Positions 1 through 64,000 of a stretch of 64,000 nt of DNA are shown in pieces (position 1 is the stretch's first letter; every line of letters starts with the position of its first letter). The notes under the pieces were generated by a model. The model worked only from the letters and a program-made list of their open reading frames with translations, was not told the origin of the DNA and did no database searches. This DNA comes from Halichondria panicea (Eukaryota; Porifera; Demospongiae; Suberitida; Halichondriidae): NCBI RefSeq assembly GCF_963675165.1, contig NC_087381.1, positions 4,465,378-4,529,377 on the forward strand, in the 5' to 3' direction. Made by a program: the position numbers and the translations under genes.

Positions 1-176
1 CTCTGACCGTACGTATTCCCTTATAATAGTTTAATACGACCACTTTAAATTTAAATAGGAGATTTAGTACACGGTCTACACTAGCTGTATATAGTACCAT
101 TTTATTGTTTTACATAATTTGAATTGTGACAGTGAAGACTTACAGACAATAAGTGACAGCTAGTGTACACACTTAC

Positions 177-3100
177 ACAATCCGAGTCCAGGGAGGGTGT
201 GTCGGGTGTTGTGGGTGTGGTCGGGGTGGACGGATCACTGCTGAGTCGCTCCGAGATCCTCTGATGCTTTTTAGCAAGAAGCTTAAACAAACTGGAGGGG
301 GAAGAAGGAGAGGCACGTGAATATTACGTAATAATGACATGTACATGTACATGTATGTAATTAACAATTAACTCAAACACTTAGAATACTACTTACAGAT
401 AGTCGGACTGTATTATATGTACATTGAAGGATGTACATATAATAATTGCTTCTAAATAATTATACGTGGAAAGGGGGATAATAATTATAACCACAAACAA
501 CATAGACAACAATGAGGTACATGCACTTCTATTAGTTTACAAAGCAATCTCTTCACTCACTTGACGATTTTCCTGGCAGCGTCGAGGTGGAGAGAGTGAA
601 AGTGAGAGGACATGTTAGCTAGTGCAGCCAGGCAGTTGGTGTGAAGGTACTTGTCCTACATTGTACAACAAGGGGTGCAGGGTTATACAAAACTGTAGGA
701 AAGGGTAGATAAGAACATAAGTCATAACAACAGATTGAAGGCCAATGAAAGATCCATCATAGTCAATTGTGGGGAAAACATCTGAACGTATGCAAAAGTA
801 TTGTGCGCGAGGTGACTGACAGCAGCAGCCATGGAAGCTAGGCTGTGATACTAATTTCTTGCACTGGTTACTCTAGCATGTTGGAGAGGGGGGGGAGTTA
901 TCATGGCACAACAAGCCCCCGCAGAGAGATACCAACATGCACCAACTTTCTTTTAAAAATGTCAATCCCATAGATAGCTAGAGTATACAGTACGTACTGT
1001 ACATGAACTAATACGTGTACATACAAATGTATAACAACTGAATTCATGTCTCACCCTGATGTGAGTGATGTTGACCTGTACGGTTTTGATCAGGATCATG
1101 ACCATGAGACTGCCAAGGGGAACAGCTGCCAGCCGCCGCTCAACGTACCAGGGCACATTCGGCACTATCTGTGAATGAGGGAGTGTACGAGATGTGTGTG
1201 GAAACTTCGTAAAATGTATAACTACATGCATGTACATGTACACTGTTAGCCTCGTTCTCAGGCCGAGTTGTTTCTAAAATAACGCTACCATAGGCCTAGG
1301 ATAGATTGTATCTGAGACTGGGCGTGTCTATAGCGATGGTAATCTGTGTAATAAAACATGCCGTAAATGCCTATTGAATTCATACTTTCACTGAAAATGC
1401 AGCTAGAAAGATAATAATAGTATGCTATCTAGTCCAGGTAGATTGAGCTACATGTAAATGGCTTCCAAGTTCATGGAATTAGTTGTACATGTTTAGTTTT
1501 GACAATGTAGACTCGACTATAAAATTTATAGATGCAAGCATGTAGATGCAAATGTGTGTGTGTGCGAGGTATGTAGTAGTGGTGGTCTATAATACGCTGG
1601 AGGACGAAACATGATCAACCATACCTTCTCGTGAATGGACTTATTGAAGCATTCATCCTGGCTGAGGATGAGTAGGATGATCAGCAACATGTACACGTGG
1701 TGGGAGCTCTCGTTACCGTGGTCATGCAGCTGTTTCAGTAGCGGCAAAACCTGATGAGGGGAAAATCAAGGAAATTAATTATGTGAATCACGAAAAAAAA
1801 TTCTGTACACTACTCGTATCAAGAAAAGGCTGTATCAACAAAAAGGCCCTGTCATGTCTGCTTTTTGTTTGAAAATGTATTATGTTAGTACATGTCAGTA
1901 TATACATGTATACTGCATGTATGGCCACTACATACAGCCTACCAATTGAATCACTTGTCCTCATGCATACATAGTAGTATATGGCACAGTCAATGTCTCA
2001 CTAGTTGTTCGATGTCTGATCTTGAGAAAATGAAGCTGGCCACGTTGGGGTTGCCTTGTAGCAAGAGGTAGAGCAAGAGAGCGTGGGACTCATCATTCAG
2101 CTGGCTGCATGTGAGGGGGGTAATAATAAGACTAGTTTATATATACATCAACTGAACGAGGGAACCACAGAGTCTATTATGTATGAGGTTTAGAACATAC
2201 TTTATTACAATACGATCGTGGTACATTTGTTTATAAGCTTTAACTATTATAGAGATCATCTTTAAGCTCGACACAAACATTACAAGTACAATAAATTAAG
2301 TAAACGATCAATCTACACACACTACTAATTAAAGGCAAGACTGACTCCCACCACATACACACCTGCACATGGTGAGGTAGATCTTCTCCAGACTAACAGA
2401 GAAAGAGCTCGTTCCTTTATCACCTCTCTCATCACTGAACGAACCCAGTGCGGTTCGATATGGGTTGTGTCCTCCGGCTTGTTGATGAGTCAGCACTAAT
2501 AGCAGGAGGAGGGAGTCCTTGGCCAGTGGGGAATGGGTGGGGTCTGCAGAGGCCACGCCCCTGTTCAGGGTGACTAGAGACCATAGTCCAGCTGTGTGTG
2601 TACATTTGGGAGGGGGAGGTAAATCGTGCACACACAAATTATCCATGATGAGCTTAACAGCAAATACATATACTCACCATGGGCTACATGTATATTGGCT
2701 ATATCTGTGTGTGTCCACACACGATACTAAGCTACGAGAACTCTAAGTGGCATTCTACATGTATTTTGTAATGATTGCGCACTGCACAGTGGTAATTGCA
2801 GCATCTGACTGTACCTGTGACTGAGGAGATCAGGCCAGGACCTTGGGATCGGTGAGGGGGGAGAGGCGGCTGGGAGATCACATGATCCAACAAACGATGC
2901 ACTAACACTGAGGCAAGGTCACTGGAGAGAGAGGGATGTACAGTACATGTAAATAAAGTTACAGTGCTGGTCTCTGAGATGTATTTGTACAGTAGAGCGA
3001 AATAAACACTTGGGATCAGCCATTAGTCCTCTATAGAAAGGCTGCCAAAATAAATATTATTGATTCTTCGAGAAAGGGATCTCATCCCATACAGGATTTT

Positions 3101-6100
3101 GAAGTTGAGGGGGAAGTAAAAGGGGGGGTCTAAAAAGGTCACCAGCAAATGTTGTTACAAAAAAGGTCAACTGTTATTTCAATAATGCAACATTGCCGGC
3201 TACGAAAACTCAGGGACATACCTGTATTATTTTGTTATTTAGATGGTTTTATGTGATTTCTGAATGCACATTTTAGGGGGGGGGGGGGGGGGGAGAAATT
3301 TGAGCCTGAGGGGGTTCCATGACACTTAATTTACAGGCTAAGGAATGGTATGGCTCCTAAGCAAACATTGCCAATGGCCTATCTTAACTGCATAATTATA
3401 AAACACACAATCAAACTAACTTTCTAATCGTGAGGATGTGTCGTACGAATATCCCACTGGCCGTCTGAGGTCGAACTTGGGAGGACAGAAAGACGAGGAG
3501 AAGATGTACAGCCTCCAGGTGGACATCATAGGTAAACGGGCTGAGATAATCAGCAATTTTTTGCTAGTACTAAAGTCACCCAAGTACCTATTTTTCTACC
3601 TCAAAAAACTCCTTTAGAGAGCTCACAAGCTAAGAGTGGTAATTGGGACTGTTAATCTAGGTAGCTAAATGTAGCTGCATGACCAATAATGGAGTAATGT
3701 CATGTGAACACCAGTGTTGTAATGTAAGAGAACTTCGTTGTGTATAAAAATTATACACATGTACAAATAGACAATACTCACGTAAACACTTACATGTACA
3801 ATATACATGTAGACAGCAATCATGCAATACACAATGTTTCAACTGTATGAGTTATGAGTGTTCAGTATGTTAGTGAGTACTCACCCTAAAGACACGTGAC
3901 AAAGCAATGAGGCCACACCTTCCACCAGCCGTTGAGAAGGCAGACCCCCCTCATTGATCCCACTACCACCCACAGAGGGTACCCTCGTCTGAAGGATATG
4001 CCCTGCAGTCTGTTGTGCTAGTGACTCCAAAATTGGATTGCTAACTGCCTCAGATACACTCGTACTTTTTTTACTTGTGCCATACGCTGCTGTTTCGTTA
4101 CTGTGTGTGGGCGTGGAGTTTTGAGGGAGTGACGGTGTGGAGGTGTGTAAAGTGTGAGGCTCAAGGGATGTGAGTTGTGGGATGGTGGTGGAGCCATCAA
4201 GATGGAGGGCTGCGTCGCTCTCAGAGTGTTTCTCAAGGAGGTGCTTGAGAGAGACGCGAATAATGAACAGGGCGTTGTGGACACGCCACGTCGAGAGGTT
4301 GCTGAGAAAGACAAGAGAATCATGTTATTCTGTCTGTGTGCAGTAAATACATTTATTGTTTTGAATGGATTTACTGTAGATCTTCGAGTTTGTAGAGTAC
4401 GTTACATTACATGTACATGATTATGGTCAAAGTGGCTGCTCTGAAAGTAGTATATTATTCTGAGTCTATACTGCATACATGTACCTAGCCTCGTCCCTAG
4501 TTGGCGAACTAGTGTTGTTTTGGAGACAACTCGGCCTGGGAACGAGGCTAACTGCATATCCAGCAACACTCACACACTGACCCCCTCTCACACAACTCAC
4601 ACAACTAACCCCCTCACCTCTCACACTCACACACTGACCCCCTCTGGCTCACCTCTCACACAACTAACCCCTCACCTCTCACACACTGACCCCCTCTCTG
4701 GCTCACCTCTCACACAACTAACCCCTCACCTCTCACACACTGACCCCCTCTGGCTCACCTCTCACACAACTAACCCTCTCACCTCTCACACAACTAACCC
4801 CTCACCTCTCACACACTGACCCCCTCTGGCTCACCTCTCACACAACTAACCCTCTCACCTCTCACACAACTAACCTCCTCACCTCTCACCTCTCACACAA
4901 CTAACCTCCTCACCTCTCACACTCTCACACAACTAACCCCCTCACCTCTCACACTCCTTCTGCTCCCTGAGTGAGGCGGCCTTCTCCAGACACAAGAACA
5001 CCAGAGTACGAAAGTTACCAGACAAATGGTGGTTTCTCACTGCAGGACAAATATTACGGTAGTCAAGCAGATTTTACACATTACTGAATAACAAAAATGG
5101 GCTTGAAGCCTACCACTATTTCTCGGTGTCAAATACAGGTACATGTAGGTATAGATGTCCATGTAATTGGAGCGAGCGAACAAGCCCCACAGTGAAGACT
5201 ATGATGCTGACCAAAAATCCGTCTTGGTACCGTTCTTATCGACAAGCTTTATTCATTATAACGATCTTTATTGACTACAGTGAATCATGTTTTCTTATCT
5301 TTTAAAATACCGCATTACTCCTTGTCGTACAGTATAAATATGTCAGATCAAAGAGGACAGAGGCAACAAGTAACAATTATACCACACTGACGTCACCACT
5401 AATTGATCTCATTGGTCAACAGCTGTATAATACATAAATAACATACAGCCCCAGGCATACACAGTTTTTAAGGTGTTTTCAGTAAGCAAAGAGAAAAGAG
5501 CCGTGCTTGACGATACTAAGACCCCAAAGCGACACCAGAAACAGCTCTCCAACAAGTTGGCTAAGCCTTCATGGGTCCATGGACGTGGTTTAGATACAAG
5601 AAGAGCTTGCAACTCCAGTAAGGGCGTCGAATGGCCAATGCTTGGACTTTCGAGTATCTGTAGGAGTCAACGTGTTGCTCAACTATATAGCTCTTTGACG
5701 GTTGCAAAATCCGTAGTCTTGCTATTTTTGTAGTCTGCATCGTGGATTGAATTGTTGCTAGGAGGAGGTCCTTTTATAATGCTGCGGTCACATTATGGTA
5801 TCAGGAAGATATATACCACCTATATAAGAGAAGGAATAAGCACCCATATATACTCCACTACCGTGGTTACTCCAAGGCGTATGTAACCATGGTAACCATC
5901 ATATACATATCTGAGAACGATGTCATCACACAGGTTACCTTACCTTGGTTTGCTGTTCCTTCTGTAAATAAAGTACCTGATAGCCTCTCTAAGAGTATAT
6001 GATCTACAACTTTGTCCATCCTTCCTGCTGCTACATCTAACATGAGCAACGAATAGAGTCTAGAGTCTGCTTATCCATGTGCTTTAATCACTTCATCCAT

Positions 6101-6796
6101 TACTTTTTTGTACAATAAAATGTTCATACTATGTAAATACATTATCATAGCCACAAGTGCAAGCCTCGATTTGAGACGCGAGTGGGCGTAGATACGAGTG
6201 AAAACTCGCTGTTCACGATTATACGCCCATTCCCTAATAAGCCTAAAGTTCTTGCAGAAAGGGTGGACGTATTTTCACTCGGGTACGGTAATGGTTAGAC
6301 TCACCTAGTGTCTCCAGCAGAGGTCTGGCAGCTTCTTCCAGGAGCTTGGACTCAGCACTGTGGAATGAGGTATGGTTTTATTACAGCAACCCACGCAATA
6401 CTGTGAAGTTTTATCCCTAATCCTCAATATATGCTCCAATTGATACTATAATTATTAGCATTTTAGAAAGACTTGTGGAAGATTTTAATCGATGGACATA
6501 AAAAATAATTCTCCAATCGACCTACACAGGGGCCTATAAAAAATACATCAAAACTGTTGGCATGCGCACCCTCACACACACACACATACTAGCCACTATG
6601 TATACCGCCTCTCCCCCCTTCCCGGCCCCATGCCCAATGGGCACACGTACACAGAGTCGGTAGGGGTGGCATAAGAGAAGGAGAGTAGTTGGTCCCAGAA
6701 GTTGTCTCCTGGCTCGATCTTTCCCTCTCCCACAAACCTCTGAAGAACAATGTTCTCTCTCAGCTTGGAAAGACTTGTGGAAGATGAAACACCCAT
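177..6796 (-). CDS. DYM: Dymeclin (DYM), 5' part, 12 coding exons; continues off the left edge
   Basis: Golgi-associated dymeclin family protein. Exons in transcript order: 6651-6796, 6305-6357, 4946-5039, 3885-4301, 3421-3540, 2815-2921, 2363-2591, 2002-2104, 1625-1750, 1055-1168, 561-655 and 177-291. All are GT-AG with continuous phase and give 573 codons; human dymeclin has about 669 residues, so the C-terminal part lies outside. Recognisable family motifs in order are [32 protein letters not shown] with [59 protein letters not shown] and LFKLLAKKH. The start gives MGVSSS, which fits the N-myristoylation signal known for dymeclin. Exon 4 carries a long Ser/Thr/Pro linker and the last exon a Pro-Thr run. 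The gene is divergent from the ankyrin gene. Identity is near certain; some exon edges are less so. Confidence 0.93.
4486..4550. mobile_element. 65-bp hairpin insertion, TAG...CTA family
   Basis: It begins TAGCCTCGTCCC and ends GGGAACGAGGCTA, the same termini as the longer element at 11537-12097. The right flank is ACTGCATAT; ACTGCATAC lies 7 bp left of the element. This looks like a 9-bp target duplication with a small extra insertion, so the duplication call is weaker than for its relatives. Confidence 0.6.
4564..4945. repeat. C/A/T-rich minisatellite in DYM intron 3
   Basis: Irregular tandem array built from CTCACCTCTCACACAACTAA and ACACTGACCCCCTCTGGCT modules, directly abutting the donor of DYM exon 3 (GTGAGG on the minus strand is part of the array). 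An open frame across it is only repeat read-through. Confidence 0.85.
5040..6304. other. DYM intron 2, no gene seen
   Basis: The 1.27-kb intron contains short open frames without similarity I recognise. An imperfect inverted repeat lies at about 6170-6290 (CGAGTGGGCGTAGATACGAG against a later GGACGTATTTTCACTCG), probably a decayed miniature transposon. Confidence 0.5.
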
Positions 6797-7071
6797 GAAT
6801 ATCGATATAGCTAGCTAGCTAGCTAGACAAGCCTCCGATATACTATGTGTCGACCAAATAGAAAACATTCGGGGCTGGTGCGCGAGATTTTTTTAAATTT
6901 TACACAAGTACCCGCCAGCAAATTGGACCCCGCTGGCCACGCCCATTATTTAATTTCACTTCTTTTTTTCTGGCCTAAGGGTATGTACGTACGTACGTAC
7001 GTACGTGTAGCCAGAGATATGTAAGTACTTGTACTTTATCTCTGGTGTAGCTAGCTGCTGTTCTCGCGAAA
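6797..7071. promoter_or_regulatory. Divergent promoter of DYM and the ankyrin gene
   Basis: Only 275 bp separate the two opposed start codons, so both promoters and 5' UTRs must lie here or overlap the genes. The stretch holds a TAGC run near 6810-6825 and an ACGT tandem run near 6985-7005. I see no TATA box. Confidence 0.6.
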
Positions 7072-10000
7072 ATGGATAATGTAACTGTACATATACTTGC
7101 CAGAGATGGTGACTTGACTGCTATGCGAGCTGCGATTAGAAGGGGAGATGATGTCAACAGTGTGAGTGTAAGCTGGGAAAGTCTGTTTTGCTAGCTGTCG
7201 TGCATGCTATGACCGTAGTTGATGAGATATAGTATTAATCGCAGTGCCAACGTGCAACGTACTCAGCCCAACAACTGATTATCATAAAAGTTTTATCGTT
7301 TGCCCATTTGTATGTTTTGTTGTTGCCTGCGCGTACGCGTGCATCAAGAATTATGATTCATGTGCTCGTGGACAAGAATTCAGTAGAAAATGGATTGGGT
7401 GGGACTATTGTTTTGGTTCATGTGTGGATTTTAATCTGCCGTCACTCAACTATGAGCTGTAGCTTGCTGAAAGATAGAGTTAGTGTTATGTACTTTCGTG
7501 CGTGGGCGGATGGCGATATTGCTGACGTTACTCCCCCCCCTTCAAAGGTGATGTACATTCGTAACTATTCTCGACATGGCGTCAGATGCAACCATTCTAT
7601 TGCTATTGTAGTAAATAATGCCGATCCCTTTCCTTTACTTTATGGTCACAGACATGTTGTTAAAAGTTACTGTATGCTCTCACTCTTGTAGTTTGAGTGT
7701 ACTCCATTCTATTGGGCAGTCATGGGAGGTCACACTGACTGTGTTACAGAGCTGCTCTCCTCAGGAGCCGTAGTGAACCTGACTGATGAGGTGAGTATCT
7801 GATATTGAACTGTATATAGGCAGCATGTTCGTGACCATCACATCATTTGCTAGTGATGGTTGTGGGTGGTCCCTATGAGATGATGACCCAAGGCACTAAC
7901 ATGATTTAAATTGCTAGTGTGTTGCACTGCATCCTTAATTTGTACACAGTCATTGATGTGGCCGACATTTTCAATTTACTGAACACTGAGCACCATGCAC
8001 CAGCTTTAATATTATAGGCACTACATACATGTACAGTTGTAGGTACGTGTTCTGATAATTATGCCTCGGTGCGCATGCGCAAGCGAGGTATACGGTAATG
8101 TGTTTGTGTGTCTGTGTAGACTGCTACAGCTGCTCCAGGATGAATCAAGTGCAAGTAAGAGTTTCTATAGGCGTCTAGTCATGTTTACTTGGATTTCAAT
8201 TTGTGGATTTGCAAAATAATGCTTCGTTCTCGAGTTATAGTTTTGCTTACTTGGAATGCCATTGCAGCCTTTTCAGAAGAGCACGTAGCCAAACTTGTTT
8301 ACCGAGTGTTACTTAGTAGTTAGCTCTGCACTACAGCGCTAGCTATGGGTAGCTGCAAGAGTGAGAAGAGAGCTGCAAGGCTCTGCTGATGCAGCCATTA
8401 ATTTTAGACTTGAACTTTTGGCATCGATTGTTTTTAACAACGATCATGGTCGATCATTACCCACTCTTTGAGTTGCATGCAGCAAGTTCATCATGTCTAT
8501 AAAAGCTATTAGTAGCTTTATGTTATGTAGCTTTGGCATCTCCACCGAGGCATCAGCACCTGAGGTGCTTTCATTACGTTCATAATTATGTTGACCTATA
8601 AATTTGAAATGAATTAATAACAGAACCATAACCTCATTATGGATTGTTGCATTTTTTGCTTGTCGCCGATTACTTTATTTATAGCCTTCGAGCTATCACA
8701 CAGATGTGTTGTCAAAAGTTACTGTTATTACTCTCATAATTATGCTATCTTGTAGTTTGGGCGTACTCCACTCTGGGGGGCAGCCAACCATGGTCACGCT
8801 GACTGTGTTAGAAAGCTGCTCTCCTCAGGAGCTGTGGTGGACCTGGCTAGCAATGTGAGTATCTTAAAACTGATATGATATGTATATAGGCAATAGTTCA
8901 TTAGGAACAGTATGTTTGTGACCATCACATCATTTGGTAGTTACGGAATTATTTGCATGCATGTACAATTATGTTTTGCCTGAGGCTAGCTTATTTGTGT
9001 CCAGGGTGACAAACTGGGCTGCAGAAATTGTCTTGATATGGCTGTTATACAAAACCTAAGCTGAAACTGTACTTACATTTGTTAAATGGAGGCTGCAAAA
9101 GATGAAATACAGTACGTGGTACTCTTTTAATTAATGTAACCAGGAGTGCATGATTCATGCACTCCTGACGTAACATATCACGGATAGTTGCGTTTTTACT
9201 CTTTGCTAATCCTGTTTCTTTACTAGTCTATCACACAGATTGTCGTCATAACCTATTGCATGCTCTCACTCTTGTAGGATCATGGGTGGACTCCCCTCAG
9301 GATGGCTGCCAGTAGTGGTCACATTGACTGTGTTAGGGAGCTGCTCTCCTCAGGAGCTGTGGTGGACCTGGCTGACAAGGTGAGTATCTGATACTGAATT
9401 GATGTATCTATAGGCATTTCTGTACTGTAAAAAAATTATTTGTATTTTATACCATCAAGTTTATAATTCCCTGGGAAACTATGAGATTATGGCTCATAAT
9501 TCCCTGCTAAACACACACAAGTGGGATCTAAATAGTGCATCACACAGACGTGTTGTCAAACAGTTACTGTATGCTCTCACTCTTGTAGTATGGGCGTACT
9601 CCACTCCATGGGGCAGCCAGTGGAGGTCACACTGGCTGTGTTAGAGAGCTGCTCTCCTCAGGAGCCATGGTGGACCTGGTTGATGAGGTGAGTACACATA
9701 TCTGTTACTAAACTGATAATGTCTACAAGACCCACAAAAACATTTGCAATGTGAAGAATTGCTAGGATTGGCCGGTGGCTGCTCTCTTTTTGAGCAACGA
9801 TGATTTGAGGCCAACCCGAGCCCCTTAAATGGTCAGCCTAAATGGCGGAATTTTCTAGGTAAGCCTAAGAGGTAATGTGCCTCGTGAAAGCAATCGCAAA
9901 TTTGAGAAAAATGCCCATGGCTAAAACTTTAGTTGGTTGGAAATTGGTTGCTTGTGCACTGAGGAAAAGCTTCTCATGAAACGTACTTACATGTACATGT

Positions 10001-13000
10001 AAGCCAAACCAACTAAATAACATGTTTTAAAGACTTTCATCAACAATATATGGATCAAGCGCAGGCCGATAAAAAAATCTTAAGGGAGAGAGTGGTAACA
10101 AATAAGCCTTATTAGGGTATGAGGTGGGAGGTGGGTGTTTTTTATATTTTCACAAAAAGAGACCCGCTTGCATCGGTGAAGCATGCAATTAAGTTGGCTT
10201 GGCCTTTTTTAGTCAGTCACTCATTTGCCGTGAAATGTGATTAATGTGTACTTTTTCAAAATAATGTCTCTGTATTTGAATGTGACAATTTTTTTATTAT
10301 ATCATTCTCATAATAACACACAAAATAACACACACTCATACAAATGCAAACTATAGCTGTGCAGTTTTCACATGCATGTGACCTTTCCCTGCAGAGATAT
10401 ACAATTTAAACATAGAGGAAAATACTTTAAAAGTTCTAAAAAGTTACAGGAGTATAATTATAGCCTCTTTTTCGGAAACTTTACGGGGCCTCCTTGTTGA
10501 GGCCTTGTGAAGGAGGCTAAGGAGTATACCATATTTTCGCGTGTATTAATTTCTGCTATTTCTGCTATTTCTGCGAATGAGAGTATAATTGCAAAAATTA
10601 GTACTCGCAAATAATTGGCCGCCCTCTTGTTTAATGTATCCAGATCGACATTTTGCAAAAAATTATACCAGCAAAATGTACAAAATCGTAAAACGCAAAC
10701 AAACCTACCTGTGAAAATATGTCACCTTAAGGTAGTGCTAATCCTATAGTTAGCCTACTGTGTGGTTTTAATTGGGGCGAGCGAAGCGAGTCCCTTAGTT
10801 AGTCATGCACGTGGTCTGGGTGGTGTATGTATGTATGTATGTATGTATGTCCACCGTGGACCGGCATACGATATTTGCTTTTGTGACTCGTGATCCTTTA
10901 CCAATTTCTACGTGAGTCAATAACTTTAGCTCGATAAAGATATGAATAGCGACAAAACTAGCGATAAGCAGGATCCTCAGAAACAGCTAAAAAGAGAGAA
11001 AGGAGGCTTGCTACACCCAGAGAAAGATACAGGGCACACAGGAGCAGCAGGAAGTGAAGGTAACTGACTCAAACGGTTCTGCAGGTGTTTGCCTAACATA
11101 AATAAATGTTGTTTAGAAAGTGCACAAGCCAGCAGAAAGTGGCCAAATGTTCATTACACTTACAGAGACTCCAGAGGCCACACAGGCACGCTTGAAGCAA
11201 TACATGCAGGCATAGGCATACAGAGTGAATCCCGACATGCCTCTATTCGAACAATCTACTGTTCAATCCAAGATGCTGTTTATATCTGCAGTCATGCCAA
11301 TAATGTCCATCTATCGATTACCACTTGGACAATACAAGGTTTTGGTGGTATTTAGTAAACAACTGAGGGTCAACTGAGTAAATGACTGAGGGTCTTTACT
11401 AAACAACTGAGGGTATTTAGTAAATGACTGAGGGTTACTTAGCAAATAACTGAGGGATTCTCTTCAGTGAGTAAAAGTCAATACTAGGCATTTGTCTACT
11501 CCTCTTAACAGAGTGTGAATTCATCTGGGCACAGTATAGCCTCGGTCCCATGCCGATTTTTTTTAATAGAACGAAGTTGTAAAATACGGCCTGGTATTGA
11601 TTGTATCTGGGTGTGGCAGGAACCGGAAACCAAAGCAGAGATTCTTCACACTTTGTTTCCTGTCATATTCCCCGTATAAGTTTAATACCGTAATTTAGCT
11701 CCGTGTATGCTCTGGAGTAACTAAAATCTAGCCATAGATTATCTAGCTAGCTAGCTACTGCAAGTTTAAGTTGTTCAGATTAACGTATACAATGTCTGCT
11801 TCACAAGAAGGCCCCACTCATTGCAGAACAGGCCCAGCTCTTATCAGAAGGAAGAAAAGTCTTTGCCATGGTTTTCAACATGGTATGGTAAATCTCTTGC
11901 TTTCACTCACTGCCCTTTGTGATGGACTACAAACTAGTAGGTAGGACCAACACTGCCGGCCCTTGTCGACAGGTGTGTTGTTCTTGCAAATCTATCTGCT
12001 TCTTGTTTCTTGGTTCCTAACCACACCCCCAGATACAATCAACACCAGGCCTAGTTGTCGGCCTAGCTAGAAACAGCTCGGCCTGGAATCGAGGCTAGGC
12101 ACAGTAGAGCTCTAGCTATATAGGTACAGAATTCTAGAAGAAGTCGTGCACACTGTGCATGCGCACAACCTTGTGCTCATGCACACCTCCCTAATACCAG
12201 GAGCAGATTACAGATCAGTCAGTTATTGACTACGTAAATACCCTCAATCATAATACTAAATATTCCCTCAGTCATTTACTAAATACCCTCAGTTGTTTAC
12301 TAATTATATACCCTCAGTTGTTTAGTAAATACCACCAAAACCTTTTGTCATCAATATTTTGACACAAACGGCACCCCATAGTTTCCATCCTCTTCCTTTA
12401 CTTTATTTATGGTCTAGCTAGCTATCACACAGATGTGTTGTTAAAATTTTACTGTATGCTCTCACTCTTGTAGAAAGGATGGACTCCACTCTTTTCGGCA
12501 GTCATGGGAGATCACACCGACTGTGTGAGAGAGCTGCTCTCCTCAGGAGCCGAGGTGGACCTGGCTAAGGTGAGTTCTGATACAATACTGATATGTATAC
12601 AATGTATAGGCAGCATGTTCGTGACCAGAACGCTGAGCAACATGCACCAGCTGGGTGTATGTGTATAATTTACCTACATGCCAGCTGGGTGTATGTGTAT
12701 GTGTATAATTTACCTACATGTATATTCATAATGTAGGTAAAGGAAAGGGGTTGGCAACAGAAGTAACTCACGTGATCATTTAAATTTGGTTGTACGTAGA
12801 TAGTAGAAAATGTATGGAGCCCAATCCTATGCACTTGATTTGTGCCTTGCCTACTACTTGTATATACAAATGTAAATGTCCCCTTAAACATTCTAATAAC
12901 AAAGCACATAGTTTCATTTTTTGCTCGTTGCCAATCCCGTTCCTATTTATGGTCTAGCTATCACAGATGTGTTGTTAAAAGTTAACTATGTGCTCTCGTT

Positions 13001-15647
13001 TGTGTAGAGTGGGTGCACCCCACTCTATATGGCATCCTTCAATGGTCACACCGGCTGTGTTAGAGAACTGCTCTCCTCAGGAGCTGTGGTGGACCTGGCT
13101 GATGAGGTGAGTATCTGTATAGGCAGCATGTTAATTCGTGGGCCATCACATCATTATTTTGGTAATTGCATGCGTACAAATATGGGCATTTTCACCAGTT
13201 CTTAGGTTCTTAGTAATAATCAGAGGAGGTAAGTCGAGGTCAACAGGGTCACTTTTAATGATCATCTTGTTCTGGATTATTGACCTTTGCTTGGATATAG
13301 CAGCTACCGTTTCTGATCGTTAATTTTCCTGCTTGGAAAGCTTGCTATACCTAGATCTATCCAGTGCAGCACACCAGTACATCAACATTTATACCCTAGC
13401 TACTGAAGGCTAATTTCCGTATAATTATTATGGCTTCAAAGAATGCAATTAACGGTCAAAAAAAGGTCAAAGGTTGCAATTAAATCTAGGATATTCTCTC
13501 AAGCTGGTTCATCTGGGGTGCGATAGCTCAACTGATTTCTGCTATGATTTATGAAGAGGATGAAGCTACATGTAGTGGTGATGTATAAACTAAGTCAGTT
13601 TTACATGTAAAACATAAGCCCATGTGGAGTTTTAATTTGTGACCTTTTGACATTACTTCTTCTGGTGATTAATGCACGGGTATAGCTATCAGATGGGCTA
13701 GAAACCTTCAATCGAACTTTCTATCTACTTCCTTCTATCCACTTCCATTCGTTGTGGTGTCATTGTTTTACTGAGCATACACGTTGTTATCCTGCGTTAG
13801 CCGGTATCTGGCTACCGGTTAGCGCATGCGCAAGCAGTCAATACCAGGCCCACTCTTCGAGAAAGTGCGGCCTGGGATCGAGACTAATATTTAGGTAGTA
13901 ACTGGCTTAATATGTATGACTCACTCTTAGAAATTTAGAGCAGTAATTCATAATAATTATTATGGGCCTGATAAATTATGCTCGGAATAATTTTGTGTCT
14001 AAAGAAAAGTTTGGGAATCAATGTCCATTTTTGGTAAATCATTACATTAAGTTTTGCATGACGATGTTCTCAGGGCAAAAAATGTGCGAAGGTGAATATA
14101 GTGCGAAGGTGAATATTATGGATCAGTTCATATCAAATACCGTATACATGTAGCGTGACATTTTCGCTGATTTCGTGGGTTAACAATCCTATATACACGA
14201 AAATTGTTAGAATTATTTGCAAAGATGAAAGACGTGGCTTCCGGTAAGCAGTCATTCCACAAAGTATAAGTGCCTCGAAAATTTCGCGCTATACGGTATG
14301 AGAATCATGATAATTACTATGTCTTACATGTATGTCAGTTGTGTGCTGTGTTTATGTCTAATTTATATTACAGTGGAACCTCCATAAAACGGACACCATT
14401 GGGGAACAGCCTTTTGGCCGTTATAGAGAGGTGGTCTTTGGGAGGTTTCGATTGCCAGCTACATGTATGTATGCTCTATGAGTCATTTCTCGCTGAAAAC
14501 GAATCTTGGAGCTTTGCTAATTGATTCTTAGGCTCATGACAAAAGGCTGTAGCTTCAGCTAGATTTTCACGATTGTGCAAAATAATGCTATCTCAGCAAT
14601 AATTTTTTGCTAATTCTGGGTGTGGCTGTCCGTTATTTTCCATTGCTAAAGCTGATTAGGAATGCTCGTTATACGGAGTAGAGAGGTGGCTGCTCCTGAG
14701 AGGTTGCTTAACATTGAAGTCGTTGTAGTTTCAATCCGGACCTGAGCTTTTGGCTGTTATATAGCGTGTGGTTGCTCTTCGGAGGTGGTCGTTAATGGAG
14801 GTTCCACTGTATGTCACGTTTTGGGGGAATAATCTGCAAGAATTGAAAAATGGGTGAAAAATAAAGCATAATTTATCAGGGCCTATAGCTGTGAATGTCT
14901 GTATTGTTCAATTCATTACTGTGTCTCCACTCTTGTAGGTTGGGGACACTGCACTCATAAAGGCAGTCGAAATGGGAGAGGAAGATACTGTAAGGGAGCT
15001 TCTCTCATCAGGGGCTTCCGTTTTCTGCAGTAATTCAGTGAGCACATGCATGTACTTTATAGAGTATACATGCAGTGTTATAACGGACTCTCTAAATAGC
15101 GGACAGCGTGCCTTGTACCAACTGCTTTTACTATCTAACTAGTGTACTTGCAACCCCAAATAGCGGACACCTCTAAACTCTGGCAAGTTACCTGCACGAA
15201 AAACACATTAATAGCAGAATAATCTCCTATAATGGACAAAGGGTGTGGTGGTTTTAGATATCTACAAGAATGGCGTCCCCTACCTGCTGCTCCACAGCAC
15301 GCATGCAGTCTGAGCTGGATATCATACCTATCAAGTAATTTTTATGCCTCGGTGCGCATGCGCAAGCGAGGTAGTTAATGACTGCATGAACAGAGGTGTC
15401 ATTTGTACCCAAACAGAAATAATTATAATACCCAACCTCTTAATTTGCAATTATCGTTGCTAGTATTGCTTGTCAGCAAAGTACTTGCCATTATTATGCA
15501 TTAGACCACTTTACCTCTTACAATCCTCTTACAATCCCTTAATAATTGTGATCATCATCACAGGATGGAGAGACTGCTTTGATATTGGCCAAGTCATGCC
15601 CTTCAGTATTAAAGCTTTTGGAGGAAGCTGCTGAATCACATCAATAA
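7072..15647 (+). CDS. Ankyrin-repeat protein, 9 exons, 288 residues
   Basis: Protein made almost only of ankyrin repeats, so a protein-binding scaffold; its partner is unknown. Exons: 7072-7161, 7692-7790, 8756-8854, 9278-9379, 9589-9687, 12474-12569, 13008-13106, 14939-15037 and 15564-15647. All boundaries are phase 0. The seven internal exons are 96-102 bp, and each encodes one 32-34-residue repeat of the form GxTPLxxA-GHxDCVRELLSSGAxVDLAD. The first exon gives MDNVTVHILARDGDL with a half repeat. The last repeat is short and ends at TAA, with AATAAA at 15690. Introns begin and end with shared sequence, showing tandem duplication of exon-intron units. No other domain or signal peptide is seen. 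The final two repeats are the most diverged. Confidence 0.85.
8061..8577 (-). mobile_element. About 517-bp dispersed repeat, copy 1 (ankyrin intron 2)
   Basis: It starts with ATGCCTCGGTGCGCATGCGC and ends near GGTGCTTTCATTA. A second copy lies in opposite orientation in a KIF23 intron (57402-57925). Read on the minus strand, both copies keep a similar peptide with [16 protein letters not shown] shorter related terminus occurs at 15343, 16289, 30540 and 38643. No transposase is visible, so it is a non-autonomous element of unknown class. Confidence 0.65.
9688..11335. other. Left part of ankyrin intron 5, no gene seen
   Basis: AT-rich sequence with GGGGCGAGCGAAGCGAGTCC at about 10774, a TATG tandem run near 10825-10850, and no supported coding sequence. 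Confidence 0.5.
11336..12344. mobile_element. About 1-kb fold-back element in ankyrin intron 5
   Basis: Outer inverted ends are AAGGTTTTGGTGGTATTTA (left) and its complement at 12326-12344. Inside each end, CTGAGGGT and TTTAGTAAA words are repeated in opposite orientation on the two sides. The centre holds a second, nested inverted-repeat element (11537-12097). No coding capacity. Confidence 0.75.
11537..12097. mobile_element. 561-bp TAG...CTA element with 9-bp target duplication
   Basis: It begins TAGCCTCGGTCCC and ends GGAATCGAGGCTA. The imperfect terminal inverted repeats extend about 100 bp, with shared TTGATTGTATCTGGG blocks on both sides. Flanks are an exact 9-bp direct repeat, GGCACAGTA, at 11528-11536 and 12098-12106. 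Long inverted ends with a 9-bp duplication resemble Mutator-like elements; that class is inferred, as no transposase is present. Confidence 0.8.
14371..14809. mobile_element. 439-bp Tc1/mariner-like miniature element
   Basis: Terminal inverted repeats start CAGTGGAACCTCC and end GGAGGTTCCACTG, flanked on both sides by TA (14369-14370 and 14810-14811). CAGT termini and a TA duplication fit the Tc1/mariner/pogo superfamily. There is no transposase. It lies in ankyrin intron 7. Confidence 0.75.
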
Positions 15648-15689
15648 TGCGTCATGTGTGTTTTTAGTTCAAGACTTTTGTGTGGAACG

Positions 15690-15695
15690 AATAAA
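15690..15695 (+). terminator. Polyadenylation signal of the ankyrin gene
   Basis: AATAAA 43 bp after the TAA stop, followed by an A/T-rich stretch. Confidence 0.65.
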
Positions 15696-15699
15696 AAAA

Positions 15700-17108
15700 T
15701 ATAATGTATTATTACTTTCACCGATATAAGATTATTTTCACTGATATAAGCTCATACTTTTCTTTGAGAAATAAATAACTATGCTGGAGGATTTCCAGTG
15801 GTGTTCTTCAAGTTTGCCTCTTGAAATCACTAGAAGTCGATCATGATGGGGAAGCTCATCCATAACAATTCCACGTTGGTAATGTAATTTAGTGGTCTTA
15901 ATCACTATTGCCTCACCCCGGGGATTAGACCAATCACATGCATGATCTAATCCCCTGGTGTATACAGAGGAGGAGGTACGTACGACACGAGTACCTCGGT
16001 TATGTTTTATCACGTTCAAAATTCAACAATTAAAGTCATTGTTGCGTGACTGACTTATTAACTTTTTAAGTTTAGCCTGAACGAGTTACTCGTGTCGGAC
16101 CTCCTGAGTCCTCCTCAGCACATCGTTATGGTATACATGTAGTTCCTAGTACGACACAGGCCCGGGTTATGTGGGGATTAATTAGGCATCTAAGTCCCCC
16201 TATATAGGTAGGGAGGCAACCTATCCCTGGTAGGGGGGGGGGGGGGGGGGAGTCATTGTTGGTTTGACAAGTGCATATAACTCAATAATTATGCCTTGAG
16301 GCGAAGCTGCACGAGGATACGGTAAAGCTGACTGTGTGTGTGTGTGTGTTAGTCCTTTATCCTTGAGTAGTAGTGGCCATTTGTTAACTTGACCTCTTTC
16401 CAGACACACCCCTTATTCCTGTACGTGAATGTATGTGCATGCGCGCTCATCCCATGTGCTTGTGAGAGAATCCATTTTGAACCCCAGATTAGGCCTCTCA
16501 TGCAGGTCGGTTAAGGCCATTTTTCTTGAAATTGAAGAAAAAGTGTAGTATAAAGAACTACCATTTTTTGTAAAAAAATCTTTTCAATTACACATTATTT
16601 TTCACAAAATGTACATGTATTGTAAACAGGAATACTTTTCATCTGATAACATTATTACCATGGTTACTATCTTGGTATGTGCGTTAACTGTGACCAAATA
16701 CGGCTTACCTTATCCAATAGTTTTGAAAATGCTGCCTCCAATACCAAGTTGTAGAAAGCAATGTTGGTATCAAAAGAAAGCTCTTAGTGAGGTCTACTAT
16801 ATAGCAATGTGGATATTTGGTGTGAGCTCATTTTAGCTCTGATTATAGCAACTTTATTGAAAAAATGCTCAAAAAACGTGAAATTTATGATTTGCATGTA
16901 TGCTTACTGTGCAAAATACGTGATAGCAGCCCTAAATATCCACTTCCATTGTACTGTAGTAAGAGCTTTTTTTTATACTAAGATTGAACCATGAAAGTGA
17001 TTATTGGTGACAGCGTTCTTTAGTTAAAGTAAATCGCAAGTTAATGTACACAACAATTAGTAACCATGGCAACGGTGTTATCATCCTGATCCATTTTATG
17101 TATCTAAT
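15700..17108. other. Intergenic region with repeats
   Basis: An imperfect inverted repeat at about 15967-16117 (GAGGAGGTACGTACGACACG against CGTGTCGGACCTCCTGAGTC) looks like a small transposon. There is a long G run near 16228-16250 and a TG run near 16333. No gene is supported between the ankyrin polyadenylation signal and the hairpin at 17109. Confidence 0.55.
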
Positions 17109-17156
17109 TAGCCTCATTCACCGGCTAGCGGGAAGTGCGGCCTGGGATCGAGGCTA
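17109..17156. mobile_element. 48-bp hairpin insertion with exact 9-bp duplication
   Basis: TAGCCTCATTCACCGG to GGGATCGAGGCTA, flanked by GTATCTAAT at 17100-17108 and again at 17157-17165. Same termini as the 561-bp element at 11537-12097. Confidence 0.75.
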
Positions 17157-17757
17157 GTATCTAATATGAATTCCGAATAAAAAGGTGCACAATGAAACCA
17201 TTACACAATGACAATGAGTAGACTGCAATGCACTCTCATTTATGGCCAATATTTGTGAAACGGTCTTAATTAGCCAATTGCAACCTGAGCAGGCAAATAA
17301 TTTATTATGCTCTTTTCCCCCTATATTATATATTCTGTTTTAATTTGAGCACTGCCTCAAATTCAGCCTATTTTGCCTGTCGAAAGAACCCATAATGCCC
17401 CACATTAACGTCTTTTTTCAAGTATTAGTAACAAATCTTGTTGTATTAATTGCATTTGTAACAAAACTGAAGGTTCAACATAATATATAAATACACATTC
17501 AGCAGCAGCCGAGGACCATTGCATGGATTTGCACAAAACTGACCTAATTCACAATTTTAACCTATTTCCCAATTATGTGGGCATAATGACCTATTATGCT
17601 CTATGCCGGCATAATTTGCCAGGGCCTATATACCTTAGATCCTGGCAGAATCTTTTCTCCAGCTGGTAAGCCGCAAAAAACAAACAATGATACCATAATA
17701 GATACAATCAGGAGTGCAATAGATGCATGTACACAAGTCTTGTTATAGATACCATAA

Positions 17758-18087
17758 TACGGTATTCATGCTTTTGGGTGCATGCGTATAATAATTATTG
17801 TAACTACATGTAAAACGAGTGGTGCAATTAAGCTGCGCTGTGCTAATTATGCCTCTCGCCTCTATATATATATGCATACACAAGTCTTTTCTTCTTGGTT
17901 ATAGATGATAATAATAATTACACTTTCTTCTCATTCTCATTACTATTCTTACAGACAACAGACTTGACAATACTTTTTGAGCGAAAACAAAACATGGTGA
18001 GAGGCATTAGCACAGCGCAGCTTGCACCACTCGTTTTACATGCAGTTACAATTATTATACACATGCACCCAAAAGCGTATACCGTAT
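17758..18087. mobile_element. About 330-bp inverted-repeat element
   Basis: The left arm (TACGGTATTCATGCTTTTGG, then GTGCATGCG and the block around GCAATTAAGCTGCGCTGTGC) is repeated in reverse complement at 17996-18087. Arms are about 90-100 bp around a short AT-rich centre. No coding capacity. Confidence 0.65.
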
Positions 18088-19398
18088 ATGCTCGATCAGA
18101 GGCCGCTCTTGTATAAAGGCCGCACTCAAATAGTAGCCTCCCTTGCTAGCAAAATGAAACATTTAGTAGCCGCTCTCAAATAGTAGCCTCAGTGTATGGA
18201 ACGCCGTTTGCGACAAAATTCAGACAGAATTAATTGGCGTGTGCATCCAAATAAAATCGATTTTTGAAGATCGATTTCTAATAATCGATTTTTGGCAGTT
18301 GATATTCGATTTACACGTGAACAATCTTTGACAAATTCGATTATTGATATCTGCTAATGGACTTTGATAAACGAAATTCGATTTTTACTAATCGATTTTT
18401 AGACTATGAAAATCGATTCAATAATCGATTTTTGATAATCAATTTTTGAAAATCGATTACAAAAATCGCAATTGATTGATACTAGCCTCGAATCCAGGCC
18501 GATTAAAATGGATTCAAGGCTACAGTTAGGCCTCCCTTGAAACTCAGAACATGCACAAACTCCTTCTCCGCGTCCTGGAATTAAAGCTTGGCTTGGTTAG
18601 CTATCTCACATGATAGACTATAACGCAAAAGCGAAACATTATTGTTTTTTGGAACCATTAAAAAGAAGGGCCATAAGTCACAGTAAAATCATTAATTTTA
18701 GAACTGTTCAGTTGATGCTATCTTATTTAGTTCCTTCGTGCAGCCATTTTCGTATGCTTTCTCGCCAGCACTGTTTTATTTGGCCATCTTGTGTGTGCTT
18801 AGAGAGCTGAGAAAGAGTTTGGTGATTCCAGATAGAATAGAAGTCATGAATAGTGGCTTCTTCAATGCAAAATTTCTCTAAGGATAGTCTCACGTGATAC
18901 AGCTTTAGACAGGGGCCCCCCCAGCCCACCTCAGAGCAGTTCTAAAATCGATTATCAAAAATCGAATTTCAATAATCAAAAATTGAATATCAGATCCATT
19001 GTCAAAGATCGTTCACGTGTAAATCGAAAATCAACTGTAAAAAATCGATTATTAAAAATCGATTTTATATTGGATGCACACGCCTATCACATTCTGCCTG
19101 AATTTTGTCGCAAACGGCGTTCCATATCAGTGAACTTTGACTCTAGCATTTCTGCAGGTGGCAGCCAAAAAAATTATTACTAGCAGCTAGCTACATGTAC
19201 GTACGTAGCTATGAGTAGCAGCTTGTTAGTGCTTCACAAAGACTTTCTCATGGCAGAGTTCAAGTTTATGCAGGTGAAAACAACTTTTGATGACAAACTG
19301 GAGCTAATAAACACCGCTCTTGAACAGTGGCCCTCTTGAATTGTAGCCTCCTCTTCGAAACATTTAGTAGCCGCGGCTCCTGATCAAGCATATACGGT
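18081..19398. mobile_element. About 1.3-kb fold-back element rich in ATCGATTTTT palindromes
   Basis: Outer ends ACCGTATATGCTCGATCAG (18081) and its near complement ending TATACGGT (19398). A second pair of arms (GGAACGCCGTTTGCGACAAA near 18197 and its complement near 19109) and a pair with TTTACACGTGAAC complete a long fold-back. The arms contain many ATCGATTTTT / AAAAATCGAT units. The outer ends resemble those of neighbouring ACCGTAT-ended elements. Confidence 0.65.
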
Positions 19399-19565
19399 AT
19401 TCGTGGTTGAAGCTCTGACTACAAATATTTTACCCACGAATGAAGTGACCTTGTCCACCTTTACCTGCAGTGCAAGCAAGAGCAGCAACCACGAAAATGT
19501 TATCCACGAAGTGACGTACTCAACTACGAATTGTTTTGCCCTGAAAATTACCCGCTATACGTTAC

Positions 19566-19735
19566 CATTTATATTTTTTTTTACTAATACAAGCATAATT
19601 ATAAGGATCAAGGACAAAAACCAAGTAGCAACTGAATGCTAAAAGGTACCATTTATAATTTTTTTTACAATGATTTAATACAAGCATAATTATAAGGATT
19701 AAGGACAAAAACCAAGTAGCAACTGAATGCTAATT
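19566..19735. repeat. Tandem duplication of about 80 bp
   Basis: Two copies containing ACAAGCATAATTATAAGGAT and ACAAAAACCAAGTAGCAACT follow one another. Confidence 0.75.
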
Positions 19736-19810
19736 ATGTATAAAGGTAGCCCTAAAGAAAAAAACAAAAACAAACGACATGGCAGAAATAATACATGTGC
19801 CCACACACAC

Positions 19811-20944
19811 TCAATCACGTCCACAGTTTGTACGTTCTAGTCCTCCCCAGAAACTGGACTGTTGTCACTGACATAGAAACGCGAGCGACTATTGCACAGT
19901 TGAGACACTGGCTTTTTTAGAGTCAACTTTAGTTTTCTTCTTCTAGTCTAAGCAAGGTAGCAGGGGAAACTCTCTCTCCACACCACATGGATGTAAGTGT
20001 GCCCAATCACGTCCACAGTTTGTACGTTCTAGTCCTCCCCAGAAACTGGACTGTTGTCACTGACATAGAAACGCGAGCGACTATTGCACAGTTGAGACAC
20101 TGGATTTTTAGAGTCAACTTTAGTTTTCTTCTTCTAGTCTAAGCAAGGTAGCAGGGGAAACTCTCTCCACACCACATGGATGTAAGTGTGCCCAATCACG
20201 TCCACAGTTTGTACGTTCTAGTCCTCCCCAGAAACTGGACTGTTGTCACTGACATAGAAACGCGAGCGACTATTGCACAGTTGAGACACTGGCTTTTTAG
20301 AGTCAACTTTAGTTTTCTTCTTCTAGTCTAAGCAAGGTAGCAGGGGAAACTCTCTCCACACCACATGGATGTAAGTGTGCCCAATCACGTCCACAGTTTG
20401 TACGTTCTAGTCCTCCCCAGAAACTGGACTGTTGTTACTGACATAAAAACGCGAGCGACTATTGCACAGTTGAGACACTGGCTTTTTAGAGTCAACTTTA
20501 AGAACCAGTTTTCTTCTTCTAGTCTAAGCAAGGTAGCAGGGGAAATCCTCTCCACACCACATGGATGTAAGTGTGCCCAATCACGTCCAGTCCTCCCCAG
20601 AAACTGGACTGTTGTTACTGACATAGAAACGCGAGCGACTATTGCACAGTTGAGACACTGGCTTTTTAGAGTCAACTTTAAGAACCAGTTTTCTTCTTCT
20701 AGTCTAAGCAAGGTAGCAGGGGAAATCCTCTCCACACCACATGGATGTAAGTGTGCCCAATCATGTCCACAGTTTGTACGTTCTAGTCCTCCCCAGAAAC
20801 TGGACTGTTGTTACTGACATAGAAACGTGAGCGACTATTGCACAGTTGAGACACTGGCTTTTTAGTTAGAAGAACCAGTTTTCTTCTTCTAGTCTGAACA
20901 AGATAGCAGGGGAAACCCTCTCCACACCACATGGATGTAAGTGT
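19811..20944. repeat. Six-copy tandem repeat, 180-196-bp unit
   Basis: Unit starts recur at 19991, 20180, 20369, 20565, 20745 and 20935 (ATGTAAGTGTG). Each unit contains CCAGAAACTGGACTGTTGT, GCGAGCGACTATTGCACAG and GGTAGCAGGGGAAA. Spacings are 189, 189, 196, 180 and 190 bp. Several units happen to be open in one frame on each strand, giving 116-150-residue open frames; I do not regard these as genes. Each unit ends with GAT|GTAAGT, a perfect donor-like signal. Confidence 0.9.
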
Positions 20945-22429
20945 GCTGTATCTAGCACATAATTCTGTGTCCATGTAGATCCCTGCACAAAGCATCCGCA
21001 CACATACCCTGATGTCATTTTTTATGACGTGCCTCAAGATAATTTAAAAGGAGTTCATCTCAAGTGGTGGACATGACGACTTTAAAATACTAGTGATTGT
21101 TCCAGCTAATGTTGTCCCGCTCGCAGCAGGGCCCAGGGACCTCAGTCTGTAGGCATTAAAGTACAACCGAACCTTAATTGCCTCCAAGGATGTGTTTGTG
21201 ATGTCATCCTAGCGCCTGAAGGCATTCAGTCTGCAGTGCAGTACGTCTGTCCTACTTGAGGTGGAAGATAGTCTAGTCATGTACAGCCAACAGGAATCAG
21301 TCTGCAGTACGTCCTAGCTACTTGACTCAAGTCTTGAGCCAGTAGGACTGACAACAGTGGACCTCTACACTGTCGGTCTCCTTGGCTCGATCCATGGGTC
21401 CCACACACCACGTAGAAGATTAGAACTAGAAATCTTCAACCTAGTTAGGCCCACGTGGCGGTAGTGGGCTCACTTTACAAGGGGTGATAAAACAGGAAAT
21501 GAGGAAATGAGAAATGAGGAAATAAGAAAATTTAATAGGAAATGAAGAAATGAGAACGAGAAATGAGAAACAAGCTGTTAGGCGCAGGCAGAGCAAGTCT
21601 GAAGACGAAGCTAGCATCTACTGAGCTACAGGTACCTCCTGGTGCTCTGCCACCATACAGGCATACTAACTTATGTTCCTCTGTCAGCTGGTACACGGTG
21701 TGACACTCTACCTCTATCTACTTGTGTGCCATGTACGACTGGCATGGTTCAGACATCAGATCTACGTACCTACGTAACGGTACTTACATGTACTGTCCTA
21801 CAGTCCCACAGTCCCAAACAATTTACCTAGCTATGCGTGGCTATACTCATTCACCGATTTCACAATCTGGTGGGCAAGTGATAGTCAATGGACTGGACTC
21901 AATGTCAACATCTACATGTAAGCAACAGCAAAGAAACTTCCAAAACTGTTTGTCAAACCAAGCAATTTCTAATCTTCCAGTCATGTCGTAAAGCTGCAGG
22001 AAGTAATGACATTAGTACACTGTACTGGTATCATATCCAATCTCGCTACAGGGTGAATAAAGCAATTCCCATTACCATTCTCACAAGCAATGCCTATATA
22101 GTGAAGGCTGATGCTAATGAAAGAAAGCTCACTGTGCCATCTGAAGCGATGTAAAATTTAATTCCTACAATGTGTCTGACAACCTGTACTGTGTGGAGGT
22201 GCCTATAATTATATATGAAACTTCTCGGTGCTACTATATATATTTAAAATACTTAGTCACCTACTAGCATCTTGGCTGATATCAGTCATTATTGTGCATC
22301 TATTATCAATCGATGTCATAATTAATTTTGTGTACCCATGGTGATGATCATAACCTATTTCTTATTTCTTCATTTCCTATTTCTTATTTCCTCATTTCAT
22401 TTCTCATTTCTCATTCCCTGTACAGTGGT
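20945..22429. other. Intergenic region, no gene; GAAATGA inverted repeat
   Basis: A GAAATGAGG-rich purine tract at 21489-21570 is answered by its complement at 22350-22425, so the 0.9-kb interval between could fold back. Short open frames inside have no similarity I recognise. Confidence 0.5.
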
Positions 22430-23476
22430 TTGCAGAACAGTTGTCATACTCAGATAGGCAGTAGGCGGTGGCTCTTAAGTGTGTTGTGGTTTTGTGGTCT
22501 TTTCACACTATAGACCTTTTACTCATGATCAATCATGACAGCAACCTTAAAAGAGTTTTTCCCCATGAACTGTATGTTGAGCTGTACAACCTTTAATGAA
22601 TATGGTGTATACCTTCCCGGATCCCACAAGAAAAGTACTGAAAAGTAGTTTCCCATGATGATTCATGAGTCTATACATGTACAAGTAAACAGACTAGACC
22701 TTTTTACTCATGAATCATCATGGAATGACCTTTTTTAAAGTTGCTGTCAAGAGCTAAACTGCCCATCACTTTTAATAATCCTCTGAATATGGTGCAGCAG
22801 GAGCAGCACTGAAGAGAGTATAGTACAATTCAAATTTACTAAACACGCAGCGTTGATTAAATTTTAAACTAATTTTCAGTACTTTTCTTGTGGGAAGATA
22901 TACAACATAATTATTCATTAAAGGTTGTACAGCTTAACATATACATGTAGTTTACAGGGTTTTGCAGAATCTTTGCAATATCCACAAAAAAGCGTTTTGC
23001 GTTGAGCGTTCCTTATAAGGTTATCTGTGGTCAACCATAAAGTTGTAGATCTTAGTCAGCATGTCAACAATGCACTATTCCAAACAGTTGATGGATCAAC
23101 TTGAAGATTCTCAGCAACACTTTGATAAGACAGTCCAAGCAGCTCTGTCTGATGCACTATTCTCCACCTTATATCCCCTTGGTCAGCTTTTTTCACAAGA
23201 AAAAGCCATTTTGTTTTTGAATTTTGCTTCCCAATCAGACTTGGCATTTCACCACAATGTGTATATGACACCACAATGTGTAAACATTAGATATCCATAT
23301 AAGGAACACTCTACACCCTCTATTTCAAAGATTCTGCAAAACCCTGTATGGGAAGTTGCTGTCATGATTGATCATGAGGAAAGGTCTATATATAGTGTGA
23401 AAAGACCACAAAACCACAACACACTTAAGAGCCACCGCCTACTGCCTATCTGAGTATGACAACTGTTCTGCAAAGA
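22430..23476. mobile_element. Tc1/mariner-type element remnant with about 120-bp inverted ends
   Basis: The left arm from GCAGAACAGTTGTCATACTC (22437) onward is repeated in reverse complement at 23355-23474 (ending CAACTGTTCTGC). Secondary inverted arms lie inside (around CACAAGAAAAGTACTG and its complement). It contains a transposase fragment and directly abuts a truncated sulfotransferase copy at 23477. Confidence 0.6.
23076..23175 (-). pseudogene. Transposase helix-turn-helix fragment (Tc1/IS630 type)
   Basis: The minus strand reads DIRWRIVHQTELLGLSYQSV followed by AENLQVDPSTVW. This matches the N-terminal DNA-binding helix-turn-helix typical of Tc1/IS630-family transposases (LS..WIAE.L.VDPSTV pattern). 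The DDE catalytic part is absent, so it is a relic and cannot be active. Confidence 0.6.
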
Positions 23477-23784
23477 GATTTTTTTTTCTCTTTAGCTGAT
23501 TCTGTTGCTAACATTTCTCAGTCAATAACTTCTGGAGATCGGCTTTTGGAAATTCACAACCATGAGTTAGTATCTCATCCTGAAGATACTGTCTTCAAGT
23601 TGTGCCAATTTCTGAACATTGATTGCCCAAGAGATTATCTAAAATTGTGTGCAGCAAAAGTGTTTCCGAAAATATCGAGATCAAGATTTACTGTGGACTG
23701 GCCGGAAGAGATGAAGAAAATTGTGCAGAGCCATCTTGAACTGTATCCCTTTTTTTAACGATTATTCATTTGAAAGTTTAATGT
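23477..23784 (+). pseudogene. Sulfotransferase 3' fragment A
   Basis: Matches the last about 100 codons of the intact gene at 24992-26053, from FFFSLADSV to LELYPFF. One extra T in the T run at about 23750 shifts the frame and ends the product early at FF. The 5' two thirds, including both PAPS-binding motifs, are missing and replaced by the inverted-repeat element to the left. Non-functional by inference. Confidence 0.85.
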
Positions 23785-23814
23785 AGTACCTTGTACGTAA
23801 CTGCACATTAAAAT

Positions 23815-24345
23815 TAACGAGTGTTGCAAGCGTGCACTTACTAATGCCTCTCGCCATGTTTTAGCTTTCGCTCAAAAGTATTAGAGTGTTATAGAAGAGG
23901 TAAATAATTTGCAATGTGCTTTAATTGTTTCACAAGAAAGGGGCGTCCACAGTTAATAGTGCATACTGATCGTCTTAAAATTAATGGCCTGTAGCCAAAC
24001 AGTGGGAGCAAACCTTTGTCGAAGGCATAGTCAGTAGTCTGTGAGATAAGCAGAATTCAACCACAGAAAGTAGTATCTATAACAAGCAGTCTAAAAAGAG
24101 TTATCAGAAAAGGTTGGTTTGTGGCTTGCCAGGACCTCAACAAAGAAGACGAGTGTTGTAAGCGTGCGCTTGCTAATGCCTCTCGCCATGTTTTTGCTTT
24201 CGCTCAAAAGTATTAAGAGTGTTATAGAAGAGGTAAATAATTTGCAATGTGCTTTGATTGTTTTACAAGAAAGGGGTGTCCATGCACAGTTAATAGTGCA
24301 TACTGATCGTCATGGCCTGTGCGGATCCAGCCAAAAATGTATAGG
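23815..24345. repeat. Duplicated about 170-bp block downstream of fragment A
   Basis: The stretch with GCCTCTCGCCATGTTTT and GGTAAATAATTTGCAATGTG occurs twice, about 300 bp apart, and again in the second segment (32190-32690). A part recurs at 29620. Small open frames here are not supported as genes. Confidence 0.7.
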
Positions 24346-24991
24346 GAGGTTATGAAACAAAAGCGCGCGCGCAAAATGTTTGACCAGGCCCCGTTCACGC
24401 CCACTTAATTGAAATTGTAAACGTGCACAAAGTATACTTACAAATCTACTGTCTACTACAGCTAGGTACCTTGTCATGTATACATAATACATGTAAATGG
24501 TATGTGTGGAATGAATGTGTATTTAGTACTTAGTGTGTCCTGGACTTGTGCTCGTGTCAACAGATTCATAGTTCACAGCTTGTAAGTTAACTACATTCAG
24601 TTGCTCATTTAGCCACAGCAACACAAGTGTAGGTTGAGCTAGTTTTTGTTAGTGTTTAGGGGGGTTGCAACCCCTGAAACCCACCCCCTAGATCCGGGCC
24701 TGTCTGGGGTTCAAAATGGATTCTCTTACATGTGGTATTGAGCGCACATGCGCATTACATCCAGGAATAAGGGGTTATAATTATTAAAGTACAGTTGTAA
24801 TTTTGTTTTATCTACATGCTTTTTTTAGGCACCAATTGAACACTGTGTAGGTCGGCACTTATCACCATTCAAATTTCATGGCTGCATGGACTTAGTATAC
24901 ATTTCTATGGCTGTAATCTGAAACACATTCCATAACTGTACACAAGTATCTTTGTCTCTGTTACAGTGATAAACAAGACTTTATAATAATT

Positions 24992-26053
24992 ATGAAAGTT
25001 CAGTGTCTCAAATATAGTCTATTAACTACATGTATATCCGTTGTAGCGGTAATACTACTCAGTGAACGATATTATACATTAGTAATCTGTGGCAGCGTAG
25101 TGGTTACCTACTTTGGAAACAGTAGTGTTAACGTACGCAACAATCAGATTTACTCAGGGAATGCTACTCTCCTACCCCCTGAAGTTGTCTCAGGAGTGAA
25201 ACTGTTTGTTCTATTCATTGGCTATCCCAGAAGTGGTCACAGTATTGTTGGGAGTCTGCTGGATGCTCATCCGAATGTCGTGGTCGCACATGAGCTTCAC
25301 GTTTTTCGTTGGCTCTCACGATTAGATCTACAAAATTCAGAAGTGAAGGCTGATCTCTTCAATGAACTCTATGCAAACAGTTTCAACAATGTGTTTAGTG
25401 ATGGAAAAAGAAGCGATAACAATAAAGGATACAATCTCACGATAGAAAACAGTTGGCAAGGACGGTACAGAGAGCGGATTGATGTAATTGGAAGCAAAAA
25501 TGGTGGTGGAATGTCCAGGATGTACAGACATAATGCTAAGGACTTCAAACTTGCGTACAACCGACTGCATCAGTTTGCTTCCATCCCAATACGTTTCATT
25601 CACTGCGTACGTAATCCATTTGACGTCATCTCTACAATGGTGCTTTACAGAATACAGAAAAAAAGTAATCAAAAAGACTTGGTCCCCATTTCCAGAAAGT
25701 CACATCATGTATACAAAGATGTCAAACAACTTTCATCAGCTGCAGATTTTTTTTTCTCTTTAGCTGATTCTGTTGCTAACATTTCTCAGTCAATAACTTC
25801 TGGAGATCGGCTTTTGGAAATTCACAACCATGAGTTGGTATCTCATCCTGAAGATACTGTCTTCAAGTTGTGCCAATTTCTGAACATTGATTGCCCAAGA
25901 GATTATCTAAAATTGTGTGCAGCAAAAGTGTTTCCGGAAATATCAAAATCAAGATTTACTGTGGACTGGCCGGAAGAGATGAAGAAAATTGTGCAGAGCC
26001 GTCTTGAACTGTATCCCTTTTTTAAGGGTTATTCATTTGAAAGTTTAATGTAG
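24992..26053 (+). CDS. Sulfotransferase family type II membrane protein, copy B (353 residues)
   Basis: PAPS-dependent sulfotransferase-fold protein, probably Golgi-resident; the acceptor substrate is unknown. The coding region is one exon. Residues 9-41 are hydrophobic and fit a signal anchor after a short cytosolic tail; NSS and NAT N-glycosylation sites follow. The 5'-phosphosulfate loop is YPRSGHS at 78-84 and the 3'-phosphate motif is RNPFDVIST at 207-215. The C-terminal part with FKLCQFLNIDCPRDY resembles carbohydrate-type sulfotransferases. CTGTTACAG just upstream (about 24958-24966) looks like a 3' splice site, so a 5'-UTR intron is likely. ATTAAA at 26193 may be the polyadenylation signal. 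It is almost identical to copy F (33361-34422), including the flanks. Confidence 0.85.
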   Translation: MKVQCLKYSLLTTCISVVAVILLSERYYTLVICGSVVVTYFGNSSVNVRNNQIYSGNATLLPPEVVSGVKLFVLFIGYPRSGHSIVGSLLDAHPNVVVAHELHVFRWLSRLDLQNSEVKADLFNELYANSFNNVFSDGKRSDNNKGYNLTIENSWQGRYRERIDVIGSKNGGGMSRMYRHNAKDFKLAYNRLHQFASIPIRFIHCVRNPFDVISTMVLYRIQKKSNQKDLVPISRKSHHVYKDVKQLSSAADFFFSLADSVANISQSITSGDRLLEIHNHELVSHPEDTVFKLCQFLNIDCPRDYLKLCAAKVFPEISKSRFTVDWPEEMKKIVQSRLELYPFFKGYSFESLM

Positions 26054-27083
26054 TATCTTATACGTAACTGCACATAATTATAGCTAGATTGATATTTATA
26101 TGTGTCATTTATTGTGGCAGTGTTTTAATTGTTATGTGCATGATGCAGATTACAATCTGGTCCGGTGGTCCAATGTGAGTGGTGGACCTTGTATTAAAGT
26201 ACAGTTTTATTGTTCAGTAATTTTGTTTATCTACATGCTTTTTTTAGGCACCGATTGAACACTGTACATTGATAGTTATGGAATAATTATGTGTTTCTGG
26301 TTTAATACAGCCTTGATTTTTTTTATGCAGCCACCACGAAATTTGAATGGTGTCACCACTCACTACGATCACCATTAAGCTTATTCCATAATTATTAAGT
26401 GTACATAACCTTAAAGTGCCATATTTTCGTTGGTATTAATTTCACAACTTTAGCAGAATTGGTGATCGTAGTGGATAATTAGAGCCGTTTGTTTCAAAAT
26501 TGTTGATCATTAATCCAACTGCATGTAGCCGGTATTTTATTGAGCAATGTATTGTAATTAATGGGAACGAGGCTAGAGACACATTCGTCGCTGAAATAAT
26601 AATTATGATCCTCATCTATAGAAGTGGCATAGAGCCTGACACCCAAAGATTGCTCTAGTTAATTGTCACTCTTTCTTTGCCCAAAATCTTACATTCATGT
26701 TTTCAGCAGGCAAAAGTTACGGGGATGGACATGCCACACAAGCGTTAGGGCAGGGCGTTCGGAATCTGTTTGCTCCAACCCCAAACCATTGTTAAATCTT
26801 TAGTCTTTCATTATAAGGACCATAATTCAGCCACGAGTGTCTCTCTGCCTATCCTACGTCTAACCAGAGGAAGGTAGCCTCTAGAAAGGCGCCACTATAA
26901 ATAGGTGTGGCCAAAGCCTAAAGCTTTGCATCATGGCAGCAGGCTGCATGCGTTTGTATACTCTGTAGTTTTAAAGACATCACTCTCACTCTCATTCTTA
27001 AAGTTCAAAGGTCACGAACTACCAAGTCTGAACTACCAAGTCTGAACTGCCAAGTGCGAACTGCCAAGTGCGAACGCGAACTA

Positions 27084-27371
27084 CCGTATAGCGGGTATAT
27101 TTCGAGGGTATAAATTTTCGCGGATGGACCATTACAAAGGATTTCGCGGATTTTATTTTCGTGGTCTGAGTGCCAGCCTTTTGGCGCATGCGCACATCAA
27201 CATGCAGCTGTACCTCCACACCGTTAGCCTCGAATCCAGGCCTAGCCTATACGGTGAGGCACCTCTTATTGTCGATAGGTGTGGTCAATAATACTGAACA
27301 CGCCTACTATTCAATAAAGATATAAATTTTCGTGGGTATAAATTTTCGCGGTACAGGACCCGCTATACGGT
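27084..27371. mobile_element. About 288-bp element with CCGTATAGCGGGT ends
   Basis: The left end CCGTATAGCGGGTATA is matched by ACCCGCTATACGG at the right, with TA outside both ends. TATAAATTTTCGCGG is repeated near both ends in one orientation. A non-autonomous element; similar ends are seen around 40738 and 19555. Confidence 0.65.
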
Positions 27372-27439
27372 ATCAAGTATGAACTACCAACTACGAACGC
27401 GAACTATCAACTATCAACTGCGAACTACCAACTGCGAAC

Positions 27440-27497
27440 TAGCCTCGAATCCAGGCCGATTAAAATACGTATTTTAATCGGCCTGGTCTCGAGGCTA
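27440..27497. mobile_element. 58-bp near-perfect hairpin with exact 9-bp duplication
   Basis: TAGCCTCGAATCCAGGCCG at the left and CGGCCTGGTCTCGAGGCTA at the right, meeting at the palindrome ATTAAAATACGTATTTTAAT. Flanked by ACTGCGAAC at 27431-27439 and 27498-27506. The flanking sequence is itself a short tandem repeat of similar words, so this one duplication alone would be weak evidence. Confidence 0.75.
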
Positions 27498-27660
27498 ACT
27501 GCGAACGTGAACTATCAAGTGTGAACTGTCAACTTAGAGTAACGCTCAGGGCCACCGTAGGTTTGAAATGAGCCATAATTACGTAACTGTTCACGTGACA
27601 GGTACTTCCGCTCTCGACATTACAGTTGCAAGAACTCCTCAAATCCCTGTATCTATGGTA

Positions 27661-27721
27661 TAGCCCAGTTGTTCGCCTAACCGTTATAAAAGCGAAAACT
27701 CGGCCTGGGAGATCGAGGCTA
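27661..27721. mobile_element. 61-bp diverged TAG...CTA hairpin insertion
   Basis: TAGCCCAGTTGTTCGCC to CGGCCTGGGAGATCGAGGCTA. Flanking nonamers TCTATGGTA and TGTACAGTA agree at 6 of 9 positions. Confidence 0.5.
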
Positions 27722-28139
27722 TGTACAGTACTGTAATAGATGTCTAGCTACATTATTAGGTCTACCATACCCTGAGGGTCAAATTATGCTAGTTTAGCGC
27801 CCTATTATTCAATTGTGCTAGTTCCTAAAGTCTCCAAAAATTAAGTTGTCAAGCCCTACACTCTGTTTCTAGTCTCGCGGACCCAGACCCTGAATATATC
27901 GGCTGGTCCACGAGACTACTCTGTCTCAACCCCTAGCCCCCCCCCCCCCCCTATACACCAACGTCACACAACATTTATAAGATTACAGCTGGACACCAAA
28001 TATAATTATAGGTTGATTCCATGCAGATCAAATTAAAAGAAATTGTGTCTGTACTAATACTCTGCCTCACATCATCACAAGGATACTGTCACTAATAAAT
28101 GACACAATGTCATAGATAAATCAATTTTAGCTATGTGCA

Positions 28140-29290
28140 GTTACGTATAATTATAAGGTATTTCATTAAACTTTCAAATGAATAATCCGGGATACAGTTC
28201 AAGACAGCTCTGCACAATTTCATCTCTTCCGGGATCCGGCCAGTCAACAGTAAATCTTGATCTAGATATTTTCGGAAACACTTTTGCTGCACATAATCTC
28301 TTGGGCAATCAATATTCAGAAACTTGAACAACTTGAAGACAGTCTCTTTCAGGATGCATACCAACCCATGGTTGTGAATTTCCAAAAGCCGATCTCCAGA
28401 AGTTATTGACCGAGAAATGTTAGCAACAGAATCAGCTAAAGATAAAAAAGGTCTACAGCTGATGAACGTTGTTTGACTGAGATCTGGGCCATGCAAGTCT
28501 GTGCTCTCCGTAGTCTGTATTCTGTAAAGCACCATTGTAGATAATTATGACGTCAAATGGATTACGTACGCAGTGAATGATTAGGATGGAAGCAAACTAA
28601 TTCAGTCGGTTGTACGCAAGTTTGAAGTCCTTCTGTACATCCTGGACGTTCCACCACCATTTTTGTCTCCAATTACATCAATCTGCTCTCTGTACCGTCC
28701 TTGCCAAATTCTTCTATTGTGATATTGTAATTTTTGATGTACTAAACACGTTGAAACTGTTGCATAGAGTTCATTGAAAAGATCAGCCTTCACATCGATA
28801 GATTTTGTAGATCTAATCGTGAGAGCCAGCCAAGAATGTTAAGCACATGTGCCACCACGACATTCGGATGAACACCCAACTATACTGTGACCACTTTTTG
28901 GGGTAGCCGATGAACAGTTTCACTCCTGAGACAACTTCAGTAGTGGCGTAGGAAGCAATTTCGGGGGGGGGGCTCTATAGTGTGGAAAAAAGTGTGCCTA
29001 TCTACGGAGTGCAGCTTGATTCTACTTAATAACCTGGAGAGATCTGATGGGGGGCTCAAGCCCCTGGAGCCCCCCTTCCTACGCCACTGTTTAGGGGGTA
29101 GGGGGGTATATTTAGCATTCCCTGAGTAAATCTTATGTTTCTGATTGTTGTGTACGTTAGCACTACTGTTTCCAAAGTAAGAGTTTTTGCTAACCACCAC
29201 GCTGCCACAAATTACATATCGTTCACTGAGTAGTATTACAGCTACAATGGTAATAAATAATTATTTGAGACACTGAACTTTCTATGAAGT
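28140..29290 (-). pseudogene. Sulfotransferase pseudogene C
   Basis: Inverted relative to copy B. The alignable sequence runs from the start region (about 29285) to SFESLMKY (about 28150) but is broken into three open pieces by frameshifts and small deletions (for example around 28540-28600, 28730-28800 and 28860-28920). A foreign 150-bp element sits in the N-terminal part. The P-loop region and most catalytic-fold residues cannot be read in one frame. Its partner in the second segment is pseudogene G with similar lesions, so it was dead before the segment duplicated. Confidence 0.85.
28943..29094. mobile_element. About 150-bp insertion with AGTGGCGTAGGAAG ends in pseudogene C
   Basis: The left end AGTGGCGTAGGAAG is answered by CTTCCTACGCCACT on the right; the interior is G/C-rich with runs of G. 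It interrupts sequence that is continuous in copies B and F. The same insertion is present in pseudogene G (36613-36773). Confidence 0.75.
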
Positions 29291-29299
29291 TTTGTTTAT

Positions 29300-30622
29300 C
29301 ACTGTAATAACATGGAAAAGAGACAAAGATACCAGGTAGCATGCATGTGTATAGCCTCATCATGTGTACAGTTATGGAATGTGTTTCAGATTACAGCCAT
29401 AGAAATGTATACTAGAGTCCATGCAGCCACGAAATTGAATGGTGATCATAGTGCTGACCTCTTTAATACACACAGTGTTCAATTGGTGCCTAAAAAAAGC
29501 ATGTAGATTCTAAATAATAAATTATTGTTCAAAAACTGAACAATCAAATTGTTAAAACTGTACTTACATGTCTGCCTCACATAACAATTAAGATGCTGTC
29601 ACAACTAGTGTTCAAGCTGGCGCTGTGCTAATGCCTCTCGCCATGTTTTTGCTTTCGCTCAAAAGTATAGAAGAGAAAGTATAGAAGAGGAAAAAGTGTA
29701 TAAAATAATCTGTCTAAAACTGACTTGCAATTGTATAATTATGGTATCATTGTTGTGTTTTGTGGCTGCTTATACCAGGACCTCAAGGATCTAGGAAGCA
29801 ACAAAGAAGAAGATTTTGTTTTCAATTAATTATAAGCGGAAGTGCATAATTATTTCATAAAGTTAGCTTATCTATATAAAGTCACTGAGAAGAAAAGACT
29901 TATTACATGCATCTATTGTTGTATTATGTGGCTTTAATACCAGGACCTCAAGAAAGAAGAAAATTGGATCTGTAGTTCATGCAGAGTATAATTATAATAT
30001 TTAAGAAGAAAAGACTTGTGTACATACATATTGTTATCTATAGTAGTGTTTTGTGGCTTACCAGGCCCTCAAGAAAAATATGATTCTGCCAGGAGGATCT
30101 GGATCTGGGGAATGAGCGCGCATGCGCATTACATCCATAGGAATAATTAAAGGGTGTGTCCAAAGAGATCAATTTCACAAATGCCTACTGCTAGCTAGCT
30201 GTTTTAACAGGTATTTTCTGAGTCTTGTAGCTAACAAAAAGCTAGCGCTTTAGTGCAAGGCTAACTCATATGTTGAATAGAAAGTTTGTGTGGACAGATG
30301 ATGCTATGAAAGATTCTGAAGAGACTGCAACAGCCTTCAATGTGAGTCAAACTAGCCATAACTCGAGAAAGAAGCTTTAGTTTGCTAATCCACGAATCAA
30401 AATCCAAGAGAACGTGGCTAGAAGCCTATAGAAGCTGTTAGTTTTTGTCGCATTGCAACCGTTGAGCAGTTACAGCTGGAACAGACACACAGACACACAC
30501 ACACACAGTCAGCTTTACCGTATCCCTCGTGCGGCTACGCCTCGAGGCATAATAAATTACACATAATAATTATAGATATAGATCTATACGTAGCTATAAT
30601 TATGTGCAGTTACGTTAAGGTA
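29300..30622. other. Intergenic region between pseudogenes C and D
   Basis: 29300-29580 matches 36980-37270 of segment 2. 29590-30555 is absent from segment 2; it contains a partial copy of the GCCTCTCGCCATG block and, at about 30340-30553, a reverse-oriented repeat ending CTCGAGGCATAAT that is related to the 517-bp dispersed repeat. No gene supported. Confidence 0.55.
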
Positions 30623-31606
30623 TTACATTAAACTTTCAAATGAATAACCCTTAAAAAAGGGATACAGTTCAAGACGGCTCTGCACCATTTTCTTCATCTC
30701 TTCCGGCCAGTCCATAGTAAATCTTGATCTTGATATTTTCGGAAACACTTTTGCTGCACACAATTTTAGATAATCTCTTGGGCAATCAATGTTCAGAAAT
30801 TGGCACAACTTGAAGACCCTATCTTCAGGATGAGATACCAACTCATGGTTGTGAATTTCCAAAAGCCGATTTCCAGAAGTTATTGACTGAGAAATGTTAG
30901 CAACAGAATCAGCTAAAGAGAAAAAAAGGTCTGCAGCTGATGAAAGTTGTTGGACGTCTTTGTATACATGACGTGACTTTCTGGAAATGGGGACCAAGTC
31001 TTTTTGAATTCTTGTGCTCTGTATTCTGTAAAGCACCATTGTAGAGATGACGTCAAATGGATTACGTACGCAGTGAATGAAACGTATTAGGATGGAAGCA
31101 AACTGATGCAGTCGGTTGTACGCAAGTTTGAAGTCCTTAGCATTATCTCTGTACATCCTGGACGTTCCACCACCATTTTTGTCTCCAATTACATCAATCC
31201 GCTCTCTGTACCGTCCTTGCCAACTGTTTTCTATCGTGAGATTGTATCCTTTATTGTTATCGCTTCTTTTTCCATCACTAAACACATTGTTGAAACTGTT
31301 TGCATAGAGTTCATTGAAGAGATCAGCCTTCACTTCTGAATTTTGTAGATCTAATCGTGAGAGCCAACGAAGAACGTTAAGCTCATGTGCCACCACGACA
31401 TTCGGATAGAGTTCATTGAAGAGATCAGCCTTCACTTCTGAATTTTGTAGATCTAATCGTGAGAGCCAACGAAGAACGTTAAGCTCATGTGCCACCACGA
31501 CATTCGGATGAGCATCCAGCAGACTCCCAACTATACTGTGACCACTCCTGAAGTATCCTATGAATAACAAACAGTTTCACTCCTGAGACAACTTCAGGGG
31601 GTATAG
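30623..31606 (-). pseudogene. Sulfotransferase copy D, 5' truncated and frameshifted, with internal duplication
   Basis: An open frame of 315 residues runs from MLFIGYFRSGHS to SFESLM. A 93-bp (31-codon) tandem duplication repeats PNVVVAHELNVLRWLSRLDL plus the following NSEVKADLFNELY. Upstream, a 2-bp loss relative to copy B at about 31566 breaks the frame into the conserved KLFV stretch, and the gene stops at about 31611, where a fragment in opposite orientation begins. The membrane anchor is therefore missing. The P-loop reads YFRSGHS and RNPFDVIST is intact. I treat it as a pseudogene, though a soluble product cannot be excluded. Confidence 0.75.
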
Positions 31607-31613
31607 GGGAGTA

Positions 31614-32145
31614 GCATGATAATGCTAAGGACTTCAAACTTGTGTACAACCGACTGAATCAGTTTGCTTCCATCCCAATACGTTTCATTCACTATGTACG
31701 TAATCCATTTGACGTCATCTCTACAATAGTAGAATAGAGACCACAAAAATTCAAAAAGACCTGGTCCCCAATCTCAGAAAGTCGCGTCGTATATACAAAG
31801 ATGTCACAGTTAAACAACGTTCATCAGCTGCAGATCTTTTTTTGTCTTTAGCTGATTCTGTTTGCTAACATTTCTCAGTCAATAACTTCTGGAGATCGGC
31901 TTTTGGAAATTCACAACCATGAGTTGGTATCTCATCCTGAAGATACTGTCTTCAAGTTGTGCCAATTTCTGAACATTGATTGCCCAAGAGATTATCTAAA
32001 ATTGTGTGCAGCAAAAGTGTTTCCGAAAATATCAAGATCAAGATTTACTGTGGACTGCATGGCTAGAAGAGATGAAGAAAATTGTGCAGAGCCGTCTTGA
32101 ACTGTATCCCTTTTTTAAGGATTATTCATTTGAAAGTTTAATGTA
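31614..32145 (+). pseudogene. Sulfotransferase fragment E
   Basis: Head-to-head with D. It starts at the NAKDFKL region, carries an in-frame TAG near 31730 after the RNPFDVIST-equivalent, has an extra T near 31862, and then reads on to the C-terminus with an altered tryptophan region (ACTGCATGGC insertion near 32055). It is the segment-2 equivalent of fragment A and reaches further 5'. Confidence 0.8.
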
Positions 32146-32149
32146 GTAC

Positions 32150-33360
32150 CTTGTACGTAACTGCACATAATTATAGCTAAAATTAACGAGTGTTGCAAGC
32201 GTGCACTTGCTAATGCCTCTCGCCATGTTTTAGCTTTCGCTCAAAAGTATTAGAGTGTTATAGAAGAGGTAAATAATTTGCAATGTGCTTTAATTGTTTC
32301 ACAAGAAAGGGGTGTCCACAATTAATAGTGCATGGCCTGTAGCCAAACAGTGGGAGCAAACCTTTGTCGAAGGCATAGTCAGTGGTCTGTGAGATAAGCA
32401 GAATTCAACCACAGAAAGTAGTATCTATAACAAGCAGTCTAAAAAGAGTTATCAGAAAAGGTTGGTTTGTGGCTTACCAGGACCTCAACAAAGAAGACGA
32501 GTGTTGTAAGCGTGCGCTTGCTAATGCCTCTCGCCATGTTTTTGCTTTTGCTCAAAAGATTAGAGTGTTATAGAAGAGGTAAATAATTTGCAATGTGCTT
32601 TGATTGTTTTACAAGAAAGGGGTGTCCATGCACAGTTAATAGTGCATACTGATCGTCATGGCCTGTGCAGATCCAGCCAAAAATGTATAGGGAGGTTATG
32701 AAACAAAAGCGCACACCCAAAATGTTTGACCAGGCCCCCGTTCACGCCCACTTAATTGAAATTGATATCATAGTAAACGTGCACAAAGTATACTTACAAA
32801 TCTACTGTCTACTACAGCTAGGTACCTTGTCATGTATACATAATACATGTGAATGGTGCATGTGTGTGGAATGAAAATTATTGTGTATTTACAACTTAGT
32901 GTGTCCTGGACTTGTGCTCGTGTCAACAGATTCATAGTTCACAGCTTGTAAGTTAACTACATTCAGTTGCTCATTAGCCACAAGCAACACACTTAACCTA
33001 CACTTGTAGGTTGAGCTAGTTTTTGTTAGTGTTTAGGGGGGTTGCAACCCCTGAAACCCACCCCCTAGATCCGGGCCTGTCTGGGGTTCAAAATGGATTA
33101 TCTTACACGTGGTATTGAGCGCACATGCGCATTACATCCAGGAATAAGGGGTTATAATTATTAAAGTACAGTTGTAATTTTGTTTTATCTACATGCTTTT
33201 TTTAGACACCAATTGAACACTGTGTAGGTCGGCACTTATCACCATTCAAATTTCATGACTTTAGTATACATTTCTATGGCTGTAATCTGAAACACATTCC
33301 ATAACTGTACACAAGTATCTTTGTCTCTGTTACAGTGATAAACAAGACTTTGTAATAATT
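32150..33360. other. Intergenic region between fragment E and gene F
   Basis: Near-copy of 23790-24991: the two GCCTCTCGCCATG blocks, then an A/T-rich upstream region of the gene ending in the CTGTTACAG splice-like signal. Small open frames here are not supported. Confidence 0.6.
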
Positions 33361-34422
33361 ATGAAAGTTCAGTGTCTCAAATATAGTTTATTAACTACAT
33401 GTATATCCGTTGTAGCGGTAATACTACTCAGTGAACGATATTATACATTAGTAATCTGTGGCAGCGTAGTGGTTACCTACTTTGGAAACAGTAGTGTTAA
33501 CGTACACAACAATCAGATTTACTCAGGGAATGCTATTCTCCTACCCCCTGAAGTTGTCTCAGGAGTGAAACTGTTTGTTCTATTCATCGGCTATCCCAGA
33601 AGTGGTCACAGTATTGTTGGGAGTCTGCTGGATGCTCATCCGAATGTCGTGGTCGCACATGAGCTTAACGTTCTTCGTTGGCTCTCACGATTAGATCTAC
33701 AAAATTCAGAAGTGAAGGCTGATCTCTTCAATAAACTGTATGCAAACAGTTTCAACAATGTGTTTAGTGATGGAACAAGAAGCAATAACAAAAAAGGATA
33801 CAATCTCACGATAGAAAACAGTTGGCAAGGACGGTACAGAGAGCGAATTGATGTAATTGGAGACAAAAGGGGTGGTGGAACGTCCAGGATGTACAGAGAT
33901 AATGCTAAGGACTTCAAACTTGCGTACAACCGACTGCATCAGTTTGCTTCCATCCCAATACGTTTCATTCACTGTGTACGTAATCCATTTGACGTCATAT
34001 CTACAATGGTGCTTTACAGTATACAGAAAAAAAGTAATCAAAAAGACTTGGTCCCCATTTCCAGAAAGTCACGTCATGTATACAAAGATGTCAAACAACT
34101 TTCATCAGCTGCAGACAATTTTTTCTCTTTAGCTGATTCTGTTGCTAACATTTCTCGGTCAATAACTTCTGGAGATCGGCTTTTGGAAATTCACAACCAT
34201 GAGTTGGTATCTCATCCTGAAGATACTGTCTTCAAGTTGTGCCAATTTCTGAACATTGATTGCCCAAGAGATCATCTAAAATTGTGTGCAGCAAAAGTGT
34301 TTCCGAAAATATCAAAATCAAGATTTACTGTGGACTGGCCGGAAGAGATGAAGAAAATTGTGCAGAGCCGTCTTGAACTGTATCCCTTTTTTAAGGGTTA
34401 TTCATTTGAAAGTTTAATGTAG
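33361..34422 (+). CDS. Sulfotransferase family type II membrane protein, copy F (353 residues)
   Basis: Close duplicate of copy B, same length and same start. Signal anchor at residues 9-41, P-loop YPRSGHS at 78-84 and RNPFDVIST at 207-215. It differs from B by scattered substitutions, for example GDKRGGGTSRMYRDN where B has GSKNGGGMSRMYRHN, LNVLRW for LHVFRW, and YSIQ for YRIQ. No frame damage is seen, so it is probably functional. An ATTAAA at about 34561 matches the one after B. The acceptor substrate cannot be told from sequence. Confidence 0.85.
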   Translation: MKVQCLKYSLLTTCISVVAVILLSERYYTLVICGSVVVTYFGNSSVNVHNNQIYSGNAILLPPEVVSGVKLFVLFIGYPRSGHSIVGSLLDAHPNVVVAHELNVLRWLSRLDLQNSEVKADLFNKLYANSFNNVFSDGTRSNNKKGYNLTIENSWQGRYRERIDVIGDKRGGGTSRMYRDNAKDFKLAYNRLHQFASIPIRFIHCVRNPFDVISTMVLYSIQKKSNQKDLVPISRKSRHVYKDVKQLSSAADNFFSLADSVANISRSITSGDRLLEIHNHELVSHPEDTVFKLCQFLNIDCPRDHLKLCAAKVFPKISKSRFTVDWPEEMKKIVQSRLELYPFFKGYSFESLM

Positions 34423-34429
34423 TATCTTA

Positions 34430-35824
34430 TACGTAACTGCACATAATTATAGCTAGATCTATATTTATATGTGTCATTTATTGTGGCAGTGTTTTAATTG
34501 TTATGTGCATGAGGCAGATTACAATCTGGTCCGGTGGTCCAATGTGAGTGGTGGACCTTGTATTAAAGTACAGTTTTATTGTTCAGTAATTTTGTTTATC
34601 TACATGCTTTTTTTAGGCACCGATTGAACACTGTGTGCATTAATAGTTATGGAATAATTATGTGTTTCTGGTTTAATACAGCCTTGATTTTTTTTTATGC
34701 AGCCACCACGAAATTTGAATGGTGTCACCACTCACTACGATCACCATTAAGCTTATTCCATAATTATTAAGTGTACACCATATTTTCGTTGGTATTAATT
34801 TCACAACTTTAGCAGAATTGGTGATCGTAGTGGATAATTAGAGCCGTTTGTTTCAAAATTGTTGATCATTAATCCAACTGCATGTAGCCGGTATTTTATT
34901 GAGCAATGTATTGTAATTAATGGGAACGAGGCAAGAGACACATTCGTCGCTGAAATAATAATCATCTATAGAAGTGAATGGTATGCATAGAGCCTGACAC
35001 CCAAAGATTGCTCTAGTTAATTGTCACTCTTTTTCTGCCCAAAATCTTATACATTCATGCTTTCAGCAGGCAAAAGTGACGGGGATGGACATGCCACACA
35101 ATGCAAAAAAGCGTTAGGGCAGGGCGTTCGGAATCTGTTTGCTCCAACCACAAACCATTGTTAAATCTTTAGTCTTCATTATAAGGACCATAATTCAGCC
35201 ACGAGTGTCTCTCTGCCTATCCTACGTATGCTTTTGTAGCATTACGTACAGACATTGAAATATAATCCTCTAGTGTTGAGTTTTGCAAAAGAGAAAATAC
35301 TTCTCCATGCCTGCCTAGTGGCTAGTGCTTACAGTACAGATCTATTGTAATAGATGTCTAGCTACATTATTAGGTCTACCATACCCTGAGGGTCAAATTA
35401 TGCTAGTTTAGCGCCCTATTATTTAATTGTGCTAGTTCCTAAAGTCTCCAAAAATTAATTTGCCAAGCCCTACACTCTGTCTCTAGTCTCGCGGACCCAG
35501 ACCCTGAATATATATCGGCTGGTCCACGAGACTACTCTGTCTCAACCCCTAGCCCCCCCCCCATACACCAACGTCACACAACATTTATAAGATTACAGCT
35601 GGACACCAAATATAATTATAGGTTGATTCCATCATAGATTGACCCTATTCAATCTATGATTCCATGCAGATCTTTAATACACACATGCAGTTTTCAATTG
35701 GTGTCAAAATAAAAGAAATTGTATACTCTGCCTCACATCATCACAAGGACACTGTCATTAAATAAATGACACAATGTCATAGATAAATCAATTTTAGCTA
35801 TGTGTAGTTACGTATATAAGTATA
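34430..35824. other. Intergenic region between F and pseudogene G
   Basis: Near-copy of 26060-28130 with the 26871-27715 block replaced by about 110 bp of other sequence (35225-35335). A 13-bp inverted repeat ATCATAGATTGA / TCAATCTATGAT is near 35630-35662. No gene seen. Confidence 0.55.
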
Positions 35825-35829
35825 AGGTA

Positions 35830-36965
35830 TTTCATTAAACTTTCAAATGAATAATCCTTAAAAAAGGGATACAGTTCAAGACGTCTCTGCACAATTTCAT
35901 CTCTTCCGGCCAGTCAACAGTAAATCTTGATCTAGACATTTTCGGAAACACTTTTGCTGCACATAATCTCTTGGGCAATCAATATTCAGAAACTTCACAA
36001 CTTAAAGACAGTCTCTTTCAGGATGAGATACCAACTCATGGTTGTGAATTTCCAAAAGCCGATCTCCAGAAGTTATTGACCGAGAAATGTTAGCAACAGA
36101 ATCAGCTAAAGATAAAAAAAGGTCTACATGCAGCTGATGAATGTTGTTTGACATAATTAATTGAGATCTGGGCCATGCAAGTCTGTGCTCTGTAGTCTGT
36201 ATTCTGTAAAGCACCATTGTAGATAATTATGACGTCAAATGGATTACGTACACAGTGAATGATTAGGATGGAAGCAAACTAATTCAGTCGGTTGTACGCA
36301 AGTTTGAAGTCCTTCTGTACATCCTGGACGTTCCACCACCATTTTTTTGTCTCCAATTACATCACTCTGCTCTCTGTACCGTCCTTGCCAAATTCTTCTA
36401 TTGTGAGATTGTAATCTTTGATGTACTAAACACGTTGAAACTGTTGCATAGAGTTCATTGAAAAGATCAGCCTTCACATCGATAGATTTTGTAGATGTAA
36501 TCGTGAGAGCCAGTTAAGCACATGTGCCACCACAACATTCGGATGAACATCCAACTATACTGTGACCACTTTTGGGGTAGCCGATGAACAGTTTCACTCC
36601 TGAGACAACTTCAGTAGTGGCGTAGGAAGCAATTTCGGGGGGGCTCTATAGTGTTTTGAATGGAAAAAAGTGTGCCTATCTACGGAGTGCAGCTTGATTC
36701 TACTTAATAACCTGGAGAGATGGGGGGCTCAAGCCCCTAGCTGGAGCCCCCCCCCCCCTTCCTAAGCCACTGTTTAGGGGGTAGGGGAGTATAGCATTCC
36801 CTGAGTAAATCTTATGTTTCTGATTGTTGTGTACGTTAGCACTACTGTTTCCAAAGTAAGAGTTTTTGCTAACCACCATGATGCCACAAATTACATATCG
36901 TTCACTGAGTAGTATTACAGCTACAATGGTAATAAATAATTATTTGAGACACTGAACTTTCTATG
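35830..36965 (-). pseudogene. Sulfotransferase pseudogene G
   Basis: Counterpart of pseudogene C with the same AGTGGCGTAGG insertion and largely the same frame breaks. It also has lesions of its own, including an extra T in the T run near 36343 and small changes near 35998 and 36505. Only short pieces of frame are open. It marks the unit as duplicated after inactivation. Confidence 0.82.
36613..36775. mobile_element. AGTGGCGTAGGAAG-ended insertion in pseudogene G
   Basis: Same ends and position as the insertion in pseudogene C, with a few length changes in the C/G runs. Confidence 0.7.
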
Positions 36966-37348
36966 AAGTCTTGTTTATCACTGTAATAACATGGAAAAGA
37001 GACAAAGATACCAGGTAGCATGCATGTGTATAGCCTCATCATGTGTACAGTTATGGAATGTGTTTCTGATTACAGCCATAGAAATGTATACTAGAGTCCA
37101 TGCAGCCACGAAATTGAATGGTGATCATAGTGCTGACCTCTTTAATACACACAGTGTTCAATTGGTGCCTAAAAAAAGCATGTAGATTCTAAATAATAAA
37201 TTATTGTTCAAAAACTGAACAATCAAATTGTTAAACTGTACTTACATGTACTCTGCCTCACATAACAATTAAGACGCTGTCACAATAAATTACACATATA
37301 GATATAGATCTATACGTAGCTATAATTATGTGCAGTTACGTTAAGGTA

Positions 37349-38413
37349 TTACATTAAACTTTCAAATGAATAACCCTTAAAAAAGGGATACAGTTCAAGA
37401 CGGCTCTGCACAATTTTCTTCATCTCTTCCGGCCAGTCCACAGTAAATCTTGATCTTGATATTTTCGGAAACACTTTTGCTGCACACAATTTTAGATAAT
37501 CTCTTGGGCAATCAATGTTCAGAAATTGGCACAACTTGAAGACAGTATCTTCTGGATGAGATACCAACTCATGGTTGTGAATTTCCAAAAGCCGATCTCC
37601 AGAAGTTATTGACTGAGAAATGTTAGCAACAGAATCAGCTAAAGAGAAAAAAAGGTCTGCAGCTGATGAAAGTTGTTGGACGTCTTTGTATACATGACGT
37701 GACTTTCTGGAAATGGGGACCAAGTCTTTTTGAATTCTTGTGCTCTGTATTCTGTAAAGCACCATTGTAGAGATAACGTCAAATGGATTACGTACGCAGT
37801 GAATGAAACGTATTGGGATGGAAGCAAACTGATGCAGTCGGTTGTACGCAAGTTTGAAGTCCTTAGCATTATCTCTGTACATCCTGGACGTTCCACCACC
37901 ATTTTTGTCTCCAATTACATCAATCCGCTCTCTGTACCGTCCTTGCCAACTGTTTTCTATCGTGAGATTGTATCCTTTATTGTTATCGCTTCTTTTTCCA
38001 TCACTAAACACATTGTTAAAACTGTTTGCATAGAGTTCATTGAAGAGATCAGCCTTCACTTCTGAATTTTGTAGATCTAATCGTGAGAGCCAACGAAGAA
38101 CGTTTAGCTCATGTGCCACCACGACATTCGGATGAGCATCCAGCAGACTCCCAACTATACTGTGACCACTCCTGAAGTATCCTATGAATACGACAAACTT
38201 TTTTACTCCAGAAATGACTTCAAGGGATAAGGGAGAATAATGGGCTTTTTCTACTTGATTTATTATTGAATTGCTCTTCGCTTCGAGTGTCTGAATATTG
38301 TTCTCTTTTATGCTAATAGAGGAGTCAGTTGGGTCAGTTCGATAATATTTTAATATCAAAGCGACAGTTAGAATTAAAATAATGATGAGCGATATCTTTG
38401 GGCACGTTCTCAT
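37349..38413 (-). CDS. Sulfotransferase family type II membrane protein, copy H (354 residues), with a distinct N-terminus
   Basis: Single-exon gene. From residue 76 on it is nearly the same as copies B and F: P-loop GYFRSGHS around 78-85, RNPFDVIST, and the same C-terminal 140 residues. Residues 1-70 are different: a signal anchor ISLIIILILTVALILKYY at 7-24 and a polar stem with SISIKENN. The stem still ends LEVISGVKKFV where B has PEVVSGVKLFV. The P-loop proline of B/F is phenylalanine here and in copy D. The sharp change of similarity suggests conversion of the catalytic part or replacement of the 5' end. The frame is intact, so it is probably expressed. Confidence 0.83.
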   Translation of the reverse strand: MRTCPKISLIIILILTVALILKYYRTDPTDSSISIKENNIQTLEAKSNSIINQVEKAHYSPLSLEVISGVKKFVVFIGYFRSGHSIVGSLLDAHPNVVVAHELNVLRWLSRLDLQNSEVKADLFNELYANSFNNVFSDGKRSDNNKGYNLTIENSWQGRYRERIDVIGDKNGGGTSRMYRDNAKDFKLAYNRLHQFASIPIRFIHCVRNPFDVISTMVLYRIQSTRIQKDLVPISRKSRHVYKDVQQLSSAADLFFSLADSVANISQSITSGDRLLEIHNHELVSHPEDTVFKLCQFLNIDCPRDYLKLCAAKVFPKISRSRFTVDWPEEMKKIVQSRLELYPFFKGYSFESLM

Positions 38414-38545
38414 CTTAATTCATCGGTTTAGACAGATCTAAGTCTAGTATCTAAATCTGCTAGATACTCCTTCTGCTGGCTAGCCACACATCTATCTCAA
38501 CGTACCTCAGTCTCGATGTTCGCTCTCTAGCTCTCTACTCAGGAT

Positions 38546-38593
38546 TAGCCTCGATTCCAAGCCGCTGAGAAAGGCGGGCTGGAGTCGAGGCTA
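38546..38593. mobile_element. 48-bp TAG...CTA hairpin insertion
   Basis: TAGCCTCGATTCCAAGCCG to CGGGCTGGAGTCGAGGCTA; flanking nonamers ACTCAGGAT and GCTCAGGAC agree at 7 of 9. Confidence 0.65.
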
Positions 38594-38682
38594 GCTCAGG
38601 ACTCTCAAAAAGAGGTATTAATCACCACACACAGAAGTTAATTATGCCTCGGTGCACATGCGCAAGCGAGGTGATATTGTGC

Positions 38683-38726
38683 TAGCCTCGAATCCAGGCC
38701 GATTAAACGGCCTGGTCTCGAGGCTA
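38683..38726. mobile_element. 44-bp TAG...CTA hairpin insertion
   Basis: TAGCCTCGAATCCAGGCCG followed after four bases by CGGCCTGGTCTCGAGGCTA. Flanking nonamers ATATTGTGC and ATATCTTGG share 6 of 9 positions. Confidence 0.6.
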
Positions 38727-38746
38727 ATATCTTGGCTGCTTGTGTA

Positions 38747-39038
38747 CAGTAGAACCTCGATTATCCGGCCCTCGATTATCTGGAACCTCGATTATCCGGC
38801 TTGGCAGTTTTCTGATTACATAATTCAGAAAATGGGCGTGTCCCTCAAATGCGCATGCGCGTTGCAGCTGTTACCATGGAGACATGCCTGCTTTTCTTTT
38901 GCGCATGCGCAGATAACATGTGGCACTGCTGTTCATCAATAAAGTGGGTGGATCAAGGCGTGGTTTATCTATTCGATTATCCGGCATATTCACTTATCCG
39001 GCCTGCTTCTGGAACCAAGGTGTCCGGATAATCGAGGC
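38747..39038. mobile_element. About 290-bp pogo/Tc1-like miniature element
   Basis: The left end CAGTAGAACCTCGATTATCC is preceded by TA. The right end carries CCGGATAATCGAGGCTA, so the last bases differ from a perfect inverted repeat. CGATTATCCGG is repeated internally. No transposase. Confidence 0.6.
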
Positions 39039-39080
39039 TAAGCACTAATCGGCCTGGAATCGAGGCTAGGTACTCTCAGA

Positions 39081-40077
39081 GGAAGGAGGACACGATTAAC
39101 CTTAGCTCTAATTATAGCTAATTATCGCGACCTTTTAATTACATTCTTTGAACGATTCATCTTTTCTTTCTTTATAACCTCTACATATTGGACACAAAGT
39201 AAGCCTTTTCTCCTACTGGAGGTACCCCTATGGCCAAGTTGTCAGGACCTGAAGGTAATAGGACCCCTATAAGAAGCACCTCAAGTACTCCTATCTCTAA
39301 GACCTGTGAGAAGCATCCCAGGTAGTTGGGCGGAGCCCGACCGTCCCTGACAGTAGGTCGGGTTTCAAGCCTATGTCAGGATTTGTCTTGCTGAATTATG
39401 TAACACGCTGATAAGCAGCTATGAATAATCATTTTATTCTATGAATATTATTATTCTGAAGTGGGTGTTAACCAATTTTACCTTGCTTGAGGTTGCGCAA
39501 CCGGATGTGACACAGACCACAGTAGAAATGCTGCAATCTGATTGGGCTTGCAACATAGTTGCAGCAAAGACAAATCCTGACATAGGCTTGAAACCCTACG
39601 TACCTCCTGTCAGGGACGGTCGGGCTCCGCCCAACTACATCCCAGGCACTCTGATCTTGTCTCTGTGAGAAGCACTCTTGACATGATCCTGGAGACAAGA
39701 TCCTATGAGGAGCACCCCAGGCACTCCTAGATCCTTCTCCAAGATCCCTGTGAGAAGCACCCCAGGCACTCCTGTCTCTGTGATAAAGCTGCAACATGGA
39801 ATTGTTTAGTTCAGAGTGTCTCCAACATGAAGAACATCAATGACACTAACAGTCTCAGCTTCTAGCACCCCTTTATTTGTATGGTTTGCTCTGTGCCTGC
39901 AAGAATTGCCTGTCACTCATAACAGTACTGTTCTGTGTGTCACGTCATGTCCCATGCCCAATAATGGCAATATGTAGAGGTTATAAAGAAAGAAAAGATG
40001 AATCGTTCAAAGAATGTAATTAAAAGGTCATGATAATTAGCTAATTAGAGCTAAGGTTAATCGTGTCCTCCCTCTTC
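39081..40077. mobile_element. About 1-kb element with about 110-bp inverted ends
   Basis: The left arm GGAGGACACGATTAACCTTA ... GATGAATCGTTCAAAG type sequence (39086-39190) returns in reverse complement at 39967-40075. The interior has CCCAGGCACTCC-like short repeats and a nested insertion at 39323-39637. No coding capacity recognised. Confidence 0.7.
39323..39637. mobile_element. 315-bp TAG...CTA element with exact 9-bp duplication
   Basis: Ends TAGTTGGGCGGAGCCCGACC and GGTCGGGCTCCGCCCAACTA, inverted arms about 85 bp, flanked by CATCCCAGG at 39314-39322 and 39638-39646. It is nested inside the larger inverted-repeat element. Different sequence from the TAGCCTCG group but the same terminal TAG and duplication length. 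Confidence 0.8.
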
Positions 40078-41303
40078 TGGGTACTGCTTATAGTTATCAG
40101 TGACAATAATACCCACCAGAAAATTCTACCCGAAACTGCAAAAAGGACATTGAATTTGAAGTTACAGAATTATACCCCCCACAAAAACGTTAAACTCGCA
40201 AGCCGTCACTGTTGCACGCGAACAGTGACGGCTTGCGAGTCTACAAAAACGTACCCTCCAGAAAATCATACCCATGCACACATGAAAACAGACCCTCGAG
40301 AAGATCATGAGATGTACCTGTGCACAAAATCATAACCTTGCGAGCACAAAAAATTGTACCCTCCAAACGTCGCACCACCCCCCCTCCTAGTCTTGTAAGC
40401 CACGCCCCTTAACGGAAGGAAGAGTCTAGAGTTGTCCCAGTGGAATTTTACCTATGGAATTTAGCTATCAACACGCCAATATGTGAGTGTACATGTGGTT
40501 TTAAGATATGAGTGGGTGGACAATGACGTTTCAGAAATGATTGGTAGCGCCAACACTGGCACAGAGAATAACTCCTTCCTCCTGTGAAGGGGCATGGTTT
40601 GCAAGACTAGGGGGTGGTAGTGTAACGATTTGGAGGTTATGATTTTGGTATTGTTTCTGGAGGGTCTGTTTTGTGTGCACAGATATGATTTTCTGGAGGG
40701 TCTGTTTTTGTGTGTGCGCAGGTATGCCTCTGCCGTACGTATAGCGGGTTATTTTTGTATATGGTGGAAATTTTTGTAGATTTCGTCATAATTATAATCA
40801 AAAATGGAATTATTCTACCGCAATAGATTTGATGTAGATCTAGTGATCCTCCTGCATGCATGGCCTGCGAAAGAAACAATTAATGTAAAATGTCAATTTA
40901 AAGGTTAAAATCCTGCATGCATGGATCTATTCTCTTAAGCTGGTTTAAATTGTCTGCAGTACGTGTGATAGCTCAACCGATTTTTGTTGTGTGCATATAT
41001 AAAGGCGTGCGAGGGTGAACTCAGTTTTACACGTATAATTATAATTGATTGCATATGGCCATGGGTCGGGCGTTTTAATTGATGATCTTACTGCATACTA
41101 CACATGCAATGACATATGGTACACATACATCATGCCAGCATAATGCATTATATACGGTAATAATTGAACAGTCATTCTGTGACTTAATTCTGATGAGAAA
41201 TTGGACTAAATTCAATTGACGATTTACACACAGTAGCATAAGAAAATTAATGTGCAGTGTAATACACTGAGTGAGCAAACTAGGACGTGATTATAAGCTA
41301 TGG
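40078..41303. other. Intergenic region upstream of the kinase 3' end
   Basis: The stretch around ACCCTCCAGAAAATCATA (40250) is answered by GATTTTCTGGAGGGTCTG (40688), giving a roughly 0.5-kb fold-back. 40870-41060 is a diverged copy of the stretch at 13430-13650 (shared TCTCTTAAGCTGGTT-like and GATAGCTCAAC words). No gene seen. Confidence 0.5.
40191..40242. mobile_element. 52-bp perfect hairpin with flanking direct repeat
   Basis: ACTCGCAAGCCGTCACTGTT and its exact complement enclose a 7-base loop. Extended ends read TAA...CTA. CAAAAACGT flanks it immediately on the left (40182-40190) and, after ACTA, on the right (ACAAAAACGT at 40243-40252). Fits the TAG...CTA insertion pattern; it could alternatively be an RNA hairpin or terminator-like structure. 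Confidence 0.6.
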
Positions 41304-44300
41304 CTAACTATCTACCCGTGGATGTTCAGAGCAAATTAAACTGTTTGCCCTGTGAGGGCTTGTGGGGGGGAGGTTATTCGGGAGGGGGGGCTTTGTCTTT
41401 TGTGGGGTGGGTACAGAGTGGATGGGATCATTGATGGGATCCAGGAGGTAGTAAATGTGACCCAAAGGACCAGCCTTCTCTTGCAGATCCTCCTGAGGGG
41501 ACAAGAAATGAGACGATGAATAAGAGATGGTTAAATTAGTTACAGCAACATGTTTATACTGAATGCAGCTTGTTTTATATTGAGCCCTCTCACAGACCAC
41601 CATGCAGAACCGAGTACATTATGCTTAAAAATAAATTATACATGCACGTGATTGTAAACTCCATTGCTATCCAAGTTTTCCACATTCATAGCAAACAACA
41701 GACATAATTATAATACACTTACATCTTGTGAGTTGAAGGTATCCTTCACGGCCCTTGCAGGGGGGGTTGCAGCAGCTGCTTCGGTCTGGGCATGCTCAGT
41801 AACAACATCGTGGGCCACGGCAGAGTGGCTTGAACCTAAGCAATGTGGTGGGCACGAAACATTGTTACAGTAGTAGACATGCATGTACATGTACATGTAC
41901 ATATACACTCCAGGTACAAGTATGTTGTAGTAAAACACTTTCTCGATCTAAAACAGACAGCTACAGCATAATTATGTAAGTTGATGAGAGCACAGTAGAT
42001 GTATGCATGCATGGCCATACAAATACAATACATGCTCGGAATGTTCTTCTCACCAGTGCTACTAGTGAGCTCTCTCCTTGGACTGGCAGGGGAGCTACCC
42101 ACCAAACTTTTCCGTGGAAACTTGGGACTGACTTTTGGAGGTGTGCGGTGCGAGGGTGAAGCACTAGGACTGCTCTGAGAAGGTGAGGGGTTTTCCTCTG
42201 CGTTCGAAGAGGCCGGCTCGGTGACTTGTAACAGACACTCTGTCAAAGATGTGGAAATCATAGTGTAAAACAAATCATGTATAATTGTAGAGTTCTTTGA
42301 CTACCATAGTGCTAGAAAAAATAGTTTTGGCCAATTTTAAAGCTCCAAAAACATTATGCTTTATGCGATTAACTTATTTCCTCGATTAAACGCCACGATT
42401 GTACAGGCCTTGAACTAATTGTGCGATACAATACGATACGATACGATACGATAGCCGCTGGCATAAAATAATAGCATTATAGTTACATTTGTATCACACA
42501 TTAATTTCTAGCACTACGATATCTATCTATACGTGTACATCAACATGGTATAATAACAAGCTACAATTTCTAGCAAACGAGTTACGTACAATGAATGGAA
42601 CCTCTGACATTCGACTTCAAAAGTTTTGTACATGGTTACGAAAGAAACTAGATTTGGAAATAATTAAAGCACTATAGCTGTTTTTGCAAAGAGATCTATC
42701 AAATACGGAGGGGCCTTTCTTGGAAGGTCATTAATCGGAGATTCACAACACATAACACACACATGTACATGTATGAAGGTGTACAGCACATGTACTAACC
42801 ATTCTCTTGTTGACCTGATGACTTCTGCTCCTTGTCTTGTTGAGTAGTGTTTGATGTCTGATTGGTCGTTGGAGATGAACTGATGACACTGTTCCTGTCA
42901 TCACATACCAGAGTGCCTTCTTTCACCTGTCGAACCAAATCCTCCTGCAAAAAAGGTGGTGTGTGTGTGTGTGTGTTAAAATTGCTGTGTAGTGTACCCC
43001 TAGATACAATGTACATGCTGTATTTATTATTTTGAAACGGAAATGCTCTGAATTCCAACCACTGTACAGGAGAACTCTTTTACACATGAATATGTACATT
43101 ACAACTTTGGGGAAATATATTTGTGGCAGAGGTGGCTTTTGTTAAGGGGTTACAACAAACTGTTAGTTTGGGACTGGATACCTAGACTACTGCTGTTCAA
43201 AGAAGCTCACCATTTGATCTCTGAGTTGAGAGAAAGTTGGTCTCTCCTCAGGTTGGTGTTGGGTACAGTCCAAAACCATCTCATAGCTACAGTGAATACA
43301 CACAATTATGAGATACAGTAGCTATAGAGAGAAGGGACAGTACATGTACGTACGTTATATATAGACAGTATTCATGTGTGGATATTATTCGTTCTCTTTG
43401 GCAAAAGACCAGTTTAATTAATTAACTAATAAAAATAATATTATAATTAATTATATAATTATCATTAACTAATAATGTTATTAATTGCATTAATATTCGT
43501 GTCCATTGTTGCTACATGTGTACAATGTATACTCTTCATTACTGCAGACCACGCATGGAACAAGGGGCTTTACACACACACACACACACTTACACTCGTC
43601 CGGGACAAGGCTTTGGTCTGGACAGTTTAAGGCCCCTCTCCTCGATCTGTTCCAGCAATTCCCTGTTCTCGACACCCGGGTATGGAGAACGTCCCAGTGA
43701 CATAATCTCCCAGACCAGCACACCATAGCTCCTGTGATGAGTGTGTGTGTGAGGGGGAGGCCGGGGCTTATGTGCAGTGGGTGTGTGTAGCAGTCATTGT
43801 ATGTATAACTATATACTACAATATTTTGCAAATAAGCCAATTAAATCAGCAGAAAATTAGACATTTTGCGATCAGTCAAGGATCGCTGATGTCATTCGAA
43901 TACTGAGCACTTATACTGCAGTAAATACCGTACATGTATTACTAGCAGGTGAAAAACCTTTGCGAATGAGCCAAATCAGCAGAAAATTTGACCCTTTGCG
44001 ATCTAACTATTGCGTTCTGGCAAGGATCGTGTGTATTTACTTAATATTTGCGGATTTATTGTTGCGAATTGATCGACCATCGCAAAGTTCGCAAATGTTT
44101 GATGCTCGCAAAACATTCTAGTAATACGGTAAACACGTTGTTACAGTATATAGCCAGTATATAGCAGTGCACAAAACAATAAAACAAGGTTGCAACTGCG
44201 GTAAAGGGTGGTCAGAGTAAGAACTACTTACCACACATCAGACTTGGTCGTGAATATAAAGTACATGAGACTCTCCAGTGCCATCCACTTGGCCGGAAGT

Positions 44301-46673
44301 GGACGTGGTTTGGATCCTTGGGTCTTGTACATGTCCGAATAGAGATGTCTACAGAAACATGGGCTCATTATTAAAAGCATAATAATAGTGGCACTGTACA
44401 ACTGACCTTGAGAGTCCAAAGTCTGCGACCTTTGTCAGAAGGTTCTTGTTCTCATCCTCCCTCACCATAATGTTGCGAGCAGCTAGGTCACGATGGACAC
44501 AGTTACTGCAGTATACATTTATGAGCAACTGTAACCACATGTGAATTGTAGTTACTGCGTGTGATAAAAAGGGGTTAGTAAGCTAGGCATGATCAACATG
44601 TTTTCACATCTGGTGCCAGTTCATTTGTTAAAACAACAGTCTTTATACAGAGGGTGAAGTACATGTACGGCCCTATTCCCACACAAACTTACAGTACGTT
44701 GGCGAGATAGTCCATAGCATCAGCCACCTGGTAGGCAATGTCCAGCTGTGTCAGGAGAGGCATGAATGGACGAGAGTCTTTGAGCACGCCCAGTAGGTCA
44801 CCATGGCTCATGTACTCCTCTACCAGCAGCAAGGGGTAGTCCCTGCAATTAAGGGAAAATAGGTATAGACTATGAACGTCAATAAGGAGCGGAATGGGCC
44901 TGCATAGGAACGATGCTAAGGAAATACTTTGTGGGTATACTGTTCCTACAATGGCCACACTATAGTGACCTTCGTAAAGAGATCACCTCTCTTTTACATG
45001 TAAGACCCACATAGTGGTACTGTCCTCAATGTTCACACTATAATTGATACTAACTCACAATGTGCACACAGCGATGAGTTTGACAATTCTGGGATGATCC
45101 ACTTTGGACATCTCCTTTGCCTCTCTCAAGAAGTCCTCCATCTGTTGACTGTGATGACCGTGGCGAGCTATGAAATCACTCACTACGTGTGTGTGTGTGT
45201 GTGTGTGTGAGTGAGTGAGTGTGGTACATGTACCATGTACTTACGAGGCACATACATGTACATACATGTACAGTCTATATGTACAGTCTACATGTATATG
45301 CTTCACCAGTGTGCAAAGAGATTCTACAGTATAAACCCCTCGAGATAACCAGTCTGTTGAATGTACATTTATCACCGCTATATATTTTTACACGTACACC
45401 ACATGCAATAGCAAGAGCACACTCAGAACTACAGAATGTCACGTTGAAATCAGGGCACTAAATGCAAATCCTGTTTTACAGGCTAAGACCATGCAGCTCT
45501 ATTAATTTTTCAAAGGTTTCTACTAGCCATAGCATGACAAACCCACACTCACGTCTGAGCTGTTTGACGGCTACCTCCATTGTCTTGTTCCCATGGCCTG
45601 GCAGTCCAGTCGCCTCCGCTAGGAATACCTGTAGGTAATACACGTGTATACATAGTTGTGTGCTACAGTGTGTAATACGGTATACCCTAACTATTATATC
45701 GACTCATAAAGCTAGATTAGACACATTGTACGTACATCTCCGAATGCTCCTTCTCCGATCATCTGTTTGTGGTCGAGGTTCTTGCGTGGGACCTGCAGGT
45801 GGCGGAGACAGTCCTGGATCGGCTTAAACAACGGCGACATCGGAGAGAGCAGACCCGGCTGTGAGGATGTGTGGCGTGTGATGTTGAGTGTGCGTGGGTG
45901 CATGGTGAAAATAAAATAACCATTTAGATCCCACTTTTCATTAAGACCTTGCCTCAGGTAAAGCACAGCTAATATAGTATGAGAAGATGAGGGACTGGTT
46001 GCTCTGAAGTTCCCTTATTCGGACACTGTACTGTACACATTGTATGTGCATGTAAACATACTGTACTTTTCTGACCTGGTGAGGAGCATCGTCGAATTCG
46101 TCTGGTGATGGAGAGCGTGGTTCAGGACACGTACTCACCTGTGTCATGTTCGCACTGTTGTCGATACGCCTCAGGCCATATCTGTGCAGGGAGGAATGAA
46201 AGACAGTAAAATTGAATACAGTGTACAAACATGAACTACAGCCACGTAAAAATTAATTTTGTAAGAGCACAGAACACAACTGTGAAATACATGTTATATG
46301 ATATACACTGTACATGCAGTACATGTACCTTGAAATGTACAAGCAAACTAGAGTAACATACTGCATGTATACACATGTAAACCCCTTCTATAATGGACAC
46401 CATTTTGGGCAGCAATTGAAGTCTTATTCTGTACACAAAATGCTCATTAGGGAACTCTCCCCCTCCTCTCCACACACACCCACCTTGCGGCTGTTCTAAA
46501 ATTGACTAGTTTCATATCGTGCAGGTCCAACAAGAAGGGCATGGGGGAGGGAAGACAAAGAGTAAGCTCCGCCCACTGGGAGCCACTATCGTACATGTCC
46601 TCTATCTGGATGTTGGTTTCCCTCTCAAATGGATGCCAAAGATCCTTGTCAACATTGCCCCACTCCCAGAAAG

Positions 46674-46722
<49 letters not shown>

Positions 46723-49700
46723 GCGTGTGCGTGTGTGTGTTTAAGTTTAATACAATTACATGGACATGTATACAGAGGAACTGGTATTACAAGCTTAAAT
46801 TATATTATATGATAATACACGTACACCACCTGCAACTGGATTGTACATGCATGTCTGTACTACTGTCATATAATTATAGCTGCAGTGATACATTGTAACA
46901 TTGTTTATAATACAGCAATGTATACTGAAAGTAGATTGTTGTAAAACACTCAACGTAATGTTTTCGTATCTTCCAAACACATACTGCAGAAACTCACTGG
47001 TAGGTCCATCATCTTGCTGTGAGTGACCTCGGGCCTATCCTCAATAAACACAGTCCTCTTTATACGATGGGTCACCTGAAAAGGGGGGCAAAGATGACAA
47101 CCAGTCAAACCATTGACTACATGTATTGTATAATTATAAGAAGTCATAGACTGCGCATGCGTACATAACTTAAACACACACACCACGGTAAGCTTTATTG
47201 TACATAATTATATAGAAATGTACGTACATGTATATACATTACATAATATAGTACAATACATGCATGTACATGTACAGTACACCAGTGCTCAAAACTATTG
47301 GTCTCGATATTAATTTATATAATATGTACAATGTAATCATGTTGACACAGTCAATCCCCACAAACAACCGTCCCCCACAAACAACGGTGTGCAGCTATAT
47401 AAACACACTGTCTAACTGTGTACACAAATACCAAATACATTATTTCCACTCATAATACGCCACGGCACGTGTAGAGTTCAATGATAACTTTGAAGTTTGT
47501 ACATGTACCAGAAGCAGAGCCCTACGTTCACGTCTAATTATTTTACACTACCACTTTCAAGTTTACTACACATGATGACGGTGCACAGTCAGGACTGCAT
47601 CCAGGATTTTGGATCAGGGGGGGGGCGAATTGGGCAATTTAAAAATGTAGGAGGGGCGAAGTCATCAGAATTATAGCAGTACAATCGCCCCCCCCCCTCA
47701 ATGCAGCCGTGACAGTAATATTAAAGTACCCCTCGTATTTAAGTACCTACAGTTACAAACTGTATATTATTTATATATATTTTTATGTACATGCAACTGT
47801 TCGAATAAGGACCGCTACGTGTTTCAAAACAAGACTCTTCTATTACGATATGAAACAACCGGCTATCTATAGACAATATTACTTACTTTTGTGCGTGGGT
47901 GTGATCGTGTCATGTTGTTAAGGTTATAGTGGAAGGCCATCTGAGCTTCACCCAGGTAGAACGAGTTATCACTCTCTGAGTAGTGCGCCTCAATTCTGAA
48001 TGAGTCACCGTCTGGGAGTGCATTCCATAGTCCACCATCGTAGTATTCCCAAATCACCTGACACGTGGGAGGGCATATACATGTAGTCAGGAACTAATCA
48101 CATGTAGTACAGACGTTTATTTAACAATATACTAACCAAATTTATTGCATGTACATTTATTACACGTACATATATAATTATACATAATTATTATGCACAA
48201 TGTGGAATTATGTACAATTAAGGTACAGGAATGTATGTTATTATGCATGCATGCATATACAGCAAATTAGAGTGTACCTTTTCTCTCTTGTATTGTATGC
48301 TGAGTAGCTCACAGAGCACCTTCAGCCAGGTGGTCACATCAACACTACAATACCGTGGAGTTGATAACACAGGTACATGTACATAAAGTGTCAGTCTCGA
48401 TACCAGCTAGTACATGTGTATACCTGGCAGCTATAATAATTGTACACTACAGTAGTTACATGCCGGTGTGCAAAAATCAATCTTACTCTTTGTCACAGTG
48501 TAGCAATAGCCGCTTGCTGCCTTTGCACTTTAGACTGATAGCATACGGGTGTTTAGGGTGGTCGATCACCTTGGCAACCTCTCTAATTACGTGTACTTCA
48601 ATTTTGTCTTTCTTCAATACTTTTGTCTCCTTCCTGTTGTCCTGGTAAAAAGAGATGGCCGGTTTGGCTGATGACTGATGAAGGACAGCCCACCCTCTAC
48701 CAAGTTCTTTATCCGGCTGTGTGTGTGTGTGTGTACGGTGTGAGTGCATGCATGTGGGCATAAATACACGTACAATGTACAGGAGGCTTAATTTGTTGTA
48801 TGGGGCTCATTGCTTTATTGTTTCAAATTGAGCCAATGGGTCGAGACCTACATGTACATGTACATTACCTTGTGGATCGATCGAGGCTTTAATTGATATC
48901 GAAGCCACAGTAATTCAGGCTTTATATGCATGTGTGTATTCATGTGCTTATATGCACATACAAACAACTAGAGGGAAACTCAGCACAGGAAGTGGGTGCA
49001 TGTGAATACAGTAAACAAGCATACTCCCCATCCAACAGTAGACACACCATGGAGCCCATTATACGTCAGGGGGTAGTGCAATCAAAACAATTAAGTAAAC
49101 ACAACAGTTGTCGTAAATAGCAACCATTCTAAGGGCTATTTGTTTACAGTGTATGGTCTAGCTACAATAAATAGAAGGACCTCCAGAGATTTGTAAAGCA
49201 TCATAGAGAGACGTACAGTATTGAGTTGGACTCACTGCCAGTTTGGTGCTGAAGAGGCCCGTCTTCTTGCCTTTGAAGAGGATCAGCCAACCCTCTTTCA
49301 GTACCACCTTGCCGTCTAAGGTTGCTATAGAACCAGAGAAAAAGTCAGAGTAATTTCTGTATTCATAATACTCTCACCAAAGACAAAAGACACACACACA
49401 TGTATGTTAATTTGGATCGAGTGAACAGAAACATTTAGTACACAATATAAACAACACATGCTGTCAGACTTCACACGCTGTCAGACTTCAAATATGGGCT
49501 TTACAGGCAGAACAAGCGAATTAGTCACACTCAATTCCTACTGTATGAACATGCAAGCTCATCATTGGCACATTGTGTAACGGGAATGTGAACAATGCCA
49601 CAGGCCATTACGACTAATCATGTTAGTATTACCAGGAGTTGTAATCATTGTAACATCATTATGGCTACAGTACAAAAATGTGCGTCTATCGTATTCACTT

Positions 49701-52700
49701 TTCTAGAGACACGGATATTGATTATATTGTACATGTAGTGTACAGAGTACATGGTCTACAAAACAGCTAGTTACCTAATACACGTACAAATGTACATATG
49801 CATGCAGGGATAGTGTTTATAATTTATACACGTATATATATATATACGCAAATGTACACACAAGTCCATTAGAAGAAAGTGTGGTTTTTTGTGTGTGGAC
49901 TTTTACCCTAGTACAGTAGCGGTCAAAATAAAGTACCTGTACCGTTTACGTAGTGCGTCCGTAGTACGCTGGTACGTTGCAAAATAAACGCTAAAAATAC
50001 GCTCAAGATACGCTATGTACCGTTGCGTTTTTTTTCTAATCAACCGTTGTTAAATTTTTCTTTCGGCCACACCCATGCAGCTCTGCACGCAGCTAGCTAG
50101 CTAGATTTTTTGCAGCAGTTAGCTGTTAGATATTATAGCTAGCTAGCTAGCGTTTTCTAACCTTGTAGAACAGAGATAGGACTCTATAGAGACTGCAGAC
50201 ATCCTTTTTGATGAGAAGGTTAAAGAACTTGTGAATGGTGCGTTTTATGTCTTTGTTGTAGATCTAGAGCTAGACTTACAGCTACAATGTAGACATAGCC
50301 ATAGCATAGCTAAGTAGCTAGACTAGCTACAATACTCGAGATGACTAGCTCTTTGTTCGTTTTCTAAAACTTTTCGGCAAACGTACTTGCAACGTGCAAC
50401 GGTAATTAGCAACGGTACGGTAAATTCAACGGTTTTGATACGGTGTCAAAACGGAAACGCTTTGAACGTACTACGGACGTACTACGGACGTACTACGTAA
50501 ACGGAACGGGTACTTTATTTTGACCGCTACTGTACTTAGACACCTGTGTTCTCAGAAAGACTGAACAAGAACTATTAAACTGTAATACGTTCTCAAAATT
50601 GAGGAAGAAGCTTATAAATTCATCGTACCACATTCTGTTGCAATTAATACTTTTTGGCAAAACAACTACATGTAGTTGCAATTACGTACGTACATGTAGA
50701 TTTGAATTACATTGTTAAACAATTTCACAGTGCACCCATAAAACCATCTTGTACATAATTATGTGTATAGTATACGCATGTAATAAATATATGACACCAA
50801 GGTGCATGTATTAAATATCAACCACTGTCAGCAAAAGTTATAATAGTAGATGCATGTACACCACAACATAGCACACACACACCACGAACACATGTCGTGT
50901 CATTGTTGCCAAGCGTGTGGCTTTGTTTAGCACTAAATGAGTGGGAGGAACCCAGCCACAGCCCTGTTACTATGACAACATGCAAACACACAAACAGTCA
51001 CCACACTGGTTAGAAATCAGTTTTGTATGTGTTAATTATAATGTTACCATGTAGCATAAATTTGCACAGCACAATTTAACCCTGTACAAGCTCCAATGAA
51101 ATTGTGGCGGTTAATTGAGGAAATAATAAATAAAAAATCGCATGAAACGCATAATTTTATGCTCGCACATATTTCTAGCTAACTACGGTTAAATGAATTT
51201 TTAATTGGGTATACATTAATTTTTTGATATTGAAAATTATGGGGTGGTGTGTTTAGATTAAGAGACAATTCCTGATAGTCAACAGTGAAGTTTTCCCAAA
51301 TCTAGTCGGTTTTTTTTCTATAGCTACATGTACATCCATGTACATTATTTTAAAACTCAAAAAAGAAATGGTGGAGGCCGGGGTGTTCAAAGTCACTTGA
51401 GAGACTTGCTTTACGATAGATGACATACTTGCATCTGTGCTCAAATTTCAAGCCAATCATAACAGACACAAGAAATGAGCATTACTAAATTCCACACAGA
51501 GGGCCCCCATGTCTGAGAGTATAGACTATAATTATTCTGACCCATTGCCACACTCTGCTGACGCTATACTCTTCCCTGTTAGCTTAGGTCTTGTACTTCA
51601 GTTGCTAGGAAACACGCACACCATTGAAATGTATTGAGTAATTGCCCATTAAGTAAAAAAAATGATTGAACTCTCTTAAGTAAGGAAATAATTTGTGCAA
51701 GTACTAATAATCTTACAGTAATACAAACACCATTGTTTACAGTGGCACAACTACGTAAATAAATTAATGGATATAGACATACTCTAATAATGCATGTTAA
51801 ATACTCGATCCACACAATTAATACATGTACATGGATTACTGATACTCATAGGAAGGGCCACATTAATTCTGTACGTTAAAACTTCAACAAAAGATACATC
51901 TCACGCACACATACATACTGCATGTATGTGAAGCTGATTAATTCATAAAAATTTTCCTGCTCAGACAATAATATTATACTTCGACGTTTAAAAGCTTCTT
52001 TTAAGAGTCACTATTGCCATGATTAACACGGCAAGGCACATCATAAAACTGAAACTGGTACAATACCAAATATCAAAACAACCATCAAAGCAATAATTAT
52101 GTATAGATCGATACACAATGATTTGTCTATGTTACTTGCAATAGTATTTCGGACACTTCTTTTCAACAAAGCGAGAAACACAAATGATTACTATAACAAG
52201 ATTGAGTATCTATGTATAATTATAGTGACTGTAGTCCACAAAAGAAGTAGCTCTGAAGTGGTTACTACAAAAGAGATGGCATGTACTATTCATGAGGTGG
52301 TTAGAGCATAGAAGAGGGATTGGAAACGGAAGTGATTCACGTGATGTTTTACAATGAAGTCTACGTAGTGGCTCTGGGACCATCCGTGTATCTCCTTATA
52401 ACTCCTGCAAAAGCCCGGGAAACTTATTGTGTCCAAAGCATACATCTCAGAGCTACCCCCATTACTGAATCACATGCCCCCTGATAGTAGGTATCAATTG
52501 GAAACTTATAATCTCGATTGTCGTGAAGTAGCTAGAGGTACACAGAGCGCTTTTTTATGCTTGTGTTCCTATAGTACCTTTGATATAGCTAAGGCTTTGT
52601 AACTAAATAGTGTCCTGTGTCCCAAATGGCCTCAAGTATTAGAGAAAGTTGATGTTTAGCAGCAGAACTGCTCGTGGACTTCTTACAGAGAGCAAAACAA

Positions 52701-54222
52701 TTCTCATGAATTATTCATGTTTAGCCCTTGTGTTAAAAAGTAAGCCTCGATTAAAACCACGGAGATACATGGATGGTACTTCGAGGGTACTTCCGTTTCC
52801 AATCCCTCTTCTACTCTATTTATGGTTAGAGTGAGTGTGCACAAATTCCTTGCATCCTTCTGTGTACAATCCCTCTGTGTACACACACAGCCTGCATCTA
52901 AGGATTACTTCTCTCACTCAGCTTACATCATTGACCGCCCTGAAGACACCATCTCTCTAGTGAGACCACTGTATCACCTCTCTATCAATTGAGACTATAC
53001 CCATTACTGTCACTACAATTATTGCAATACTCTCAATTGTCACAGTTCCAAAAAGACAAATTTGTTCACACTGCACACATACTGTTGCTGATGAATGCAA
53101 TACCTAGACACGCCTAGTAGTCTCATCATAATTTTATTAGGAAATGTTGTGCAGTGTGCACTTAAGACACAATGGGAACATGAATACACACCTTCTATTC
53201 GAGAAGAACAACACTACATTTATTTGATTGCATACAGTCTATAAATTACTGTACACATGTAGAAACTTCAAGAGGGTTGCAACAATTCGTTTAGTAGTAG
53301 GGTAACAAATAATTATTTATCCTGCTCATGTTACAAGAACAATAAAGCAGCAATTAATTATATAAAGGTTCACTAACGTATTTAGCACAATCTTTGATTA
53401 CTTGACAAACCACATACCAATACATTCATAACAATGCCCGAATTATAGTTTATGGCTACAATCAATACAAATTGACACACCATAAAAAGCCACATCAAAC
53501 AAAGGATGCACATGATCTTACAACTACTACTCTGCCAAACGGAAATAAATGCTTTGGCTCACATGCATAGAAAAATTTAGAGCATACTTTATTCAGGTAA
53601 TGAATAGTACATGCATGAAACTTCAAAATGGATAGTAACAAGCTCGGGCACAGCTGGCTAGACAATTGACACAAACTCAAGTAGGCAATGCATACGGTAC
53701 AGTGAGTAATTTGAACTAGTTACATACTGCAGTAATAGGATACATGTACGTACATGTACCATGCCATTAAAACTATACATTTCCTGTGTTTTCATTGAAA
53801 ATAGATTCTGATCCCTTTCCGACTAACAAGCTCTGCTTACAATACTAGAGAAAAATAGAAACCAATATTTCAGAAACTGGCGTATAACTATGGGAAAGAG
53901 CAGATAATCACACCCCAAAACTTACGAAACACATACGACAACATTAACACTTAGGGGGCCGGGGGACATCTACAAAACATCAGTCGGATACACAGTATCG
54001 AATGTAGGCGTGGTAAAAAAGGGGATAGATAATAGGCATCGCTATAATAATTGTTAAGAAGTGTTTCCACATCCAGTGCATGCCATGTGTATCTCCAACA
54101 TGATCCAAAATATTATAGAAAACTCCATCTAAAGATCTAACCTGAGTTTAGCTACATCATCATTGCTGGAACTGTGATTTCTAGAGCAGTGCATAGAAAC
54201 CTGATATCTACTCACCTGACAT
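41304..54222 (-). CDS. Non-receptor-type tyrosine kinase with PH and two WWE domains (20 exons, 824 residues)
   Basis: Exons in order: 54216-54222, 49236-49324, 48487-48716, 48278-48344, 47887-48057, 46998-47075, 46484-46674, 46076-46181, 45736-45858, 45553-45628, 45059-45182, 44693-44842, 44407-44505, 44232-44348, 43594-43731, 43211-43286, 42800-42944, 42054-42239, 41723-41835, 41304-41492. All phases join. Residues 9-131 form a PH domain ([21 protein letters not shown]). WWE 1 is about 132-197 ([16 protein letters not shown]) and WWE 2 about 215-286 ([22 protein letters not shown]). The kinase spans 343-614: GEGAFG 348-353, Lys376, probable Glu400, HRDLAARN 475-482, DFG 499-501, activation-loop Tyr507 and Tyr511, KWMALESL 524-531. 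Residues 615-824 are Ser/Pro/Gln-rich with PPLPNNLPP. All catalytic residues are present. PH suggests membrane lipid binding and WWE suggests (ADP-ribose) or ubiquitin-linked partners, by family knowledge. No signal or transmembrane segment. The 7-nt first exon and the exon 8 donor are the least certain parts. Confidence 0.85.
42417..42455. repeat. CGATA short tandem repeat
   Basis: ATACGATACGATACGATACG run within a kinase-gene intron. Confidence 0.8.
43927..44131. mobile_element. About 205-bp inverted-repeat element in a kinase intron
   Basis: TACCGTACATGTATTACTAG at the left and CTAGTAATACGGTA at the right; interior with GCAGAAAATTTGACC and TTTGCGATC words that also occur just upstream at 43840-43885. 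Non-autonomous, class unknown. Confidence 0.5.
46677..46740. repeat. GT microsatellite
   Basis: About 64 bp of TG/CG dinucleotides. On the minus strand it is the CA tract running straight into the CAG acceptor of the kinase exon that starts at 46674. Confidence 0.9.
49914..50532. mobile_element. 619-bp Tc1/mariner-like miniature element
   Basis: Ends CAGTAGCGGTCAAAATAAAG and CTTTATTTTGACCGCTACTG, with TA on both sides (49912-49913, 50533-50534). Longer inverted arms include TACGTAGTGCGTCCGTAGTA-like sequence. No transposase. Confidence 0.8.
52306..52822. mobile_element. About 517-bp inverted-repeat element
   Basis: TAGAAGAGGGATTGGAAACG at the left and CGTTTCCAATCCCTCTTCTA at the right; a second matching block lies near 52370 and 52765 (CCATCCGTGTATCTCC against GGAGATACATGGATGG). 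It again begins TAG and ends CTA, but I see no clear 9-bp duplication. Confidence 0.65.
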
Positions 54223-54534
54223 GATCTTTGGTAACTTAGAGCAAGGCCAAAGTTGTGATACACTCTCCGGTATAGTCCTGTACGCTGCTTGTTAGGTCTA
54301 GTACGTCTATGGTAGTACCTGGCTTGATATCAGTGTTCAGTCTAGTTTATGCTCTCATTTCCGTTTATTTCCGTATAGATTCTAATTATTAACATTGCCG
54401 GAATGCACATCATTATCAGGTTCCTCCGATCTGATTGGTCAGTTCTGCAAGAATAAATTTAAACAAGCCAAAAAAGCTAAAAGTTACAAATTTCAAAGAA
54501 GTGCGTAGCAACATCGTGAACTTAGTTTGCAGAG
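54223..54534. promoter_or_regulatory. Divergent promoter of the PH-WWE kinase and KIF23
   Basis: 312 bp between opposed start codons. Toward KIF23 it holds an inverted CCAAT box (ATTGG at 54434-54438) and TTCAAA at 54492-54497, the complement of the CHR consensus TTTGAA, 38 bp before the KIF23 ATG. CCAAT plus CHR is the known pattern of G2/M genes controlled by NF-Y and the DREAM/MMB complexes. No TATA box. Confidence 0.55.
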
Positions 54535-56150
54535 ATGAAAAGCTCTAAAGGTAAAACACCAGCCAACGGGTCAAGACCTATCAAGAAAGGTTGTCCAACG
54601 CCGGGCAAGCCACCTAAAGCTTCAAGACCAAAGGATCCTGTTGAAGTCAGTTGCTATACTTCTGTAGCTCATCAGTACAGTGTGTAGCTAGTATCGCCAC
54701 AGGCTTATAAATGCTTGCTCTGTACACACACCACAGAGTGTTGAATATTAAAACACTGATCACCACGGTACACTGTTACATACTACACTACTGTGATAAA
54801 TATTACACTACATTCTCTAAATAGGTGTACTGTCGAGTGCGACCATTAAAAGATGATGAACTGGAGTCGTGTGTGGAGGTTCCTGAAGACACACTGCTCA
54901 AAGTCACGCCCCCTGAGTGCTCTATCGCTTTCAAGAATGGGCACAGAAATGCTGTGAGTTTAATTCGCAATACTCTTTTACTTGAAATACTTCACGGCTA
55001 AGCTTCCTGATCTCTTAACCGTATCAATGCGCTCTGTATAGTGTTTCCTTTGAAGTTTCATACAGTACTTGTTCATCTAGGTACTATACATGTATGTACG
55101 GACGGTATACATGTACAGTAGTGACGTTTGATATTTTGTTCAGCACGCTCACAAGTTCAAGCATGTGTTCACGGAGGGGACTGATCAAACGGATATCTTT
55201 GACAGACTGGGCTTCCCTCTTGTGGAGGACCTCCTACAGGGAAAGAACGGTATGCCAGTAAAAGTAGTGGAGTAAAAACGAATCACCAAACCTTAGGCCT
55301 TGATCAAAATTACTGAAATGAGGCAGAATAATAACTATTTACATGTACATGCACCTGCGCATGTATCTGTTGTCATTGACAGGCAACCTTATTGATAGCT
55401 AGATCATACGTACGTATACAGTACAGTGAATGTCTACTGTTGTCACCTCATGCAGCTGGGTCACTCTCTATAATAATTATTGCCAGGTTAATGGTCTCAG
55501 AAGTGTCCATAGGAGATGTTTCGATCTAGCTATAAAGTGCATGTCAATGTGCATGTATGTTAGCTGGCCACCTCTTCATTACAGCATTTGTTAGTCAGTG
55601 CAGGGGTGACTGCTAGAGTTAGTCAGTGCAGTGGTGACTGCTAGAGTTAGTCAGTGCAGGGGTGACTGCTAGAGTTAGTCAGTGCAGGGGTGACTGCTAG
55701 AGTTAGTCAGTGCAGGGGTGACTACTGGAGATGTACTGTACCTAGGATAGGCAGATAGTTTGACACATAAGTCGTATATATACATGTACATAAGTCGTAT
55801 ATACACATGTACATGACTTGTGTGGTATGTACTGTCGTACACAGTATATAGTAGTGTGTTGTACACTGGCCCCTGTGTGTAATCTGTAATCTTGTTTCTT
55901 GCTTCCTAGGGCTACTATTTGCCTATGGCATAACCAACTCTGGCAAGACGTACACTATGAACGGGGAACCTGACCAAGCCGGTATTCTACCGAGGAGTCT
56001 AGACATCATTTTCAACAGCATAGCAGACGTCCAAGCTTTCAAGTTTGTGTTTCGCCCTGACAATACTAACGGGTTTGACCTATTCACTGAAGAAGAGGCT
56101 AACACAGAGGCTCAAAAGAGCAAGCCCAAGAAGATCAGTCCTAGAATGAG

Positions 56151-56181
<31 letters not shown>

Positions 56182-59100
56182 CGCGCTGGTCTGTGTTCCC
56201 TTTCTTTCCTTTTACCCTAAAGAGAAATCTACATTAAATTTACTTACGCATTTGTTTGTATGATAGTCACACTCAATCCTTCTCCCCTCATCCCTCAGAT
56301 CTGAGATGCCCGACTATGGGGACCTGCTCAGGATCCCAGAACCCCGTAAAGTAGAGACAGGTGTAGATGAGGACAGCAACTACTCTGTTTTCATCTCCTA
56401 TGTGGAAATCTACAACAATTTCATCTATGACCTCCTGGAGGATAGGAACTTGGATGCCATTAAACCAAGGTCTGTGTGTACAAGATACGTGTAAGGATCA
56501 TGCATGTACATGCACATTTACTTACTACAGTCTAAGTAGCCAGGGTTACTGGCAGCCCTCTCAGATAAGCATTTATACATTCATGACGTTTACCATCTTT
56601 AGCACTGTGATGAGCTTAACCATCTCTGAAGCTGAGCTTGATTATACATGGCATGTACAATTGAGTTGACTATGCCACCATCCCCCACAGTGCCCCCACC
56701 TCTAGAATCCTTCGTGAGGACTCATCCCGCAACATGTATGTTAGTGGAGCCACAGAGGTGGAGGTCAAGAGTACAGAGGAGGCATTTGAAGTTCTGTATC
56801 GCGGTCAGAAGATGCGTAGAGTAGCACACACCCAGTTGAACCAAGAGAGCAGTCGCAGTCACTCTGTGTTCACCGTTAAACTAGTACAGGCCCCACTTGA
56901 CCACACTGGCAAGGATGTGCTGCAGGTAAGAATGGTGTGTTGTGTGCACGACAGTATGTACAGTGTATGTGACATGCAACTTAAGGTATGAAAAAATAGT
57001 TTTAAATCAGATCCCTTGTATTGAGAGACCACAATAAAACTGTTGTACAATTACTGTACGTTGATGATGATCTACATGTATAATCTCTTTTTCATGTTTG
57101 TTGTATATAATTATTATACACACATGTACCTGCTTCCCCGCTTTGCAGGACAAGTCCAAGGTAGTCTTCTCACAGCTGTCTCTGGTCGATCTGGCCGGCT
57201 CGGAGCGCACCTCTCGTACTAATAGCCATGGCGATAGACTTAAAGAGGCTGGAAACATCAACAAGGATTTGATGGTGCTCCGGACATGCATGGAGACAAT
57301 CAGAGAGAACCAGAGCAGCAATGTCACCAAGGTACACGTACACGTACATGTATATATAGTAGAGTGTACTCTCTTGTTGACCTAGTTGGCAATACTATAA
57401 CAAATGAAAGCACCGCAGGTGCTGATGCCTCGGTGGAGATGCCAAAGCTACATAACATAAAGAGCTTTTATGCACATGATAAACAATTTAATTTTGCAAA
57501 AACTCAGAGAGTGGGTAATGATTGACCATTATTGTTGTTAAAAACGATGGATGCCAAAAGTTTAAGTCTAAAATTAATGGCTGCATTAGCAGAGCCTTGC
57601 AGCTCTCTTCTCACTCTTGCAGCTACCAATAGCTAGCGTTCTAGTGCAGAGCTAACTACTAAGTAGAGTAGCAACGCTCGGTAAACAAGTTTGGTTACGT
57701 GCTCTTCTGAAAAGGCTGATGGCATTCCAAGTAAGCAAACTAGGCATAACTCGAGAACGAAGCATTATTTTGCAAATCCACGAATTAAAATCCAAGTAAA
57801 CATGACTAGAAGCCTATAGAAACTCTTACTTGCACTTGATTCATCCTTTAGCAGCTGTAGCAGTCTACACAGACACACAAACACACTACCGTATACCTCG
57901 CTTGCGCATGCGCACCGAGGCATAAACACTATCAGGGCAGCCACGGGTATAGTAGTCGTTTGGTTTTGGTTTTGTTTGTGATATGTGAGTCTGCTTACCT
58001 GGTTGCCATATAGCACTGCGTTTCGGATAGCCTTCACACAACAAGTTATTAGTTTTAATAGTGGCAGATTACGATGTACATACAAATGTATTTGCAGCTG
58101 AATTGATCCCTTACCGGTCTCTATGAATTGTAGGTTGTTGCTTCTTTACTATTGTATCCTCTGGTTTTTATACATGTAGATCTTGTCAACAGCCGAGGGT
58201 TAGCACTTCAGTACATGCTCTAATTAATTTTGTTATTGTATGCAATTTGCTTTAATTCCTTGATGTACATGTATACTGTGCGCATTTTCTATTGCATAAT
58301 TATATGTACATTTACATTGTACTGTATGCATGTGATCATGAGTTCAGATGTGATACATTGCACACATGCAGGTACATGTACATGCATTCTACCAAAATTA
58401 ATTGTAGTGCACTTCAATAAGACAATTCTTTTGTTGTTACTATGACAAATACGTTGTAGACGAATGCTGACTGTGTACATGTACTTCTTATCTCCCTCAG
58501 ATCGTTCCGTATCGAGACTCTAAACTGACCCATTTGTTCAGGAACTACTTTGACGGAGTGGGCAAGGTTCGAATGGTGGTGTGCATCAGCCCCCGCTCAG
58601 AGGACTACGACGAGAGCATACAGGTGATGAGGTTCGCAGAAGTCACACAGGAGGTCGTCGTAGACCGACCCGAGACTGTCAGGTGAGGGAAGATTTGGAT
58701 GACATGTGTACAGTGCATTGTGTGTGTACATCATTTATGTTACCTTCGTCACTCTCTATGTAAGTTTTACAACCTGTACGTGCCACAATTATTACATGTA
58801 CAGTCAGTGTGCTAACAGTATGAACTATGCGTACATGTACATGTATTCTCTCCCTATAGACCAAACACTGGTCTGGCTCCAGGACGTAAGAGGGCCTACA
58901 TGCTGTACAAAGCAGCACTGACGGAGGCTTCCATGACCGATGGTCTGGGAGAAGAGTGTGATACACCCCCTGCTGTGGCCCCTCACCCCTATACCCTGGC
59001 TCTGGGGGTGCTCTCAATACAGAAGGTGGGTGTTCTAGATACCAGGTTTTCAATCAAGTACATACAGTGTGTAAGCAATGTTCTCTATGTACTATCATAA

Positions 59101-62100
59101 GGCCTTATGCGCACAACAGTACGTGACAGTACCTCACCTCATGTTGTAGTATTTGCTGGAAGACTGCTCAGTGGAGAGTTTCTCTGAGTTCAAGGCCACT
59201 CTAGAGAAGAGGTCTAAAATCAGACTGGAGCTTATCGAAGATCTGCACACGAAACGTATGTTAACCTACAGTGTACATGTGGCAGAGCTGCATGAATATA
59301 ATTACGGTGTACTGGTATAATTATACACTTGTACATGTACGTACTGTGGCGTGTCTATTCTAACTGGTTTGTTTACATGTAGTGTGCATGTATGTTTCGT
59401 TTTCTACATTAACCCTCCTCAAACACACACACACACATCTGTGAGTAGAGTCCTCATTCAAAACTGATCTGGCCACTCTTGAGGCGGAGGTGGTAGCGTT
59501 GAGGGCCGGGGCTGTTGAGCACAGGGCGTTGGTGAAGGGACGAGACAAACTGATCAAGGATAACCAGGAGCTCAGGGGCATCATCTCAGCACAGGACGAA
59601 CAGGTACGTGTACATTACTTGTACTTGTACAAAATAGTGGAGTGTATTAATTATATTTATGCATGTACTTGTACTTGCACAAGAGTGAGTGTATATGTAC
59701 TTGTACATGTACAGACTGTACTTCCGACATGCGTGCACGAATCATTACAAGTACAGTGCTTTGATCTCATTGCGGTTACATGATAACATCTAGGTCAATG
59801 CACTAGCACTTGTAGTGATTCGTGCATGCATGTCAGACCTCCTCAGGGTTGCACTGTATCAAACTACATACAGTACATGCATGTACATACGTGTACCTGT
59901 ACCTGTACCTTCATGCATCCCATGTATATATAGACTGTATTATTATATATGTATAGACACATGCTGAGTACTCTAGTACTGTATACTGACTCCTCCTTCC
60001 CTCCAGAATGCCCAGCTGACTGCCGATTTGGAGCAGTCCTCAACCAATGAGGCTGTCCTCAGTAGGCAGGTGAGAGAGCTGCAACAAGAACTGATCAGAG
60101 CCAACCAGCAGAGACATAAACTGACCAAGACTACCCAGATGTACGAGGTTGACAAACAAGAACTGGTGCATGAAGTAAGAAAATATTTACATATCTGAAT
60201 GTTTACCCTAATTTTGTACTTGGTTAGACCATACTTGGAGCAACATTAATATGTACGTACATGCACTTCACCTCCGATACCAGCACCTTCTCATAGTGTG
60301 TAGTGTTGCTATCTTGTTTCCTCCTCCCCCAGCTGGTAGTTGAGCGGGAGCAGCTTGTGAAGACTCAAAAGGCCACTGTTGCCATGGAAGGCCATGTACG
60401 CCAAGAGAGGGAGCGTTTTGAGAAACTAGCTCGTCAGATGAAGAACAAAGAGAAGGACTTGGCCGTCAAGAGTGACCAATTGAGACAGGTCAAAGAAGTG
60501 ATCAAGAACTCTCCTCTGGTCTCTGTGAGGTCCACTCTCAAAGAGTCTAACACACCCATTAGCAAATCAGAGAGAAAGGTACATGTCACGTATAATGTGC
60601 GAAAGTACAGTGTACAACTGTCAGAGTTTCATCTAGTGGGGAGCAGAGAGTGAACCTCCCTTCCCCCCCCCCCCCACAATCACATCATAATTATTACCCC
60701 AATATTATACAGTATACATGTAGTACTACTGTACGTACGTACGTACAAGTAGAAAGTACAATACAATGTATCCGTGGCGCCCGCTCATCCAGGGGCCATG
60801 CTGTGAAGTCCTCGCTAATTGATTTGATCAGCAGCGAGGCAAGCCTTCACTCCTAGCTACATGCAGTTAAAGACACATATTATAAAGCATTATATCCCGT
60901 TGCTATGTTGTTGCCAAGTGCAATATGAAGCATATTGCACTGCTGAAAAGTCATATTGCACTGACCACAAAACGCCCCTCTGGCATAATTAAATTAAATA
61001 TTGTATCATGAGAAATAATAAGTATCAAAGTAAGTCCAGCCATGCATGAATGTTCAGCACTGCTTGAGTTTCTTCTTTGCAACCATGCAGGTTTTAAAAT
61101 CGTCCCAGGCTCATTTTGTGAAGATTCTGTGATCCTAGACCTAGTCCTCCACTTCTTGATGCACGGTCAATTCTGGCTTCATCATAGCACTAGAAGCGGC
61201 TCTTTTTGCAGGGGGCTTGAGCTGTTTTGCAGCAGTGTAGAGGCGAGCTTCTTTGGCTTGGTTGTGATATACCGAGGATAGTGCTAGTGGAGGGGGCTGT
61301 TCGAGCAGCAGTTACACTGAGTAGTATAGTGGGGTGTGGCTGTTTCTTCGCAGCAGTAAATGGGGTGGGGCTGTTTCTTTGCAGCAGTAGAGGGGTGGGG
61401 CTGTTTTGCAGCACCAGAAGTGGGGTGGGGTTGTTTTGCAGTGGTTTCAGCGTTGGAACTCCAACAATTTTGTGTCAAGCCATTCGTCTGTCATGCCAAT
61501 CTTATACGCTGCATATACTGGCGTCTAGGAGAGAGAAGAGATGGAGCTGTGTCTAGAGTTGTCTTTGTCATCTTTTTGTGCAGTTTATATTGTGTTACTA
61601 AGACAGTGTTATGTTGCTATGCCCTCGGGATATAAACTAGTTATTACACGTGCACTCGGGATGCATGGAATATATTGCACTCAGCCCTCGGGGCTTACGC
61701 CCTCGTGCTTCAGTGCAATATATTCCATACATCCCTTGTGCCCGTGTTATAACTATAACTTATATTTTCTTGACCGTTGTCATTATAATTACATGAAAAA
61801 AACATAATAATTTCAGAATACTCGCCACAAGAGATGGAGTATTCAGTTTCTGAATCAAAGTCAGAATCACTATACTGTAACTATAATATTATCTAGAGCT
61901 ATTATAAATTTAATCAATGGGTATATAGTCAATAAAGTGGGCACGGTCAACAATTTTGCGGCACGCTACTTCACGTAAAATCCTTCATCCTCAAAGTGTT
62001 TATCCTAAATGAAAGCCGACTGTAACTGTAACAATGTACATGTTGTATGTTGTTCAGTATACATTTGGCATGATTCCAATTTCACCTCTTGATTTTGTTT

Positions 62101-63093
62101 TGCTTTTGTGCTTCTGTGCTTTATACTTAACAGTACTTCTTTGCTCTTTTTCTCTATCTAGAGGGGCAATGTGCCGGCATTACGAGGCAAGGGCCGCAAA
62201 CGCTCTTTCTCTGAAAACTACTTAGAGCACAAGCCCACGACCACAGTGAGAAGTGGGGACCTACTGCAGCCACTGATGAAGAAGAAAAAAACTGTCTCAA
62301 CTCCCAGGCCTAAAGACTTTCAGTCTAGACAAGTAGACAAGTACTGCCTCCAGCATCAAGAGGAGGACTCTCAAGGAGACATACAGACAGCCCTGTTCAA
62401 GGTACTGTTATGTGCTCTAGACTACCCATAATTTGGAGCTAGTTCATGCTGGAATAAAAAAGCCTAACCTGTATCATTCTATTTATTGACAAGAATTACA
62501 TGTACCTTGTTGGTTAGCTAAAATAATTCGCTGCTCATTGTACTGTCACTCCCCCCTGCAGGGAGATATCCACCGCACTAGGGGAGGTGGCACCTCTGTC
62601 CAGTTCACTGACGTTGAGGTACTCAAACACTCTCGTCCCAAAACACCATCCACTAGGGACAGGACGCGGCGGTCCACTCGCATTGCCTCACGGGGCAGAC
62701 CGAGGGGTGGTCAGATGGGAGTGTCTAGTACTAGTGTCAAGAGTGATGTATCCTTGTCCAGTGTTAGCAGTCTGAGCAGCGAGGGGTCACCAGAGAGCAG
62801 TGTGAATGAGTGGACTGACGTGGAGTCTAGGGTGAGTTGATCATAGCACATTGTACAGAATCCACAATATTTCATGCAGAGGGAGTGTCCTCCTTCCCCC
62901 AAAAATGTGACAAAATTTCAAATGCACCTGCAGAACATTTTCGGGGAGGGGGACCCTGCTGCACATTTATTATCCTCACCCAGCAGCTGCCCCGTTAGCT
63001 AAGACCACATAATTTTCGTTCCTACAGTGTGCAGTGGCTATAGAAGGACGACCTGGATCAGCAACACCTGCCCTCACTCATGTCACTGTGTAA
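54535..63093 (+). CDS. KIF23: Kinesin-like protein KIF23 / MKLP1 (16 exons, 924 residues)
   Basis: Kinesin-6 motor of the centralspindlin complex, which bundles antiparallel microtubules at the central spindle and midbody in cytokinesis. Exons: 54535-54645, 54825-54953, 55144-55249, 55910-56150, 56299-56469, 56691-56925, 57149-57331, 58501-58682, 58860-59025, 59150-59255, 59449-59603, 60007-60174, 60333-60578, 62162-62401, 62562-62831, 63028-63093; all phases join. The motor covers about 36-440 with P-loop GITNSGKT 122-129, switch I NQESSRSH 303-310 and switch II DLAGSE 345-350. The long kinesin-6 insert and [17 protein letters not shown] are present. Coiled coil about 545-715. The tail has basic runs (KGRKR, KKKK, RTRRSTR) and the family motifs [14 protein letters not shown] and EWTDVESR. 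Close to the human length of 960. Identity is certain. Confidence 0.96.
55590..55729. repeat. Five-copy 28-bp minisatellite in KIF23 intron 3
   Basis: Unit starts GTTAGTCAGTGCAGGGGTGA; copies are nearly identical. Confidence 0.9.
56151..56186. repeat. GT/GC microsatellite forming the exon 4 donor of KIF23
   Basis: The donor of exon 4 (AATGAG|GTGTGTGT) is the first unit of a GT run that turns into GCGCGC. The site therefore has many shifted GT alternatives. Confidence 0.85.
57402..57925 (+). mobile_element. About 520-bp dispersed repeat, copy 2 (KIF23 intron 7)
   Basis: Opposite-strand relative of 8061-8577. It starts AAATGAAAGCACC and ends GCGCACCGAGGCAT. The peptide [15 protein letters not shown] is again open, here on the plus strand. 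No transposase seen. Confidence 0.65.
60579..62161. other. KIF23 intron 13, repeat-filled, no gene
   Basis: It contains several GTGGGGCTGTTTTGCAGCA-type imperfect repeats (61195-61440). A palindrome at about 61660-61735 has GGAATATATTGCACTCAGCC answered by GTGCAATATATTCC. The open frames through it are repeat read-through. Confidence 0.55.
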
Positions 63094-63516
63094 GTACAGT
63101 ACATGTATGCATGCAGTGTGCCTATATAGTGTCAGACAGTTACATACATCTATGATACATTATTGGGACATTTGTTGATACTCTCATCCCCACACACACA
63201 ATACAGACCGAAATAGCTCATAAGGAAAAGACATTTCAAGTAGAACTCAGTGACACATTTCTGTTGTGTTTGTTTGACACATTTCATTTGCACATTTTTG
63301 ATCTGTTGACTCTTGACTTAAGTTACTTATTGGTCATTACTATACTGTAGTAGTTGTATCAAAATTAATATTAATCTTGGTGCTACAGTATGGGGTGTTA
63401 TCTGTGTCAGGGGGATTCACCGTTGCACATCACACATGCGCATTGAGACTGGCCACGTGGCTGCAAAACAACAGTAGGCGTACACTGCTGAGAATTAACA
63501 TAGAAAGGATATTGGA
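63094..63516. other. Intergenic region between KIF23 and the next gene
   Basis: 423 bp with no AATAAA that I can find close to the KIF23 stop. The 3' UTR of KIF23 and the promoter of the downstream gene must share it. Confidence 0.5.
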
Positions 63517-64000
63517 ATGGCCCAGCATCTAGCCAAAAGATCACTTGCCCTAGTGTTGTCACAAGCTCTCAAGACAACCAGAACTGACAGGATTACAGGT
63601 GTGTTGTTTGTAAAAATTACGGAGCATAGGTATAAATAGACAAATAATTTTATCTTACAGTTTTTGTGGGTACCCGTTTTTGTTTATATCGAACTATCCA
63701 ATGGTGGTGTGTTCATACAGCATATAGATTAAAGTGGTCACATGGACTGCCACTGATTAGTCGCCCAGGGTGGATGAGTCCTCGTTACTATGTAACTGAT
63801 GTGCGTCCAGTAATGACAGAGTGGGAGGGTGGAGACAAGACCCCACCCCCTATAGAGGAAGTGTCAGTCGGGAAAGAGAAAGCGGTCTTAGAAGGAGCTT
63901 TCACTGGGTGAGATGAATTGTTTTACTGCGGGGATGTTCAAAAATGGTTGCTTTCGTCTCTTTGAAACAGCCATACCATAAGACGTCTAATAGGGGCCTT
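63517..64000 (+). CDS. Unrecognised gene, first three exons, continues off the right edge
   Basis: Exons 63517-63598, 63661-63907 and 63971-64000+ join in phase by GT-AG introns. The start gives MAQHLAKRSLALVLSQALKT, basic and amphipathic in character, which could be a mitochondrial presequence (inference). Later features are HGLPLISRPGWMSPRYYV, a Trp/Arg-rich stretch, then an acidic PPPIEEVSVGKEKAV and GHTIRRLIG. I do not recognise the family. The exon pattern and phase agreement support a real gene; it is in the same direction as KIF23. Confidence 0.6.

Follow-up and report, generated by a model that had tools for sequence, protein, structure and literature searches.

A probable single sponge gene joining a PH domain, two WWE domains and a tyrosine kinase domain

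Do the PH, WWE and tyrosine kinase exons of this locus belong to one gene, and could its product read ADP-ribose? The window, the whole 64,000-nucleotide stretch of Halichondria panicea DNA analysed here, was read for splice sites. It was found that a GT-AG model on the minus strand has 19 exons running from 49324 to a TAG stop codon at 41304, with AG at 19/19 acceptors and GT at 18/18 donors. The joined exons stay in a single open frame of 800 codons and are thus phase-consistent, as the preliminary description had proposed. The PH-WWE-WWE-tyrosine kinase architecture with a proline-rich tail is real, and the extent 41304-49324 is supported. The features are as follows.

50280..50307, minus strand: candidate first coding exon (ATG, phase-1 donor of 9.2 bits)
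49236..49324, minus strand: exon A, PH start, acceptor phase 1 (GT-AG model; PF00169 on spliced protein)
48487..48716, minus strand: exon B, PH body (GT-AG model; PF00169 on spliced protein)
48278..48344, minus strand: exon C, PH C-terminal helix, donor gtacac (splice model; Pfam; splice scores)
47887..48057, minus strand: exon D, most of WWE1 (PF02825 with exon E; splice model)
46998..47075, minus strand: exon E, last strand of WWE1 and linker (PF02825 with exon D; splice model)
46484..46674, minus strand: exon F, most of WWE2 (PF02825, six-frame 33.9 bits and 35.0 bits with exon G)
46139..46181, minus strand: exon G, last strand of WWE2 (splice model; splice scores)
45736..45858, minus strand: exon H, linker and kinase Gly-rich loop (splice model; splice scores)
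45553..45628, minus strand: exon I, kinase VAVK lysine (splice model; motif search)
45059..45182, minus strand: exon J, kinase helix C (splice model)
44693..44842, minus strand: exon K, kinase hinge region (splice model)
44407..44505, minus strand: exon L, kinase HRDLAARN and DFG (splice model; splice scores; motifs)
44232..44348, minus strand: exon M, activation loop of the kinase, [11 protein letters not shown], in which two tyrosines lie (splice model; motifs)
43594..43731, minus strand: exon N, kinase C-lobe (splice model)
43211..43286, minus strand: exon O, kinase end, ERPTF (splice model)
42800..42944, minus strand: exon P, tail (splice model)
42054..42239, minus strand: exon Q, Ser/Pro-rich tail (splice model; motif search)
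41723..41835, minus strand: exon R, tail (splice model)
41304..41492, minus strand: exon S, tail with YYLL, KTKPPLP and the stop codon (splice model; motif search)

The acceptor of exon A at 49324 is in phase 1, which requires an upstream exon. When an ATG followed by a phase-1 donor of at least 6 bits was searched for on the minus strand within 49340-54500, the sole candidate was 50307-50280, and this search upstream of the PH exons found no first exon near 54222. The gene had been placed at 41304..54222, which is borne out for 41304-49324. Ten upstream minus-strand ORFs of at least 58 aa contain no Pfam domain above cut-off. One of them has a sub-threshold match to TraY.

All the domains proposed for the protein were recovered above cut-off by Pfam profiles on the spliced protein: PH (PF00169, aa 8-119, 31.6 bits against a cut-off of 25.1), WWE (PF02825, two stretches, 47.1 bits against 21.1), and PK_Tyr (PF07714, aa 319-589, 273 bits against 23.1). 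The PH exons joined by eye gave no PH match, while the same exons joined by their GT-AG sites scored 36.7 bits for the PH part alone, which supports the PH exon junctions. The usual basic pattern of PH strand 2 is K/R-x-R-x-F/Y; by eye, it is not kept in the strand-2 sequence GRGWAVL. Scored singly against the same WWE cut-off, WWE1 is a marginal match (22.9 bits) and WWE2 reaches 35.0 bits. Among solved structures, WWE2 matches DTX1 best, with a score of 26.2 bits over the chain. WWE1 also finds a WWE protein, DTX1, but with an E value as poor as 0.43, below chance ribosomal matches.

The set of catalytic motifs in the spliced kinase is complete: it carries [35 protein letters not shown] as well as ERPTF, with HRDLAARN among them. 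Together with the PF07714 score, these bear out the earlier claim of a tyrosine kinase with complete catalytic residues, and by its motifs the domain is predicted to be catalytically complete. The residues previously numbered Lys376 and Tyr507/511 are K352, Y483, and Y487 in the spliced model, since the earlier numbering equals that of the model plus 24. An activation loop ending in LPxKWM is a trait of receptor tyrosine kinases. The resemblance of the loop [11 protein letters not shown] to receptor kinases, also pointed out before, agrees with the comparison of the kinase domain with PDB, where ROS (202.1 bits) and RET (201.6 bits) are the top natural single kinase domains in the best 60 of 740 matches. 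The likeness to these receptors, including the LPxKWM end, is confined to the kinase domain; unlike them, the window protein has an intracellular PH domain and WWE domains, and neither an ectodomain nor a transmembrane segment was seen. No transmembrane-like stretch was found in the 800 residues read.

Is this one gene or two? An alternative is that two genes or transcripts abut here, one encoding PH-WWE-WWE, with its end within or close to exon G, and the other starting a kinase at the ATG at 45903. This ATG lies in frame upstream of the exon H acceptor and leaves a kinase-only start open, and read-through of exon G would reach a stop codon at 45941. However, the 3′ end of one gene, the intergenic space, and the promoter of the next would have to fit in the 235 bases between exon G and the ATG. 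Moreover, the intron between the WWE and kinase exons (GH) is correct in phase and, at 280 bases, ordinary in length (median 273). Its donor, at 10.2 bits among the top 0.4% of GTs, is the highest of the 18, and its acceptor is the second of the 18 (11.1 bits, top 1.1% of AGs). These scores make two abutting genes unlikely. Intron GH has neither AATAAA nor ATTAAA, which is weak support because 11/18 introns lack both. Judging from the frame, the splice sites, and the GH scores, the PH domain, the WWE pair, and the kinase domain most likely lie in one gene, as had been described. Elsewhere in the gene, the weakest donor is that of intron CD between PH and WWE1 (exon C, top 35% of GTs) and the weakest acceptor is that of intron KL (exon L, top 52% of AGs).

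The layout had been said to mirror Tec kinases (PH-SH3-SH2-kinase). This is true of the order, namely an N-terminal PH domain, two small modules, and a C-terminal tyrosine kinase, as well as of the lack of any transmembrane-like stretch seen, and it is true only of the layout. The window protein has WWE-WWE in place of SH3-SH2, a receptor-like activation loop, and a long tail after the kinase. Pfam searches of the spliced protein with E up to 10, in which filters drop most matches above 0.1, found no SH3 or SH2, and a motif search of the protein found no FLVRES-type motif of SH2. The BTK zinc motif that follows the PH domain has the pattern H-x(10-12)-CC-x(8-11)-C, and it was not found in the protein. 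Tec membership is ruled out by the absent SH3, SH2, and BTK motif. Even a divergent Tec-family member whose SH3-SH2 was replaced or missed, for which the two terminal domains would speak, is very improbable in view of these absences and of the kinase tree. In that tree, a 97/92 split separates the window kinase from the Src-Abl ancestor, EGFR, and four kinases of Src type in the genome, although the window kinase is on a long branch, its place is unsure, and the 21 rows include two outside references and no Tec. The tree took 18 of the 28 kinase loci fetched from outside the window and assigned no family to the window kinase. The selection started from 20 of these loci, of which L032 and L035 yielded no ORF under the filter used, and left aside the other eight.

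Is the combination found elsewhere in this genome? Among the matches listed, there are 13 WWE matches in the genome. The 12 outside the window lie at least about 185 kb from any kinase match listed, and no second WWE-kinase locus is present among the genome matches listed. A tblastn search with the kinase domain against the 12 fetched WWE loci gave nothing significant (best E 4.9), and the same search did pick up the kinase exons of the window and two kinases used as controls. Relatives of the 590-residue PH-to-kinase protein were also sought in viral and genome contigs, where 19 and 13 pattern matches, respectively, yielded 0 confirmed. Such an outcome is to be expected when the gene is eukaryotic and split by introns.

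Deltex proteins (DTX1/2/4: WWE-WWE, proline-rich PPLP, RING, DTC) likewise have tandem WWE domains, and PPLP occurs in the window tail. In contrast to Deltex, the window protein has a kinase where Deltex has a ligase, both WWE pockets are degraded, and the Pfam scan of the spliced protein found no RING, HECT, or DTC. Deltex membership is ruled out because no RING or DTC follows the WWE pair. A Deltex-like locus exists separately in the genome, where a WWE pair adjoins DTC matches on C8; the DTC matches of the genome are on C2 and C8, and none is in the window. In a tree of 18 WWE domains, WWE2 groups with the second WWE domain of DTX1 at 0.82 and WWE1 is unplaced (0.00), support too weak for descent of the pair from Deltex. 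PARP14-like and RNF146-like proteins share the WWE family; those of this genome (L002/L007, L004/L006, and L001, labels from ORF reading) differ in keeping the four pocket residues and in having other partner regions.

Could the WWE pair then hold ADP-ribose? According to PMC11269756, the human proteins described with WWE domains are PARPs, ubiquitin ligases, and a phospholipase, and the WWE domains of RNF146, HUWE1, TRIP12, DTX1, and DTX2 bind PAR or ADP-ribose. These precedents would favor a pair that still reads poly- or mono-ADP-ribose, recruiting the kinase to ADP-ribosylated proteins and coupling the mark to tyrosine phosphorylation. The four nucleotide-holding residues of solved WWE complexes (an aromatic, Tyr, Gln, and Arg) were compared in an alignment of the two window domains, 4 solved domains, and the 12 other WWE domains of the genome; the HUWE1, PARP11, fly Deltex, and ZAP structures were left out. 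Both window domains keep only the stacking aromatic of the four, along with the pocket Thr and, in WWE2, the pocket Asn. However, at the positions of the Gln that binds adenine and of the Tyr and Arg that bind phosphate, WWE1 has R, F, and H, and WWE2 has L, F, and Y. All four residues are kept in 4/4 of the aligned solved domains and, among the matches listed, in 7/12 of the other WWE domains of the genome, where Gln is kept in 9/12. Moreover, neither window domain contains a glutamine at or beyond the Tyr position, so no realignment there restores it. The loss is not unique, since Gln is also missing in 3 other WWE domains of the genome. Because both domains have lost most of the ADP-ribose-gripping residues, a link to ADP-ribose signaling is unlikely. 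With neither an intact pocket nor a RING, HECT, or DTC, the earlier proposal that the protein connects ADP-ribose or ubiquitin signals to phosphotyrosine finds no support. I infer that the WWE pair is a protein-docking or structural module.

Thus, with a probability of roughly 0.6, the gene encodes a cytoplasmic tyrosine kinase in the order PH, WWE, WWE, kinase, and proline-rich tail, with the WWE pair in a docking or structural role. It is known that the Deltex WWE pair binds the Notch ankyrin repeats (PMC8424196 and PMC8961608). One transcript would carry the PH domain, the WWE pair, the kinase, and the tail. The PH domain may bring the protein to a membrane or to a partner protein, and the WWE pair, without reading ADP-ribose, may dock proteins or structure the span between PH and kinase, by analogy with the Deltex pair on the ankyrin repeats of Notch. 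In tyrosine kinases generally, phosphorylation of activation-loop tyrosines and recruitment of SH3 and SH2 proteins are the roles attached to motifs of the kinds seen here. Phosphorylation of Y483/Y487 would switch the kinase on, and KTKPPLP and YYLL in the tail may recruit SH3 and SH2 proteins.

A further-reaching and distinctly more tentative idea is that the gene represents an undescribed class of tyrosine kinases, in which the tandem WWE serves as a regulatory or docking module in place of SH3-SH2, its nucleotide pocket (with Arg or Leu in place of Gln, Phe in place of Tyr, and His or Tyr in place of Arg) having been remodelled for another ligand or protein such as an ankyrin-repeat partner. 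A WWE tyrosine kinase had been called apparently undescribed, and indeed no description was found in the titles and abstracts of the open-licence literature. The term WWE is also absent from the main text of PMC8662651, PMC5560861, and PMC4054682. A kinase with WWE domains would widen the range of WWE proteins and add an uncommon tyrosine kinase architecture from an early-branching animal lineage, and its degraded pockets would be a natural test of WWE roles beyond holding ADP-ribose.

Two exons have alternative splice sites in frame. Exon G has an alternative donor after 46076 (6.0 bits) that would add 21 codons, and exon J has a second acceptor 15 bases further in.

As read from its splice sites, the minus strand from 49324 to 41304 carries 19 coding exons (A to S) in one joined frame, with AG acceptors and GT donors at every junction, a TAG stop at 41304 and a translated length of 800 residues. 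The preliminary description had placed a PH domain, two WWE domains and a tyrosine kinase in one open frame. This was borne out, since each domain scores above its Pfam curated cut-off in the spliced protein, where they follow in this order:

PH domain, residues 8-119, 31.6 bits
WWE1 and WWE2, two stretches, 47.1 bits together
Tyrosine kinase domain, residues 319-589, 273 bits
Ser/Pro-rich tail, C-terminal to the kinase domain

Scored alone, WWE2 is clear (35.0 bits) and WWE1 is marginal (22.9 bits against a cut-off of 21.1). A genome-wide six-frame WWE search listed WWE2 and not WWE1, whose coding sequence is split by an intron. Among solved structures, WWE2 matched DTX1 at E 6e-5, while WWE1 matched it only at E 0.43, ranked after chance ribosomal matches. 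The PH part alone reaches 36.7 bits when its exons are joined at GT-AG sites, and the match is absent when they are joined by eye; thus, recognition of this domain depends on the splice choice.

Do these exons belong to one gene? I scored every intron, itself left out, with a splice-site weight matrix against the GTs and AGs in 41300-54500. The intron between WWE2 and the kinase has a donor of 10.2 bits (rank 1 of 18, top 0.4% of GTs), an acceptor of 11.1 bits (rank 2 of 18, top 1.1% of AGs) and a length of 280 bases against a median of 273. It contains neither AATAAA nor ATTAAA, which is weak evidence because 11 of the 18 introns, this one included, lack both. A kinase-only transcript starting at the ATG at 45903 is possible, as the frame is open from there through to the kinase. 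This counts against a single gene, as do the weakest donor (top 35%), in the intron between PH and WWE1, and the weakest acceptor (top 52%), in intron KL inside the kinase. Exon D, the first of WWE1, has no in-frame start codon upstream and therefore needs a phase-matched upstream exon; exon C, the last of PH, fits. I judge the probability that the PH-WWE-WWE-kinase exons form one gene to be about 0.85.

The PH exon opens with a phase-1 acceptor, and thus at least one further coding exon must lie upstream. One candidate first exon (50307-50280) passed a donor score of 6, and no Pfam domain above cut-off was found in ten upstream minus-strand ORFs of at least 58 amino acids. Neither the ORF scan nor the first-exon search supported the gene end formerly placed at 54222. 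The plus-strand stretch 54828-55272 probably holds the beginning of a kinesin-like gene oriented head to head with that of the kinase; its ORF at 55135-55272 has a sub-threshold PF00225 match (19.7 against 29.3 bits) and its other ORF has none.

According to a structural survey of solved WWE complexes (PMC11269756), the adenine is paired by a Gln and stacked against an aromatic residue, Trp or, in RNF146, Tyr; the proximal phosphate is held by a Tyr together with an Arg. These positions were compared in 18 WWEs: the two window domains, the 12 further ones listed in the genome, and four taken from three proteins of solved structure; the solved WWEs of HUWE1, PARP11, fly Deltex and ZAP are outside this alignment. 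For TRIP12, the Gln number was derived by counting from the numbers published for its Tyr and Arg.

Pocket residues (aromatic, Tyr, Gln, Arg)
Four reference WWEs: W or Y, Y, Q, R
Window WWE1: Y, F, R, H
Window WWE2: W, F, L, Y
L005: without the Tyr
L046: sequence stops before the Arg position
L045, L047, L048: without Gln and without Tyr

Both window domains have lost the Tyr, Gln and Arg. Neither contains a Gln at or beyond the Tyr position, so realignment there cannot recover the pocket Gln. Because the pockets are degraded in both domains, it is quite unlikely that the pair reads ADP-ribose, as had been proposed. Nine of the other 12 genome WWEs keep the Gln, and seven keep all four residues. 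Judging from the alignment, pocket loss also occurs at L045, L047 and L048 (C2:201296-201484, C2:224571-224750 and C2:2161334-2161552). These three have Glu at the adenine-binding Gln position, and two of them are near-duplicates.

Deltex offers a precedent in which a WWE pair serves as a protein-binding unit; PMC8424196 and PMC8961608 describe its binding to Notch ankyrin repeats. Given this precedent and the degraded pockets, PH-WWE-WWE is read here as the half of a cytoplasmic tyrosine kinase that would target and dock the enzyme. In the tail, an SH3-type KTKPPLP motif and a YYLL site would act as outgoing connections. On contig C8, a separate Deltex-like locus has a WWE pair with DTC matches no more than about 3 kb away; thus, the kinase gene encodes a further protein and is no displaced Deltex.

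All the catalytic motifs searched for are present in the kinase domain. Its PDB sequence matches are scattered across many families, and among the best 60 of 740 a two-domain EGFR chain is on top, followed by:

Synthetic Src-Abl ancestor, 207.6 bits
ROS, 202.1 bits
RET, 201.6 bits

In a 21-row tree, the window kinase stands alone on a branch so long (1.38) that the tree program warned that its placement is unsure, and a 97/92 split separates it and 14 further genome kinases from four Src-type genome kinases, the Src-Abl ancestor and EGFR. The protein has no hydrophobic stretch of transmembrane grade (the top 19-residue mean, 1.46, lies within the kinase), and a motif search found neither a BTK motif nor an SH2 motif. 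Elsewhere in the genome, receptor-like tyrosine kinases form an array at C10:1701696-1940257 (L020-L030, L033, L036, L041); their intracellular reading frames are long and unbroken, and some members are almost identical. Arrays of this kind, taken together with a silicatein signature at one cysteine-protease locus (L067), suggest that the genome is that of a demosponge.

In the 131 Mb genome, 13 WWE matches were listed and at least 156 kinase matches were found (129 scored of 1749 candidates; 84 of 905 in another kinase search). Among the matches listed, the closest WWE-kinase pair on one contig outside the window, on C16, is separated by about 185 kb. When the kinase domain was compared by tblastn with the other 12 WWE loci (eight flanked by about 1.5 kb, four by a few hundred bases), the best E was 4.9, while the window WWE2 locus and two kinase loci used as controls reached 1e-18 or better. 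Thus, no second WWE-kinase gene was found among the matches listed and the 12 loci tested. A protein search with the PH-WWE-WWE part returned six places, all inside the window, and no relatives were found in viral and prokaryotic sequence collections. A cytoplasmic tyrosine kinase with this domain order was not found described in the open-licence literature searched; sponge databases may well contain orthologues that have drawn no comment.

Sulfotransferase-like ORFs of high mutual similarity also cluster in the window, on both strands:

24917-26053, plus strand, ORF
33286-34422, plus strand, ORF
30623-31576, minus strand, ORF
37349-38419, minus strand, ORF
28131-28544, minus strand, remnant that looks decayed

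The two ORFs that were scanned (24920-26053 and 37352-38419) both exceed the PF13469 cut-off. The segment 20341-20817 has internal repeats, is open on both strands and looks like a duplicated repeat, not a gene. Among 30 cysteine-protease loci of the genome, one (L067) has CGASYAF, a silicatein signature, at the active site.
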